From Aminivibrio sp. (GTDB lineage: Bacteria; Synergistota; Synergistia; Synergistales; Aminobacteriaceae), in the NCBI RefSeq assembly GCF_016756745.1, contig NZ_JAESIH010000055.1, positions 1 through 64,000 on the forward strand: a stretch of DNA of 64,000 nt. Reading direction: 5' to 3'. Both the position numbers and the translations under genes were made by a program. Below are positions 1-64,000 of the stretch, one piece after another. Position 1 is the stretch's first letter; each line of letters begins with the position of its first letter. The notes beneath the pieces were generated by a model. It made no database searches, had not been told where the DNA came from, and saw only the letters and a list, made by a program, of their open reading frames with translations.

Positions 1-78
1 CACCTCGTTATGTTTATTGTAACACGTAACGATGCGGTGGTCAAGTCGACGATTGTCAAAGTGCGATCATTACTTGGT

Positions 79-252
79 TTATAGTGATTTCCCCGGCAAC
101 CTCGTTATGAATGGCCGGGAATCCAGGTTGTAAGGGAGATCGGCATCCAGTGCCGCATCGTAGGCGACAATACCTGAAACCCCCTCCCCTCCTAGCCCCT
201 TTGCCATGTGGAATGCAGCTTCTCCAAAACCGACAAAACCAAGGCGCTTCAT
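79..252 (-). pseudogene. Truncated NAD-binding dehydrogenase (3-hydroxyisobutyrate dehydrogenase-like)
   Basis: The ATG at 252 is preceded by a good AGGAGG ribosome site. The first 30 or so residues begin MKRLGFVGFGEAAFHMAKGL, the Rossmann GxGxxxxxMAxxL start of the 3-hydroxyisobutyrate / 6-phosphogluconate dehydrogenase superfamily. The family is normally about 290 residues, but this frame closes after 57 and the last 15 residues resemble nothing. What is seen is a 5' gene end with an intact start signal and no body. I infer a gene cut by a deletion or insertion near position 100. The piece has no catalytic domain and should be inactive. Confidence 0.6.
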
Positions 253-947
253 AGATATACCTCCTGGGGGAAAAATGAAAATCCGGAAAAGAAATAATTG
301 AACGGGATCGAAACAGGTTATGCCGAAAAAAGACAGCCCTTCTATATCCAAAAAGGCGTACGGGAAAAACTCTCTTCCCAAATACTGAAAGAAATATATC
401 ATAAACTATTTATTTCTGCAAATATTTTTTCCGTTTATTAAGGTTTCATCCGAAACCCCATAATGACCTTACGCTCTAATGAGATCACTCTTGCATAAAC
501 AGATTTTTTCTATTTTTCTATCAGAAGGCATGATGTCATATTGAAGACAGCCTTTCCGGCAAAAAATTTGCAGGAAATCGTTCTGCAGACCTGTGTTTTT
601 ATTTTCAAAGGAGGACAGTATAGTATAGATGCCCTGGAACCCAGACGGTTTCAATTATTTCTTTTCGCATGGCCTATGAAAAACATCCTTACTGGGATAA
701 TGCAGAAAGATTTCCAGCATAGCCCCTGGAAAGTGATTCTTCCAAGAATAGGCACCATCCCTAAATCCACAGGTTCGTTCCCCAAGAGAAGAGGCATGTC
801 CCCGGACGGGGAAGTGAACTCTTTTCGTTTCCCCGTCCCCACGGTTTTTTCTCCTTTTCAGGCGGTTGAAGCTCTTTTTCCCGTTTTGTGGATAAACTCT
901 GGTTTTGGTATTCTAAAACTGATCACTTTTTGAGGGAACGACAGCCA
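253..947. other. Intergenic stretch without a supported gene
   Basis: About 700 bases, AT-richer than the neighbouring genes. Open frames on both strands lack ribosome sites, family motifs and convincing composition. Nothing functional was recognised apart from the upstream signals of the truncated dehydrogenase at the left edge. Confidence 0.6.
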
Positions 948-974
948 AAATCTGACCACCTGGTGGTCAGATTT
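948..974. repeat. Perfect 27-bp palindrome
   Basis: AAATCTGACCACC is followed by one T and then by its exact reverse complement. It lies 43 bp left of repeat copy A. The stretch just before it (gatcacttttt, about 921-931) looks like the outer end of some insertion sequences, but no transposase is present. It could be an IS-end remnant or a repressor site; this cannot be decided from the sequence. Confidence 0.6.
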
Positions 975-1017
975 GCATTGGGGGGTGCGGCAGGGTAAAG
1001 CGGATCCGGCGGTCGGA

Positions 1018-1298
1018 CCTAAATCCACATGTTTTTCAGACAGAAGAAGTGTCGCCGGGCATAAGGCGAATTCGCTCTCCCCAGGGGCGAAGAGATCTCG
1101 CTCCGCGCTCTTTGCGGAGATACCCCCTTGGGGAGGGTGCATGAGGGGAGAGAAACCGACAGGGATGTCAGTTTCACAGGCAGGCAGCCGGCGAACGCAG
1201 GGAGCCGCGGGACGCGCCTGGGCAGTTGTCACGGATGACAATCCGCACCCCGCGTAAGCGAGCACCGGTGACGCTCTCCGCTGGGGTGCGGTTTTAGG
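1018..1298 (-). repeat. Dispersed palindromic repeat, copy A (long form)
   Basis: 281 bp bounded by CCTAAATCC at one end and an inverted TTTTAGG at the other. It is the reverse complement of the same module found at 6768-7053, 20493-20707 and 53299-53511. It is the long form, carrying two extra internal segments shared only with copy B. This is the most diverged copy (CCACA instead of CCGCA at its left tip, GGTTTTAGG at its right tip). It contains no open frame with a plausible start and is dense in inverted repeats. Interpreted as a non-autonomous MITE-like element or structured intergenic repeat. Confidence 0.85.
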
Positions 1299-1319
1299 CC
1301 GGATGATTTGCATTGACAA

Positions 1320-1356
1320 AACCAAGGTGCCCGGTAATTTCCGGACACCTTTTTGG
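1320..1356. terminator. Hairpin terminator after ABC permease gene
   Basis: GGTGCCCGG (1326-1334) pairs with CCGGACACC (1341-1349) around a 6-nt loop, with T-rich flanks in both directions (TTTTT on + strand, TTGGTTTTG on -). It lies just past the stop of the permease gene that ends at 1374. Confidence 0.7.
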
Positions 1357-1373
1357 TACCCGTTATTTTGTTT

Positions 1374-2306
1374 TCATGACCGTATCTCTCGCCTCATAAA
1401 TGCGATATACGATACCCCGAAACAGACTATGGACAGCGCCGCAAGTGCGGTCAGCTGGGGCCAGATCACCATCAGGCTCTGGCCGATATCAAGAGCCGAG
1501 GGAATCACTCCCTGCAGCCTGCTGACATCTATCGGGCCAAGGATTCGCACCGACGGGTTCAGCACTACCAGCGAAACCTCCTGGAGCAGGTAGGCAGGGG
1601 AAAGACGCATCAGGTTCATCCTCAGGTGTTCGTGACGGAGCACCTCTTCAGCAGGTGATTCTCTCCCGACGGGAACTATGTGATCCGCCACCACCCCCGC
1701 CACGAGCTGCACAAAAAACGCAAGAAAAATCCAGAGAGCGATGGCCGCAAGGGCCGATGTAGAAGTCTTGTCGAAAAGCACCGAGAACAGGATCGCCACG
1801 CTGAGCCAGAAAGAGGCGTAAAGCATGGCCGCCCCGAAAAACACAAGAGCCCTTAGGATCTCCGCTCCATTCAGCGCAATGCCCAACTTCGCCATGGAAA
1901 TTCCGCCGATGAGAGCGAGAATCCCCCCCATCATAAGAGCCATAGCCGCAAGGGCGGCAAGGAACTTTCCGTTGATCAACGCGTCCCGGTAAACCGGCTG
2001 GGAAATCAGTAAGCTCAGAGTCCCCCGCTGCCGCTCCGCATTGATTGCGTCAAATCCCAAAAGAATTCCCAGAATGGGTACCAGGAACGTTACAAAAAAG
2101 AGGAAGGACGGCAGGTTGCCGCTCCGCTCCGTCAACAGGGAGAGGAAAAGAGCCGCGCTGTCCTGCTGCAGAAGTGTCGGGCTCTCTACTGCGGACAGCA
2201 CCGCTGACAGGCTCGCCAGGATGATGATCGTGCTGATGACGGCGATGCGCCGGCTCCCCAGATGATCGGCCAGCTCCTTGCGGAAAATTGTCGTCATGCC
2301 TGCCAT
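1374..2306 (-). CDS. ABC-2 type transporter permease
   Basis: 310 residues with about six hydrophobic segments. The N-terminal pattern (MTTIFRKELADHLGSRR, then a membrane helix) is typical of NosY/ABC-2 permeases, which form the membrane channel of exporters. It is the third gene of an operon NEW3 exoprotein - ATPase - permease. Its ribosome site (GGGAGGTG) lies inside the last codons of the ATPase gene, indicating coupled translation. Start ATG 2306, or the in-frame ATG three codons later. Substrate unknown. With a NEW3 partner the system may export, or act on, cell-surface material; that is inference. Confidence 0.85.
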   Translation of the reverse strand: MAGMTTIFRKELADHLGSRRIAVISTIIILASLSAVLSAVESPTLLQQDSAALFLSLLTERSGNLPSFLFFVTFLVPILGILLGFDAINAERQRGTLSLLISQPVYRDALINGKFLAALAAMALMMGGILALIGGISMAKLGIALNGAEILRALVFFGAAMLYASFWLSVAILFSVLFDKTSTSALAAIALWIFLAFFVQLVAGVVADHIVPVGRESPAEEVLRHEHLRMNLMRLSPAYLLQEVSLVVLNPSVRILGPIDVSRLQGVIPSALDIGQSLMVIWPQLTALAALSIVCFGVSYIAFMRREIRS

Positions 2307-2309
2307 TGC

Positions 2310-3242
2310 CTACACCTCCCGAAAATATCGCAGGTAAATCTCTTCAAGGCTGTACTCCGTTCCCCGAACCTCCACCGGAAGGCAGCCTTTTTCAACTATT
2401 TCCCTGATGATCTCTGAACGCCTTGACTCATCAAAATTAGCCGTTACAAGATCTCCGGATCTGCGAAAATCTTTAAGCCCCTTTATAGTGCCGAGCTTTT
2501 CTTCGTCCACGGCACCGGAGCCGTTGGAAACTATTTTTATGGTTCCCTGCCGCTCTCCGATAATAGACTTCCCTATTTCCTCGATGGTACCGCAGGCGAT
2601 CATGGAACTCTTGAACATAATACCCACACGGTCGCATACCTTCTGCACGCTGTGCAGCATATGCGAACTCAGCATGATTGTTATTCCTGATTCGTCGGCC
2701 ATCTTCCTGATCAGGGAAAGGATTTTCTCCACTCCTTCCGGGTCAATGCCTGACGTCGGTTCGTCAAGTATCACAAGCTGCGGTTTCTTCAGCAGCACAG
2801 ACGCCAGCCCAAGCCTTTGCCTCATTCCCTTCGAAAAAGTCCCCACAAGAGCATCGGCACTGTTGACCATTTCGACCTTCTCCAGGGCTTCATCGATGGC
2901 CCTGTCGGCATGGCTCCCTTTCAGGCCGTTCAGGTTTGCCAGGTACGTTAAATTCTCCCGTGCCGTCAGGTCTTCATAAAACCCGACGTTCTCCGCAAGG
3001 TAGCCCGTCCGCGACTTAAGCTTCAGAGGCTCTCGCGCAGGATCGAAACCAAGCACACGAACCGTCCCGGAAGTGGGCTCGGTCATCCCCAGCAGCATGA
3101 GGATCGTCGTGGTCTTCCCTGCCCCGTTGGGGCCCAGCAGACCGAACACCTCTCCGCTGCGAATGTCGAGGTTAAGGCGGTCCACTGCTGTGAAAGCCCC
3201 ATACTTTTTTGTAAGCTCCCTCGTTTCAACCGCCTTTTCCAT
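2310..3242 (-). CDS. ABC transporter ATP-binding protein
   Basis: 310 residues. Walker A GPNGAGKTT at about 37-45, signature FSKGMRQR at 136-143 (a degenerate LSGGQ usual in ABC-2 exporters), Walker B LVILDE at 156-161 followed by PTSGIDP. The C-terminal 80 residues match the accessory tail of CcmA/NatA-type exporter ATPases. It powers the permease encoded directly downstream. The gap to the upstream NEW3 gene is 3 nt, so the three genes almost certainly share one message. Confidence 0.93.
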   Translation of the reverse strand: MEKAVETRELTKKYGAFTAVDRLNLDIRSGEVFGLLGPNGAGKTTTILMLLGMTEPTSGTVRVLGFDPAREPLKLKSRTGYLAENVGFYEDLTARENLTYLANLNGLKGSHADRAIDEALEKVEMVNSADALVGTFSKGMRQRLGLASVLLKKPQLVILDEPTSGIDPEGVEKILSLIRKMADESGITIMLSSHMLHSVQKVCDRVGIMFKSSMIACGTIEEIGKSIIGERQGTIKIVSNGSGAVDEEKLGTIKGLKDFRRSGDLVTANFDESRRSEIIREIVEKGCLPVEVRGTEYSLEEIYLRYFREV

Positions 3243-3245
3243 GGC

Positions 3246-4478
3246 TTACCTCCTTTTCAGTTTCCAGAAGGTACCGAACAGCAGCACCAAAACGACAGCT
3301 ATAACAAGAATTCCCGACCATCCCCACACTGTGGACACCTTGACCGTTGCCCGGAGGGTTATCTTTTCATCCGACTCGTCGCCCGATGCCGTGAGTGCCA
3401 CCAGATAATCCCCGGGAATGGTCCGTTCCGGCGCCTTCACCTTCATCTTCACCTGCTCAGGCTTGCCCGTAGAAGCAAGGGGGGCTACCGATGAAAGGCT
3501 TTCCGGTTCGAAGGAGACATCCCAGTCATCAGGCTTGTTCGCAAAAAACTTCACATTATTTATCGGCGCCGACCCATCGTTCCATACAAACAGTGTCACC
3601 GTCTTTTCGCTGCCCGCCAGAGTGTCGAAGTTCAATCGCTGGTTATCCGGCAAAATTGATAGATCGTAAGTTCCGGTGACGACTGCCTTCAGTTCAACCA
3701 CGGATTCCTCTTCTCCTGTCCCGGCGGTAAATGTGACGGGATACTCCCCCTTCTTAACCGAGGAAGGAGGAGTTACAGTCACCATAAGCGTCTCGGTCTT
3801 GTTTCCCTCCATGCGGAAAGACTGGATTTTCCTGCCCGACTCCCACCGTGGAGAGATCGACCCCGACCATCCGGCCGGAACGGAGAGGCTAAAATCCGTC
3901 ACAAGGCTTTCTTTTCCCTTGTTCTCTATTTTGATCTCGTAGGTAAAAGACGACCCTGCAGCGTTCTCAACCACCGGGTAGGTACAGGAAGTCTCCAGGA
4001 GTTTTTCCACGGGAAGAACCTCCTCGGCCTCGTACTTCACCACGAGAGGGACCCGAACTGCTTCCCCTCCCGCTTCCGGGGTTACCACAAGGGCTCCCTC
4101 GTACATGCCCGGCTTGGCGTCTTTCGCCGGGGTAAGGACGATTACAGCCTTCGCCTCGTTGAAAGATTCTCCGCGCCCCAGGCGTACCCTGGTGACGCCG
4201 TAACCGCTCCATTTATCGCTCACCAGGCGGGCCCTCACACCGTTGGTTTCAGAAAACCCTTCAATTGAAAGAGCAACCACGTTTTCTCCCTCGGTGGCGT
4301 TCCGAAGGGTGATTTCCACCTCTGCCTTTCCCTTCTCTCCGATCACCACGCCCGTATAGGGGACATTAACGGAAAAGGACGGTTCTCCTCCGGACAGAGG
4401 TTCCGCTCGAAGAGGGGAAACCTGCACAAAGAAAAAAACGATAAGAAGCGACGCACATACAACGAAATATCTTTTCAC
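3246..4478 (-). CDS. Secreted, membrane-anchored NEW3-domain protein
   Basis: 410 residues. Cleavable-type signal peptide at 1-25 (MKRYFVVCASLLIVFFF... ending LRAEP). The body is beta-rich with repeated immunoglobulin-like stretches of the NEW3 (NPCBM-associated, alpha-galactosidase) type, for example VPAGWSG and KPDDWDVSFEPESL. One C-terminal transmembrane helix (about 385-405) is followed by KLKRR. The protein should sit outside the membrane, tethered by its C-terminus. First gene of the operon with the ABC ATPase and permease. Such three-gene sets are known from other genomes, but their substrate is not established as far as I know. Confidence 0.8.
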   Translation of the reverse strand: MKRYFVVCASLLIVFFFVQVSPLRAEPLSGGEPSFSVNVPYTGVVIGEKGKAEVEITLRNATEGENVVALSIEGFSETNGVRARLVSDKWSGYGVTRVRLGRGESFNEAKAVIVLTPAKDAKPGMYEGALVVTPEAGGEAVRVPLVVKYEAEEVLPVEKLLETSCTYPVVENAAGSSFTYEIKIENKGKESLVTDFSLSVPAGWSGSISPRWESGRKIQSFRMEGNKTETLMVTVTPPSSVKKGEYPVTFTAGTGEEESVVELKAVVTGTYDLSILPDNQRLNFDTLAGSEKTVTLFVWNDGSAPINNVKFFANKPDDWDVSFEPESLSSVAPLASTGKPEQVKMKVKAPERTIPGDYLVALTASGDESDEKITLRATVKVSTVWGWSGILVIAVVLVLLFGTFWKLKRR

Positions 4479-4601
4479 AGTTATCCCTCCTGAATTTTGG
4501 ATTTGAACAAAAAATCATCTTTTGAAGCTTGTTCTCCCCAGACAGGGAGGAACACGTCTGCAAACATACCCTTCCTGGGGAATATCTATAGCGGGCCTTA
4601 A

Positions 4602-4649
4602 GGCTGAAAAAGGCGCTTTGGCTACACAAAGGCAACACCTTTTTCAGCC
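4602..4649. terminator. Long hairpin between cysEK operon and NEW3 operon
   Basis: GGCTGAAAAAGG (4602-4613) pairs exactly with CCTTTTTCAGCC (4638-4649). Inside, CTTTG and CAAAG can pair as well. It follows the broken usp gene and precedes the NEW3 gene. It may end cysEK transcription or be a leader element of the NEW3 operon. No long T-run follows the stem. Confidence 0.55.
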
Positions 4650-4718
4650 AGAATTCTATTCAGGGAAAAACACATGTCATCCGAAAATTTACGGATAACA
4701 CACATTCCTTCCGTCCGA

Positions 4719-4896
4719 CTATCCTTTGGGGGCCTCCTTCGGACGATGGACGTACGCACCGCATGATGCCCGTGCGACAACTTTGGCCGCCGCACTCCCG
4801 AGAAAGATCCGCTCCACGCCGCTCAGTCTCCGTGTCCGATCATGATCAGCTCTGCGCCCCCGACCTGAAGCGCGGCCCCCGCCCGGTACTCCGAGA
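4719..4896 (-). pseudogene. Universal stress protein (UspA family) C-terminal remnant
   Basis: Reading on from the cysK stop, the minus strand encodes GAALQVGGAELIMIGHGD and then, one base out of frame, LSGVERIFLGSAAAKVV followed by ARASCGAYVHRPKEAP and a stop. This is the conserved end of UspA proteins (IVMGTHGxSGxxxxLLGSVAxxVVRxAxCPVLVV), including the ATP-binding glycines. The first two thirds of a usual 140-residue protein are absent and one frameshift splits the rest. It abuts the cysK stop codon, so the break looks like a recombination joint. Non-functional. Confidence 0.7.
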
Positions 4897-5820
4897 TCAG
4901 TGGGCCGAGAAGATGCTCAGATAGCGATCACCCCGGTCCACCTGCAATGTGACCACGACGTCGTCGGCTGGAAGCGTTCGGGCGATTTTCAAGGCTGCGG
5001 CGATATTTGCGCCGGTTGAAATTCCGGACGAGAGTCCGTGTTTTTTCGAGAGACGGCGCGCCGTCTCCACAGCCTCGTCCCCTGAGACGGTTACGACTTC
5101 GTCAAGAACTGAGCGATCAAGGATTTCCGGAACAAAGTTAGCTCCGATACCCTGTATCTTGTGTTTTCCCGCTTCTCCTTTCGAGAGAAGCGGGCTCTCC
5201 GCAGGCTCGACCGCTACGATTTTCGTGCTGGGGTGGAGCTGTTTGAATGTCCTTCCCACGCCTGTGATGGTGCCGCCCGTTCCCACGCCGGCGACGAACG
5301 CCGCCGGCGTCAGCCCGAGGGGAAGTCCCCGCAGAATCTCCGCCGCCGTGGTGACTTGGTGCGCCCAAGGGTTTCCCGGATTGGAAAACTGGTCGGGAAG
5401 AAATGCGCCAACAGTCGACTCGACGATTCTGTGCGCTTCGTCCACCGCTCCTTTCATCCCCTCCGAAGCTGGGGTGAGGACTAGTTCCGCGCCGTACGCG
5501 GAGAGCAACTTTCTTCTTTCCACCGACATGGATTCCGGCATCGTCAATACGACACGGAGTCCGAGTGCCCCTCCCAGCATGGCGAGCGCTATACCCGTAT
5601 TACCGCTTGTGGGCTCGACAATAACGGAATTCTCATTGAGCAGTCCGTCGGCTTCCGCTTTGTGGAGCATCCCCCATGCAGTCCTGTCTTTCACCGACCC
5701 TCCTGGATTGTTCCCCTCCAGTTTGATCAGTATTCGAGCGCCCCCCGTGTCTTCCAGTCTGAAAAACGGCGTGTTGCCGATGAGCGTCGCAATTGCGATT
5801 TCGTCTACTTTATATCGCAT
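4897..5820 (-). CDS. cysK: Cysteine synthase (O-acetylserine sulfhydrylase)
   Basis: 307 residues, the normal length. A PLP-dependent enzyme joining sulfide to O-acetylserine to make cysteine in the cytoplasm. Motifs: SVKDR with the PLP lysine at 44, TSGNTG at 71-76, GTGGTITG phosphate-binding loop at 180-187, SSGIS near the C-terminus. The start overlaps the end of cysE by 11 bp, so the acetyl donor enzyme and the synthase are made from one message. CysK and CysM cannot be told apart from sequence alone; the short length is also compatible with CysM. Confidence 0.93.
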   Translation of the reverse strand: MRYKVDEIAIATLIGNTPFFRLEDTGGARILIKLEGNNPGGSVKDRTAWGMLHKAEADGLLNENSVIVEPTSGNTGIALAMLGGALGLRVVLTMPESMSVERRKLLSAYGAELVLTPASEGMKGAVDEAHRIVESTVGAFLPDQFSNPGNPWAHQVTTAAEILRGLPLGLTPAAFVAGVGTGGTITGVGRTFKQLHPSTKIVAVEPAESPLLSKGEAGKHKIQGIGANFVPEILDRSVLDEVVTVSGDEAVETARRLSKKHGLSSGISTGANIAAALKIARTLPADDVVVTLQVDRGDRYLSIFSAH

Positions 5821-6499
5821 AGTCGTATTCCTCCTCCTTGGTTTCGGCGTCTTTGTTTTTCAGTTGTCCGCCGAGCTGTTCCAGTTGCTTTTCCAATCTT
5901 TGCATCCTGAAAAGAATTTGTTCATATGAAATAGCATCCTGACCAATGTCTCTTTTCACTTTTTCTCCATTAACGCGAACTATCTCGGCTTTTCTTCCGA
6001 CGACTGTCGAGTTCGGCGGAATAGAATCGAGCACAATGCTCCCGGCACCCACCTTCGAGTGATCACCGATGGAGATAGGCCCGAGAATCTTGGCGCCGCT
6101 CCCGATGACGACGTGTGCGCCGATGGTGGGATGACGCTTCCATGTGGTTTCATTCCCTGTGGCGCCAAGGGTGACTCCTTGGTAGATCACGGAGTTTTCT
6201 CCCACAACGGCGCTCTCGCCTATAACGACTCCCGAACCGTGATCGATAAAAACACCGGCTTCGAGCACGGCTCCCGGATGGATTTCAATGCCCGTCCACC
6301 AACGAACGACGAGGGAGAGAAAGCGGGGAAGCACCGGAATCCGACATCGCGTGTGAAGAAAGTGAATACCTCTGTGCGCCGCGACGGAAAGAAAACCGGG
6401 AGTGCAGAACAGAATCTCCGCTACCCCTCGCAGCCCCTTCGGTATGGCCGGATCGTTTTGTCGCACTGCCCTATAGTCCCGAGCTACTTTTGAAAACAC
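5810..6499 (-). CDS. cysE: Serine O-acetyltransferase
   Basis: 229 residues. Acetylates serine with acetyl-CoA, the first step of cysteine synthesis. Short N-terminal helical region, then hexapeptide repeats of a left-handed beta-helix (about 70-180) with the family stretch IDHGSGVVIGE and the active-site loop TLGATG...KRHPTIG. A charged C-terminal tail (about 195-229, rich in E, K and Q) replaces the usual end. The start is GTG at 6499. The nearest strong ribosome site, AAGGAGG, lies about 14 nt upstream, longer than ideal, so translation may be weak or regulated. Confidence 0.93.
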   Translation of the reverse strand: MFSKVARDYRAVRQNDPAIPKGLRGVAEILFCTPGFLSVAAHRGIHFLHTRCRIPVLPRFLSLVVRWWTGIEIHPGAVLEAGVFIDHGSGVVIGESAVVGENSVIYQGVTLGATGNETTWKRHPTIGAHVVIGSGAKILGPISIGDHSKVGAGSIVLDSIPPNSTVVGRKAEIVRVNGEKVKRDIGQDAISYEQILFRMQRLEKQLEQLGGQLKNKDAETKEEEYDYAI

Positions 6500-6526
6500 C
6501 CCAATTGGAACGCCTCCTTATATGAA

Positions 6527-6559
6527 GCGAGGGACCGCCTCTTTCCTGCGGTCCCTCGC
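6527..6559 (-). promoter_or_regulatory. Perfect 12-bp-stem hairpin in the cysE leader
   Basis: GCGAGGGACCGC (6527-6538) pairs with GCGGTCCCTCGC (6548-6559) around a 9-nt loop. On the cysE message the hairpin ends a few bases before the ribosome site AAGGAGG. It is followed by no T-run, so it is not a classical terminator; its position fits control of ribosome access. A GGTGGAAC stretch at 6609-6616 on the same strand recalls a T-box core, but the full consensus is missing. Confidence 0.5.
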
Positions 6560-6767
6560 AAAAATACTTTTCCCCTGTGACGGGGCGATGGTCGAACGCC
6601 GCAGCTTTGTTCCACCGCGGCACGAAACATGTGGCGGCGGATTATGTGAAACAACCCTCCGCGCAACAACACACAAAAGCATTAAACTCTAGTAAAGTGA
6701 TGGCCTTTTTTCTCATGTCCGTTATGATATCAGGTTTATTCCTTTGTGGCAATACGGCTCCCGGGCC

Positions 6768-7053
6768 CCTAAATCCGCACCTCAGCGGGGAGTGTCACCG
6801 GAACTCGCTTGGGCGGGGGGGTGCAGATTGTCGCCTTTGACAACTGCCCAAGCGAGTCCCGCGGCTCCCTGCGTTCGCCGGTTGCCTGCTTGTGAAACCG
6901 ACATCCGTGTCGGTTTCTCTCACCTCAGGCGCCTTTCCCCAGGGGATATCTCCGCAAGGAGCGCGGAGCGAGATCTCTTCGCCCCTGGGGGGAGGGCGAA
7001 TTCACCGTATGCCCGGCGGCACTCCCTCTGCCTGAAAAATTAGCGGATTTAGG
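6768..7053 (+). repeat. Dispersed palindromic repeat, copy B (long form)
   Basis: 286 bp from CCTAAATCCGCA to the inverted GCGGATTTAGG. Contains the hairpin GAAACCGACA-TCCG-TGTCGGTTTC and a second one around CCCCAGGGG / CCCCTGGGG. Carries the same two extra segments as copy A (one around GCCCAAGCGAGTCCCGCGG, one around GGAGCGCGGAGCGAG). Located between the divergent cysE and serC regions, beside a decayed coding remnant. Confidence 0.88.
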
Positions 7054-7159
7054 CGGGCCGGGTATTTCCGCTCCTCTTTCTCCGAAAAGAAAATGCGGCT
7101 TGTATAAAAGGCGGCAATCTTATATAAACTTTTATCACAGGAGTCTTTCAGTCCGCGTG

Positions 7160-7366
7160 ACGAGTACAGGAAGGGAGAAAGCCGGGCGGGGATGCCTTCT
7201 GGGAGGGAACCGCCCTGTGGGTTCCGGAGGGGGGACGCGCTGTTCCTGGTGGAGAACTATGCGCCCCTGGGAGACTTTTTCGAGGCTATGAACGCCGCTC
7301 TCGAGAAGCAGAAAACTCGCCCTGGCCCGCACGACTGCGGAGGTGATCCTGGAAAGGGTGAAATGA
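7160..7366 (+). pseudogene. Possible frameshifted gene remnant upstream of serC
   Basis: One frame reads GDALFLVENYAPLGDFFEAMNAALEKQ; shifting by one base continues as LALARTTAEVILERVK and a stop at 7366. Together these look like the helical C-terminal part of a real protein (similar to the end of small transcription regulators) with one indel. No start or N-terminal domain is visible. Family not recognised. It could also be chance coding-like sequence. Confidence 0.3.
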
Positions 7367-7491
7367 GGGAGTTTTTTTAAGACCTTCCGGCTTCAAAAAT
7401 TCCGCGGAATTGATGATTGGCCGGAAGCGGCCTTGTTTTAACGAAACAGGTTAAAAGTGTTCGCCATTTGATAAAAGGGAGACCTGAAAGG

Positions 7492-8571
7492 ATGAGAAAA
7501 TTCAATTTTTCGGCCGGCCCGGCGGTTCTGCCCCTGCCGGTGCTGGAGGAAGTCAGGGATACGCTGGTGGACTACAGGGGAAACGGCTTGTCCCTTCTCG
7601 AGTGCAGCCACAGAAGTAAAATGTACGAAGACGTGCACAACGAGACGATTTCCCTGTTCCGGGAACTGTTGGGGCTGCCGGAGAGCCACAAGGTCATCTT
7701 TCTGGGAGGCGGTGCGACTCTTCAGTTCTCCATGGTTCCCATGAACTTCCTGACGCCGGGGAAGGCATGCGACATCGTGGTCAGCGGCGCGTGGGCGAAA
7801 AAGGCCCTTTCCGACGCGAAAAAGATCGGTGACGTGAAGGTGGTCTTCGACGGCGCCGAAACGAAGTACACCACCCTGCCGAAATCCGAAAGTATATACA
7901 CCCCCGACGCGGCCTACGTCCACATCACATCAAACGAGACCATCGGGGGGCTGCAGTGGAAGACGTTCCCCGACACGGGCGACGTTCCCCTGATAGCGGA
8001 CATGTCGAGCGACATCATGAGCACTCCCCTTCCCGTGGAGAAATTCAGCATGATATACGCGGGCGCGCAGAAGAACCTGGGCACCTCGGGAGTAGCAGCG
8101 GCAATCATTCACGAGAAGCTGCTCGAACGGTGCCCCAAGTCGCTGACCGCTTATCTGAACTACGGCATCCACGCAGAGAAGAATTCACTCTACAACACTC
8201 CCCCCGTATTCTCCATCTACATCATGATGCTCGTCCTGAGATGGGTGAAGGCGCAGGGAGGGGTCGCGAAGATGCGCGAACTTTCGTCGCGGAAGGCGGG
8301 AGCCATATACCAGGTGATCGACTCCAGCGGCGGCTTCTATTCCTGCCCCGTCGAGAAGGAGAGCCGTTCCGTGATGAACGTAATTTTCCGCCTGCCCTCC
8401 GAGGAACTGGACATGAAATTCCTCGAGGAGGCGGAGGCCCTGAATATGATCGGGCTGAAGGGGTACCGGGATGCGGGAGGATGCAGGGCATCTCTCTACA
8501 ACGCCATGCCCCTTGAAGGAGCTCTGACCCTGGCCGGTTTCATGAAGGACTTCGCGGCTGCCAACGGGTAA
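7492..8571 (+). CDS. serC: Phosphoserine aminotransferase
   Basis: 359 residues from the ATG at 7492, chosen because MRKFNFSAGPAVLP is the exact family N-terminus; the open frame extends further upstream without homology. PLP enzyme converting 3-phosphohydroxypyruvate and glutamate to phosphoserine. Motifs: GGGATLQF (72-79), catalytic-site Asp170, PLP lysine 194 in AGAQKNLG. It makes the serine used by CysE, encoded nearby on the other strand. Monocistronic, closed by a terminator at 8663-8697. Confidence 0.95.
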   Translation: MRKFNFSAGPAVLPLPVLEEVRDTLVDYRGNGLSLLECSHRSKMYEDVHNETISLFRELLGLPESHKVIFLGGGATLQFSMVPMNFLTPGKACDIVVSGAWAKKALSDAKKIGDVKVVFDGAETKYTTLPKSESIYTPDAAYVHITSNETIGGLQWKTFPDTGDVPLIADMSSDIMSTPLPVEKFSMIYAGAQKNLGTSGVAAAIIHEKLLERCPKSLTAYLNYGIHAEKNSLYNTPPVFSIYIMMLVLRWVKAQGGVAKMRELSSRKAGAIYQVIDSSGGFYSCPVEKESRSVMNVIFRLPSEELDMKFLEEAEALNMIGLKGYRDAGGCRASLYNAMPLEGALTLAGFMKDFAAANG

Positions 8572-8662
8572 GGGGAGCCCTTTATCAGTAAGGCATCCTT
8601 ATCTGCGTCCGAATTCAGGAAAGCGGAAGTTCTTCTGAGACCCTCAGGAATGACGTATCGGC

Positions 8663-8697
8663 AGGGGACAGCGGAAAAGCCGTCCTCTTTTTTTATT
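8663..8697. terminator. Terminator between convergent serC and DMT genes
   Basis: AGGGGACAGC pairs with GCCGTCCTCT (with one mismatch and one wobble), followed on the + strand by TTTTTTTATT. It serves serC and possibly the convergent gene. Confidence 0.65.
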
Positions 8698-9604
8698 CTT
8701 CCCGTGCCGCCGGCACTCCGTGGTGATATCGCCTGCCAAGGTTAAAGAGGGCGAGGCCGGAGAGGATGACCGCCCCGCCGATCAGTGTGGCGGAATCCGG
8801 GCTCTCGCCCGCGATGAGGAAGCCCAGCAGACTTGAGAGCAGCGGGGTCACGAACATGTAGTTACTCACCGAGGACGTGTTCCCGGCTTTCTCGAAAGCC
8901 TTCGACCAGGCGACGTAGGCTATGGCACTGGAAAACACGGAAAGCATGGCGAGGTTGAAGAGCTGGGAAGGAGGCGCTGAGGCCAGTTCGATGAACGACC
9001 GGGACGCAAAGACGGCGAGCATGGCGGTTCCCCCCATGATGCTGTAGGCGGCAGTCTGCAGACCGGAGTATTTTTTCGTCAGCCCCTTCTGAAGGAGGTT
9101 GTAAACGCTGAGGACCAGCGCTGCCAAAAGCAGCCAGAGGATCCCCCTGTTTACGGTGAGGGCGCCCTTCATGAGCGAGAGGACCAGGATGCCGCAAAAC
9201 TCCACGGCAATAGCCGCCCATTGGAGCATTCCCACCCTTTCGCCCTGAAACAGGACGGCGAGGAGGGCGGTAATCACTGGTGCGGAGGATATGATAATGC
9301 TGCTTGTTGCCGATGTGACGGTGAGGGAGCCCTGGTTGAAGAATCCCAGGTAAAGAAAGAAGCCTGCTGCCCCGGCTGCTGCGAAGTACTTGAGGTCTTC
9401 CCTCCGGGGGAGCTTCATTCCGGTGCGGAAGCCCACCGCGCCGAGGATGCATGAGGCGATGAGGCAGCGCAGAAAGCCGAGAGAGAGGGGCGAAAAGTGG
9501 GCCAGGGCCAGGCGGGTGAAGACATAGGCCAGGGACCAGCAGAAAATGGCCGTAAAGGCGTAGGGATGGTAGCTTCGAAAAATTTTCAGAAGGGGCACCT
9601 CCAA
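8693..9604 (-). CDS. EamA/DMT-family membrane transporter
   Basis: About 300 residues with ten hydrophobic segments in two EamA halves (first half about 15-140, second about 155-290), the drug/metabolite transporter fold. Features: early CWSLAYVFTRLAL and APVITALLAVLFQGERV at the end of the first half. Likely exports an amino acid or metabolite; the substrate is not predictable. The start is uncertain: the longest frame opens at TTG 9604, but a GGAGGTG lies inside its first codons, so initiation may be a few codons later at a non-ATG codon. Confidence 0.85.
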   Translation of the reverse strand: MEVPLLKIFRSYHPYAFTAIFCWSLAYVFTRLALAHFSPLSLGFLRCLIASCILGAVGFRTGMKLPRREDLKYFAAAGAAGFFLYLGFFNQGSLTVTSATSSIIISSAPVITALLAVLFQGERVGMLQWAAIAVEFCGILVLSLMKGALTVNRGILWLLLAALVLSVYNLLQKGLTKKYSGLQTAAYSIMGGTAMLAVFASRSFIELASAPPSQLFNLAMLSVFSSAIAYVAWSKAFEKAGNTSSVSNYMFVTPLLSSLLGFLIAGESPDSATLIGGAVILSGLALFNLGRRYHHGVPAAREE

Positions 9605-9624
9605 TGGCAGCCCGGGAAAGGGGA

Positions 9625-9657
9625 ACCCTGCGGAAGGGGGGAAGCCTTCCGCAGGGT
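9625..9657 (-). terminator. Strong 13-bp-stem hairpin after gndA
   Basis: ACCCTGCGGAAGG (9625-9637) pairs exactly with CCTTCCGCAGGGT (9645-9657). It lies just downstream of the gndA stop and upstream of the DMT gene on the same strand. Flanked by GTGTTTTT on the + side. Probably ends the sugar-acid operon. Confidence 0.65.
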
Positions 9658-9694
9658 GTCGTGTTTTTCGTACGCAGCTCCGGGGATGGAAAAA

Positions 9695-11146
9695 TCAGAG
9701 CACGTAGGTTCCCGAAACGGTGTCCCCTCCCCGCTCCGTCCAGTTAGTGTGGAAGAATTTGCCCCTTTCGGCGTCCAGCCTCTGGTACATGTGGGCACCG
9801 AAGTAGTCCCGTTGTGCCTGGAGCAGGTTCGCGGGAAGGAATTCGCTGGTATAGCCGTCGAAATAGGCCAGGCCGGAACTCATGGCTGGGATTGGAATGC
9901 CCTGTTTTACGGCAGTGGCCGCCACGTCCCTCCAGGAGGGAATCAGCTCTTTCATCAGATCCTTGAAATAGGGGTCGAGGATGAGGTTGGTGAGGCCGGG
10001 GTTCCGGTCGAAGGCTTCCTTGATCTTGCCAAGGAAAGCGCTGCGGATGATGCACCCCGCCCGCCAGAGAAGGGCGATGCCGCCGTAGTTCAGCTTCCAG
10101 CCGTAGGTCTCCGCAGCGGCCCTGAGGAGGGTGTACCCCTGGGCGTAGGAGATGATCTTGGATGCGAGGAGAGCTTTCCGGATTTTCTCGAGAAATTCGG
10201 CCCTGTCACCTTGGAAAGGGGTCTTTTCCCTTGGGAATTCACCGGCGGCGATCACCCGCTCGTCCTTCATGGCGGAGAGGCACCGGGCGAAAACGGCCTC
10301 GCTGATGAGGGTGAGAGGCACCCCTTCGTCCAGGGCGGAAACGCTCATCCACTTGCCCGTCCCCTTCTGCCCGGCGGTGTCGAGGATCTTGTCCACCAGT
10401 GGTTGTCCGTCGGCATCTTTGTAGGCGAGGATGTCCCTGGTGATCTCGATGAGGTAGCTGTCAAGCTCCGTCTCGTTGAACCGTTTGAAGGCTTCGTGCA
10501 TCTCGTCGGCAGTCATGCCCAGCATGTCCCGCATGAGGTGGTAGGCCTCGCAGATGAGCTGCATGTCTCCGTACTCGATGCCGTTGTGGACCATCTTGAC
10601 GAAGTGTCCTGCGCCGTTGTCGCCCATCCAGTCGCAGCAGGGTGTGCCGTCCTCAACCCTGGCGCTGATGGACTGGAAGATGTCCCTGACATGGGGCCAG
10701 GCGGCGGCCGAACCGCCGGGCATCATGGAAGGTCCCTTGAGGGCCCCCTCTTCTCCGCCGCTGACCCCGGTGCCGATGTAGAGAAGCCCCTTGCTTTCCA
10801 CGTAGGCTGTCCGCCGGATGGTGTCGGAGAAGTGACTGTTGCCGCCGTCGATGAGGATGTCGCCCTTTTCGACGAGGGGCAGAAGTTGTTCGATCATTTC
10901 GTCCACTGCCTTGCCGGCCTGGACCATCATCATGATCTTCCGGGGGCGTTCGAGGCTCTCCACCAGTTCTTCGAGGGAATAGGTGCCGATAATGTTCTTT
11001 CCCTTCGCGCGCCCTTCCACGAAACGGGTGACCTTGTCCGTGGTGCGATTGAACACGGAAACGGTGTACCCCTTGGATTCCATGTTCATGACAAGGTTTT
11101 CACCCATGACCGCCAGGCCGATGAGGCCGATGTCTGCTTTTTTCAT
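9695..11146 (-). CDS. gndA: 6-phosphogluconate dehydrogenase, decarboxylating
   Basis: 483 residues from ATG 11146, with AAGGAG seven bases upstream; the open frame runs on upstream but without homology. Oxidises 6-phosphogluconate to ribulose 5-phosphate and CO2 with NADP. Rossmann motif GLIGLAVMGEN at 7-17, substrate-binding GTGVSGGEEGA, active-site stretch GAGHFVKMVHNGIEYGDMQ. The C-terminus (HTNWTERGG) is the family ending, so it is full length. It follows a PfkB kinase gene by 47 bp, suggesting a two-gene unit for gluconate or ketogluconate use. Confidence 0.95.
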   Translation of the reverse strand: MKKADIGLIGLAVMGENLVMNMESKGYTVSVFNRTTDKVTRFVEGRAKGKNIIGTYSLEELVESLERPRKIMMMVQAGKAVDEMIEQLLPLVEKGDILIDGGNSHFSDTIRRTAYVESKGLLYIGTGVSGGEEGALKGPSMMPGGSAAAWPHVRDIFQSISARVEDGTPCCDWMGDNGAGHFVKMVHNGIEYGDMQLICEAYHLMRDMLGMTADEMHEAFKRFNETELDSYLIEITRDILAYKDADGQPLVDKILDTAGQKGTGKWMSVSALDEGVPLTLISEAVFARCLSAMKDERVIAAGEFPREKTPFQGDRAEFLEKIRKALLASKIISYAQGYTLLRAAAETYGWKLNYGGIALLWRAGCIIRSAFLGKIKEAFDRNPGLTNLILDPYFKDLMKELIPSWRDVAATAVKQGIPIPAMSSGLAYFDGYTSEFLPANLLQAQRDYFGAHMYQRLDAERGKFFHTNWTERGGDTVSGTYVL

Positions 11147-11193
11147 GTCGCAGCTCCTTATCGTCGAGATAGCCGCTCCTCGGAGCGGACCCC

Positions 11194-12279
11194 TTACCGT
11201 TTCACCCGGGCGTTGCCTTCCCACACGCTCCAGACCTGCTCCTCGCTCGCGGGAAGGGCGAAGTCGTAGACCATGGTGGTGGCCATGGCGCCGGTGGCCC
11301 AGCCGAACTGGAGGGCCTTCTCCGGTTCCCACCCCTTGTTCAGGCCGTAGAGCAGTCCGCCGACGAAACCGTCGCCGCCGCCGATGCGGTCGAGGATGTG
11401 GATGGGCCGGGGCGGGGCCTCGAACCAACCTCCGTCCGAGTGAAGGATGGCCCCCCAGAGGTGTTCGTTGGCGTGGACCACCTGGCGGAGAGTGGTGGCA
11501 AAGACGGACGCGTTGGGGAAAGCTTTCCGGGCATTGTCGATCATGCCCTTGAAGCTGTCCATCTTGCCGGCGATATCCGTCCCTCCGGCCTCGGGGCCCT
11601 GGACGCCCAGGGCGAGCTGGAAGTCTTCCTCGTTGCCGATGAGATAGTCCGTCAGGGAGGCGATTTCGTTGAAGAGGGCGTGAAGCTCCTCTCCCCTGCC
11701 CTTCCAGAAAGATTCACGGTAGTTCAGGTCGAAGCTGATGAGAGTGCCGTGGCTCTTGGCGGCCCGGGCAAGCTCGATGCAGAACTGCCCCGTCTCGGGC
11801 GAGAGGGCTGCAATGAGGCCCGAGACGTGGAGCACCCGAACTCCTTCCCGGCCGAAGAGCCGTTCAAGGTCGAAATCCTTGACGTTGAGGGTCCTGCCCA
11901 CTTCCCCGGCACGATCGTTGGTCACCCGGGGTCCCCGGACGCCGTATCCTGTGTCGGCGATGTTGAACTGGTGCCGGTATCCCCACGGGCCTCCCTGGGG
12001 CACTTCCTTCCCCTCAAACTCGATGCCCCGCTTGCGGAGGTCGTTCTTGATGAGTAGCGCTATGGGGCTATCCTTCACGAAGGTGGTGAGAACCTTGACC
12101 CTCTCTCCCAGGGCGGCGCTGACGGTGAGGACGTTGCTCTCTGCGCTGGTGGCCTGGAGGAAGAAATGGTCGCTCACGTGCACAGGCTGCTGGTAAAGGG
12201 GGGTGATCCGCACCCCCATGCTGGTGGGGCAGACAAGCGAGTAGGTCCAGTTTTCCCGAACGGTCGGTTTCATCATCAT
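11194..12279 (-). CDS. PfkB-family sugar kinase (2-dehydro-3-deoxygluconokinase-like)
   Basis: 361 residues. Ribokinase fold: the substrate-side DLNYRESFWK at 184-193, the metal-site NEED at 216-219, and the anion hole with catalytic aspartate GGGDGF at about 300-305 (Asp303). The DxNxRxxLW-type motif is characteristic of KDG and related ketogluconate kinases. Phosphorylates a sugar acid with ATP in the cytoplasm. It stands 47 bp before gndA. KDG kinase is the most likely role; 2-ketogluconate or fructose kinase activity cannot be excluded. Confidence 0.82.
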   Translation of the reverse strand: MMMKPTVRENWTYSLVCPTSMGVRITPLYQQPVHVSDHFFLQATSAESNVLTVSAALGERVKVLTTFVKDSPIALLIKNDLRKRGIEFEGKEVPQGGPWGYRHQFNIADTGYGVRGPRVTNDRAGEVGRTLNVKDFDLERLFGREGVRVLHVSGLIAALSPETGQFCIELARAAKSHGTLISFDLNYRESFWKGRGEELHALFNEIASLTDYLIGNEEDFQLALGVQGPEAGGTDIAGKMDSFKGMIDNARKAFPNASVFATTLRQVVHANEHLWGAILHSDGGWFEAPPRPIHILDRIGGGDGFVGGLLYGLNKGWEPEKALQFGWATGAMATTMVYDFALPASEEQVWSVWEGNARVKR

Positions 12280-12462
12280 ATCCTCCTTCTCGGCAGGAAT
12301 CGGCCTGCTAAAAGATTAAAAACATATTTTTCCGTATTGGCGGCACCGGGCGAAGGCTGTTCTCCCGGAAACAAACCGGCAGTTTCCTGCTCATTTCGGG
12401 GATCGCCCGCACTTTTTACAATATAGCAGAAAAAAGGGGGAATGGCTTCCCCCGGAAAGAGA

Positions 12463-12493
12463 GAAAAAAAGGGCTTCCCGAACGGGAAGCCCT
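12463..12493 (-). terminator. Intrinsic terminator closing the TRAP/aldolase operon
   Basis: GGGCTTCCC - GAAC - GGGAAGCCC (12471-12493) followed on the minus strand by seven T. It lies 23 bp after the aldolase stop and separates this operon from the kinase-gndA unit. Confidence 0.9.
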
Positions 12494-12515
12494 TGCAGCA
12501 ATGGTTTTGGAACTA

Positions 12516-13163
12516 TCAGCCCCTGGTCTGCAGCGAGTGGTACTTGAACTGCTTCCGTGCCTCGTCGAGCCTCATGCCCCGCTCCGTGGCGGAGCGGATT
12601 TTTTCCTCGGCAGTCTCGATCTCAAGAGCGGTGGCGAGGACTTTCTCCTCGAACTCCCGAGGAATGACAACGACGCCGTCGGCGTCGCCCACAACGATGT
12701 CTCCTGGGCGGACCCTGATGTTGGCGATGTTGACGTGGCAGTTGACACCGTCTACCTGAACCCGGTCCTTGCCGGTCCGCATGTATCGGCCACAGCTGAA
12801 GACAGGATAGTCCAGCTCAAAACTACGGTTGGTGTCGCGACACACTCCGTCAATTACTGTGCCCGCGATCCCCCTGCGCTTAGCCACGCTCGTTAGGATA
12901 TCTCCCCAGACAGTGCAGTCCATCCGTCCCTGGTTGTCCAACACGACGACATTGCCTTCCGGCACATCGTCGATAAAGTCGCCCACTGTTCCCTTCTCGA
13001 GGTCAACCGGGCCGTACCTGAGGGTGAAGGCCCGGCCGGAGATTTTCCACGCCGGGTTGAAGGATTTGATGCCGAGGCACTGGCCCGTCAGGCCGTTTTT
13101 ATCGAGGGCATCGGAAATGGTGGATGTGTCGATTTTGTGAAACTGCTCAACGATTTTTCCCAT
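12516..13163 (-). CDS. RraA-fold aldolase (HMG/CHA aldolase type), copy 1
   Basis: 215 residues from ATG 13163 with AGGAG upstream; the longer frame upstream lacks homology. RraA fold with the conserved ending GDIVVGDADGVVVIPRE. It keeps the Arg-Asp pair (Arg109-Asp110, in DGVCRD) that class II pyruvate aldolases such as 4-hydroxy-4-methyl-2-oxoglutarate aldolase need and that the RNase E inhibitor RraA lacks. Likely cleaves a 4-hydroxy-2-oxo dicarboxylate to pyruvate plus an oxo acid. Last gene of the operon aldolase 2 - dctPQM - aldolase 1. Confidence 0.82.
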   Translation of the reverse strand: MGKIVEQFHKIDTSTISDALDKNGLTGQCLGIKSFNPAWKISGRAFTLRYGPVDLEKGTVGDFIDDVPEGNVVVLDNQGRMDCTVWGDILTSVAKRRGIAGTVIDGVCRDTNRSFELDYPVFSCGRYMRTGKDRVQVDGVNCHVNIANIRVRPGDIVVGDADGVVVIPREFEEKVLATALEIETAEEKIRSATERGMRLDEARKQFKYHSLQTRG

Positions 13164-13267
13164 GATCTGCGCACTCCTTTTTTCTGGTTTTGTTTCGTTC
13201 GTTTTTCTGCTGTCTGCTGTATCCCGAAAAAATAGTACCAGGTGCCTTATGCCGTTTTTGCCCCGCT

Positions 13268-14542
13268 TCAGCGCATGAGGTTCGGCAGGAAGAGAATGAC
13301 CTGAGGGAAGAAGTTTAGTCCGATGAGCGCAACCACCATGGCCGCCACCAGCGGCATAACTTCCTTCACAAGGCTTTCCAGCTTGATGTTGCCGATGTCG
13401 CAGGCGATAAAAAGGCACATGCCCACGGGGGGCGTGTTGTGGCCTATGGCGAGGGCGATGACCATGATGATGCCGAAGAACAGCGGGTCGATCCCGAGAC
13501 TCGTGATGATCGGGTAGAAGATGGGGGCCATGAGCACCATGGCCGCCGTGTTGTTCAGGAAAGTGCCAATGATGAGGAGGATCAGCACCATGATGAGCTG
13601 GACGACGATGGCGTTGTTGGAGAAGCCGAGAATGGAACTGGCGATGGTCTGGGGTATCTGCTCGCTTACGAGAACGAAACTGAGCACCTCGGCGGTGACC
13701 ATGAGGTACATGACGAGCGCCGTGGACTTGGCGGACTTCAGTACGAGCTTGGGAAGATCCTTGAAGGAAATCTCCCGGTGAATGAAAATGCCCACGATAA
13801 GGCCGTACACCACCGCGACGGCCGCTGATTCCGTGGGTGTAAAGATGCCCGCGTAAATACCTCCTAGGATGAGAACGGGCATGAAGATGGCAAACACGGC
13901 CTCCCTGCAGTATTTCAGGATCGTCTTCAGGGAGGTTTTCTCTTCGCCGCGGTATCCCCTTTTCATGGAGATGATGTATTCCACTATCATCAGGGCAATG
14001 CAGATGATGATGCCGGGGATGATGCCCCCCAGGAAGAGGGCTCCGATGGAGACTCCCGTAGAAACTCCGTACAGCACCATGGTAAGGCTGGGAGGAATGA
14101 TGAGGCCGATCGTTCCCGAGGCGGCCACGACCGCGCCGGCGAAATTCCTGTCATATCCCCTCTCCACCATGGGTTTTATCATGACGCCGCCGATGGCGGC
14201 CGTCGTGGCCGGAGCCGATCCCGAAAGGGCACCGAAAAAAGTGGATGCCACCGTGGCGACGAGGGCAAGGCCGCCGCTCATTCTTCCGAAGAAGGCCCCC
14301 GCAAGGTTGACGAGCCTGCGGGACACTCCCCCTTCGCTCATGATGTTTCCGGCAAGGATAAAAAATGGTACCGCCATAAGGGCAAAGGAATTTCCGGCGT
14401 TGAACATGTTCTGCACCAGGACTCCGATGTCAGCGGCTCCGGTGATAACCACCGAGAATATGCATGACAGGCCGATGGCCACGATGATGGGCACGCCGAG
14501 AAGAAGAAACCCGATGAAAAAGACCGCCAGCAGAAAACTCAT
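13268..14542 (-). CDS. dctM: TRAP transporter large permease (DctM)
   Basis: 424 residues with about twelve hydrophobic segments, the large membrane subunit of TRAP dicarboxylate transporters. Family signatures: MAVPFFILAGNIMSEGG, FGALSGSAPATTAAIGG and GHNTPPVGMCLFIACDI. Couples uptake of a carboxylic acid to the sodium or proton gradient. Its ATG overlaps the dctQ stop in ATGA, so the two subunits are translationally coupled. Confidence 0.95.
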   Translation of the reverse strand: MSFLLAVFFIGFLLLGVPIIVAIGLSCIFSVVITGAADIGVLVQNMFNAGNSFALMAVPFFILAGNIMSEGGVSRRLVNLAGAFFGRMSGGLALVATVASTFFGALSGSAPATTAAIGGVMIKPMVERGYDRNFAGAVVAASGTIGLIIPPSLTMVLYGVSTGVSIGALFLGGIIPGIIICIALMIVEYIISMKRGYRGEEKTSLKTILKYCREAVFAIFMPVLILGGIYAGIFTPTESAAVAVVYGLIVGIFIHREISFKDLPKLVLKSAKSTALVMYLMVTAEVLSFVLVSEQIPQTIASSILGFSNNAIVVQLIMVLILLIIGTFLNNTAAMVLMAPIFYPIITSLGIDPLFFGIIMVIALAIGHNTPPVGMCLFIACDIGNIKLESLVKEVMPLVAAMVVALIGLNFFPQVILFLPNLMR

Positions 14543-15042
14543 TGTTTGATCTCCTTCATCTGATCTATGGATTTGAGAATAACTTCAAGGAGCATGAATA
14601 GGGAGAGAAAGCTGGCGACCGGCACTATCATGAATACGTATCCCATCTTCAGCCATTCCATAGACGGGGATACCACTTCAAAGTCGATGATCTGCAGGGC
14701 CATGGGATACGAATACCAGACCACGATCGCAAGGAAGAGAAAAGACAGGAGATGGGCCACGATGACGATGATCTGCCTGACAAAGGGGTTCTTTATGGAG
14801 TCGACGAAAAGGGACATGTTTATATGCCTTGACTCCCGGTACAGAAGCACCGCACCGAAAAAGAACACTCCCGAAAACAGGTATCCGGCAAGCTCTTCGG
14901 ACCAGGAGAGGGGCTGTGCAAGAACGTAGCGGAAATAGACTTGCATGACGATGAATACGACCATTCCCGTCATCAGGAGAGTAATCAGGACTTCGAGCAG
15001 CCTGCACAGCCTGTCGTTGATATAGGTTACTGTTTTGAGCAT
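14539..15042 (-). CDS. dctQ: TRAP transporter small permease (DctQ)
   Basis: 167 residues from ATG 15042; the upstream TTG extension was rejected because it contains the ribosome site GGGAGG. Four transmembrane helices with the DctQ landmark PLSWSEELAGYLF. Small membrane subunit binding DctM and the solute-binding protein. Separated from dctP by a large hairpin (15084-15138). Confidence 0.93.
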   Translation of the reverse strand: MLKTVTYINDRLCRLLEVLITLLMTGMVVFIVMQVYFRYVLAQPLSWSEELAGYLFSGVFFFGAVLLYRESRHINMSLFVDSIKNPFVRQIIVIVAHLLSFLFLAIVVWYSYPMALQIIDFEVVSPSMEWLKMGYVFMIVPVASFLSLFMLLEVILKSIDQMKEIKQ

Positions 15043-15083
15043 AATGCGGAAAACCTCCCGTGGGGACAAGAATCAGCAGAACG

Positions 15084-15138
15084 TTCCGGCGATCCGGCTC
15101 AATTCCCGATGGGTAAAGGGAATCCCGGATCGCCGGAA
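15084..15138 (-). promoter_or_regulatory. Large intercistronic hairpin between dctP and dctQ
   Basis: TTCCGGCGATCCGG (15084-15097) pairs perfectly with CCGGATCGCCGGAA (15125-15138); inside, ATTCCC and GGGAAT can extend the stem. No T-run follows. It sits directly after the solute-binding-protein gene, where such structures typically protect the upstream message from 3' decay and so raise binding protein over membrane subunits (inference). Confidence 0.8.
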
Positions 15139-15154
15139 GTATCTGGAGTAAGGG

Positions 15155-16135
15155 CTACTTTCTGCCGGTTGCCGCCAGAATCTTGTCCAGCATTTCACCG
15201 TACTTTTCCCTGTATTTCTCGTAGACGGGAGCAACGGCCTGCCTGAAGGGTTCCTTGTCGGGGCGGGTAAAGACAACGCCATGGGCTTCGCACTGTTTTA
15301 CTTCCTCGTCGTCGAGTTTTCTCTGGTTGTCGTAGGAGAACCGGCTGACCTTTTTCGCCTCTTCGATGAAAATCGCCTTATCCTCTGACGGAATGGAACT
15401 CCAAAGCTTGTTGGACATGATGAGCACGCCGGGCATGTACATGTAACCCACGAGGGCCGCCGTCTTGGTGAGTTCGTAGTATTTTTGGGTGAGCATGTGA
15501 GTGAGGGTTCCCTCACAACCGTCGATGGTGCCGAGCTGCCAGGCGGAATAGACGTCGTTGAAGCCCATGGGAACGGCGCTGGCGCCCATGGCGTTGATGG
15601 TGTCGATCATCTCGGCGGAGTTGACGACCCGGAGCTTCATTCCCTTGAGATCGTCGGGATGGTTCACGGGCCTGGGGGGGAAGAGGTGGCGGAATCCGCT
15701 CTCGAACCAGCCGATGACCACGAGGTTCCTCTTGGCAAGACTTTCTGCGAATTCTGCGCCGATAGGTCCGTGCAGCACTTCATAGGCTTCCTCGGAGTCG
15801 TTGAAAAGGAAGGGGAGGTTCAGGACGCCGATCTTGGGGCTGTAGGACGTCAGGAGCGACCCCGTGGCCATGACCATGTCCCTGGTTCCGAGCTGGCAGC
15901 CTTCGATGAGCTGGTTCTGCTTGCCGTACAAATCCGAATGATACACTTCCAGCACGTAGCGGTTGTTGGTCGCCTCGGCAATCTGCTTCCCCCACATCTC
16001 AAGGTACAACTGATAAGGGAACTGGGCGTTTCCGCTGTGCCCCACCTTGATCACCCTGGGAGCGGCAAAGGCGGTTGAGACAGCCAGAAGTATACAGAGC
16101 AGAATTACGATGCCAAACAGTCTTTTCCCTTTCAC
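15155..16135 (-). CDS. dctP: TRAP transporter solute-binding protein (DctP)
   Basis: 326 residues from GTG 16135, picked because AAGGAGG stands eight bases upstream. Signal peptide at 1-25 (KGKRLFGIVILLCILLAV... AFAAP). DctP family: the binding-site region FRHLFPPRPVNHPDDLKGMKLRV with the conserved arginine that salt-bridges the carboxylate of the ligand, then GWFESG and SNKLWSSIP. Periplasmic or surface receptor for the DctQM permease. The ligand is probably a carboxylic acid related to the substrates of the flanking aldolases. Confidence 0.93.
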   Translation of the reverse strand: MKGKRLFGIVILLCILLAVSTAFAAPRVIKVGHSGNAQFPYQLYLEMWGKQIAEATNNRYVLEVYHSDLYGKQNQLIEGCQLGTRDMVMATGSLLTSYSPKIGVLNLPFLFNDSEEAYEVLHGPIGAEFAESLAKRNLVVIGWFESGFRHLFPPRPVNHPDDLKGMKLRVVNSAEMIDTINAMGASAVPMGFNDVYSAWQLGTIDGCEGTLTHMLTQKYYELTKTAALVGYMYMPGVLIMSNKLWSSIPSEDKAIFIEEAKKVSRFSYDNQRKLDDEEVKQCEAHGVVFTRPDKEPFRQAVAPVYEKYREKYGEMLDKILAATGRK

Positions 16136-16237
16136 TGAAATAGCCTCCTTCTGTGGATACAAATTTTTGCACCATTCTCATTTCTGCCTTAAGTTTCGAC
16201 GGAAATGAGAAAGAACGGGAAAAACTTCCAGGAAAAC

Positions 16238-16906
16238 CTACTGTTTCATGCCGACGCTTTCCGGAACTCCGTCCAGCTTGAGCAGGTTGTAGAGTGTTTC
16301 TCCCTTTTCTATCCTTTCTCTTATTTCCCTTTCCTTGTTCACCACGGCTCGGCTTTTTTCCAGGATTTCCTCCGCTTTTCCCGAGGGAATGACCACGATG
16401 CCATCAGCGTCACCCACCACAAGATCACCCGGAAGAACCGGAACATTTCCGCATGACACAGGAATATTGACGGACCCCGGCGAGGCCTTGAAGCCTCCCT
16501 GAGGAGAGACCGACCGGGCAAAAACGGGCAGGGGCGACGCGGCAAGCTCCTGGCAGTCCCGGACGCCACCGTCGAGGATGACGCCCCCGAGCTTCTTCTG
16601 CCGGGCCATCTGGTTCATGAGACCGCCCCAGAGCCCGGTGTCGTATATTCCGCCCGCATCGATTACAAGGACGTCGCCAGGCCTGGCCATCTCCAATGCG
16701 ACATGGATTGCCAGGTTGTCGGCCCGGTAGGTCTGGACTGTCAGGGCGGGACCGCAGAGTCTCATATCCGGGTTCATGGGTTTGATCATCCACGACATGC
16801 ACCCGAACCGCCCGCGGGCATCCCCGATGTTGGCCACGGGAATATTGCGGTACCCCTCGATTATTTCCTTCGGTATCACGTCGCAGCAGGGATTCACTAG
16901 AAACAA
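16238..16906 (-). CDS. RraA-fold aldolase (HMG/CHA aldolase type), copy 2
   Basis: 222 residues starting at TTG 16906 (GAGGTG eight bases upstream) or at the GTG three codons later. Same fold as copy 1 but clearly diverged. Arg116-Asp117 in LDGGVRDC keeps the aldolase pair, and LPGDLVVGDADGIVVIPSG is the family C-terminal block. First gene of the operon, 102 bp before dctP, and divergent from the LysR gene. Probably a pyruvate-releasing aldolase or an oxaloacetate-decarboxylase-type relative. Confidence 0.82.
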   Translation of the reverse strand: MFLVNPCCDVIPKEIIEGYRNIPVANIGDARGRFGCMSWMIKPMNPDMRLCGPALTVQTYRADNLAIHVALEMARPGDVLVIDAGGIYDTGLWGGLMNQMARQKKLGGVILDGGVRDCQELAASPLPVFARSVSPQGGFKASPGSVNIPVSCGNVPVLPGDLVVGDADGIVVIPSGKAEEILEKSRAVVNKEREIRERIEKGETLYNLLKLDGVPESVGMKQ

Positions 16907-16984
16907 ATCTTCTCACCTCGGTCTCGCAAAAAAGAACATTTCGCTTTGATTTCCGAGCGCATGCAGTTCGGCAAAAGAACTATA

Positions 16985-17062
16985 CCGCAATACCACTACT
17001 TCGTAAAACAAAGATTTTCGTTATATAATATTATCTAAATAAATATATTCGGGGAGGAAGCG
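16985..17062. promoter_or_regulatory. AT-rich divergent promoter/operator region (lysR / aldolase-TRAP)
   Basis: Between the divergent genes lies an AT-rich block with TATAAT (17024-17029) inside the palindrome ATAATATTAT. A TATAAT-like box is readable toward lysR. The ribosome site GGGGAGGAAG precedes the lysR ATG at 17065. A LysR-type T-N11-A site is expected here but no single best match stands out. Confidence 0.4.
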
Positions 17063-17064
17063 AA

Positions 17065-17952
17065 ATGCTCTCCATCGGGACGGAAACCTTTCTCGCCATC
17101 ATAGAAAACGGAAGCCTGAGCAGGGCGGCGGAACAGCTGAAAATTACCCAGTCCACGGTGAGCCTCAGGCTCAAAAACCTAGAGACGGAGCTGGGGTGCA
17201 CCCTTATCGACAGACGAAGGGGAGAGCGGAGCATCGAACTGACCCCTGCGGGCAAGGCCTATCTTCATTTTGCGGAGCAGATGAGAGATATTGCCCAGGA
17301 TATGAACGTTGAGGAACTTTCCGGCGGATCGCTCAAAATCGGCGGGGTGGACAGCGCCCACGTCTTTCTTCTTTCCCCCATCTTCAGGTCGCTGATAACC
17401 CATACGCCCCCGGTCAAGGTGATCCTGGGGACTCACCAGAGCTGGCAGATCCAGGACATGGTGGAGAGGCGGCAGCTGGACGCCGGGTTCGCCATTTCGG
17501 TGGTACGTTCGCCCAATATCGTCGCCCAGCCCCTGATCAGGGAGGAGTACTTCCTGATGCGCCTTCCGCGGGAGGGGAAAAGCAGCGGGACAGTGGTGGA
17601 CGCCCGAACTCTGGATCCTCTCGAGGAACTGCACATCAACTGGTGCAGCAGCTACATGCTGTGGCACGACCATATCTGGAATCCCCTGGAGTCGGCGAAC
17701 ATCCAGCTCGACACCGTGGCGTGCATTACCCGAATGCTTTTTTCACCAAAACAGTGGGCCATCGTGCCCGCCTCGGTGAAGGAGCATTACGGCGACCGGT
17801 ACCTGTTTCAGCGCCTTGATCCGCCGCCGCCGCCGAGGCCCCTGCACTTCCTTGTTCACCGTCATCCTTCCCTGCGAGCGGTGAGGGGGCTGAAAATCCT
17901 CAGGGATATTCTGGGCCGGGTATTTCCGGACATGGCCTCCCTTTCGGCGTGA
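17065..17952 (+). CDS. LysR-family transcriptional regulator
   Basis: 295 residues. N-terminal winged helix-turn-helix (5-64) with the family pattern AIIENGSLSRAAEQL...STVSLRLKNLETELGCTLIDRR. C-terminal periplasmic-binding-like effector domain (about 90-290). Divergently placed to the aldolase-TRAP operon, so it most likely activates that operon in response to its substrate or an intermediate (inference from arrangement). Unusually proline-rich near residue 255 (PPPPPRP). Confidence 0.9.
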   Translation: MLSIGTETFLAIIENGSLSRAAEQLKITQSTVSLRLKNLETELGCTLIDRRRGERSIELTPAGKAYLHFAEQMRDIAQDMNVEELSGGSLKIGGVDSAHVFLLSPIFRSLITHTPPVKVILGTHQSWQIQDMVERRQLDAGFAISVVRSPNIVAQPLIREEYFLMRLPREGKSSGTVVDARTLDPLEELHINWCSSYMLWHDHIWNPLESANIQLDTVACITRMLFSPKQWAIVPASVKEHYGDRYLFQRLDPPPPPRPLHFLVHRHPSLRAVRGLKILRDILGRVFPDMASLSA

Positions 17953-17966
17953 GCCGGAAGGCGTTT

Positions 17967-18963
17967 TCAGAGGTCCGCCCCTATTTCCTCCAGCAGAACC
18001 TCCATCTGACGGCTGAACGTACCGTGAAGTTCCCAGATCCTGTCAACGTCGGCGTCCTCAAGGACCCCCTGGAGATCCCTGGCGGTTTTATGGAGAGATG
18101 TGGCTCCTATGCTGCTATGCTGCCTGAACTGCTTTTCTCCTTGTGAACCATCTTCGCAGCTTTATCGTACTGCCCGGCTTCCACCACGTCGGCGGTAAGG
18201 GCGATGATGGGAACTGCAGAGGCAATTTCCTTGATCCTGAGTGACGCGTCATACCCGTTGAGGACGGGCATGTGAAGGTCCATAAGGACAAGGCTTATTT
18301 CCAATGAGTTTTCTAGGAAGGCCGCCACGCCCTTTTCACCGTCATCCGCAAGGATGATGGAGAACCCTTCCTGTTCGAGCAGGGATTTTGCGATGAGCCG
18401 GTTTGTTTTATTGTCCTCCACCACGAGAATGGTTTCGCCTGATGTTTTCATTTTTTCCGTAACTACCTGTTCTTTCTTGTCCTGAGATTCGCCGCCGACA
18501 GAGGAGACAGCCTTCAGCTTGAAGATTTCCTGTATGGTATTGAAGAGGACTTATTGAATGACCGGCTTACCAACGGCCATTTCGATTCCGTGCTCTTCCG
18601 TCCTGTCGAAGAGGTCTTCCCGCATCATGGGGAACGGCACGATGACGGCCGGCATTTTGACAATCCTCGGATTAACCTTCATTTTGTCCACGAAGCTGAA
18701 GGCATTTTCCTCCGGCGTTTCGTAGTCGATGATGAGAAGGTCGAATGGTTTGGAGAACTTGTCGTTCGCCGTTTCGAGCATGCTCCAGGCACGTTTCTCC
18801 GATGTGGTGATCTCGCACTCCATGCCGAAGGAGCTGAGATAGGAGTCGATCAGGTTCATGTGGGCCCGGTCTTCTCCAGGACGAGAGTCTTGATGTTCCT
18901 GAAGTATGAGGAAGCTATCCTTTTCCGGTACTCTTCCTCGTTTTTCCCTGTCTCTTGGCACAC
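17967..18963 (-). pseudogene. Hybrid sensor kinase remnant (receiver - receiver - HPt debris)
   Basis: Minus-strand pieces in collinear order. First NIKTLVLE, then after a frameshift a degenerate receiver domain (MNLIDSYLSSFGMECEI...LLIIDYETPEENAF...VGKPVIQ). Next comes an in-frame TAA at 18551-18553 and an open linker (VLFNTIQEIFKLKAVSS). A canonical receiver follows (ILVVEDNKTNRLIAKSLL, phosphoacceptor in LVLMDLHMP), broken after ALTADVV. The last piece, one base out of frame, is an HPt-like tail (GATSLHKTARDLQGVLED...LLEEIGADL) ending at 17967. The receiver C-terminus and HPt N-terminus with its histidine are missing. No kinase domain is left. Confidence 0.75.
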
Positions 18964-18969
18964 AAAAAT

Positions 18970-19332
18970 TCAGACATCGTCACCCTCCCCGTCCGCGTCC
19001 TGAAGGAACTCCAATTCTTCCTCCCGGGCCAGGTAGTCCACTCCGGCGAGAGATTCCACGTGGTGGCGGAGTTCGTGGATCACCGTTTCCTCGATCTCTT
19101 CCTCCCATTCTTCCGCCGAAGCCCCATCCAGCGCCTCGGCAAAGCTGCCGTAATAGAGCAGGACCAGGCTGCCGAGATCCGGGTCCTCAATGTATTCACC
19201 CATGATGAGGGCGTCTCCGTCTTCCTTCCCTTCCGGTCGGACCAGGATCCCCCCGTTGAGCTGCCGGAAGAGATCCGGGGGCAGGGTTTCAAGAACTGCG
19301 TCGACCGTTTTCCTGAACCGGCGGATGTTCAT
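18970..19332 (-). CDS. Small zincin-type metallopeptidase family protein
   Basis: 120 residues, apparently intact. Contains VIHELRHHVE (about 95-104), an HExxH zinc site, near a very acidic C-terminus (EEELEFLQDADGEGDD). This matches the short bacterial metallopeptidase family related to zincin_1/MMP-like proteins, usually 110-140 residues. Function in those families is not settled. It is the only undamaged gene in a block of broken signalling genes. Confidence 0.7.
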   Translation of the reverse strand: MNIRRFRKTVDAVLETLPPDLFRQLNGGILVRPEGKEDGDALIMGEYIEDPDLGSLVLLYYGSFAEALDGASAEEWEEEIEETVIHELRHHVESLAGVDYLAREEELEFLQDADGEGDDV

Positions 19333-19347
19333 GTTCTCGTTCTCCCT

Positions 19348-19656
19348 TCAGAGGGCTGTGAATTCCGCCCCGCATTCCCTGAAGGCATCCGCCGCCGCCG
19401 GATCGAAATGGGTGCCTCTTCCTTCCGGAATGGCGGCGACGCTTTTCTCGTGGGAAAAAGCCTCCTTGTAGGGGCGGGCCGACCGGAGGGCGTCATGGAC
19501 ATCGGCCAGGGCCATGATCCCCCTGGGGAAGGCCGCGACGGGGGAACCTCTCCGCCCGAGCAGTTCGACGAGGATGGCGACGTCGGCCAGTGTGTCGTCC
19601 ACCACCACCACCATGATCGTTTCGTTCCCGGCCCGGTGCAAAGTCGTGCTCTCCAT
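19348..19656 (-). pseudogene. Response regulator with HD-GYP domain, internally deleted
   Basis: 102 residues from ATG 19656 (GGAGGAGG just upstream). Residues 15-37 are the beginning of a receiver (MVVVVDDTLADVAILVELLG). After AAFPRG the frame jumps straight to the end of an HD-GYP phosphodiesterase domain (IMALADVHDALRSARPYKEAF...GTHFDPAAADAF). The phosphoacceptor aspartate, the HD pair and the GYP motif are all absent. A normal protein of this type has about 350 residues. The frame stays open across the joint, so a short chimera could be made, but it should be catalytically dead. Confidence 0.75.
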
Positions 19657-19659
19657 GCG

Positions 19660-20361
19660 AAGCGTCCTCCTCCATGCCGAGGATCCGGGCGAGATGGTCG
19701 TAATCGAAGGCCGCCGCAAGGGCCTGAAGCCTCTCTCCGGCCGCTTCGTCATAAAGGGCCGCTTCGGCGGCAAGGTCCCGGAGCCTGAGGATGTCTCCCC
19801 GTTCTACCGCCCGGGCCATCCCGGAGCGAAGTTCGTCCGGCAGAATTGCCGGAAATTCCCCGCCGGGAACAGGGATCCACTCAGATGTGCCCTTCTCCCC
19901 GGAGAGTTCACCCGGACCGCCGGAATGTCTTCAGGGTGGACGATGGCCTCCCACAAGCCGGGCTGCAGGAGCTCATCCGGCGCATAACCGAGCAGGGAGG
20001 TCACGTTCTTGCTGACCCAGGTGATGGAATGGTCGTTGGGGTTGAGGGTGTATATGATGGAAGGGCTCACGGAAAAAAGGTGCCGCAGGCGCCGCTCGTT
20101 CTGCTCCAGCTTTTCCTGGGCCTGGCGGCGGGCTGCCATGGTGAGATTCCTGGCCCTGCTCTCGGCCGGCAAAAGAGAGGTGAGGAGGACTGCCGTCACC
20201 GCCACGACGGCCATGCCTTTGTAGATGGACAGGCGTGTCAGGACTCCCGGGGGGAGTTCCATATACTCAAGGAGCCGGTCGGAAAAGAAAATCCACAAGC
20301 AGGCAAAAATAAGATATGGAATGACGATTCTTGTTATGACCCGGACGGTCTGACCTTTCAT
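19660..20361 (-). pseudogene. Membrane PAS sensor kinase, internally deleted
   Basis: The N-terminus is intact: two transmembrane helices (about 8-28 and 48-66), a linker helix and most of a PAS domain (LFSVSPSIIYTLNPNDHSITWVS...LWEAIVHPEDIPAV). It then joins, with a one-base frame change near 19915, to the typical last 60 residues of hybrid kinases (FPAILPDELRSGMARAVERGDILRL...FDYDHLARIL). The whole histidine kinase core is missing. It precedes the damaged HD-GYP regulator, so the two probably formed a sensor-regulator pair. Confidence 0.72.
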
Positions 20362-20388
20362 GATTTCACCCCATCACGGCCGCCGGGA

Positions 20389-20478
20389 AAGAGCCGGAAC
20401 AGGCTCTTTCGGAAACCCGGCAGAATTTTGTTTTAAAGCTATTATACAATTTTTTCCCATTGTCAAAGTAAATGTCAA
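20389..20478 (-). promoter_or_regulatory. Promoter-like region and leader hairpin of the sensor remnant
   Basis: On the minus strand two TTGACA boxes (20473-20478 and 20461-20466) precede TATAAT (20441-20446); the nearer box is only 14 bp away, short of optimal. A GAAAGAGCC / GGCTCTTTC hairpin (about 20391-20414) follows in the leader. The signals survive although the gene is broken. Confidence 0.4.
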
Positions 20479-20492
20479 ACAGGAAGGGGGGG

Positions 20493-20707
20493 CCTAAATC
20501 CGCACCTCAGCGGGGAGTGTCACCGGGGAACGCTTGGGCGGGGGATGCAGATTGTCATCCTTGACAACTGCACCTGAAACCGACATCCGTGTCGGTTTCT
20601 CTCCCCCGGGCGCCCTTCCCCAGGGGATAATCTCTTCGCCCCTGGCGGGGCGAATTCACCTTATGCCCGGCGACATTCCCTCTGCCTGAAAAACCTGCGG
20701 ATTTAGG
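20493..20707 (+). repeat. Dispersed palindromic repeat, copy C (short form)
   Basis: 215 bp from CCTAAATCCGCA to the inverted TGCGGATTTAGG, a clean 12-bp terminal inverted repeat. Internal hairpins: TTGTCA-TCC-TTGACAA, GAAACCGACA-TCCG-TGTCGGTTTC (20576-20599) and CCCCAGGGG / CGCCCCTGG. Lacks the two segments present in copies A and B. It sits in the promoter-side flank of the broken sensor gene and just past the terminator of the DHDPS-family gene. Confidence 0.9.
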
Positions 20708-20713
20708 GGGGGT

Positions 20714-20749
20714 AAAAAAACACCCCTTCCGCATATTCCGGAAGGGGTG
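20714..20749 (-). terminator. Terminator of the glucarate/galactarate operon
   Basis: CACCCCTTCCG pairs with CGGAAGGGGTG, followed on the minus strand by seven T. It stands 25 bp after the last gene of the operon. Confidence 0.9.
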
Positions 20750-20773
20750 CCGCAGAATTGTATTCTCGATGCC

Positions 20774-21679
20774 CTAGGCCAGCAGTCCGGCCTCCTGCAT
20801 CTTCTTCCTCATGTGCTCCAGGACATCGCCGGACGTGGGGAGATTCGGGAGGAAGGGATCGCCCACGTCGAGCCCCATGAGCTTCGCCATGTCCTTGGTG
20901 GCCACGGGGAAACTCGCCAGGTCCATGGAGATCCGGACGGGGTTGAGGACAAACTGGGCCTCCAGGGAGCCCTTGAGGTCCCCTGCCCTGTATTTTTCAT
21001 AGATGGACACCACCAGTTCCGGGAACATGTTCGCCGTGGTGGCGATGGCCCCGTCGGCGCCGTGGACGAGGGCGCCGTAAATCAGCGTGTCTTTGCCTCC
21101 GAAGACTTTGAAGTCCTTTTTTCCGGTCTTCATGAGGCGGACGAACTCGCTCGTGAGGGTCATGTCGCCGCTGGAGTCCTTGATGCCCACGATGTTGTCC
21201 ACGTCGGCGGCAAGGCGCGTCACCAGCGATGTGGTCAGGGAATACCCTACCCTGCCGGGGTTGTTGTAAAGCAGCACCGGCGTTCCGGGGACGGCCTCCG
21301 CAATGGAACGGAAATGGCGGTACAGCTCCTCCTCGGTGGGTTTCAGAAACATGGGCTGGAGCACGGAAACACCGCTAGCACCGCATTCGGCCGCCATCCG
21401 GGCGAGCTCTCTGCATTTCCTGGTCTTGATGGTTCCCATGCCGAAATAGACGGGTACACGGCCCTTCGTCTCGTCGAGGATGATCTGAAGCCCCCGTTTC
21501 ATCTCGTCCTCCTCCACCATGTAGAACTCGCCGTTGCTGCCGAAGGCCAGTATGCCGTGGACACCTCCTTCGATGACAAAGTCCACATGGCGGCGCATTC
21601 TTTCTTCGTCGATGCGCTCGTTTTCGTCAATTATCGTTACTATGGGGGGAATGACTCCCCTGATGAAATCGGTATTCAC
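20774..21679 (-). CDS. DHDPS-family lyase (probable keto-deoxy-sugar-acid dehydratase/aldolase)
   Basis: 301 residues from GTG 21679, chosen for the AAAGGA nine bases upstream; an earlier GTG at 21697 is also possible. Class I aldolase TIM barrel of the DapA/NanA family: LLYNNPGR with the catalytic tyrosine and GIKDSSGD with the Schiff-base lysine. The usual GTTGE is GSNGEF. Last gene of an operon with gudD and garD, both of which make 5-keto-4-deoxyglucarate. The likely job is therefore to dehydrate-decarboxylate or cleave that compound (KdgD- or KDG-aldolase-like) rather than to make lysine. Confidence 0.82.
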   Translation of the reverse strand: MNTDFIRGVIPPIVTIIDENERIDEERMRRHVDFVIEGGVHGILAFGSNGEFYMVEEDEMKRGLQIILDETKGRVPVYFGMGTIKTRKCRELARMAAECGASGVSVLQPMFLKPTEEELYRHFRSIAEAVPGTPVLLYNNPGRVGYSLTTSLVTRLAADVDNIVGIKDSSGDMTLTSEFVRLMKTGKKDFKVFGGKDTLIYGALVHGADGAIATTANMFPELVVSIYEKYRAGDLKGSLEAQFVLNPVRISMDLASFPVATKDMAKLMGLDVGDPFLPNLPTSGDVLEHMRKKMQEAGLLA

Positions 21680-21720
21680 CCTGATCAATCCTTTCACGTC
21701 GTTATGATTGCCGTATTCTT

Positions 21721-23229
21721 CTAGGTTATCGGAGCGGGATTGAACAGGCAGAGATCGTTGTGGAGGCGGTACTTTTCTGCCCAGGGCCGTTTCCGCCCGC
21801 TCGCGGTGTCCACAATTTCCCTGAACAGGAGCTCGCCGACCTCACGGATAGTAGCCTCACCGGACGCGATGACGCCTGCGTCCACGTCGATCAGGTCGCT
21901 CCACATGCCCTTCAGGTCCGTCCGGGATGACACTTTGATCACCGGGGCCGCAGCCAGGCCGTAGGGTGTTCCCCTGCCGGTCATGAAGACCTGCAGGGTC
22001 ATTCCGGAGGCAAGCTGGCAGGTCCCGCAGACCATGTCGCTGGCCGGAGTGGAGGCGTAGATCAGCCCCCTTTTCGACGGCCGCTCCCCCGGTGAGAGCA
22101 CCTCCGCCACGGGAGACCGTCCCGACTTGGCGATGGACCCCATGGCCTTCTCGATGATGTTGGCCAGGCCGCCCTTCTTGTTGCCCGGCGTGGGGTTGGC
22201 ACTTCTGTCCACGCCGCCCGCCCTGAGATAGTCGTCATACCAGCGCATCTCCTCCGCGAGCCGCCGTCCCACGGAAGCGTCGGCGCATCGTGCGGCCAGC
22301 TGCCGGACTCCATCCCGCACTTCGGTGACTTCGGAGAACATCACCGTGGCCCCTCCGCCGACGAGGAGGTCGGAAGCATACCCGGCCGCCGGATTGGCGG
22401 TAATGCCTGAGAAAGCATCGCTGCCGCCGCACTGCATCCCCACGCACAGGGCGGACAGAGGGAGAAGCCGCCGCCGCCGTTCATTCAGGCGCTTCAACTT
22501 TCTTTCCGCCATCTCGAGGAGGGCGTCCGTCATTTTGACGAATCCCTTGTGATCCTGGAGCAGGAGCACGTTTTCGCCGCTGATTTCACCGGGTTCAAGG
22601 AGCCGCTCCACGGTGAGTTTTTCGCACCCAAGGCCGACAACCATCAGCTCCCCGCCGAAATTGGGATTCCGGAGAAGGTTCCGGAGCGTCCGGATGGGAA
22701 TTTTTGCTTCCGGGGCATCGATGGCGACGCCGCAGCCATAAGGGTGGTTCAGGGGAACGATGTCGTCCACGGCGGGATAAAGAGGAAGAAGCTCCTTCCT
22801 CATCCGTTCGACCGCCGTGTTGAGAACTCCTGCGACACACTGCACCGTGGTCATGATGCCGAGGATGTTCCTCGTGCCTCCGTAAGGGGATCCTTCCACG
22901 GGATAGCCATCGAAAACCGAAACGGGCGGTTCGGGAAGGTCCGGAAATATGTCCGTCCCGAACTCCAGGCTGTCCAGGTCAGGGGATTCCGGCTGCCGGA
23001 GCATTGTTTCGCTGATGAGATCGCCTGCCTTCACGGGCTGCAGCAGGTGCCCGAGCGCCACGCCGTACCGCACCACGGCGCTCCCTTCGGGGAGGTCGGC
23101 CAGGGCGATCTTGTGCCCCTGGGGGATGAAGGAGCGGACGGCAAGCCCGCACTCCAGAGAGGTTCCCGGTGCAAGGTCCGCCGTGGGAATGGCTACATTA
23201 TCTCGTTCATCGACCCGAATGATCCGCAT
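21721..23229 (-). CDS. garD: Galactarate/altronate dehydratase (UxaA/GarD family)
   Basis: 502 residues from ATG 23229, whose GAGG site overlaps the tctA stop. N-terminal SAF-like domain (1-95) and a long UxaA C-terminal domain with the family stretches TTVQCVAGVLN, NHPYGCGV, GMQCGGSDAFSGITANPA and VPVI-type TPYGLAAAPVIKV. The cysteines in CGV and QCGGSD fit an iron-dependent dehydratase. Expected to turn galactarate into 5-keto-4-deoxyglucarate. Altronate is an alternative substrate, but the operon context with gudD favours aldarates. Confidence 0.85.
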   Translation of the reverse strand: MRIIRVDERDNVAIPTADLAPGTSLECGLAVRSFIPQGHKIALADLPEGSAVVRYGVALGHLLQPVKAGDLISETMLRQPESPDLDSLEFGTDIFPDLPEPPVSVFDGYPVEGSPYGGTRNILGIMTTVQCVAGVLNTAVERMRKELLPLYPAVDDIVPLNHPYGCGVAIDAPEAKIPIRTLRNLLRNPNFGGELMVVGLGCEKLTVERLLEPGEISGENVLLLQDHKGFVKMTDALLEMAERKLKRLNERRRRLLPLSALCVGMQCGGSDAFSGITANPAAGYASDLLVGGGATVMFSEVTEVRDGVRQLAARCADASVGRRLAEEMRWYDDYLRAGGVDRSANPTPGNKKGGLANIIEKAMGSIAKSGRSPVAEVLSPGERPSKRGLIYASTPASDMVCGTCQLASGMTLQVFMTGRGTPYGLAAAPVIKVSSRTDLKGMWSDLIDVDAGVIASGEATIREVGELLFREIVDTASGRKRPWAEKYRLHNDLCLFNPAPIT

Positions 23230-23237
23230 ATCGAACC

Positions 23238-24725
23238 TCAAGCGACCCCGCCGCAGGAGGCCCGTTTTTTCTCCCGGCGGGCGTCATACACGGCCCATGC
23301 TATGGAGGCCAGGATGAGTCCCCAGATGACCCAGGCCATGGGTCGTGTGAAGAATACGGAGAGGGAGCCTCCCGTTCCCTTGATGGAGTCCACGAAGTAC
23401 TTCTCCAGGTCGTCCCCGAGGATGAAGCCGATAAGGAAGGGGACTGTGGGAAGCTTGATTTTCACGAAGAAATACCCCAGGACGCCGAAGAGCAGCATGG
23501 TCCAGACATCGAACATGATGCCGTTGTTGGCCGAATAGGCGCCCACGACGCACAGGAGGATGATCACCGGGAAAATTCTGTACTTGGGCAGCCTGATGAC
23601 GGATGCGATGTGTTTTATGGGGTAGAACATGATGAAGAACATCAGGAAATTGCAGAGCAGCAGGGCAAAGAGGATGACATGCCACAGGTCGAGGTTGTTG
23701 GTGATGAAGAGGGGCCCCACCTGGACTCCCTGAAGCATGAAGGCTCCCACGAGAACGGCGGTGGTGCTGTCGCCGGGGATGCCGAGGGAGAGCAGGGGGA
23801 TGAGGGCTCCCCCCGTAAGGCCGTTGTTCGCCGTTTCGCTGGCGATCAGGCCGTCGATGCACCCCGTGCCGTACTGTTCCGGGTGCTTCGAGAAATTTTT
23901 CGCCTGGGAATAGGAGAGGAGGGACGCCGCACTGCCCCCCACGCCGGGCAGTATGCCCACGAAGGTGCCGATGAGGGCCGACCGGATGAGATTGACGGTC
24001 TGCCCCTTCAGGTCCTTGAAACTGAACTTCCTGACCTCGCTGGAGAGGTCGGCGTTGATTCTTTCGTCCCGCATGCCTCCCTCCGCTTCCCGAAAGATCT
24101 GGACCAAAGCGAAGAGGCCGATGAGCACTGGGAGAAGCTGAAAACCGCTCCGGAGGTAAACCGAAAGAAAATCCGGAACCATGCGCATTCTGTTGTTATC
24201 GGCGAACTGGCCGATAAGGGCCACCAGGACACCCAGAAAACCTGCGAAGATGCCTGTGACCATGTTGCCCTTGGAGAGGGCCGCTATGACGGAGAGAGCG
24301 AAGAGGATGATGAGAAACTTTTCCACTGCCGAGAATCTGAGGGCTATTCTCGCCAGGGGCGGGGTGAACAGGAAGAGGACCAGCAAACTGATGAGCCCGC
24401 CGATCAGGGAGGCGGTGATGCCGAGGCGCAGCGCCCTGGACCCCTCGCCACGCTTTGCCATGGGATAGCCGTCGAAACTGGTGCAGATTGACGACGGAGT
24501 TCCCGGAATGTTGACCAAGATGGCCGGGATGAGCCCGCCGCTGATGCCCCCTACGTAAAGGCCGATGAGGAGGAAGAGGGAAACGTGGAGATCATAGGCA
24601 TAGGTGAGGGGCAGAAAGACGGCGATGGCCATGGTGGCCGTCATCCCCGGCAGGGCGCCGAAAACGATGCCCACTACTACACCGGTGACCGCCATGATGA
24701 TGTGAGTTAGGCCAAAATCTATCAT
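23238..24725 (-). CDS. tctA: Tripartite tricarboxylate transporter, large permease (TctA)
   Basis: 495 residues, about twelve membrane segments. TctA hallmarks: GALPGMTATMAIAVFLPLTY near the N-terminus, SICTSFDGYPMAKRGEG, GILPGVGGSAASLLSYSQAK and IPGDSTTAVLVGAF. Large subunit of a TTT-type secondary transporter. It begins 13 bp after tctB and its end overlaps the ribosome site of garD. Confidence 0.95.
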   Translation of the reverse strand: MIDFGLTHIIMAVTGVVVGIVFGALPGMTATMAIAVFLPLTYAYDLHVSLFLLIGLYVGGISGGLIPAILVNIPGTPSSICTSFDGYPMAKRGEGSRALRLGITASLIGGLISLLVLFLFTPPLARIALRFSAVEKFLIILFALSVIAALSKGNMVTGIFAGFLGVLVALIGQFADNNRMRMVPDFLSVYLRSGFQLLPVLIGLFALVQIFREAEGGMRDERINADLSSEVRKFSFKDLKGQTVNLIRSALIGTFVGILPGVGGSAASLLSYSQAKNFSKHPEQYGTGCIDGLIASETANNGLTGGALIPLLSLGIPGDSTTAVLVGAFMLQGVQVGPLFITNNLDLWHVILFALLLCNFLMFFIMFYPIKHIASVIRLPKYRIFPVIILLCVVGAYSANNGIMFDVWTMLLFGVLGYFFVKIKLPTVPFLIGFILGDDLEKYFVDSIKGTGGSLSVFFTRPMAWVIWGLILASIAWAVYDARREKKRASCGGVA

Positions 24726-24738
24726 GATCCGTTCCTCC

Positions 24739-25194
24739 TCACGGCAGGGTTATCTGGAAGACCCGACCGAAAAGGTACCACACTGCGGTGGAGAAGATCA
24801 CCGAGATGGCCAGGGATCCAAGGGTGGCCCTGACGGCGGCGCTGGCCCAGGGCTTTCCCGACGCAATGGCCGCCGGTATTTCCCTGAGTTTCTCCACGCC
24901 GTAGTACAGCACGCTGTAGAGAAAAACGAAGATGATGCTCGCCGCCAGGAAGCCGATCATCTCCATGGCCCGGATGTAAAGAGGAAAGAGCACCACCGAA
25001 CCGAAGAGCTTGACCTTGTCCCAGCCCGGTTCGAAGAAGCGCATTGTTTTCATGTCGAGGAACGGCTCGCCCTTGCGGCGACACTGTACTGCCCTCTGGA
25101 TGATCATGACCGCCAGGAGCAGCGCGAGAATACCCATAATGATGGGCGGGAAAATCCAGTGGGACGAGGAAGGTTTGTAACTGACTCTGAACAT
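24739..25194 (-). CDS. tctB: Tripartite tricarboxylate transporter, small permease (TctB)
   Basis: 151 residues with four hydrophobic segments (IFPPIIMGILALLLAVMII at the N-terminus, three more after residue 60). Low conservation is normal for TctB; the call rests on its size, topology and place between tctC and tctA. It partners TctA in the membrane. Confidence 0.88.
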   Translation of the reverse strand: MFRVSYKPSSSHWIFPPIIMGILALLLAVMIIQRAVQCRRKGEPFLDMKTMRFFEPGWDKVKLFGSVVLFPLYIRAMEMIGFLAASIIFVFLYSVLYYGVEKLREIPAAIASGKPWASAAVRATLGSLAISVIFSTAVWYLFGRVFQITLP

Positions 25195-25229
25195 GGCGGA
25201 ATCCTCCGAAATTTCTTTTCCTCGGAAAT

Positions 25230-25262
25230 GCCCGGGAAGGTAGATCCGTCGCCTTCCCGGGC
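25230..25262 (-). promoter_or_regulatory. Intercistronic hairpin between tctC and tctB
   Basis: GCCCGGGAAGG (25230-25240) and CCTTCCCGGGC (25252-25262) form a perfect 11-bp stem 21 bp after the tctC stop, without a T-run. Same position as the hairpins after the other two solute-binding-protein genes in this window. Confidence 0.8.
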
Positions 25263-25282
25263 TGCCGCAGCTATGGGCGCCG

Positions 25283-26299
25283 CTACATCACGAGGTCGTC
25301 GAGGGAAGGAGCGGAGTCGATCAGCCCCTGAAGGGAATCTCTTTTTTTGTAGATGAATTCCTTTGCCGCCGCGGAGTTGAGATAGCTCCCGCGGTAGGAC
25401 ATCTTCGCCATGTCTCCCTTGAACTGAGGATCTTCGGACACGGTCTTCATGGCATCGTCGAGAGCCTTGATCATCTCCGCCGGGAAATTTTTGGGGAGGT
25501 AAATGAGGAAATCCTTGGAGAAACGGAATTCGCTGCCGTCGGTGAGGGTGATGCCCTGGTCGGCATAGGAGGGGACATCGATGCCTTCGACGTTGTCAAG
25601 GAGGCCGACGAACTTCATGGCGATCTTCTTGTCATCGACCTTGGTATAGTCGAGGAGAGAGGTGTAGTCGGCGAAGATCACGTCTGCGTTGCCGTCAATG
25701 AGAAGTTGGATCTTGTCGGAGGTGGAGCCGCCCACGATGACGACGATCCTGTCGGCAATGTCCTTGCCGTACTTGTTCTCGACCCACTTCCAGAAGGCGA
25801 TGAACCCGATGTGGGACACGCCGCCTGCTTCACAGGCCATCCGAACCTTTGCGTCGGGGTTGGCCTTCAGATATCCGGGAATCTCAGCCATGGTGTTGTA
25901 GGGAGCGTCCTTGCGGGCTGCCCAAGCTGCACCGGGGTTTTGGGCGACCCGGGGACCGATCTCCATGTTCTCGAGCCTGTAGATCTCGTCGTAGGCCTTG
26001 AAGGAGACGCCGAGGTAAGTCATGTCATGGAATATCATGATGGTCTTCCCGTCGGGCCGGGCCTTCTGCATGGTATCGAGGGCAACGGCGGCCCCCACGG
26101 CGTCCACCTTCATGTTTGCCCCGAGGGCCTTGCCGAGATGGCGGGACACGGTTTCGGCGATGAGATAGGAGTCTCCCGCCGTGGACGTGGACCCGATCAC
26201 AACCCGGACGTTCTGCCCCTGGAAGGGATTGGCGAATACGGGGGCGGCAAATGCCGCGATTACCAGGAGTGCCGCAAGGATGTTTCTGCTCAGCTTCAT
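25283..26299 (-). CDS. tctC: Tripartite tricarboxylate transporter solute-binding protein (TctC)
   Basis: 338 residues. Signal peptide at 1-23 (MKLSRNILAALLVIAAFAAPVFA). TctC/Bug fold: QNVRVVIGSTSTAGDSYLIAE at the N-terminus and KARPDGKTIMI are family blocks. Receptor for the TctAB permease. The operon partners predict glucarate and/or galactarate as ligand. Flanked by hairpins on both sides (26319-26382 before, 25230-25262 after), so its mRNA segment may be unusually stable. Confidence 0.92.
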   Translation of the reverse strand: MKLSRNILAALLVIAAFAAPVFANPFQGQNVRVVIGSTSTAGDSYLIAETVSRHLGKALGANMKVDAVGAAVALDTMQKARPDGKTIMIFHDMTYLGVSFKAYDEIYRLENMEIGPRVAQNPGAAWAARKDAPYNTMAEIPGYLKANPDAKVRMACEAGGVSHIGFIAFWKWVENKYGKDIADRIVVIVGGSTSDKIQLLIDGNADVIFADYTSLLDYTKVDDKKIAMKFVGLLDNVEGIDVPSYADQGITLTDGSEFRFSKDFLIYLPKNFPAEMIKALDDAMKTVSEDPQFKGDMAKMSYRGSYLNSAAAKEFIYKKRDSLQGLIDSAPSLDDLVM

Positions 26300-26318
26300 T
26301 TCTCTTCCTCCTTTGTAT

Positions 26319-34511: not shown

Positions 34512-35900
34512 ATGAGGAAAGTTTCTCTGCTGGTTTCGACAGGCAACCTCGGAGACAACATCATCGAGAAGGGGACCTTCTACGAAGGCGTCAAGAGAGA
34601 CATCGACTGCTTTGGGGCCGACGCTGGAACTGCCGATGCCGGCCCCACGTTTTTGGGGGCGGATATGCCCCATAATCCCATCGAGTGGGAGCGCCACGAC
34701 CTCGAGATCACCCTCGTGGAGGCCAGGAAAAAGAAGGTGCCCATGATCGTGGGCTCCTGCAGCACCACCGGTACGGACAGAGGGGTCAACCTCTACGGGG
34801 ACATCATCCGCACAGTCGCAAAGGAACGGAAGATGGAACCCTTCACCATGGCCCTCATCTACTCCCAGATACCCTTGGAGGCCCTCCGGGAGCGTGTCAG
34901 GAAAGGCGAGACGGAACCCCTGGGGGCGTCCTTTCCCTTGACGGACGAGGTCCTGGACAACACCACCAACGTCACGGCCAGCATGGGAGTGGAGCAGATC
35001 ATGCACGCCCTGGAAAAGGGGGCGGACGTGATCATAGCCGGGCGGGCCTGCGACGACGCCGTGCTTGCCGCCTACCCCATCTTCAGGGGCTTCGACAGGG
35101 GCGTGAGCCTCCACATGGGAAAGGCCGCCGAATGCGCCTCCCTTGTCTGCTGGCCCCAGAAGGTCAAGGAATCCATCATCGGAACCGTGTACGACGACTA
35201 CTTCACCATCGAGCCCATCCACCCGGACCAGCAGGCAACCCCCCACAGCGTGGCCGCCCACTCCATGTACGAGCGGACCAATCCCTTCATCCAGGCCCTT
35301 CCGGGAGGCATCCTCGACATGCACGCCAGTAAATACGAGGCCCAGACGGACCGGATCTGCAAAGTGTCGGGAAGCCTTTTCATCCCCTCCCCCGACGGCA
35401 GCTACAAGGTGAAGCTTGAAGGGGCCGGAGAAGCGGGACACCGAGTATACCATCTCGTGGGCATCCGGGACACGCGGGCCATCGCTCACCTCGACCAGAT
35501 ACTCTCCGACACACGAAAGAAGGTTTCCGACATCATCGGACCGGCACGGGACGACCAGTACGAACTTTTTTTCCACCCCTACGGAAAGAACGCCATCATG
35601 AAGGAGAACGAGCCTGTGGAGGTCACCCAATCCCACGAGGTCGCCATCGTCATCGAGGTCATTTCGAAGGATCTCGAGCTGGCCACCTCCGTCGCCAAGT
35701 GCGCCAAGTTCCGGTTCTTCTACATGAGCTACCCGGGCCAGATGAACTCCTCGGGAGGATCGGTGGCCCTGATAACAGACGAGCCCCTCTTCCCGAAGAA
35801 CAAGTGTTACCAGTGGACGGTGGACCATCTTCTCACCCTGAAGGATCCCCTGGACCCCGGCATCTTCCGGTACACTTTCGAAACCGTTTCAGGAACGTAG
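34512..35900 (+). CDS. AtuA-family protein (DUF1446)
   Basis: 462 residues with GGAAGGAGA upstream of the ATG. DUF1446/AtuA family, named after the acyclic terpene utilisation gene; the biochemical role is not established. Recognisable blocks: LVSTGNLGDNIIEKG, FGADAGTADAGP, ADVIIAGRACDDAVLAAYP and LPGGILDMHASKYEAQ. No signal peptide, so cytoplasmic. First gene of an eleven-gene operon and accompanied by a DUF4387 gene, its usual neighbour. Confidence 0.88.
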   Translation: MRKVSLLVSTGNLGDNIIEKGTFYEGVKRDIDCFGADAGTADAGPTFLGADMPHNPIEWERHDLEITLVEARKKKVPMIVGSCSTTGTDRGVNLYGDIIRTVAKERKMEPFTMALIYSQIPLEALRERVRKGETEPLGASFPLTDEVLDNTTNVTASMGVEQIMHALEKGADVIIAGRACDDAVLAAYPIFRGFDRGVSLHMGKAAECASLVCWPQKVKESIIGTVYDDYFTIEPIHPDQQATPHSVAAHSMYERTNPFIQALPGGILDMHASKYEAQTDRICKVSGSLFIPSPDGSYKVKLEGAGEAGHRVYHLVGIRDTRAIAHLDQILSDTRKKVSDIIGPARDDQYELFFHPYGKNAIMKENEPVEVTQSHEVAIVIEVISKDLELATSVAKCAKFRFFYMSYPGQMNSSGGSVALITDEPLFPKNKCYQWTVDHLLTLKDPLDPGIFRYTFETVSGT

Positions 35901-35903
35901 GCC

Positions 35904-37301
35904 ATGGAAGCGCAGGGAACGAAGACGCTCCTCACGGAACTGGCGGACTTCTACGCCTCCCTCGGCCGCAGGGACATACCCGGAAACGTCCTGGAGAAGG
36001 CCCGGAGGGTGCTCATGGATTTCCTCTGCGAAACTGCCGCCGGTTTTCACGAAGGGGAACTGGCGGCGATCGCCATAGAGTACGCCAGGGAGACCGGCGG
36101 CAGGGAGGAAGCCACCATTCTCTGCGACGGAAGCAGGGTTCCTGCGCCCTGGGCGGCCCTGGCCACGGGGATCATGGCCCACTCTATCGAGCTGGACGAC
36201 GGGCACCGGTGGGGTACGTCCCACCCCGCCGTGGTGGTCATTCCCGCCGTACTGGCCATGGGGGAGAAGATGAATTCTTCCTTTCACGACATTCTGAAGG
36301 GAATCGCCATCGGGTACGACGTCATGCTCAGGGCGGCACGGTCCATCAACCCTTCCCACCTGAAGCGGGGCTTCCACTCCACCGGGACCTGCGGCTCCAT
36401 CGGGGCCGCCGCCGGGTGCGCCTCCATCCTGGGACTGGCGGGCAAACAGTTCGCCTACGCCATGTCCATGGGAGGGCTTCAGAGCGCGGGGCTCCAGGAG
36501 ATGCTCCACGACCACCCGGGGATCAAGCCCCTGCAGCCCGGCAAATCAGCCATGGCAGGAGTGCTTTCGGCGGAATTCGCCCTTCGGGGGGCCCGGTCCC
36601 CCCGCACCCTCTTCGAGGGGCAACACGGCTGGTTCAAGGCCATGTGCGCCGGGGAATATTCTGAAGAAGCCCTCACAGGAGACCTCGGGAAGCGGTGGGA
36701 AATCCTGCTGACCTACACCAAGCTCTACCCCACGTGCAGGCACTGCCACGCGGCCATTGACCTGGTGAGGGAGGCCAGGAGAGAGCTGGGCTGCACGGAA
36801 CGGGACGTGGAATCCATCCACGTGAAGACCTACCGGCTCGGCATCGTGGAAGTGGGGCAGATCTTCCTGCCCGCCACCTTCGAGGAGGCCATGTTCAGCA
36901 TGCCCTTCTCCCTCGCCGTGGCCCTCAGGAAGGGGAACGTCACCCTCCAGGACTACACGCCCGAACTCCTTGCCGACGGGGAACTGAGGCGGGTCGCATC
37001 CGCCGTGACGATCAGCGAGGACGACCGAATGAACGCCCTGTATCCCGAGGAGCGGGGCGCATGGCTGCGCCTCGTACTGAAGGACGGCAGGAGCTTCGAG
37101 AAGGGAATCCCCGTGGCGAAGGGCGAACCGGAGAACCCGGTCACGGACGGGGACCTCAGGGAAAAGCTGACGGCCATGCTGGCCCCCTACTACCCGGAAG
37201 AATTCGTATCGGGTCTCTGGGAGATATGCATAGGGTCCGAACCCGGTGATGCCGGGTTCGGACGAATACTCGACCATTTCGGGAGGTTTCATACGCCATG
37301 A
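35904..37301 (+). CDS. MmgE/PrpD-family protein 1
   Basis: 465 residues. MmgE/PrpD fold (2-methylcitrate dehydratase / cis-aconitate decarboxylase / iminodisuccinate-handling superfamily). Superfamily residues present: MAHSIELDDGH...SHPAVV, RGFHSTGTCGSIGAAAGCASILGL, YPTCRHCHAAIDLV. Likely a hydro-lyase, epimerase or decarboxylase acting on a di- or tricarboxylate. Begins 4 bp after the AtuA gene and overlaps the DUF4387 gene by ATGA. Confidence 0.87.
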   Translation: MEAQGTKTLLTELADFYASLGRRDIPGNVLEKARRVLMDFLCETAAGFHEGELAAIAIEYARETGGREEATILCDGSRVPAPWAALATGIMAHSIELDDGHRWGTSHPAVVVIPAVLAMGEKMNSSFHDILKGIAIGYDVMLRAARSINPSHLKRGFHSTGTCGSIGAAAGCASILGLAGKQFAYAMSMGGLQSAGLQEMLHDHPGIKPLQPGKSAMAGVLSAEFALRGARSPRTLFEGQHGWFKAMCAGEYSEEALTGDLGKRWEILLTYTKLYPTCRHCHAAIDLVREARRELGCTERDVESIHVKTYRLGIVEVGQIFLPATFEEAMFSMPFSLAVALRKGNVTLQDYTPELLADGELRRVASAVTISEDDRMNALYPEERGAWLRLVLKDGRSFEKGIPVAKGEPENPVTDGDLREKLTAMLAPYYPEEFVSGLWEICIGSEPGDAGFGRILDHFGRFHTP

Positions 37302-37624
37302 AGACCATGAACATCTGCAATCTGGCCAGAACGATCAGGAGCAAGAACGCGGGCAGCTTCATGATCACCCTCGAGATAATCTTCGCCGACCGGCAGGTCT
37401 ACGAGAGGGTGAAACAGTCGGGAGCCGTGACGCAGAAAACCGTAGCCGACGCCTACGGGCTTCCCGAGGACAATATCCTGGACTTCATCTTCTTCGACCC
37501 CGGTATGGGGATCAAGGCGAACATCAAGCGAAAGACTCCCAGCGGCGGCCCCGGTGAGACGGATGTGTACGGCTGCCAGCAGTACGCTCCTCTCTTCTCC
37601 ATTGAAGTCCCCTGGGAGGACTGA
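37298..37624 (+). CDS. DUF4387 protein (AtuA partner)
   Basis: 108 residues. Matches the short DUF4387 family that accompanies AtuA proteins or is fused to them: NLARTIRSKNAGSFMITLEIIFAD near the N-terminus and YGCQQYAPLFSIEVP at the C-terminus. No catalytic motif visible. Translationally coupled to the first PrpD gene (ATGA overlap) and 8 bp before the second, so the AtuA partner genes are interleaved with PrpD genes. Confidence 0.85.
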   Translation: MKTMNICNLARTIRSKNAGSFMITLEIIFADRQVYERVKQSGAVTQKTVADAYGLPEDNILDFIFFDPGMGIKANIKRKTPSGGPGETDVYGCQQYAPLFSIEVPWED

Positions 37625-37632
37625 GGCAGTCC

Positions 37633-38994
37633 ATGGCCGGCCTCACCGAAAAGCTTGCCGCTTTCTCAGCCTCCCTTGCCTGTGACCGGCTGCCTGAGAA
37701 CGTGGTTTCCCAGGCACGGCGCTGCCTCCTTGACACCGTGGGAGCCCTCCTCGCCGGGAGCCGCCTGTCCCTGAGCGGGCAGGCGGGGAGAAAATTCGCC
37801 GAACGGCTCGTGGAACAGGGACAGGCGGTCGTGGCGGGAAGTTCTTTCCGAAAATCACCCATGACCGCTGCCTTCGTCAACGGAATGGCCGCTCACGCCC
37901 TCGAGCTGGATGACGGTTCAAAATACGCCACCTGTCACCCCGGCGCCTCAATCATCCCGGCCTGCCTCGCCCTCGGGGAGGCGGAGGGGATTTCCGGGAA
38001 ACAGCTTGTGGAAGCCATCGCCGCCGGCTACGAGGTGTCGCTCCGTGTAGGGACCGCCATCAACCCGGGCCATTACCTCAGGGGATTCCACCCTACGGGG
38101 ACCATCGCCTCCTTCGGCACAACGGCCGCTGCGTCGAAAATCCTCGGTCTCTCCCCGGAGCTGACGGTCCAGGCCATGGGAATCGCCGGAAGTCTGGCCT
38201 CGGGCATCAACCAGTACGAGATCGACGGCACAGTTTCGAAGCATGTTCACCCTGGAAACGCCGCCAGGAACGGAATTCTCTCCGCCATGCTCGCCCGGGA
38301 CGGCATGACCGGCCCTGCGGAAATTCTCGAGGGAAAGCTCGGCTTCTTTCACTGCTTCGCCGACAGCGCCGATACGGCCCTCGTGGACAGGGAACTGGGG
38401 GAGGACTGGCATTTCCTGCGCATCTACTTCAAGCCCTACTGCTCCTGCAGGTATGTGCACTACGCCATCGAGGCCACGCTGAAAGACCTGGAGCAGCACC
38501 CCTTCCCTCCGGAGGAGATCGGGTCCATCGTGGTGCGCACCCACCGGAACGCGAAACAGGGCTCGGACATTCCGGACTATCGCTCGCCCCTCCATGCCAG
38601 GCTCAGCATCCAGTACGGCATCGCGTCCATCCTGGTCCGCGGGAAGGCGGGCATACGGGAGTACGAGGAGGAGGCCATCGCCGATCCGGAAGTGAGAAGA
38701 GTCTCGGACCTTGTGCGGATCGAGGTGGACGAAGAGATCCAGAAACTCTACCCGAACCCCCGCTCCATGATCGTGGAGATCACGGACAAAAAAGGGAACA
38801 TGGCGTCCGCGAGAATCGACCATGCGAAGGGGGACGCGGAAAACCCCATGTCCGACGGGGAGCTTTTCGAAAAATTCCGGGATGTCACCGGCGGAGTGAT
38901 CCCTTCCGAAAGGGCGGAACGGATCATAACGGCGGCCATGGCAATCCATACCCGTGAGGAGATCGCCTCCTTCACGGAGATGCTCCACATTTGA
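37633..38994 (+). CDS. MmgE/PrpD-family protein 2
   Basis: 453 residues. Keeps the superfamily active-site landmarks: AHALELDDGSKYATCHPGAS, YLRGFHPTGTIASFGTTAAASK, and YCSCRYVHYAIEATL with the late histidine. Its similarity to copies 1 and 3 is modest, so the three are long-separated paralogues rather than fresh duplicates. Cytoplasmic, same message. Confidence 0.87.
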   Translation: MAGLTEKLAAFSASLACDRLPENVVSQARRCLLDTVGALLAGSRLSLSGQAGRKFAERLVEQGQAVVAGSSFRKSPMTAAFVNGMAAHALELDDGSKYATCHPGASIIPACLALGEAEGISGKQLVEAIAAGYEVSLRVGTAINPGHYLRGFHPTGTIASFGTTAAASKILGLSPELTVQAMGIAGSLASGINQYEIDGTVSKHVHPGNAARNGILSAMLARDGMTGPAEILEGKLGFFHCFADSADTALVDRELGEDWHFLRIYFKPYCSCRYVHYAIEATLKDLEQHPFPPEEIGSIVVRTHRNAKQGSDIPDYRSPLHARLSIQYGIASILVRGKAGIREYEEEAIADPEVRRVSDLVRIEVDEEIQKLYPNPRSMIVEITDKKGNMASARIDHAKGDAENPMSDGELFEKFRDVTGGVIPSERAERIITAAMAIHTREEIASFTEMLHI

Positions 38995-39010
38995 GAAGGG
39001 GGAATAAATC

Positions 39011-40396
39011 ATGATGGATACCATTAACGAAAGGCTTTCCAAGTTTTCCTCGGAGCTTCGGTTCGAAGACATACCGACCGATGTGCTCGATCACCTGAAA
39101 AGAGTGATGCTCGATTGCTACGGCTGCGGCCTTTTCGGCTCCACCACTCCGTGGATGAAGATCTACCGGGATGTCCTCGAGAGCATGAACGACCGGCAGG
39201 AGGCGTCCCTCTGGGGCACGGACAGGAAGACGTCCGTCGTCAACGCCATGATGATCAACGGCTCCGCCATCAATTCCTTCGAGCTGGACGACACCCACAC
39301 GGACGGCATCATCCACGTCTCCACCGGCGTGCTCGGCTGCATCACCGCCTTCGCCGAGATGCTCGGAACCATGAGCGGCAAAGATTTCCTCACCGCGGCC
39401 ACGCTGGCCTACGAGGTCTCCTGCCGGGTGGCCGCCCCCGTGGGCATGGAAATCGCCCACCAGGGCTGGAACAACACGGGAACCTGCTGCCCCTTCGGCT
39501 CCACTGCCGGGGTGGGCAACATGCTCGGCCTGACGCCGGAGCAGATGGGGCACGCCATGGGCATCGCTGGAAACTGGGCAGGGGGGCTGCAGGCGGTCCA
39601 GTTCGCCTCCATGGCCAAGCGGATCGTACCGTCCAAGTCCTCTGAAGGGGCGATCATCGGCGCGCTCCTGGCGCAGAAAGGCTTCACCGGCATAGAAGAC
39701 GTCTTCGAGAACAAATTCGGCGGCTTTTACAACTGTTTCACCGACGACGTGTACGATGTGGAACGGACCAGCGGCGAACTGGGTACCCGGTGGGAACTGA
39801 TGGGAATCGGTCTCAAGTTCTACTCCACCTGCCGCAGTAAGCACACCACCATCGGTGCGCTCCGGAAATTCCGGGAGGACCACCCCGACATTAAGCCTGA
39901 CGATATCGCGAAGGTCGTTGTCCACACCACGTCCATCACCCACAAGTACTCCGTCGACGCCGACGCCATAACCAGCGTGGTGTCGGCCCAGCTCAGCCAC
40001 CCCTACGTGTGCGCCGTCACCCTTCTCGAGGGGAACGCCTTCATCGACCAGTTCACCGAGGAAAAGATCAGGGACCCGAAAATCCTGGAGTTCGCGAAGA
40101 AGGTGGAAGTGGTCCACGACGAGGAGATCGAGAAGCTGCCCAGGCACCTCCGCTACACCGTAAAGGTCGACGTTCACCTGAAGAACGGGCAGGTCTTCAA
40201 TCTCCAGGAGACCTTCCCCAAGGGACACCCGAAGAATCCCTTCTCTTCCGACGAACTGCTCTGGAAATTCCGCACCCTCGCAGGAAAGGCCATCAGCGAC
40301 GAGCAGCAGGTGGAGCGGATCATTGAATCGGTACTCCACCTCGAAGACCTGGACAACGTCGGGGAACTCACGGGGCTCCTTTCCGTGAAAAGCTGA
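39011..40396 (+). CDS. MmgE/PrpD-family protein 3 (diverged active-site positions)
   Basis: 461 residues starting at ATG 39011 or the ATG next to it. Same fold, but two landmarks are changed: HPG/HPS is HVS (DDTHTDGIIHVSTG) and the GFHPTG histidine is replaced in HQGWNNTGTCCPFG. The late histidine remains (CRSKHTTIGAL). This suggests a different reaction or a non-catalytic role beside copies 1 and 2. Confidence 0.85.
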   Translation: MMDTINERLSKFSSELRFEDIPTDVLDHLKRVMLDCYGCGLFGSTTPWMKIYRDVLESMNDRQEASLWGTDRKTSVVNAMMINGSAINSFELDDTHTDGIIHVSTGVLGCITAFAEMLGTMSGKDFLTAATLAYEVSCRVAAPVGMEIAHQGWNNTGTCCPFGSTAGVGNMLGLTPEQMGHAMGIAGNWAGGLQAVQFASMAKRIVPSKSSEGAIIGALLAQKGFTGIEDVFENKFGGFYNCFTDDVYDVERTSGELGTRWELMGIGLKFYSTCRSKHTTIGALRKFREDHPDIKPDDIAKVVVHTTSITHKYSVDADAITSVVSAQLSHPYVCAVTLLEGNAFIDQFTEEKIRDPKILEFAKKVEVVHDEEIEKLPRHLRYTVKVDVHLKNGQVFNLQETFPKGHPKNPFSSDELLWKFRTLAGKAISDEQQVERIIESVLHLEDLDNVGELTGLLSVKS

Positions 40397-40414
40397 AACG
40401 GGGGTGAAGAACGG

Positions 40415-41680
40415 GTGGGCAGGACTGCAGCCGAGAAGATCGTTTCCGCGCACTCAGGCTGTGACGCCGTGGCGGGGGACTTCGTCGTAGCCGATGTCGA
40501 CCTGGCCATGATCCACGACACCACGGGCCCGATCGCCATAAAGGCTTTCGAGGAATACGGAAAGGAGCGGGTCCGGGCCCCTTCTAAAATGGTCGTGGTC
40601 CTCGACCATGCCGCGCCGAGCCCCAACGAGCGGATCAGCAACCTTCACGTTCTTTTAAGAAATTTTGCCTCCGCCCAGGGAATTCCCCTCTTCGACGTCG
40701 GGGAGGGAGTCTGCCACCAGCTCGTGGTGGAAAAGGGACTCGTCTCTCCCGGGGGGCTCGCGGTGGGGGCCGACTCGCACACATGCACCTACGGGGCCCT
40801 CAACGTGTTCGCCTTCGGCATAGGGTCCACGGACATGAGCGGCGTCATGCTGACAGGAAAGCTCTGGCTCCGCGTTCCCGGAACGATGAAAGTCCATATC
40901 CGGGGGTCGATGGCCGAAGGAACCTGCGCCAAGGATCTTATGCTCCATCTCATCGGGAGAATCGGCTCCGACGGGGCGGACTACCTCGCCCTCTCCTTCT
41001 GCGGAGATACCGTTCAGGCCATGTCCCTTTCGGAGCGGATGACCCTGAGCAACATGGCCATCGAGTGCGGGGCGAAGGCAGGGCTCATGGAGGCGGATGA
41101 AAAGTGCCTGGCCCATCTCCGGGCGCTCGGGAAGAGTGAAGGGCTGCCCGCCTTCGACGACGGGGACGCGGAGTTCGCATCGATGATCGACATCGACGCC
41201 TCCCGGGTTCCTCCCCAGGTGAGCCCGCCCCATTCCGTGGACACGGCCGTTCCCGTTACGGAGGCCGCCGGGACGGAGATCAGCCAGGTCTATATCGGCA
41301 CCTGCACCAACGGGAGACTTGACGATCTCAGGATCGCGGCGCGGATACTGGCAGGAAAAAAAGTGTCGCCCAACTGCCGGCTTCTTGTCTGTCCTCCTTC
41401 GAGAAAGATCCTGGCCGACGCCATGGCCGAGGGGATTCTGCTGCAGCTGGTGGAAGCAGGGGCGACAATACTTCCCCCCGGGTGCGGACCCTGCCCGGGC
41501 ACGCATCTGGGTGTACCGGGAGACGGTGAAAACGTCCTTTCCACCGCCAACCGCAATTTCAAGGGCAGGATGGGGAACAACAAGGCGGGGGTCTACCTTG
41601 CATCCCCGGCCACGTGCGCCGCCGGCGCCCTCGAGGGACGGATTGCCGACCCGAGGCCGTTTCTCACGGGAAAAAAGTGA
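40415..41680 (+). CDS. Aconitase-family hydro-lyase, large subunit (LeuC/DmdA-like)
   Basis: 421 residues from GTG 40415. Homologous to LeuC, homoaconitase and dimethylmaleate hydratase large subunits. 4Fe-4S cluster cysteines in GTCTNGR and GCGPCPGTH; substrate block GADSHTCTYGALNVFAFGIG. Isomerises or hydrates a dicarboxylate together with the small subunit next to it. The neighbours (PrpD-like genes, dimethylmalate-type lyase, TAXI transporter) argue against leucine synthesis. The closest described analogy is DmdAB of nicotinate fermentation. Confidence 0.88.
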   Translation: MGRTAAEKIVSAHSGCDAVAGDFVVADVDLAMIHDTTGPIAIKAFEEYGKERVRAPSKMVVVLDHAAPSPNERISNLHVLLRNFASAQGIPLFDVGEGVCHQLVVEKGLVSPGGLAVGADSHTCTYGALNVFAFGIGSTDMSGVMLTGKLWLRVPGTMKVHIRGSMAEGTCAKDLMLHLIGRIGSDGADYLALSFCGDTVQAMSLSERMTLSNMAIECGAKAGLMEADEKCLAHLRALGKSEGLPAFDDGDAEFASMIDIDASRVPPQVSPPHSVDTAVPVTEAAGTEISQVYIGTCTNGRLDDLRIAARILAGKKVSPNCRLLVCPPSRKILADAMAEGILLQLVEAGATILPPGCGPCPGTHLGVPGDGENVLSTANRNFKGRMGNNKAGVYLASPATCAAGALEGRIADPRPFLTGKK

Positions 41681-41691
41681 GGAGGAGAGCC

Positions 41692-42198
41692 ATGGAGAAC
41701 ATTCTGACCGGAAGGGCCCACAGGTTCGGGGACAACATCAACACCGACTACATCATCGCGGGGAAATACACGAAGACTCTCGACTTCACCACCCTGGCGG
41801 AGCATGTCTTCGAGGACATAGCCCCGGGATTCTCCCGGAGAGTCCGGCCGGGGGACATCGTTGCGGCAGGCCGCAATTTCGGGTGCGGATCGTCCCGGGA
41901 GCAGGCTCCCATCGCCATCAAGTACGCCGGAATATCCGTCATCCTGGCCCAGTCATACTCCAGGATCTTCTTTCGCAATGCCGTCAACCAGGGCATCCCC
42001 GCCTTTCTCTGCGACACGTCCTGCATCGGCCAGGACGACACGGTCACCGTCAATATCGGGGAGAACTCCGTCGAACTGCCGGAGAAGGGAAAGAGAATCC
42101 CCCTCGTCCCCCTCTCGCCGGTGATGCTTGACATCCTGAGAGAAGGCGGACTGGTGGAGTACCTGAAAAAGAACGGGACATTCATTCTTCCTCGGTGA
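41692..42198 (+). CDS. Aconitase-family hydro-lyase, small subunit (LeuD/DmdB-like)
   Basis: 168 residues from ATG 41692 with GGAGGAG upstream. LeuD swivel domain: GDNINTDYIIAGKY, AGRNFGCGSSREQAP (the active-site serine loop) and FFRNAVNQGIP. Forms a heterodimer with the large subunit encoded 11 bp upstream. Confidence 0.9.
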   Translation: MENILTGRAHRFGDNINTDYIIAGKYTKTLDFTTLAEHVFEDIAPGFSRRVRPGDIVAAGRNFGCGSSREQAPIAIKYAGISVILAQSYSRIFFRNAVNQGIPAFLCDTSCIGQDDTVTVNIGENSVELPEKGKRIPLVPLSPVMLDILREGGLVEYLKKNGTFILPR

Positions 42199-42309
42199 AT
42201 CCGGAGGAACGGAAGGAAGGGGCGTGGTCGCAGGCAGAAAAAAGAGTACCCCTGCGCAGGGTTTTCTCAGGTGTTTTTCGAGAAAAAAACAGACAGGAGG
42301 GATTCTGCA

Positions 42310-43326
42310 ATGAAATTTCGAAAAGACATTGTTATCCGGCTGGTCGCGGCATTCATGGCGATGATGCTGTTCGCCGCCGGCACAGCGAACGGAGAAGTTC
42401 ACCTGAACATGGGGAGCACCTCGTCCACCTCGGGGGTGTACGCCTGGTGCGTGGCCGCCGCCAACGTGATCAACAAAGCCGACAACGGCATCCAGGTCAC
42501 GGTGGTGGAGAGCGGCGCCGGAATGGACAATCTCAGAAAGATCAGCTCCGGGGTGTTCGACTTCGCCATGGCCATCGACCTGCCTGGCTCGCTGCAGCTC
42601 TACAAGGGAATCGAGGGCTTCGAGGGCAAGCAGTTCAAGGATGTCCGCTGGCTCTTCCTGAGAAACATCTTCGCCGACCGCCTGTACGTCCGCAAGGATT
42701 CCGGTGTGACGACCTTCGGCGACCTGAAGGGCAAGAAGTTTTGCCCCGGCATTCCTGGGTCGGCCTCTGCAGCCTACGTGATGCAGTACGACAAAATACT
42801 CGGCCACAATATCCAGCTTGTGCCCTCGGCGCTTGGGGACGCCATTACCGCGCTGAAGGAGAACCGGATCGTGGGGCTTCAGAAATCAAGCGGCCTCAAC
42901 AACATAGACGCTTCCTTGATAGAGGTCAACCTGACCACTCCCCTGACGGTGGTCGGGTATTCCGAGGAGGACGTCAGGAAGATCCAGGAAAAGATTCCCT
43001 ACATGACATTCCTGAAGCGTGAAAAGGGCAGCATCAAGGAGTTCCCTGAGGTTGGACCGATCTGGGAGGAATGCCCCATCGCCGGGGCAGTGGCCACCGC
43101 CGCCATGCCCGAGGAAGTGGGCTACCAGATCGTGAAGGCTTATGTGGAGGGCTTTGACGAAATTGCCGCGGCCTACGGGCCTGTAAAGGGCTTCGACCCC
43201 GTGGGGGACTACTTCAGAAATGCCGGTGACGACGTAGTGCCGGCCCATGCGGGGCTCATCCGCTATGCGAAGGAAAAGGGAATAGAGGTTCCGGAGCGGT
43301 TCATTCCTCCGGAGTACAAAAAATAG
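42310..43326 (+). CDS. TAXI-family TRAP solute-binding protein
   Basis: 338 residues from ATG 42310 (AGGAGG upstream). Signal peptide about 1-25 (KDIVIRLVAAFMAMMLFAAGTANG). TAXI family: LNMGSTSSTSGVYAWCVAAANVIN, VVESGAGMDNLRKISSGVFDFAM and a late EEVGYQIVKA. Extracytoplasmic receptor for the fused permease downstream. The ligand is unknown; the operon enzymes predict a branched or unsaturated dicarboxylate. Confidence 0.9.
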   Translation: MKFRKDIVIRLVAAFMAMMLFAAGTANGEVHLNMGSTSSTSGVYAWCVAAANVINKADNGIQVTVVESGAGMDNLRKISSGVFDFAMAIDLPGSLQLYKGIEGFEGKQFKDVRWLFLRNIFADRLYVRKDSGVTTFGDLKGKKFCPGIPGSASAAYVMQYDKILGHNIQLVPSALGDAITALKENRIVGLQKSSGLNNIDASLIEVNLTTPLTVVGYSEEDVRKIQEKIPYMTFLKREKGSIKEFPEVGPIWEECPIAGAVATAAMPEEVGYQIVKAYVEGFDEIAAAYGPVKGFDPVGDYFRNAGDDVVPAHAGLIRYAKEKGIEVPERFIPPEYKK

Positions 43327-43347
43327 CGCCGCCTGCACCTTATCCCA

Positions 43348-43376
43348 CCGGGCCGCGTATTCTCCGCGCGGCCCGG
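43348..43376 (+). promoter_or_regulatory. Intercistronic hairpin between TAXI receptor and permease genes
   Basis: CCGGGCCGCG (43348-43357) and CGCGGCCCGG (43367-43376) form a perfect 10-bp stem 21 bp after the receptor stop, with no T-run. Third example in this window of a hairpin directly after a solute-binding-protein gene. Confidence 0.8.
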
Positions 43377-43398
43377 CCACCCGCAGGAGGGATGCACT

Positions 43399-45342
43399 GT
43401 GAGCCTTTTTTCATTCGGTCGGATCAAAACAAAGGTCATCTTTACCCTCGGCTTCTTTCTCGCCGTCTTTCAGCTCCTTGCCCCCATATACCTTACGGAT
43501 CTCCTGGACATCCAGTTCAGGGCGATCCATGTCGCCTTCGGCCTCTCCATCGGATTTCTCTACTTTCCCTTCCGCTCCCGGGGAGAGGATAAGCCTCCCG
43601 AAGAGGGCATTTCCCTTTTTGACATCTTCCTGATCACAGTTCTTCTCGCCGCAAATCTCAATGCGTTCTTCAAGGCCTTGGACATCTACATGGGCACCAC
43701 AGGGGCATCAACCCTGGACCTGGTACTGGGGGCAGCGCTCATGCTCCTCGTCCTTGAAGCGGCCAGGAGATCGGTTGGGCTAGCCATTCCCCTGATGGTC
43801 GTTCTCCTGCTGGGCTATATTTTTACGGGAAATTCCTTCCCCGGAATGTGGAAATTAAAGGGAATCAATCTTGAGTTCGTGATCAACTCTCTCTACTACT
43901 CTCCTCTCGGAATATACGGAAGCGTCACGGGTATGTCGGCCACGTTCATCTCCATGTTCATCATCTTCGGTTCCCTGCTTTCGGCCACCGGAGGAGGCCG
44001 AACGTTCATCGACATCGCCCTCGCCATAACGGGGAAATATACCGGAGGGCCGGCAAAGGCAGCAGTAGTCTCGAGCGCCCTTTTCGGGAGCATTTCGGGA
44101 AGTTCGGTGGCAAACGTCATGGTCACGGGAAGCTACACGATTCCGTTAATGAAGCGGCTGGGCTACAGGCCCGAGTTCGCCGCCGCCGTGGAGGCCATCG
44201 CCTCGTCGGGAGGGGGAATCACCCCGCCGATCATGAGCATCAGCGCCTTCATGATGGCCGAGTTTCTTAACATCTCCTATTTTCGCATCATCGGATACGC
44301 CCTTCTCCCCTGTCTTCTCTACTACACCGGGGTCTTCAGCGGCGTCCACTTCAGAACTGTTCGCATGGGAATCGACAAGCTTCCTCCGGAGGAAATCCCC
44401 AAATGGCGGGACATCCTCACCCTCGAGAGAATCGCCGGGCTTCTCGTCCCCACCGGAGTGCTGCTGTATCTCATCGCTATCGGCCAGCCCCTTCAGCTGG
44501 CAGGTTTTTACGCGTGCGTATCGGCTTTGACGGTCTTCCTCCTGGTAGGCATACTGAAGCATAAGATAAAGGATACGATAAATCTCATCATCTCGGCCCT
44601 CTCCGAAGGAGGACAGGACGTGGCCCGGATCGTGCCCATCCTCGTATCGGTGAGCATGCTCGTGAACCTCATAGGCATTACGGGCATTGCGCCGAAGATC
44701 AGCGGCGTCATCCTCCAGGTCGGCGGCACGAACATCTATTTCTCCCTGCTCATCGCCACGGTGGTTCCCTTTCTCCTGGGCACATCCCTGCCGGTGGTCC
44801 CCACCTACGTGCTCTCCGTATCCATCCTGGTGCCCCCCCTGCTCAAACTGGGGATCGATCCGGTGGCGGCCCACCTCTTCTTCATTTACTGGGCAATCCT
44901 CGGGGGTGTGACTCCCCCCACGTGCACCGCTGCCGTGGCGGCGGCGGGAATCGCAAAGGCCAACTGGGTCAAGACAGGATTCTTCGCCGTCAGGCTCGGA
45001 GCGGTGGCCTTCATCCTGCCCTACTTCTTCGCCCTCAACCCGGCGCTTGTCGGGAGGGCTCCGTGGATGAGCATCCTGAGCCACGGAGCAACCGGTTTTA
45101 TCGGGGCCATTTCCATTGCCTACGGCATGTTCAGCCACAAGGAATGCCTGCTGAATCCCCTCCGGTGCGCCGCCTTCATCGTCGGGGGGCTGCTTCTTCT
45201 CTTCCCGGGGACGGTTCATTCGCTCATCGGTCTTGTCGTGGTGGGAACGGCATTCGTTATCGACAGGAAGATCCTGTCACGGGAAACAGGCGCCGGGCCT
45301 GGACACAATCAGAACCACTCCGGGGAGGAGGTCTCGAAGTGA
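43399..45342 (+). CDS. TRAP transporter fused permease (4TM-12TM, TAXI type)
   Basis: 647 residues from GTG 43399 with CAGGAGG upstream. N-terminal four-helix small-subunit part (about 15-190) fused to a DctM-like part (about 190-620) with SALFGSISGSSVANVMVTGSYTIPLM, EAIASSGGGITPPIM and WAILGGVTPPTCTAAVAAAGIA. Moves the TAXI ligand into the cell. Its stop overlaps the start of the lyase gene (GTGA), coupling import to cleavage. Confidence 0.93.
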   Translation: MSLFSFGRIKTKVIFTLGFFLAVFQLLAPIYLTDLLDIQFRAIHVAFGLSIGFLYFPFRSRGEDKPPEEGISLFDIFLITVLLAANLNAFFKALDIYMGTTGASTLDLVLGAALMLLVLEAARRSVGLAIPLMVVLLLGYIFTGNSFPGMWKLKGINLEFVINSLYYSPLGIYGSVTGMSATFISMFIIFGSLLSATGGGRTFIDIALAITGKYTGGPAKAAVVSSALFGSISGSSVANVMVTGSYTIPLMKRLGYRPEFAAAVEAIASSGGGITPPIMSISAFMMAEFLNISYFRIIGYALLPCLLYYTGVFSGVHFRTVRMGIDKLPPEEIPKWRDILTLERIAGLLVPTGVLLYLIAIGQPLQLAGFYACVSALTVFLLVGILKHKIKDTINLIISALSEGGQDVARIVPILVSVSMLVNLIGITGIAPKISGVILQVGGTNIYFSLLIATVVPFLLGTSLPVVPTYVLSVSILVPPLLKLGIDPVAAHLFFIYWAILGGVTPPTCTAAVAAAGIAKANWVKTGFFAVRLGAVAFILPYFFALNPALVGRAPWMSILSHGATGFIGAISIAYGMFSHKECLLNPLRCAAFIVGGLLLLFPGTVHSLIGLVVVGTAFVIDRKILSRETGAGPGHNQNHSGEEVSK

Positions 45343-46229
45343 AGAAAACAACCATGCTCAAAAATATGATTCTCGAACGGAAGGCCCTTGTGTGTCCCGG
45401 AGCCCATGACGCCATCTCGGCGAAGCTCATCGAAAAAGCGGGCTTCAAGGCTCTCCAGGTGAGCGGCTTCGGGCTTTCGGCCACCTACCTCGGCCTGCCG
45501 GACATGGCTTTCATCGGCTTCAGCGACGTGGTCCACTTCACGAAGAATATCGTGGAGGCAGTGAAAGTGCCCGTCATGGCCGACGCCGATACGGGGTACG
45601 GCAACAGCATCAACGCCATGTACGTGACGAGGGAGTTTATCGGGGCAGGGGCGGCGGGGATGAACATCGAGGACCAGGTGTTCCCGAAGCGCTGCGGGCA
45701 CCTCGAGGGAAAGCAGATCATTCCCCTGGAGGAAATGGTGCTGAAGATCAAAGCCTGCAGGGCCGTGAAAGACGAGCTCGATCAGGATTTCGTTCTCAAC
45801 GCCCGGACCGACGCCATAGCCGTGGCGGGAATAGATGAAGCCGTACGCCGGGCGAATGCCTATGCGGAAGCCGGGGCGGACCTGATTTTTGTGGAGGCAC
45901 CCCGTTCCGTGGAGCAGATTGAACAGGCGGTACGGGAGATCAGGGCACCGGTGAGCATCAATCTCATGGACGCCGTTTCAGGAGGCAAAACGCCCCTGGT
46001 CTCCATCGACAGGCTGAGGGAAATAGGGGTGGGAAGGGTCAGCATTCCCGTGGGCCCCCTGTTCGCCGCCGTAAAGGGAATGACTGACTACCTCGACGCG
46101 ATAAGGGGCGACAGGATCGCGGAAGGAAGAACGGAGCTTGTGGCGCCGTTTTCCGATTTCAAGGACCTCGTGGGATTCGAAATGTTCAGGGAACTGGAGA
46201 AGGAGTATCTTCCCCGATTTGTGGAATAG
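45339..46229 (+). CDS. Isocitrate lyase/PEP mutase superfamily lyase (2,3-dimethylmalate / methylisocitrate lyase-like)
   Basis: 296 residues from GTG 45339; the longer frame upstream belongs to no gene. TIM barrel of the ICL/PEPM family: GAHDAISAKLIEKAGFKALQVSG, metal/substrate loop ADADTGYGN (81-89), EDQVFPKRCGH with catalytic Cys119, and NARTDA. Such enzymes split 2,3-dimethylmalate to pyruvate and propionate or methylisocitrate to pyruvate and succinate. Next to a LeuCD-type hydratase the dimethylmalate reaction is attractive, but the specificity is not proven. Confidence 0.86.
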   Translation: MKKTTMLKNMILERKALVCPGAHDAISAKLIEKAGFKALQVSGFGLSATYLGLPDMAFIGFSDVVHFTKNIVEAVKVPVMADADTGYGNSINAMYVTREFIGAGAAGMNIEDQVFPKRCGHLEGKQIIPLEEMVLKIKACRAVKDELDQDFVLNARTDAIAVAGIDEAVRRANAYAEAGADLIFVEAPRSVEQIEQAVREIRAPVSINLMDAVSGGKTPLVSIDRLREIGVGRVSIPVGPLFAAVKGMTDYLDAIRGDRIAEGRTELVAPFSDFKDLVGFEMFRELEKEYLPRFVE

Positions 46230-46297
46230 GGCTCCGGAGAATTCCCTGGGCAGCGGCAAAGCTTTTCAGATTCAGTGCAAAGGGAGGTGTAAGAATA

Positions 46298-47680
46298 ATG
46301 AAGCGCTGTGTTGCGTGGGGTATCGTGATTCTGCTTCTCGTGGGTATTTCCGGGCTCGCGCCTGCCGCGGAAGGGGACGTTCTCGTCCTTGAAGGAAGCG
46401 CTGAGGAAGTGGGCAGACGCTGGGGTGAGACGAACAAGGAATCCATCATCAAGGCCTTCAACGCGTTCCTTTCCCGGGCAGAGGGCAAGGACGAACAGCT
46501 TCGGAGCTTCGCAAAGCTTTCCATCGATCTCTCGAAAAAAATCGGCTGTTCGTACTGGATCGACGAGCTGAACGCCATCGCCGACACCGCCGGCATCGAC
46601 AGGGAACTCTACATCGCATTCACGTTCGGCAGATACAGGGACCTGGCCCTCCTGTACAAAGGCGTCGGGTGTACCACCTTCGCCGTCACCTCTCCGGCAA
46701 CGAAAAACGGACAGATCATCTTCCACAAAACCCGGGAGACGGCCTCCGACCTGCAGTCAGGGTACCTCAAGCGGATAACCGGAGTCCAGGGCACTGACAG
46801 GCAGCCCTACAAGTTCTTCGGGGAGATGGGTACCGCGGATACGGGCATCTCATTCTTCGTCAATGAAAAAGGGCTTGCCGGAGGGGCGGATGTTCCCTCC
46901 CAATGGCAGAACAGGGAGTGTTATGTCGGCCCCTACAAGGGGAACCTCCCCTTCGTCACGCCGCCGAAATACGACGGGTTCATGAACCACTATGTTCCCC
47001 GCTACATCGCCGAGCACTGCAAGGACGTGGATGAAGCCAGGGAAGCCCTTCACTCCTTCGCGGAGAAAGGATACCTGGCCAGCGGAAAGTGGGGAACCAA
47101 TTACCTGTTCGTCGACGCAAGGGGCAAAATACTGCAGATAGCGGACGACTGCTACAAAATCATCGAAGAGCAGACAAACCCGGCGCTGGAAAAGGACGGA
47201 AAGTCGTGGAAGGGAATTTACTTCACCGTCCACAGGGAGAACGACTATGGTACCCCCGAGGACGCCCTCGTCGCAAATTACGGAAAAATCACCGTGGAGC
47301 TGGTAAACTCGCCCAAGGCGGCAAAACACCCTGCCATGTGGAATTTCCCGAGGGCGCAGTCCGGCGCGACCATCGTCATCGACCCCGAGTTTCCCGAAAC
47401 GCTGACCACCATCTTCGTGACTCTTCCGGCCTACAGCTACTCCATCCCCTTCTTCATGGGGGCGAATGCGACACCGAAAGCCCTTGCCGACGGGACCGTG
47501 TACTCCGTGCAAAAGGACAGCTTCAGGTACAGCGAGTTCTACGAGGCAGGAATCAACGACCTTTGGAGGGCGTTCATCTATGACATCAGAGAGAGAGTCA
47601 GGAAGGGCGAGGACGTGACAAAGGATCTGAACGGTTTCTTCGTTCAAATGGTGGACCAGGTTCTGAAAATGAACAAATAA
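46298..47680 (+). CDS. Secreted C45-family (acyltransferase-like) Ntn hydrolase
   Basis: 460 residues. Signal peptide at 1-24 (WGIVILLLVGISGLAPAAEG). Contains GVGCTTFAV with Cys125, the position of the autoproteolytic nucleophile in acyl-CoA:6-aminopenicillanate acyltransferase (C45) proteins, plus the family pattern GRRWGETNKESI near the N-terminus. Probably an amidase releasing an acid outside the membrane. Last gene of the operon, 68 bp after the lyase, so it may liberate the compound that the TAXI system imports (inference). Confidence 0.78.
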   Translation: MKRCVAWGIVILLLVGISGLAPAAEGDVLVLEGSAEEVGRRWGETNKESIIKAFNAFLSRAEGKDEQLRSFAKLSIDLSKKIGCSYWIDELNAIADTAGIDRELYIAFTFGRYRDLALLYKGVGCTTFAVTSPATKNGQIIFHKTRETASDLQSGYLKRITGVQGTDRQPYKFFGEMGTADTGISFFVNEKGLAGGADVPSQWQNRECYVGPYKGNLPFVTPPKYDGFMNHYVPRYIAEHCKDVDEAREALHSFAEKGYLASGKWGTNYLFVDARGKILQIADDCYKIIEEQTNPALEKDGKSWKGIYFTVHRENDYGTPEDALVANYGKITVELVNSPKAAKHPAMWNFPRAQSGATIVIDPEFPETLTTIFVTLPAYSYSIPFFMGANATPKALADGTVYSVQKDSFRYSEFYEAGINDLWRAFIYDIRERVRKGEDVTKDLNGFFVQMVDQVLKMNK

Positions 47681-47693
47681 ACCGTAATGGTTC

Positions 47694-47727
47694 GGGGCGT
47701 TTCTCCCTTCAGCAGGGGGAACGCCCC
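47694..47727 (+). terminator. Hairpin closing the AtuA/PrpD operon
   Basis: GGGGCGTT pairs with AACGCCCC around an 18-nt loop, 13 bp after the last stop codon. No T-run follows, so termination efficiency is uncertain. Confidence 0.55.
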
Positions 47728-47929
47728 GGAGTCCTTCCGGTTTACAGCGAACTCGATAGCGCCCAGGCCGCCGGCGTCATAGCGGCAGGCAGGAACCCCC
47801 GGCTTTCCGGGGAGCGGGTTTCCCCGGGGCTCCCGCGGGAGTACATCTCCATGGTCCAGCCCTGTTCAACCATTTTTTCACCAGCCCTTGGGCGCCCTTC
47901 CACTGGTCCCCAAGGGCGTCCGAACCCCT

Positions 47930-47985
47930 GCCCCTTTTCATTTCCCCCCGTCCAGTCCTCCGCCTGAAAAGGCTGCGGATTCAGG
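47930..47985 (+). repeat. Probable single end of a diverged repeat (copy E)
   Basis: The block CGCCTGAAAAGGCTGCGGATTC followed by AGG copies the right end of repeats C and D (CTGCCTGAAAAACCTGCGGATTTAGG) with few changes. About 60 bp to the left, GCGCCCTTCC and CCCCAAGGGC recall the inner hairpin. No matching left end was found, so this is a partial or old copy. Confidence 0.4.
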
Positions 47986-48188
47986 GTTTAGCGCCTTTAT
48001 CGCCGGATCCCCTTCATGAGAAAAATTGTGTTTTCGTACTATATTGCATTCTTTTTATTCATATTTTATTCAGAACACCGTGCTTTTTCGTGATCGTCTG
48101 CGGAAAATTCCTTTATTTCCGCGTGTGCTTTTCGCTCCGCTAGAGTAAAATAAAATTGTCAGGGAGCTTTCGAATGGGGGGAAATGTC
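47986..48188. other. AT-rich gap upstream of an unknown gene
   Basis: About 200 bases with no gene, rich in A and T; it probably holds the promoter of the gene starting at 48189. TAAAAT occurs at 48146-48151, but no convincing -35 partner was seen. Confidence 0.35.
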
Positions 48189-48629
48189 GTGATTGAAGAA
48201 AAAATCATGAAAACCATCCTGAGCGTCATTACGGGACTTCCCGGCAATTTCCGGTCCGATGACGGGCTTCACTCGCTCACATCCATCATTGCGGAAAAAA
48301 AGGGCTTTTTTTCCAGGAGAACGCTCACTTTCACCGCACGGTTCAGAGTGAATGAGGAAACCCAGGAAGTAATTTACAACGAGACTCTCGTGGAAAAAAA
48401 GAGCGGCCTCGGAGCCGGAAACGGCGAGGGAATTTTCGGGTTCGGTTTCAGGAAGTGGAAAATAACCGCAGGGCCGAGCGGGCTTGACGGGGTGCTGGAG
48501 GAGCGGTCGGAAATGCTCGACAGAAAGTACGGTTTTACCTTCAGGTTCCAGCAGATCCGTGACGCTGTCCGCAAACTTGTTGAAGACGAGGGGTACTCCT
48601 TCAAGCACCAGGTCTGGGGAAAACTGTAG
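48189..48629 (+). CDS. Conserved-looking protein of unknown function
   Basis: 146 residues from GTG 48189, preferred over an upstream TTG because GGGGGG lies seven bases before it. No signal peptide or membrane helix. The middle is beta-rich with alternating hydrophobic residues (TLTFTARFRVNEETQEVIYN) and a glycine-rich turn (GAGNGEGIFGFGFRKW). The C-terminal half looks helical. Family not recognised. A normal ribosome site and codon use support a real gene. Confidence 0.65.
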   Translation: MIEEKIMKTILSVITGLPGNFRSDDGLHSLTSIIAEKKGFFSRRTLTFTARFRVNEETQEVIYNETLVEKKSGLGAGNGEGIFGFGFRKWKITAGPSGLDGVLEERSEMLDRKYGFTFRFQQIRDAVRKLVEDEGYSFKHQVWGKL

Positions 48630-48695
48630 AACGACGGTGAAAATCTGATATAATAAATAAACTAAATTTACTGCTCTTTTTGCAAGGAGGCACCA

Positions 48696-49430
48696 ATGCC
48701 GGGCATAGACGCAGTTGCTCCTGTGAACAGCATACAGATCGCTGCCCCCGTCGCCGGCCAACCGAGACGGGAAGGCATTCGGCGTGCCGAGCAGGAGGTC
48801 CTTCGCCAGGAAATGGCCTTGCGGAACTCCGGAGATGTGACGTCCACGGTCTACCGTTTCTCCGTGGGACCGGACGGGAAGACGTATATCACCGGTGCGA
48901 CGGTGACGGTCCGCACGACGGCGGAGGAAGAATCCGGCGGCAAAGTTCCGGCCCCCGGTGAAGGGGCCGGGCGGACAAAACGGGATAAAACCCCTCCGGA
49001 TGAAAAGGGAAAGACGAACGCCTCAGGAGAAGATGAGACGACGGCAGCGAAGCTAAAAAACATCGAGCGGGACGTCATAGCCCATGAGGCGGCCCATAGG
49101 GCCGCGGGCGGCCAGTATGCCGGGCCGGTCTCCTACAGCTACGCCACAGCACCCGACGGTACCCGGTACATTGTCGGGGGAGAAGTGTCCATCTCGGCTC
49201 CGGAGGGCAAAACACCCGAGGAGACCATCCGGATCATGGAACAGGTGAAACGGGCGGCCCTTGCCCCCGGTTCGCCTTCACCGCAGGACATCCAGGTGGC
49301 GGCGGCAGCTTCCGCGGCCCAGATGCGCGCCCGGACGGAAATGGCGAAAGGAGACGCATCCCGTGCCTACTCCGGAACAGAAAACAGTGTTTACGGCCGA
49401 CGGGACGGGGAAATTTCCCTGACGGCGTGA
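48696..49430 (+). CDS. SprA-related putative metalloprotease
   Basis: 244 residues. The N-terminal half is low-complexity and charged (PGEGAGRTKRDKTPPDEKGKT). The C-terminal half matches the SprA-related catalytic domain: ERDVIAHEAAHRAAGGQYAG with HEAAH at 130-134, YVVGG-like RYIVGGEVSISAPEG, and PSPQDIQVAAAASAAQMRAR. No signal peptide. The family is annotated as a putative metalloproteinase; activity is unproven. AAGGAGG precedes the ATG. Confidence 0.82.
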   Translation: MPGIDAVAPVNSIQIAAPVAGQPRREGIRRAEQEVLRQEMALRNSGDVTSTVYRFSVGPDGKTYITGATVTVRTTAEEESGGKVPAPGEGAGRTKRDKTPPDEKGKTNASGEDETTAAKLKNIERDVIAHEAAHRAAGGQYAGPVSYSYATAPDGTRYIVGGEVSISAPEGKTPEETIRIMEQVKRAALAPGSPSPQDIQVAAAASAAQMRARTEMAKGDASRAYSGTENSVYGRRDGEISLTA

Positions 49431-49458
49431 AAATGCCCCATTTTCCTACATGAATGAA

Positions 49459-49500
49459 AAGAGGGCGCCTTGGCAGAGCAGGGCGTCCTCTTTTTCTTTT
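49459..49500 (+). terminator. Terminator after the SprA-related gene
   Basis: AGAGGGCGCC and GGGCGTCCTCT pair (with one G-T and one bulge) and are followed by TTTTTCTTTT. Confidence 0.75.
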
Positions 49501-49930
49501 CCTCTTCCACGGTGAGGGACTTTTTCGGATTTCCAGCGCGGTTGCACACCGCTTCAACATCGAGCACGGCCCCCTGCATCCCCTGCAGGAAAGGAATAAG
49601 CCACATTCCATTGGTAGAAAACCTCCCTGGAGGATGCGGCCCTGAGAGCGAAGACTCTCCTGAGGCGCTGAAAATCCGGGAAAACAGCGGAACGTAGAAA
49701 AACGCCTACGTATATTCCATATTGAAATAGGCCTGAATTTAGGAAATAGTAAATTGCCTGTTTTTTTACTTTTAGGTTGAATTAAGCGTGCAATTATGGT
49801 AGGTTAATTTCAGCTCAATAATTTCGATCTTCTTTCAATTCGTTCTCCATTTTCTCAGAACTTCGTTTTACGTTTTTTCTTTTCAGCTTTTGCCGCGCCA
49901 TGCAGCTCGAATCAGCCGTGCTCCGGGATG
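49501..49930. other. Intergenic stretch, mostly AT-rich, no gene seen
   Basis: About 430 bases between the SprA-related gene and a tiny membrane-protein gene. The right 230 bases are markedly AT-rich. Overlapping frames lack ribosome sites and motifs. Promoter elements for the downstream small gene are expected here but none is clear. Confidence 0.5.
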
Positions 49931-49946
49931 TAAGGAGGTGAAATGG

Positions 49947-50045
49947 ATGAATACCATCACCATGGTTTGGCTTGGAATTATGGCCGTCATCGGCATCGTC
50001 ATGATCGTCATGAAAAAGAAAATGAGCGCAAAGGACGAAGACTGA
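49947..50045 (+). CDS. 32-residue single-pass membrane protein
   Basis: MNTITMVWLGIMAVIGIVMI continues as VMKKKMSAKDED. One hydrophobic helix (about 5-22) is followed by a positive then acidic tail, an Nout-Cin topology. A very strong site, AAGGAGGTGAA, precedes ATG 49947. An overlapping ATG four bases earlier opens a histidine- and arginine-rich frame that lacks any sense. A clean terminator follows at 50058-50080, so this is a self-contained transcription unit. The function is unknown; small proteins of this type often modulate membrane complexes. Confidence 0.65.
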   Translation: MNTITMVWLGIMAVIGIVMIVMKKKMSAKDED

Positions 50046-50057
50046 CACCCTTTTTTC

Positions 50058-50080
50058 CGCCCCCTCTCGGGGGCGTTTTT
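50058..50080 (+). terminator. Terminator of the small membrane-protein gene
   Basis: CGCCCCC - TCTC - GGGGGCG followed by five T. Confidence 0.9.
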
Positions 50081-50142
50081 ACCCCCCCAAAGTTAATGCA
50101 TTTTTCAAAAAACACCGATACAACATCAAAGGGGGGAGCTCC

Positions 50143-50334
50143 ATGGAAAAAATGAAGACCGCACGGGTATCTCCCGTGTCTTCCGTTAACCCGGCCCAGG
50201 CGGGGCGAGTCGTCGGAAAACCGGCGAAAGAACGGCCGAAACAGAACAAAAAGCGCTTCAGAGAGTTTCTTCACCCTTCCGGGGGCGAACGGTCGGAAGA
50301 GGGAAGGGAAGAACGGCTTGATAGATTTGCGTGA
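50143..50334 (+). CDS. Small basic protein of unknown function
   Basis: 63 residues with AAGGGGGGAG close before the ATG. Rich in Lys and Arg in the middle (GKPAKERPKQNKKRFREFLH), with an acidic and arginine-rich end; no membrane helix. Family not recognised. It ends just before a long hairpin that separates it from the convergent phosphoglucomutase gene. Confidence 0.5.
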   Translation: MEKMKTARVSPVSSVNPAQAGRVVGKPAKERPKQNKKRFREFLHPSGGERSEEGREERLDRFA

Positions 50335-50346
50335 CAGCCGGTCTTA

Positions 50347-50398
50347 CCGGGAGAATAACGGGGCCGCCCGTCATGAGCGGCCCCCGTTATTCTCCCGG
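50347..50398. terminator. Long bidirectional hairpin between convergent genes
   Basis: CCGGGAGAATAACGGGGCCGC (50347-50367) pairs with its reverse complement at 50377-50398 over 21 bp with one bulged G and a 9-nt loop. There is no T-run, yet its place exactly between convergent stops suggests mutual termination or 3'-end protection. Confidence 0.7.
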
Positions 50399-50401
50399 GC
50401 G

Positions 50402-52054
50402 TCAGACGCCTGCCCTGGCAAAGACCCCGTCCACCATTTCCCGGGCCTCTTCCTGGATTCTCCTGAGATGGTCCTCGCTGATGAAGCTCTCGGCATATAT
50501 CTTATACACGTCCTCGGTGCCGGAGGGCCGAGCGGCAAACCACCCGTTTTCGGAAGTCACCTTCAGGCCGCCGATGGGGGCCCCGTTTCCGGGTGCCGCC
50601 GTCAGCTTGGCGAGAATGGGCTCGCCCGCCAGGGTATCTCCCTCTACTGCCTCGGGAGTGAGCTTTTTGAGCAGCTTTTTCCGTTCCGGTCCGGCGGCGG
50701 CATCGATCCTCGCGTAGTAGGGAACGCCGAGCCTCGCCGTGATCCTGTCATACCGTATGCCGGGGTGCTCTCCCATGACCGCCAGGATCTCCGCTGCCAG
50801 GAGGGTGAGGATGATGCCGTCCTTGTCGGTGGACCACACCGTGCCATCCTTCCTGAGGAAGGACGCCCCGGCGCTTTCCTCGCCGGCGAATCCCATGGAG
50901 CCTTCGAGCAGCCCCTCCACGAACCACTTGAATCCCACCGGGACCTCGATGCATTTCCGCCCCACCGAGCGGGCAACCTTGTCGATAAGCGAACTGGAGA
51001 CAAGGGTCTTTCCCACGGCGGCGTCCTCCCTCCATCCGGGCCTGTGAGTGAAAAGGTATTCCACCGCCACGGCCAGGTAGCTGTTCGGGGGAAGAAGCCC
51101 CCGGTCGGGTACCACGATTCCGTGACGGTCGAAGTCCGTGTCGTTGCCGAAGGCGATGTCGTACCTGTCCTTCAGGTTGACCAGGCCTGCCATGGCATAG
51201 GGGGATGAGCAGTCCATGCGGATCTTGCCGTCCCAGTCCACGGTCATGAAGGAAAATGTTGGGTCCACCGCCGGATTGACCACTTCCAGCTTCAGGCCGT
51301 ATCTCGAAGCGATCACGTCCCAGTAGGCCACGCCGGAGCCGCCCATGGGATCGGCGCCGATGGAGACTCCCGACCGGGCGATGGCCTGGAGGTCCAGAAT
51401 GGCCCCGAGGTCGTTTACATAGGGAACCACAAAATCCGTCGCCCTGACGGAATCCGACTTCAGTGCGGAGGAAAAGGAGAGCCTTCTGACCCCTTTCCCG
51501 CCGGTCGTCAGGATTTCGTTGGCCCGTGCCTGGATCGCATCGGTTATCTCCGGGGCGGCAGGGCCTCCCGAAGGGGGGTTGTACTTGAAGCCCCCGTCCT
51601 CCGGAGGGTTGTGGGACGGGGTGATAACCACGCCGTCGGCGAGTCCGGATGTCCGGCCCCTGTTCCATTCCAGGATGGCGTGGGAAATCACGGGCGTGGG
51701 GGTGTATCCTCCTCCCTCCTGGACCACCGTTTCGACGCCGTTGGCGGCAAAAACCTCCACTGCAGTCCTGAAGGCCGGTTCGGAGAGGGCATGGGTATCT
51801 TTCCCCACGAAGAGGGGGCCAGTGATCCCCTTTCCGGCCCTGTATTCCGCTATGGCCTGGGAGATGGCAAGGATGTGCGCTTCGTTGAAGGATCCTTTCA
51901 GGGAAGATCCCCTGTGCCCCGACGTGCCGAAGGAGACGAGCAGGAGGGGATTCTCCGGGTCGGGCTGGTCGGTGTAGTAGGCCGACACCAGGCCGGGAAT
52001 GGAGACGAGCATAGTATGGGGCGGCCGATGACCCGCAAGAGAAGAAATCGTCAT
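50402..52054 (-). CDS. pgm: Phosphoglucomutase (alpha-D-glucose phosphate-specific)
   Basis: 550 residues from ATG 52054 (AGGAGG upstream), matching the 546-residue E. coli Pgm type. Interconverts glucose 1- and 6-phosphate. Phosphoserine 147 in [12 protein letters not shown], metal loop [10 protein letters not shown], sugar-binding [14 protein letters not shown] and the phosphate-binding C-terminal [17 protein letters not shown]-terminal SFGTSGHRG complete. It provides precursors for glycogen or surface sugars. Confidence 0.95.
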
Positions 52055-52064
52055 GAGGGACCTC

Positions 52065-52655
52065 CTATTTCTCGAAAAATCCGTCGGGACGGAAGGGGTA
52101 CTCGATGTAGCCCGCCGCCTCGGCGGCGAAATCAGAGTCGAAGAGGAGGGCAAGAATCCACAGGGAAAGGTCGATCCCGGAACTGACGCCTCCGGCTGTG
52201 AGAATCCGGCCGTCCTTCACCACCTTCTTCTCCATGACCTTGACGCCGGGGTAGGAATCGAGCTCCTCGAAATAGCCGTGGTGGGTGGTGGCAGCCCTTC
52301 CCTCTAGAAGCCCCGCCTCGGCGGCTATGAAGGCTCCGGTGCACACCGTGCCCAGGAAGCGCACCTGCTCGTACCGCTCCTTCACGAAGTTGATCACCCG
52401 TTTGTCCCTGACGGCGATCCGCCGTCCCTGCCCTCCCGGAAGGATGAGCACGTCCAGCCGTGGGCAGAGATCGGCCCCTCCGTCGGGCAGGAAACGCAGA
52501 CCGTTGGCTGCCTTGATGGGTCCGTCCTGGAAGGCGAGAATTTTCACGTCCATGCTGTCCGGCTTCACGGCGTTCGCCGCCGAAAGCGTCTCAAAGGGGC
52601 CGACAAAATCCAGCTCCTCCACGTCGGGAAAAACAAGTATTCCTGCCTGTATCAC
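52065..52655 (-). CDS. DJ-1/PfpI-family protein
   Basis: 196 residues from GTG 52655 (GAGAGGG upstream; GTG 52664 also possible). DJ-1/PfpI fold with the nucleophilic-elbow Cys105 in [16 protein letters not shown], followed by [10 protein letters not shown]. Early acidic residue in [13 protein letters not shown]. Resembles isonitrile hydratase / ThiJ-type members. Cytoplasmic; exact function not predictable. It precedes pgm on the same strand by 10 bp and may be cotranscribed. Confidence 0.85.
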
Positions 52656-52701
52656 GGTATCCACCCTCTCTTTTTTTGAAAGTGTACTCCCGGTATCCGT
52701 T

Positions 52702-53209
52702 TCACTTCCTGAGAAACGTTCCGTTGTCCAGGTCCCGGAAGGTTTGTTCAAGTTCCTCCTTCGTGTTCATCACTGTGTTCATAACTATGGGGGCCGCCCC
52801 AGGCCGCACGTTCGCCCACGGGCATGCCCTCCAGGACATACACGAACAACTGAGGCCCCAGGTGGCGTTTCCTCCGTCCACCGCCCGCCACCCCGGACGG
52901 AAACGCCGAGATACCCGGACAGCAACCGAACTTCCACGGTCTCGTCGATTATCCGGGGAATGTTCGCGCTGACAATATCATTGTACTTCCATTTCTCCGC
53001 TGTGATAAGGTAGGCGATCGTCTCGATACCCCTGTGGGGATGCCATGAAAATCCCTTCACGTAGTCGGCAGGGTCTTTCGAATCAAGTCACCCGGCAGCA
53101 GGAAGGGATCGAAGTCCCTCACATCGCGCTGCCCGAAGATGCACACCAGGCTGACTCCTGCGCCGTCGACGGTTCTGCGGCCGGAAACGATCTTTGTCGG
53201 AACCAGCAT
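52702..53209 (-). pseudogene. Pirin-family gene, multiply frameshifted and shortened
   Basis: Collinear pirin pieces on the minus strand. The start ATG at 53209 reads MLVPTKIVSGRRTVDGAGVSL...DFDPFLLPGD. After a frameshift come DSKDPADYVKGFSWHPHRGIETIAYLI (metal-site HPHRG intact) and IPRIIDETVEVRLLSGYLG; in another frame FVYVLEGMPVGERAAWGG; in a third PIVMNTVMNTKEELEQTFRD and the stop at 52702. About a third of the usual 280 residues is missing. A dead gene, lying 90 bp from repeat copy D. Confidence 0.8.
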
Positions 53210-53298
53210 ATTCTCAATTTTCAATGAACACCGCCTTATCTCTTTACTACGTTATATTATTCAATGAAAGGACATACGTCAAGGACAGGCCTGCCTGA

Positions 53299-53511
53299 AC
53301 CTAAATCCGCAGGCAGCGGGGAGCGTCACCGGTGCTCGCTTGGGCGGGGGGTACAGATTGTCGTCCTTGACAACTGCACCTGAAACCGACATCCATGTCG
53401 GTTTCTCTCCCCCGGCGCCCTTCCCCAGGGGATAATCTCTTCGCCCCTGGCGGGGCGAATTCACCTTATGCCCGGCGACACTCCCTCTGCCTGAAAACCT
53501 GCGGATTTAGG
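53299..53511 (+). repeat. Dispersed palindromic repeat, copy D (short form)
   Basis: 213 bp bounded by CCTAAATCCGCA and the inverted TGCGGATTTAGG, nearly identical to copy C. The hairpin GAAACCGACA-TCCA-TGTCGGTTTC (53382-53405) is kept although the loop has changed. Lies between the pirin pseudogene and the polyferredoxin gene. Confidence 0.9.
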
Positions 53512-53621
53512 CTGAATGAGAATCGGTAGAACTACGTACTCCTGAGAGGTATGGCTTTCCAATAGTATTCCGAAATTTTCAATGCTATTCTTTCACCACT
53601 CATGAAGAGGAGGGGATAACG

Positions 53622-54983
53622 ATGTTCACGTGGAAGCGGGTCCGCTATGCGGTCATGCTCGGTTTTCTGGCGTTCATCACCTGGGTGGGGTACAGGCACC
53701 AGGTTCTTGGAGGAGGGCCTGCGGGGGTCCCGACGGTGGATGCCCTCTGCCCCCTGGGCGGACTGGAGAGTATCTACAGCTATCTCAGTTCCGGGACATG
53801 GCTCCGCAGGGTGGCTCCGAGCGCACTCATCCTGTTCGGCACTGTAATTGCCATGACGCTGCTCTTTGGCCGGGTGTTCTGCGGGTGGATCTGTCCCCTG
53901 GGGACCATCGGCGAGATGTCCGCAGGGCTGGCCCGGAAGCTCGGGATCAGGCGCAAGGGGCTTCCCCCGTCTCTTGACGGCGCCCTGAAGATGCTGAAGT
54001 ACGTTATCCTTGCCGTTATTCTCTACTACACGTGGAGCCTCGGCACCCTCGCTTGGCGGGACTATGATCCCTGGGCAGCCTGGATGCACCTGGCGGCAGG
54101 CTGGGACGAGATAGTCGCCACCCCATGGCCCTTCGCCGTTCTCTTCGGCCTGGTCATCGGGGCGGGACTCTTCATCGAACGATTCTGGTGCCGTTATCTC
54201 TGCCCTCTCGGGGCGGCTCTGGCCGTTTTCCAGAAACTGAGTTTCACGAAGGTGGTCCGAAACAGGGAAACGTGCATCACCTGCGGCAAGTGCGACCGCT
54301 CCTGTCCCATGGGGATCGCCCCGATGGCGGCCGAAAAGGTCACCGATGCGGACTGCATCGCCTGCGGCCGGTGCACAGAGAGCTGCCCCGTGGAGAAGAC
54401 CCTGGTCTTTTCCTTCGGCGGCCGGAAGGTGCTTTCCGCCCTGGCGGTAGGGCTCATGGGCGTGCTCCTTTTCTTCGGCGCCTACGGCACTGCAAAGCTC
54501 ACGGGATACTGGCAGACCTTCGCCTCCACGTCCGCGGAAGCCCTGAAGGACCCGGTGGACGGGGTTTTCGGGTGGATGAACATCGACCAGGTGGCGAAAC
54601 AGGTGAAGCTCTCCCCTGAAAAGGTGCTGGAAATCGCGAAGCTTCCTTCCGACACGGCAAGGGACGTGCCCATCAAGAAAATCGACGGGGCGAACGATGA
54701 AATCCTGAAGGAAGACCTGAAGGCCTATTTCGCCGCGAACCCCGCGGAAGCTCCGGAACCGGTCAAAGAAGTCCCGGCGAACCCCGACGAACTGAAGGGC
54801 AGCTTCACCCTCGAGGAGGTGGCCGCAGGATACGGCCTGAACGGTGCCGAGATTCTGAAGGAGGCGGGCTGGCCCGCCGATACCCCCCGGAACATCTCCC
54901 TCAAGGAGGCGGGAACGTCCCTGGGGAGGGAGCCCTCAGACATCCGGACGGCAGTGAAGGAACTGCTGAAGAGGAAACAGTAG
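53622..54983 (+). CDS. NapH/polyferredoxin-type membrane iron-sulfur protein
   Basis: 453 residues. Several membrane helices (about 10-27, 70-90, 125-150, 170-190, 270-290) with the NapH-type motifs FCGWICPLGTIGE and WCRYLCPLGA. Two cytoplasmic 4Fe-4S clusters follow in CITCGKCDRSCPMG and CIACGRCTESCPVEK. The last 140 residues hold short helical repeats (LEEVAAGYGL..., SLKEAGTSLG...) like a sterile degenerate HTH array. Likely passes electrons between the membrane pool and a soluble or extracytoplasmic partner; no partner gene is adjacent. Confidence 0.85.
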   Translation: MFTWKRVRYAVMLGFLAFITWVGYRHQVLGGGPAGVPTVDALCPLGGLESIYSYLSSGTWLRRVAPSALILFGTVIAMTLLFGRVFCGWICPLGTIGEMSAGLARKLGIRRKGLPPSLDGALKMLKYVILAVILYYTWSLGTLAWRDYDPWAAWMHLAAGWDEIVATPWPFAVLFGLVIGAGLFIERFWCRYLCPLGAALAVFQKLSFTKVVRNRETCITCGKCDRSCPMGIAPMAAEKVTDADCIACGRCTESCPVEKTLVFSFGGRKVLSALAVGLMGVLLFFGAYGTAKLTGYWQTFASTSAEALKDPVDGVFGWMNIDQVAKQVKLSPEKVLEIAKLPSDTARDVPIKKIDGANDEILKEDLKAYFAANPAEAPEPVKEVPANPDELKGSFTLEEVAAGYGLNGAEILKEAGWPADTPRNISLKEAGTSLGREPSDIRTAVKELLKRKQ

Positions 54984-54991
54984 TATATCGA

Positions 54992-55017
54992 AGAGGGCTC
55001 CCTGAGGAGCCCTCTTT
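54992..55017 (+). terminator. Terminator of the polyferredoxin gene
   Basis: AGAGGGCTCC - CTGA - GGAGCCCTCT followed by TTTCGTT; perfect 10-bp stem. Confidence 0.9.
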
Positions 55018-55025
55018 TCGTTCTG

Positions 55026-55865
55026 TCAGTACCCTCTCTTCTCAAGGTGGTCCAGCAAAGCTTCCGCCAGGGCCACCCTGGAGGCGGAATAGCCGTGGTC
55101 GTCGTCCATCATGACTTCACGGACGGAGGCTCTGCCGTTTTTACGCAGGGCGTCCAGCAGAGACGTATGGTGCACATCGGGGGGAGTGATGGCATCCCTC
55201 GAGGCGCCGACGAGGAGGAAGTTTCGTCCTGCAAAGGCACCCGCAGAATTGAGAAGGTCGAAGTCCTCCCTTTTGTCCATTATCTCGCCCCACAGGGTAT
55301 CGGCATCGGTTCCCGCCAGGGGCGGAGCGCACTTCTCCAGGAGCCCCCTCAGTTTCTGTCCGAGGGACGGGTCGGCGGAGGCCCGTTTTCCGTCAAGCCC
55401 TACGTTCCAGCCTGAGAGAAAGAGAATGTCCTTCACGAAGGAGCAATCCTCCGCCGCCTTGACGGCGGCGAAGCCCCCCATGCTGTGCCCTGCCGCGATG
55501 ATGCGCTCCCCGTCCACGGCATAGGTTTCCCGCGCCTCCTGACCGCGGAGAAAGCGGAGGACGTTCCGCCCGTCCTCGATGACATGGGAGAAGGAGAAGC
55601 TCCCCTGGCTGCCCCACGCTCCCCGGTAGGAGAAGACTATCGTGTTGAAGCCCGCCCTGCGGAATACCTGGGCGAGGTCGCCGTTCTTCTCCGTTCCCGG
55701 GAAGCCGTGGAAGAGCACCATGGTGGGGTGGGGGCCCTTTCCCGCCGGGTGGTACATGACGCCGTAGAGATCGCACCCCTCGGAGCGGAGGGTCAGGGCG
55801 CTCCAGGAGGGAGGAAAGTACCGGTCTTCCACCGGGGGATCCGAAAAGATGCAGTCCCGGAACAT
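55026..55865 (-). CDS. Alpha/beta hydrolase
   Basis: 279 residues from ATG 55865; the frame extends upstream into the xth gene without homology. Alpha/beta-hydrolase fold: oxyanion FHGFPGTEKNG, nucleophile elbow GHSMGG, an aspartate in the later strand (GASRDAITPP) and the histidine DDDHGYS near the C-terminus. Serine esterase or peptidase of unknown substrate. Its start lies 8 bp after the exonuclease III stop, so the two are probably cotranscribed. Confidence 0.87.
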   Translation of the reverse strand: MFRDCIFSDPPVEDRYFPPSWSALTLRSEGCDLYGVMYHPAGKGPHPTMVLFHGFPGTEKNGDLAQVFRRAGFNTIVFSYRGAWGSQGSFSFSHVIEDGRNVLRFLRGQEARETYAVDGERIIAAGHSMGGFAAVKAAEDCSFVKDILFLSGWNVGLDGKRASADPSLGQKLRGLLEKCAPPLAGTDADTLWGEIMDKREDFDLLNSAGAFAGRNFLLVGASRDAITPPDVHHTSLLDALRKNGRASVREVMMDDDHGYSASRVALAEALLDHLEKRGY

Positions 55866-55872
55866 GGCGGGC

Positions 55873-56658
55873 CTACAGGTCAAACACCGCCACGACGGGC
55901 GTGTGGTCCGAGGGTTTCTCCCAGCTCCTGGGTTCCCTGTCGATCCAGCAGTCCACGGCCAGCTTTTCCAGGGCCGGCGTGACGAGGATGTGGTCGATTC
56001 TCCAGCCGATATTCTTCTCAAGGGAGTTCTTCACCCTGTAATCGAAGAAGGAGAACTCTCCGGGGCCGGGCCTGTACCTGCGGAAAAGGTCGGTGAAGCC
56101 CCAGCTTTTCACGTCCTCGAAGTGCTCCTGGATGTCCGGGGCGAAGCAGGGATGGTCCCGTTTCTTCTCTGGGCTGGTCACGTCGATATCGGTGGGGGCC
56201 ACGTTCATGTCTCCCACCCAGACGATCTTCTCGGACACGAGATACTCCCTCTCGAAAAGAGCCTTCATCCGGTCGAGGAAACGGTGCTTGTACGTGTAAT
56301 CAGGGTGGTCGATGGCTTTTCCCTGGGGGATATAGGTGTTCACTATGCAGAAGTCGCCGATCCGGGCCCTCAGGAGGCGGGTTCCCTCCTCGGGTTCCTC
56401 TCCGTCGCCGAATCCGACGGCAAATCCGTCAAGGGGGGCCTTCGTGAGGATAGCGACACCGTTGTAGGATTTTTCTCCCCTGTAGAGGCTCCGCAGCCCC
56501 ATAGCGCTGAATTCGGCCTCGGGGAAGTCGTCGTCCGCCACCTTGGTCTCCTGGAGGCACAGGGCATCCACGGGATGATCCGAAAGCCACTTCTGCAGAA
56601 TGGGCATCCTACTGCGAACAGAGTTTACATTGAAGGTTGCAATGGTGAAGCGAGCCAT
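55873..56658 (-). CDS. xthA: Exodeoxyribonuclease III
   Basis: 261 residues. AP endonuclease / 3'-5' exonuclease of base-excision repair. Motifs: FNVNSVRSR at the N-terminus, LQETK with the metal glutamate, WVGDMNVAPTDIDV, and RIDHILVT with SDHTPV at the end carrying the catalytic Asp-His. Normal length, complete. Confidence 0.94.
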   Translation of the reverse strand: MARFTIATFNVNSVRSRMPILQKWLSDHPVDALCLQETKVADDDFPEAEFSAMGLRSLYRGEKSYNGVAILTKAPLDGFAVGFGDGEEPEEGTRLLRARIGDFCIVNTYIPQGKAIDHPDYTYKHRFLDRMKALFEREYLVSEKIVWVGDMNVAPTDIDVTSPEKKRDHPCFAPDIQEHFEDVKSWGFTDLFRRYRPGPGEFSFFDYRVKNSLEKNIGWRIDHILVTPALEKLAVDCWIDREPRSWEKPSDHTPVVAVFDL

Positions 56659-56671
56659 AACAGTCTCCCTC

Positions 56672-57661
56672 TCATTCCATATAGTCTTCGCGGCGGATCA
56701 GCCCACCGAAATTTTCCCCTTTGAAAAAAGCGGCCGCATTCGCCGCGGCGGCCCTTGCCGCGACTTCCAAGTCTCTTTCGCACCGGTTCGAATTGTGGGG
56801 CGAACCGACCACGTTGGGGAGCTCGAGGAACGGGAAGTCGAGGTCAAAATCCCCCCCTCCCCACGTGGGTTCCTTCCACCAGACATCCAGGCCGACCTGG
56901 AAATCGGGGTTTTCCTTCAGGTGAAGGTAGAGATCCTCCTCCACCACAAGGGGAGCCCGGGCCACGTTGAGCAGAATGGCGTTCTTTTTCATGAGGGAAA
57001 GCTCCTTCTTCCCTATGACGCCCCTGGTGTGCCTGTTCAGGGGCAGGGAGAGAAGCAGCACGTCCGTATCCGGGAGGACCGTTTCAAGGTCCTTCAGGGT
57101 TCCCATGAAGTTCACGTCTCCGTCGGTCCTTCCGCTGGTGTTCAGCGCCCTGATCTTCATGCCGAATCCCCGGGCGAGGTCTGCGGTCATGCGGCCGATG
57201 CCGCCGTAACCCGCTACGGTGAGTATTTTCCCCCGAAGGCTCATGGGAGAATAGCCGTTACGGTTGAAAACGCCTTTCCTGAGGTCGTTGTGAAGGGGGA
57301 CGATCCTTCGTGTGAGGGCAAGCAGAAGGGCAATGGTGTGCTCGGCGATCTGGGGGGCCCATCCTCCGGCGTTGCAGGCAATGACAGGCTTTTTGGGCAT
57401 TTTGTCGAAGGGGAGATAGTCGAGCCCCGTGGAGATGGTCTGGAAGAGTTCCAGGTTTTCCAGCAGAGGATATTCTTCCTCCCGGATCTCCCTGTTGAAG
57501 AAGAAGGACAGAAGCCCGTGGGCGGAGGAAAGGATCTCCGCCCTTTTTTCCGGGGCGGCGTCCTCCAGGTAGAAAATGTCGGCGTATCCGTCAAGGCCCT
57601 CCTCCACGGCGGTCCGTACGGCTGCGGGAGCGGAGCAGGTCACCACGATATTTTTTTTCAT
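56672..57661 (-). CDS. D-isomer-specific 2-hydroxyacid dehydrogenase
   Basis: 329 residues from ATG 57661 (AAAGGAG upstream). NAD-binding GYGGIGRMTADLARGFGMKI in the middle, then LLLSLPLNRHTRGVIGKKEL, NVARAPLVVEEDLYLHL and a late histidine in GSPHNS. Reduces a 2-keto acid or oxidises a D-hydroxy acid; the substrate is not predictable. Divergent from the histidine phosphatase gene and 13 bp before xthA. Confidence 0.9.
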   Translation of the reverse strand: MKKNIVVTCSAPAAVRTAVEEGLDGYADIFYLEDAAPEKRAEILSSAHGLLSFFFNREIREEEYPLLENLELFQTISTGLDYLPFDKMPKKPVIACNAGGWAPQIAEHTIALLLALTRRIVPLHNDLRKGVFNRNGYSPMSLRGKILTVAGYGGIGRMTADLARGFGMKIRALNTSGRTDGDVNFMGTLKDLETVLPDTDVLLLSLPLNRHTRGVIGKKELSLMKKNAILLNVARAPLVVEEDLYLHLKENPDFQVGLDVWWKEPTWGGGDFDLDFPFLELPNVVGSPHNSNRCERDLEVAARAAAANAAAFFKGENFGGLIRREDYME

Positions 57662-57761
57662 GTCGGCTGTTCTCCTTTCACTGGTATTTCCCTGCATTGT
57701 ATTGTACCCTATGAAACGTTCCGGACAAACAGGGAATACTTTCCCGGTAAGGAGGAGCATC

Positions 57762-58382
57762 ATGGAATCAACCATCTACCTGGTCCGCCACGGACGGCCT
57801 GCCCTGCCGGACTACGAAATGCGCTTTCTCGGAAGAACGGACCTGCCTCTCGCTCTCGAAGGGAAAGAGCAGGCCATTGCCCTGAAACGGCTCTTCGAGG
57901 GGATCCGTCTCGACAGGGTCTTCCACAGCGGGCTCAAGCGGGCCGCTGAGACAGCCTGCATCATCGCAGGGGAAAGGAACATCCCCTTCAGCGTCGTTCC
58001 GGAATTCCAGGAGATTGCCTTCGGTGATTGGGAGGTCCGGTCCATGAAGGAGATCATGGAGTCCGATCCCGAAGTCTTCGAGGCCCGGGGACGGGATTTC
58101 GCCGGTTTCCGCCCGCCGGGCGGCGAGAACTTCCTCGACGTTCAAAAACGGGTCTGGCCCGCCTTCACCGACCTTTTAGACCGGTGGGAGGGCAATCTTC
58201 TCATTGCCGCCCACGCCGGAGTCTTCAAGACGATCATCTTCACGCTGCTGGACATTCCCTGGCAGAGGCTCTTTTCCCTGCGGCAGGACTACTGCGGAGT
58301 GCACGTCATCACCAGGTTCGACGGCCGCCTGACAGTAAGGCAGCTGAACTGGACGCCTCAAATGGGCGGGATAACCCCGTAG
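57762..58382 (+). CDS. Histidine phosphatase family protein (possible alpha-ribazole phosphatase)
   Basis: 206 residues from ATG 57762 (GGAGGAG upstream). Phosphohistidine motif LVRHGRP (His10), FHSGLKRAAETACII, FGDWE, and the second histidine in IAAHAGVFKTII. Broad family including phosphoglycerate mutase and CobC. The cobalamin operon 3 kb away on the other strand makes the CobC role possible, but the gene stands alone. Confidence 0.82.
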   Translation: MESTIYLVRHGRPALPDYEMRFLGRTDLPLALEGKEQAIALKRLFEGIRLDRVFHSGLKRAAETACIIAGERNIPFSVVPEFQEIAFGDWEVRSMKEIMESDPEVFEARGRDFAGFRPPGGENFLDVQKRVWPAFTDLLDRWEGNLLIAAHAGVFKTIIFTLLDIPWQRLFSLRQDYCGVHVITRFDGRLTVRQLNWTPQMGGITP

Positions 58383-58393
58383 GAACAGGCTCT

Positions 58394-58744
58394 TCACACC
58401 GAGAGAATCTTATGGCCCGACTGGAGTGTTTCCGTAAGGTATTGCCCCGTGTAAAAAACCTTCACACCGAGGCTCTCAAGCTTCTCCACCGCACCGAGGT
58501 TTTCGGCGCATTTTTTGCATGCAATTACCTCCACCCCCGCTTCCTGAAGGGTGCGGAGGTACGCCTGAACTTCGCCGTCTTCCGCAAGGAGCCCTGTCGA
58601 GGCTCCCCATACGAGCAGCGTAACATCATCCCACCATCCCTTCAGCTTCGAGTTCAGGCAGTAGAGCATGACCATGTTCATCGCCGTCATCTTCTCTCCG
58701 CTCGTCCACAGGACAACCAGTTTTTTCCCGGCACGATCTCCCAC
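58394..58744 (-). CDS. DsrE/YchN-like protein
   Basis: 116 residues from GTG 58744 (AAGGAGG upstream); the longer frame upstream lacks homology. DsrE-like fold: KKLVVLWTSGEKMTAMNMVMLYCLNS, LLVWGASTGLLAEDGEVQAYL, and cysteines in IACKKCAENLG followed by GVKVFYTGQYLTE. Such proteins handle sulfur transfer or are of unknown function. Small, cytoplasmic, single gene. Confidence 0.82.
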   Translation of the reverse strand: MGDRAGKKLVVLWTSGEKMTAMNMVMLYCLNSKLKGWWDDVTLLVWGASTGLLAEDGEVQAYLRTLQEAGVEVIACKKCAENLGAVEKLESLGVKVFYTGQYLTETLQSGHKILSV

Positions 58745-58892
58745 GCTATCCCTCCTTTTCCTCTTCGAGAAACTGAGCTTGTATCTTTTTTTCAGGGGGG
58801 AGAGGCAATTATTGTCTCTCCCCTCGCCAATACCCATCCCACCGGGAGTTTCCATCGACAGTCATTTGCGTAAGCTCCGCCTTCTTCCCTCG

Positions 58893-59393
58893 CTATTTTG
58901 CCTGCATCTCAATCGTAATGAAGACGGAATACTCTCCTTCCCGCCATTTGACGTGAACCCTGGAGTCTTTGTTCTCGGCGGAGAATTCGTCGATCATCAT
59001 CCCCAAGCCTTCCGGAAAAAAGCGGAGATCATTGAAGGCCCACGCTCTCATCGATTCCCTCAGGTTTTTGACTTTTTCTTTATACATGAGACCGGGTTCC
59101 TTCACAAGAATATACTCCATCCTGAAACCGACCAGGGAATCCTGATGGTAGACCTGCTCGAAAAACGCTGTTCCCTCAGGAAAAGAATACATCCAGAAAG
59201 CATGAGAGTCTGCAAGAACAGGTTCTCCATATCCCTGAACGCTGTTTCTCGAGTGGTCCCCGTCAGCGAACCATTCCAGGGCAAAGGGCAGGTACAGCCT
59301 GTCCAGTATCACCGCCGGCCACGGCAAACCTTCGGAGAAAGCTTCACGTCCAATGAGCAGGAACAGAAGAATCAAAACGATAATTTTTCTCAT
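58893..59393 (-). CDS. Secreted protein of unknown function
   Basis: 166 residues. Signal peptide at 1-20 (KIIVLILLFLLIGREAFSEG). The mature part is rich in aromatic residues (SHAFWMYSFPEGTAFFEQVYH, MRAWAFNDLRFFPEGLGMM), has no cysteine pair and ends in a beta-strand-like stretch. Family not recognised. It lies 17 bp after a larger secreted protein gene, so the two probably form one unit. Confidence 0.7.
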   Translation of the reverse strand: MRKIIVLILLFLLIGREAFSEGLPWPAVILDRLYLPFALEWFADGDHSRNSVQGYGEPVLADSHAFWMYSFPEGTAFFEQVYHQDSLVGFRMEYILVKEPGLMYKEKVKNLRESMRAWAFNDLRFFPEGLGMMIDEFSAENKDSRVHVKWREGEYSVFITIEMQAK

Positions 59394-59410
59394 CTTCTCC
59401 CCCTTCCGGG

Positions 59411-61093
59411 TTACCGCACCAGCTCATTCCCATAGAACCGGAGACTGAACGTTTTTCCGTCTTTCTCAAGGACAATCGATCCTTTCACCTGCTCTCCCGA
59501 GAGATTGGCGCTCCACCTTCCGGCTGCTCCGCCGCTGCCGGTCCAGAAAAAATTCTCCTGCGTTCCCCTGCAGGTTCCCGACAGACTCGTCCCGTCGCAT
59601 GATCCCTCAAGGAAAAGTTCCAGTCCCATGGGCTTCATTCCTCCGGACACTTCAGGAATAAACCTGAGTCCGGCGGTTCCCCTGACATTCCCGTCGAACG
59701 GGGAAATAGAAAGAGACAGTTGATTGATCCTGGTTCCTTCGGGATAATTTGCCATGGAGAAATTCATCTTCCCTGCGAAGGTTCTTCCATGCTCCCTTTC
59801 CGGAGTGTCTCTCCCGGCCGTGAAGGGAATGTTCACATACCCCAAATCGGGAGTCTGCCGGAACATACCCGCAACCTCAGCAATGCACTGAAAAGAATCC
59901 CCCGCAGGAAAATCCCAGAAAAACTCCCCGGCTCCCTGAGGCGGTACAGGACGGGGAAGCGTAACCGTCTCTCTCACAAGCCATCGTCCGTCTTTTCTGT
60001 ACAACAGCCGCGCCTCGACACCCGCACATTCTTCCCGGGGATTCGTATTGCGCACCGTGCAGAAAACCCTGTATCCTCCCCCAGTGAGATCTTCCTGCCG
60101 CCAGGACGCCCGGAGGGATGTCATGGAAGCCCTGTAAAGAGTATACACGGCACGGACGGCATTCAGTATTCCCTGGTCCGGATTGGCCAAAACGACGTGT
60201 ATATTCTGCCGGGTCCCTGCGGCGCAGGCCGCTGCGTATTCTGCCGCAGCGGCAGCCTGGGCCCTCCAGAAAACTGTCCCCATTTCGGATTTCCGGTTTT
60301 TCCACAACGGGTCGTAGCCCTGGGGAGGCAGGTTTTTTTGTGCTATATGGCGAATTCTGAACCTTTCCCATACCTGGTATTCCCAGAATCCGTGGCTGCC
60401 CGTCGCGATACCGGGAGCAGTCGCTCCGCCCCATCCGTTGAAATACCACGGGTCGAACCAGTCCACTCCGTCTTCGTTTCCAGGGGGATATTCGTTGAAA
60501 AGCAGCTCCAGGGCTGAAGAAAAGTCTCCTCCTTCTCCCCATCCCGCCGGCGGGGAACTCGTCATCGAATACAGTTCCTTCGGCCCCGTCTCCTTTTCCC
60601 CCAGCGGCGTTCCCCCCATGAAGAACTGCCATGCCTCCTCCTCCGGCATTCCCGCCACATGGTACGGAACGAACATATCGGAGAGGAAATGAGCGGCCCA
60701 GGCGGCTTCCCTGGCCTGGGGCTCACCCCTCACCCTTTTGTGCATCATCACGTTGAAAAAATCCGCCACTTTCTTCGGGGCGAGGCCTTTCCCGGTCAGG
60801 GGGTTGAAATAATGCCACGAATAGGGTGAAGATCCGTCCATGTCAGGCCCGGGGCCGGACTTTCCAAGGAACGTCACGACAACAAAATCATGTTTTACCA
60901 GTTCCTCCGCAGAAGGAAATTTCTGCACAAAAGCCGGGTCGGAAGCGGCCTGTTTCATCGCCTCCGTGAGAATATACTGGTGTGTCTCAGCCAATCCCTG
61001 AATCGCTCCCCATGGTTCTCCTTTTCCCGGGGAAAAAAGAATACCGGCAAGAACCAGGAAAGCAGCCTTTCTCCTGAACGGAAATCTTCTCAC
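59411..61093 (-). CDS. Secreted protein with zinc-phospholipase-C-like N-terminal domain
   Basis: 560 residues from GTG 61093. Signal peptide about 1-25. The first 290 residues resemble zinc-dependent phospholipase C / P1 nuclease proteins: early tryptophan (GEPWGAIQGLAETHQYI), SWHYFNP, and AAWAAHFLSDMFVPYHVAG with the Asp/His pattern of the metal site. The C-terminal 250 residues are beta-rich (TVRNTNPREECAGVEARLLYRK and later repeats), probably binding domains. Likely exported hydrolase; the substrate is unknown. The assignment of the first domain is by pattern only. Confidence 0.6.
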   Translation of the reverse strand: MRRFPFRRKAAFLVLAGILFSPGKGEPWGAIQGLAETHQYILTEAMKQAASDPAFVQKFPSAEELVKHDFVVVTFLGKSGPGPDMDGSSPYSWHYFNPLTGKGLAPKKVADFFNVMMHKRVRGEPQAREAAWAAHFLSDMFVPYHVAGMPEEEAWQFFMGGTPLGEKETGPKELYSMTSSPPAGWGEGGDFSSALELLFNEYPPGNEDGVDWFDPWYFNGWGGATAPGIATGSHGFWEYQVWERFRIRHIAQKNLPPQGYDPLWKNRKSEMGTVFWRAQAAAAAEYAAACAAGTRQNIHVVLANPDQGILNAVRAVYTLYRASMTSLRASWRQEDLTGGGYRVFCTVRNTNPREECAGVEARLLYRKDGRWLVRETVTLPRPVPPQGAGEFFWDFPAGDSFQCIAEVAGMFRQTPDLGYVNIPFTAGRDTPEREHGRTFAGKMNFSMANYPEGTRINQLSLSISPFDGNVRGTAGLRFIPEVSGGMKPMGLELFLEGSCDGTSLSGTCRGTQENFFWTGSGGAAGRWSANLSGEQVKGSIVLEKDGKTFSLRFYGNELVR

Positions 61094-61097
61094 TTCG

Positions 61098-61335
61098 CTA
61101 AAACGCCTCCTTCCCCGGGGGAAGGATTACCACCCGGCCGACAGCGGTAAAAACCGGCATCCTCATAAAAATATCGGATTTGTCGTTCTTTTCAGTATAA
61201 AGAAACATGCCATAGGTGTCAATCACCACGGGGCCGTTCTGTTTCTCCTCATCGATTTCATACAACCTCTTTGGTCCTCGCGGGGACGGGCTTCCCTTGG
61301 GCAATGTCCCGGAGCTGTCCCGCAGGAAGGGGCCG
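61098..61335 (-). other. Gap between cobS and the secreted-protein gene, with an open tail
   Basis: No assignable gene. One minus-strand frame runs without stop to 61098 and its last 55 residues (for example NDKSDIFMRMPVFTAVGRVVILPPG) read like real protein. No start with a ribosome site is visible, and the upstream part lies inside cobS in another frame. It could be a small protein, a decayed C-terminus or chance. Confidence 0.35.
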
Positions 61336-62064
61336 TTACCGGAGGGCGGCGAAAAGGCAGAGGGAGAGGATCTCCGAAAGCTCGCACACCGCCCCGTAGG
61401 AATCGCCGGTGAGCCCCCCCAGGAGGGAGGCCAGCCACCGGGAAAAGAGCAGCGTGAAGAGGGGGACGAGAGCAAGGAGGAGGAGACCCGTCATCCCTCC
61501 GGCCGCGGTGGCGAAAAGGACTGTCACGACGGTGCCGAGAAGAAGGCAGCGGTTCGTGCAGCCTTTCCGGAACAGGTCTCCCATGCCGCCCGGGCGGGCG
61601 GAAGGGAAGAGGCGCATGGCGAAGAGGATGGCCCACCGTCCCAGGACAGGGGCGAGGAAGAGGGCCTGCAGTCCTTCCGTTCTGCCTGCTCCGGCGAGGA
61701 GAGACGTTTTCAGTACAAGGGCGGAGGCCACGGCGATTCCCCCGAAGGCGCCGAGACGGCTGTCCTTCATGATGGCCAGCCGGGATTCCCGGCCGTATCC
61801 CCCCCCGATGCCGTCGAAGGTGTCGGCGAGGCCATCCAGGTGCAGCCCCCGGGTGAGAAACGCCCAGAGAACCGCCGAAAAGGCCGCCGCCGCCGTGGCA
61901 GGGAGAAGAAGAGCAAGCCCGGCATGAGCGGCTGCCAACAGGGAACCCAGCAGGGCCCCGGCAAAGGGAAACCACCCGGAGGACCTTCCGAGGTCCTCCG
62001 GGGTGCTCTCAAGACGGGGGGAGGGCAGGATCGTCAGAAAGCCCAGGGCGCGGAGAAAATCCAC
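61336..62064 (-). CDS. cobS: Adenosylcobinamide-GDP ribazoletransferase
   Basis: 242 residues, polytopic. CobS hallmark GLHLDGLADTFDGIGGG with the metal aspartates, preceded by LGFLTILPSP and followed by MKDSRLGAFGGIA. Joins the nucleotide loop to the corrin ring, the last step of cobalamin assembly, at the membrane. Seven bases after cobT in the cobD-cobU-cobT-cobS operon. Confidence 0.95.
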   Translation of the reverse strand: MDFLRALGFLTILPSPRLESTPEDLGRSSGWFPFAGALLGSLLAAAHAGLALLLPATAAAAFSAVLWAFLTRGLHLDGLADTFDGIGGGYGRESRLAIMKDSRLGAFGGIAVASALVLKTSLLAGAGRTEGLQALFLAPVLGRWAILFAMRLFPSARPGGMGDLFRKGCTNRCLLLGTVVTVLFATAAGGMTGLLLLALVPLFTLLFSRWLASLLGGLTGDSYGAVCELSEILSLCLFAALR

Positions 62065-62070
62065 TTTTGT

Positions 62071-63153
62071 TTACGCTCCCGGGGCGCCCGTTCCGGGTTC
62101 GACCGGCCCGGAGACGCCGGCGCTTTCGAAGGTGGCCATTTCATTGAGCACCTTCGCGGCTGCCTCGGCAAGGGACATAGCCAGAGCGGCTCCGGTTCCC
62201 TCCCCGAGACGCATGTCCAGGTCGAGCAGCGGCTCCGCCTCGAGGAAACGAAGCAGGTGCTCGTGGCCTATTTCCACCGATTTGTGGGAACAGATCATGT
62301 AGTCACGGCAAGCAGGGCACACCAGGTCGGCAATCACCGCAGCGGCCGTGGAGATGAAACCATCCACCGCCACGGGAATGCCCAGGGACGCCGCACCGAT
62401 GATCGCGCCGGCGATGCCCCCGATCTCGAACCCGCCCACTTTTGACAGGATGTCTATCCCGTCCCGGGGATCGGGGGAATGGAGGGCCAGGGCCCCTTCG
62501 ATGACGGCGATCTTCCGCCTCAGCCCTTCGTCGGTGAGTCCCGCCCCCCGGCCCGTGGCCAGCGGGACGGGTACCCCGGTGACGACACAGGCGATGGCCG
62601 TGGACGGAGTGGTGTTGCCGATGCCCATCTCCCCGGTGCCGAGAATGTCCATGCCCTTCGCGGCTTCCTCCTCCACGGCGGCGATACCCTCTTCCAGAGA
62701 ACGAATAGCCTGCTCCCTGGTCATGGCAGGGCCGCGGTACAGGTTCGCCGTTCCCCTGGCGATCTTCCGCACCTGGAGCCCTTCCCGGGGCTCGAAGTCG
62801 TGGGCCACCCCCATGTCCACCAGGACGACCCTTGCGCCCACGTGTCGAGCCAGAACGTTCACCCCTCCGCCGCCGCCCAGGAAGTTGAGCACCTGCTGCA
62901 CGGTGACCTCCCGGGGATAGAGGGCCACTCCCTCGTCCACCACCCCGTGATCCCCCGCCATGGTAATGATGACCTTGTGCCGGATGGTGGGGCGGGCGGT
63001 GCGCCGGATTCCCGCGAGCTGCACCGAAAGGTCCTCGAGCTTCCCGAGGCTCCCCCTCGGCTTGGTAAGAGAATCCTGCCGCCGTCTCGCCTCTTCCATG
63101 GAGCGGGCGCACAGCGGGCGGATCCGGGCGATTGCCTGTTCTAGTGTCGTCAT
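62071..63153 (-). CDS. cobT: Nicotinate-nucleotide-dimethylbenzimidazole phosphoribosyltransferase
   Basis: 360 residues from ATG 63153 (AGGAGG upstream); the open frame upstream overlaps cobU and lacks homology. Activates the lower-ligand base as alpha-ribazole phosphate. Blocks: LTKPRGSLGKLEDLSVQLAGI, TMAGDHGVVDEGV, GTGEMGIGNTTPSTAI, and MRLGEGTGAALAM with the catalytic glutamate. Full length. Confidence 0.95.
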   Translation of the reverse strand: MTTLEQAIARIRPLCARSMEEARRRQDSLTKPRGSLGKLEDLSVQLAGIRRTARPTIRHKVIITMAGDHGVVDEGVALYPREVTVQQVLNFLGGGGGVNVLARHVGARVVLVDMGVAHDFEPREGLQVRKIARGTANLYRGPAMTREQAIRSLEEGIAAVEEEAAKGMDILGTGEMGIGNTTPSTAIACVVTGVPVPLATGRGAGLTDEGLRRKIAVIEGALALHSPDPRDGIDILSKVGGFEIGGIAGAIIGAASLGIPVAVDGFISTAAAVIADLVCPACRDYMICSHKSVEIGHEHLLRFLEAEPLLDLDMRLGEGTGAALAMSLAEAAAKVLNEMATFESAGVSGPVEPGTGAPGA

Positions 63154-63221
63154 GATGCCTCCTGTTTTCCCGATGCAGGGCTGGATGAACGGTCGCCGTG
63201 GACCGTCTGTTACTTTTTTCG

Positions 63222-63767
63222 CTATTTCAGTTTCAGGGGCAGCCCGGCCACTACGAGCCAGGCTTCTTCCGCCGAGCGGGCTGCCTCCTGGTTGGTCAGT
63301 CCCAGGAGGTCCCGGTAGAGCCTTCCGAGAGGGGTGGGGGGAACCACCCCCATTCCCGTTTCGTCCGAGACGGCCACCACGTCGGCGGCGGAAACGGATA
63401 CGGCCCGGCAGAACGCCCTCACCCTCCGGAGGATCTCCTTCTCTTCCCCTCTCTGCTGTTCCCTCAGAGAAAAGAGAAGGTTCGAAACCCAGAGGCCGAG
63501 GCAGTCCACCAGGGCGACGGTATCGCCTTCCAGCTTCAGGACGGCCTCTTCGAGGGCCAGGGGTTCCTCCTCGGTCCTCCACGAGGAAGGCCGCCGCTTC
63601 CTGTGCCGGTCGATCCGGTCCGCCATCTCCAGGTCTTCGGGCCGGGATTCGCAGGTGGCGATGTAAACCGCTTTTTTCCCCGCACACGCGGCCTCCCGGA
63701 CCAGGTTCTCGGCAAATTCGCTCTTGCCGCTTCTGCTTCCGCCGAGGACAAGGGTCAGCCTACCCAT
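63222..63767 (-). CDS. cobU: Adenosylcobinamide kinase / guanylyltransferase
   Basis: 181 residues from ATG 63767 (AGGAGG upstream), whose A overlaps the cobD stop (TGATG). P-loop GSRSGKS at 10-16, the histidine region [10 protein letters not shown], and [22 protein letters not shown], the CobU signature. Phosphorylates and then guanylylates adenosylcobinamide, upstream of CobS. Confidence 0.94.
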
Positions 63768-64000
63768 CAGGATGCCTCCTTCCGATACTGAGCCAGGCAC
63801 TCCACGAGCCGCCGGTTCTCCTCCCCGCTCTTCACGCCCACCCGGACAAATCCGGAGAGGCCGAAGGAGGAGCAGTCCCTCACCAGGATGCGCCGTTCCC
63901 AGAGAAACGCCTGGAGCTTTTCGACATCTCCGGCCCGGAAGAGAAGAAAGTTTCCCGCGGACGGAAGAGGGGGAAAACCGGCCTCCGCCAGGTCCAGGGC
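63767..64000 (-). CDS. cobD: Threonine-phosphate decarboxylase (CobD), C-terminal part
   Basis: Partial: the gene enters from beyond the right edge and ends with the TGA at 63767-63769. The visible 77 residues ([13 protein letters not shown]...[19 protein letters not shown]...[11 protein letters not shown]) match the end of CobD/HisC-type aminotransferases, including the phosphate-binding arginine in GFVRVGV. Makes aminopropanol phosphate for cobalamin; the operon with cobU, cobT and cobS supports this over histidinol-phosphate aminotransferase. Confidence 0.85.

Follow-up and report, generated by a model that had tools for sequence, protein, structure and literature searches.

Which acid, and through what chain of reactions, would be consumed by an operon that combines three MmgE/PrpD enzymes, an aconitase-family hydro-lyase, a carbon–carbon lyase of the PEP-mutase/isocitrate-lyase family and a TRAP transporter with AtuA (DUF1446) and DUF4387, two widespread domains that databases still label as being of unknown function or as belonging to 'terpene utilisation'? 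The operon lies in a 64,000-nucleotide stretch of DNA (hereinafter the window) from an uncultured member of the Synergistota, the genome of which measures 2.94 Mb and is rated 100% complete. With slightly better than even confidence, we propose that its products take up a branched acid of the citrate/aconitate/citramalate family and break it down without recourse to CoA, and that an NrpR-type regulator controls this pathway.

Operon structure and conservation

The operon comprises eleven genes, assigned to families by means of Pfam and NCBIfam profiles, which all lie on one strand between positions 34512 and 47680 and are separated by −4 to 111 bp, with ATGA and GTGA overlaps. An initial annotation had described precisely such an eleven-gene, one-strand operon with overlaps or short gaps, and every gene was recovered at the coordinates it gave. 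The transport genes code for a TAXI-family TRAP solute receptor (42310–43326, forward strand), with an ATG start and an AGGAGG site (a longer frame beginning with GTG at 42271 is less likely), and for a fused TRAP permease (43399–45342, forward strand) recognized by Pfam and NCBIfam. The last gene specifies a C45/AAT-type amidohydrolase (46298–47680, forward strand) with a signal-peptide-like start, which is probably secreted. It is an accessory component, being present in loci L077, L078 and L080 and absent from others such as L081; it is restricted to close relatives and missing from most loci. No terminator was found after this gene, and an Rfam search of the window for riboswitches yielded no match.

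To place the operon in a comparative context, for which the initial annotation had called, we scanned bacterial and archaeal genome contigs for DUF4387, which yielded 19 loci, and read their gene order by tblastn with the window proteins. The same order recurs in related genomes: a divergent NrpR gene followed by AtuA-PrpD1-DUF4387-PrpD2-PrpD3-LeuC-LeuD-TAXI-TRAP-lyase is kept in Synergistaceae, Thermovirga and an Aminobacterium-like genome, and the ten genes and the divergent regulator are collinear in most of the loci read. Variations on this theme include Acetomicrobium, where LeuCD-TAXI-TRAP-lyase-NrpR is flipped into a divergent block, and an Armatimonadota metagenome-assembled genome (MAG) with the catalytic genes but no transporter; the order AtuA-PrpD1-DUF4387 is also found in Armatimonadota, Atribacterota and Chloroflexota MAGs. 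In a phylum-wide search, orthologues of PrpD3 were detected in 24 of 188 Synergistota genomes, spread over six families, at 70–96% identity as against at most 34% for the next paralogues. The recurring gene order and the spread of PrpD3 indicate that the order and content of the operon are not due to chance. Moreover, the active-site motifs, namely the PrpD1–3 segments, the KRCGH signature of the lyase and the LeuC cysteines, are near-invariant in 12–14 orthologues. We therefore take the operon to be genuine, conserved and apparently functional, and its earlier interpretation as a catabolic unit is supported. An apparent fusion of PrpD1 to DUF4387, suggested by long open frames (G037/L009), was rejected as the coordinates put the two out of frame.

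AtuA and DUF4387 as homologues of citramalate lyase

AtuA (PF07287; 34512–35900, forward strand) and DUF4387 (PF14330; 37298–37624, forward strand) had been treated as anonymous in the initial annotation, a view that we correct here. The profiles of the two families each match only one PDB complex, 9ERQ/9EVF (E-values 5e-97 and 2e-30, respectively). Its chain A carries the names 'AtuA family protein' and 'citramalate lyase subunit A (cmlA)', and chain B those of 'DUF4387' and 'citramalate lyase subunit B (cmlB)'; the title of 9EVF, released on 2025-10-08, reads 'citramalate lyase - ADP - pyruvate complex', and the identification as citramalate lyase comes from these molecule names and titles. 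Modeled with AlphaFold2 (pLDDT 84), the window AtuA aligns with 9evf_A at a TM-score of 0.82 and has no second significant match. By homology, the AtuA/DUF4387 pair of the window thus looks like a two-subunit enzyme of the citramalate lyase family, with AtuA as the counterpart of the large subunit CmlA and DUF4387 as that of the small subunit CmlB.

In glutamate mutase–methylaspartase clusters, the last step expected is that of citramalate lyase. Chain A of 9ERQ is 91% identical to the AtuA protein of such a cluster in E. coli, and this context explains its assignment to citramalate. Kronen and Berg described the function of a DUF1446 gene beside methylaspartase as unknown (PMC4682846), and our literature search on DUF4387, DUF1446/AtuA and citramalate lyase retrieved no description of the enzyme. 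The window AtuA is only about 31% identical to CmlA, falls into a clade separate from the methylaspartate-linked sequences, and lacks the CmlA signatures, with GRACDD in place of GRAYDP and WPQKVKES in place of TPGSGSD. Given this low identity and the absent motifs, its substrate probably differs from that of CmlA, and we accordingly label the pair a CmlAB homologue rather than a citramalate lyase. The homology also implies that the operon would hold two carbon–carbon lyases and not one, although the reaction type of AtuA/DUF4387, and even C–C cleavage as such, is predicted from relatives. Enzymes of this type would bind ADP, going by the PDB title, and would presumably work without CoA.

The neighborhoods of the pair elsewhere are indicative of one and the same type of chemistry. 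In Klebsiella and Neorhizobium plasmids, it adjoins fumarate hydratase; in Variovorax and Halomarina, LeuCD and a member of the same lyase family are found close by. A further Acetomicrobium locus, L067, has the arrangement AtuA-DUF4387-TctCBA-aconitase-NADP-isocitrate dehydrogenase, TctCBA being a tripartite tricarboxylate transporter, with the aconitase scoring 937 bits against a curated cut-off of 612 and the NADP-isocitrate dehydrogenase also above its own. These associations are consistent with the cleavage of tertiary 3-hydroxyacids across the family and make citrate a plausible substrate in L067. As regards the operon of the window, it may count against our reading that Acetomicrobium mobile, a genus-mate of the cluster carriers, showed no growth on citrate (PMC3739175).

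The initial annotation had further suggested that AtuA, DUF4387 and the PrpD proteins form one enzyme or act in sequential steps. This stands in part: AtuA and DUF4387 look like a two-subunit enzyme, to which PrpD1 appears to be coupled, and an ATGA overlap joins the DUF4387 gene to that of PrpD1. A stronger version would have AtuA, PrpD1 and DUF4387 as one complex of hydratase and lyase, with the remaining genes constituting a separate pathway that merely shares the operon. PrpD1 does lie between the lyase subunit genes in full loci, the same is seen in Atribacterota and Chloroflexota MAGs without adjoining PrpD2 and PrpD3, and the same-genus genome G025 retains the rest of the operon without LeuCD and the lyase. 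Nevertheless, we consider such a complex unlikely, since many loci keep all the parts side by side and the solved structure of CmlAB consists of two proteins (chains A and B) and no PrpD.

The three PrpD enzymes

Members of the MmgE/PrpD family dehydrate, epimerize or decarboxylate their substrates. The closest solved relatives of the three window representatives differ: B. subtilis IRG1/MmgE for PrpD1 (35904–37301, forward strand), iminodisuccinate epimerase for PrpD2 (37633–38994, forward strand) and mammalian cis-aconitate decarboxylase for PrpD3 (39011–40396, forward strand). None exceeds 62 bits against the profiles of curated families, the cut-offs of which range from 458 to 950, and no further PrpD is encoded in the genome outside the operon. 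In PrpD3, the histidine preceding the TGT motif is replaced by asparagine in all orthologues. No simple scheme calls for as many as three paralogues, which speaks against our proposal.

The affinity of PrpD2 to iminodisuccinate epimerase, along with the C45 hydrolase after the operon in close relatives, could be taken to mean that the substrate is an imino- or N-acylated dicarboxylate of the iminodisuccinate type, released by the hydrolase and epimerized by PrpD2. We regard this as very improbable, for the operon has no ammonia- or C–N lyase, most loci do without the C45 gene, and the substrate cannot be read off family membership.

The LeuCD hydro-lyase and the PEP-mutase-family lyase

LeuC (40415–41680, forward strand), the large subunit of an aconitase-family enzyme with the three Fe-S cysteines present, is followed by the LeuD-type small subunit (41692–42198, forward strand). 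Three further aconitase-family loci occur elsewhere in the genome. One of them, on contig C43, consists of leuA-leuC-leuD-leuB-like genes with the LeuD loop YLVS, which argues that the operon LeuCD is not the leucine enzyme of this genome; the possibility, raised in the initial annotation, that it might be the only isopropylmalate isomerase is countered by this second candidate set, and a role in leucine synthesis was ruled out. The operon LeuCD itself has neither leu neighbors nor the hydrophobic YLVY-type loop of an isopropylmalate isomerase. Its substrate-recognition loop is YTKT in all the orthologues examined, the lysine being invariant. In the alignment, this loop corresponds to YLRT in homoaconitase (HACN; 2pkp) and to YLVY in isopropylmalate/citramalate isomerase (3vba), such that the lysine stands where homoaconitase has arginine. 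This loop sets the specificity of HACN and isopropylmalate isomerases (PMC7308503). The invariant lysine hints at a third carboxylate on the substrate and so at a tricarboxylate.

The second lyase (45339–46229, forward strand), whose gene overlaps that of the TRAP permease by GTGA, contains the KRCGH motif and finds its best match in the petal death protein rather than in PrpB, scoring 246 bits against the PrpB cut-off of 354. The petal death protein is an alkylmalate lyase. Where PrpB has EFGxTP, the window lyase shows the petal-death-like loop GGKTP, which would suit alkylmalates as well. The LeuD lysine and the lyase loop hence point in opposite ways, the former to a tricarboxylate and the latter to a dicarboxylate.

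In G025, two separate deletions, one of LeuC with most of LeuD and the other of the central part of the lyase gene, have occurred, while the remaining genes are undamaged. On contig C15, this genome carries a second LeuC-LeuD-lyase set (lyase 70% identical, LeuD loop HTKT) beside TctC and TAXI-TRAP genes. The joint loss and the second set indicate that LeuCD and the lyase behave as one module, as had been anticipated from their pairing in the window.

This module lies at the heart of the alternative drawn from the DmdAB-Dml end of nicotinate fermentation. In such a route, LeuCD would hydrate an alkylmaleate, the lyase would yield pyruvate and propionate, and AtuA/DUF4387 and the PrpDs would supply or divert citramalate-type isomers, the substrate being a branched dicarboxylate of the dimethylmaleate, citraconate or mesaconate type. 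We consider it possible, if rather doubtful. The resemblance of the lyase to the petal death protein (GGKTP and not EFGxTP) speaks for it, as do the separability of the module, which recurs on C15 of G025 and in Variovorax and Halomarina, and the naming of CmlAB after a C5 dicarboxylate. Against it stand the invariant LeuD lysine, at a position where a hydrophobic residue would fit a small alkyl side chain, and the lack of a PrpF/Mii-type isomerase in the genome. The branched dicarboxylate of the initial annotation is therefore weakened by the YTKT loop, yet retains the support of the lyase.

NrpR, promoter and operators

Divergent from the operon, as in most loci, lies the gene of an NrpR-type regulator (33221–34231, reverse strand) with a winged helix and one NRD domain (PF08461 and PF01995); no other NrpR was found in the genome. 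Archaeal NrpR recognizes the operator GGAA-N6-TTCC (PMC2723118) and is released by 2-oxoglutarate (PMC4902934). Two perfect palindromes of this consensus, predicted to be operators, lie within the 280 bp between the NrpR gene and AtuA, one proximal to NrpR (34277–34290) and the other (34444–34457) 16 bp downstream of the −10 box of a sigma-70-like promoter, TTGACA-18-TATCAT (34399–34428, forward strand; 11 of 12 matches), the one promoter ahead of AtuA. The latter palindrome appears placed to block transcription. Across 17 intergenic regions (7010 bp), which come partly from related species and are not fully independent, 15 perfect sites were found in 11 regions, as compared to a mean of 0.2 and a maximum of 2 in 1000 dinucleotide shuffles. 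Based on these sites, we infer that NrpR represses the operon via GGAA-N6-TTCC operators; its effector here may be 2-oxoglutarate or an acid of the pathway.

A proposed catabolic pathway

Combining these strands, we posit that the TAXI-TRAP system would import the branched acid, which the three PrpD enzymes and the Fe-S-dependent LeuCD would dehydrate, rehydrate or epimerize. A tertiary alcohol of the citrate/citramalate type would thereby be interconverted with a 2-hydroxy isomer of the isocitrate/alkylmalate type via an unsaturated acid. From the tertiary 3-hydroxyacid, AtuA/DUF4387 would release a 2-oxoacid along with a short free acid; cleavage of the other isomer by the PEP-mutase-family lyase would give a 2-oxoacid together with succinate, propionate or a similar acid. 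Expression would be held in check by the single-NRD NrpR acting through its operators. The analysis shows the gene content, its conservation, the homologies, the active-site motifs and the operator sites; the order of the reactions, the independence from CoA and the repression are deduced. As the substrate, we tentatively and only slightly favor a tricarboxylate (aconitate, citrate or a methylated form) over a dicarboxylate, which has itself a limited likelihood. In its most specific and more speculative form, the proposal is a new CoA-independent pathway whose imported substrate is a tricarboxylate such as a stereoisomer of aconitate, citrate or methylcitrate. An AtuA/DUF4387 lyase with a specificity of its own would cleave it in an ADP-dependent reaction that might conserve ATP, a second branch would run in parallel through the other lyase, and a bacterial NrpR would use the operator of archaeal nitrogen regulation for the control of carbon catabolism.

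This proposal would recast AtuA/DUF4387 as a family of two-subunit, ADP-binding lyases with subfamilies in distinct pathways, making their specificities directly testable. With its receptor, four hydro-lyase-type enzymes and two lyases, the operon offers a compact and conserved set for assays, through which a new carbon source of the anaerobic Synergistota could come to light, and the NrpR/operator pair makes it possible to test whether a nitrogen regulator of archaea serves carbon catabolism in bacteria.

Comparison with known systems

At the family level, PrpD, an aconitase and a PEP-mutase-family lyase are shared with the methylcitrate cycle (PrpC, PrpD, AcnB/AcnD and PrpB), and the operon might be read as coding for that cycle, with LeuCD substituting for AcnB. 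However, no citrate or methylcitrate synthase is present in this 100% complete genome (as a control, one was found in 13 of 14 genomes) and so no methylcitrate cycle is encoded, a possibility that the initial annotation had left standing. Likewise, the PrpDs and the lyase remain far below the equivalog cut-offs mentioned above, and the operon, unlike the cycle, lacks PrpC and is linked to a transporter. We thus consider the cycle refuted and this reading barely credible; the uptake of methylcitrate from outside is possible.

With the DmdAB-Dml end of nicotinate fermentation, the operon shares the conjunction of a LeuCD-type hydro-lyase and a PEP-mutase-family lyase. It differs in the seemingly homoaconitase-like recognition loop of LeuD and in the addition of three PrpDs and a CmlAB homologue. 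The genome has no match to PF04303, the PrpF/Mii-type isomerase, and no glutamate mutase E subunit was found in it, hence neither a complete nicotinate nor a methylaspartate route is encoded; its one PF01642 protein is probably a methylmalonyl-CoA mutase.

The window AtuA/DUF4387 resembles CmlAB in the homology of both subunits, the fold, the two-gene pairing and the motifs AHxxYE, RD, YGK and HE common to AtuA and CmlA. In contrast to CmlAB and its methylaspartate clusters, a PrpD gene is inserted between the subunit genes and neither mutase nor methylaspartase is found near the operon. The Acetomicrobium locus L067 likewise combines an AtuA/DUF4387 pair with a carboxylate transporter and an aconitase-family enzyme, but it features another AtuA clade and a single fused aconitase, and has no PrpD. 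Finally, the regulator is comparable to archaeal NrpR in joining an HTH to an NRD domain and in the same operator at the controlled promoter, whereas it is bacterial, shows one NRD match, and neighbors genes of carbon catabolism rather than of nitrogen metabolism.

Other Gene Clusters in the Window

Adjoining the NrpR gene, the window codes on the reverse strand for one or more siroheme decarboxylase-type AsnC-like proteins and an AhbC/NirJ1-like radical SAM protein (29358-32558), which constitute a portion of a haem (or d1) pathway that depends on siroheme. A further reverse-strand cluster (20774-28515), combining a GntR regulator, a glucarate dehydratase-like protein (767 bits, under the cut-off of 829), TctC, TctA and members of the galactarate/altronate dehydratase and DHDPS families, is probably involved in D-glucarate/galactarate catabolism. 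At 12516-17952, a DctPQM TRAP transporter with an RraA-family protein on either side (two in all) and an adjacent LysR regulator forms a further uptake cluster for small acids.

Lyase Paralogues and Operon Deletions in G025

A paralogue of the operon's lyase (68%) occurs on another contig of the same genome (L098, 1-6842, on contig C77) and in the same-genus genome G025 (L097, contig C15), alongside a fumarate-reductase-like flavoprotein, an IclR-like regulator, a hydroxyacid-dehydrogenase-like protein, RraA, TAXI and TRAP. In the G025 operon itself (L079), two separate deletions, at 12900-13140 and 16150-16420, have removed LeuC together with most of LeuD as well as the central part of the lyase gene, the remainder being intact.

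AtuA-DUF4387 Pairs in Other Contexts

In an Atribacterota MAG (L022, 63-11867), AtuA-PrpD1-DUF4387 is accompanied by TRAP-TAXI and an MttB-family methyltransferase, and also by a long protein whose C-terminal part is a MutL domain. At L085 (7454-12604), a PrpD-free AtuA-DUF4387 pair is joined by a gene for a peptidase C26 (class I glutamine amidotransferase), with an NrpR-type regulator close by; a perfect NrpR operator was sought at this locus and none was found. On a Klebsiella conjugative plasmid (L055, 10203-24610), the pair occurs with fumarate hydratase, several aldehyde dehydrogenases and a haloacid dehalogenase; the plasmid also carries CTX-M and FosA3 genes, and this is a catabolic cluster moving together with resistance genes. 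Finally, an Acetomicrobium locus (L067, 8616-16643) links AtuA-DUF4387 to TctCBA, aconitase and isocitrate dehydrogenase, and is a candidate for a CoA-free citrate lyase.
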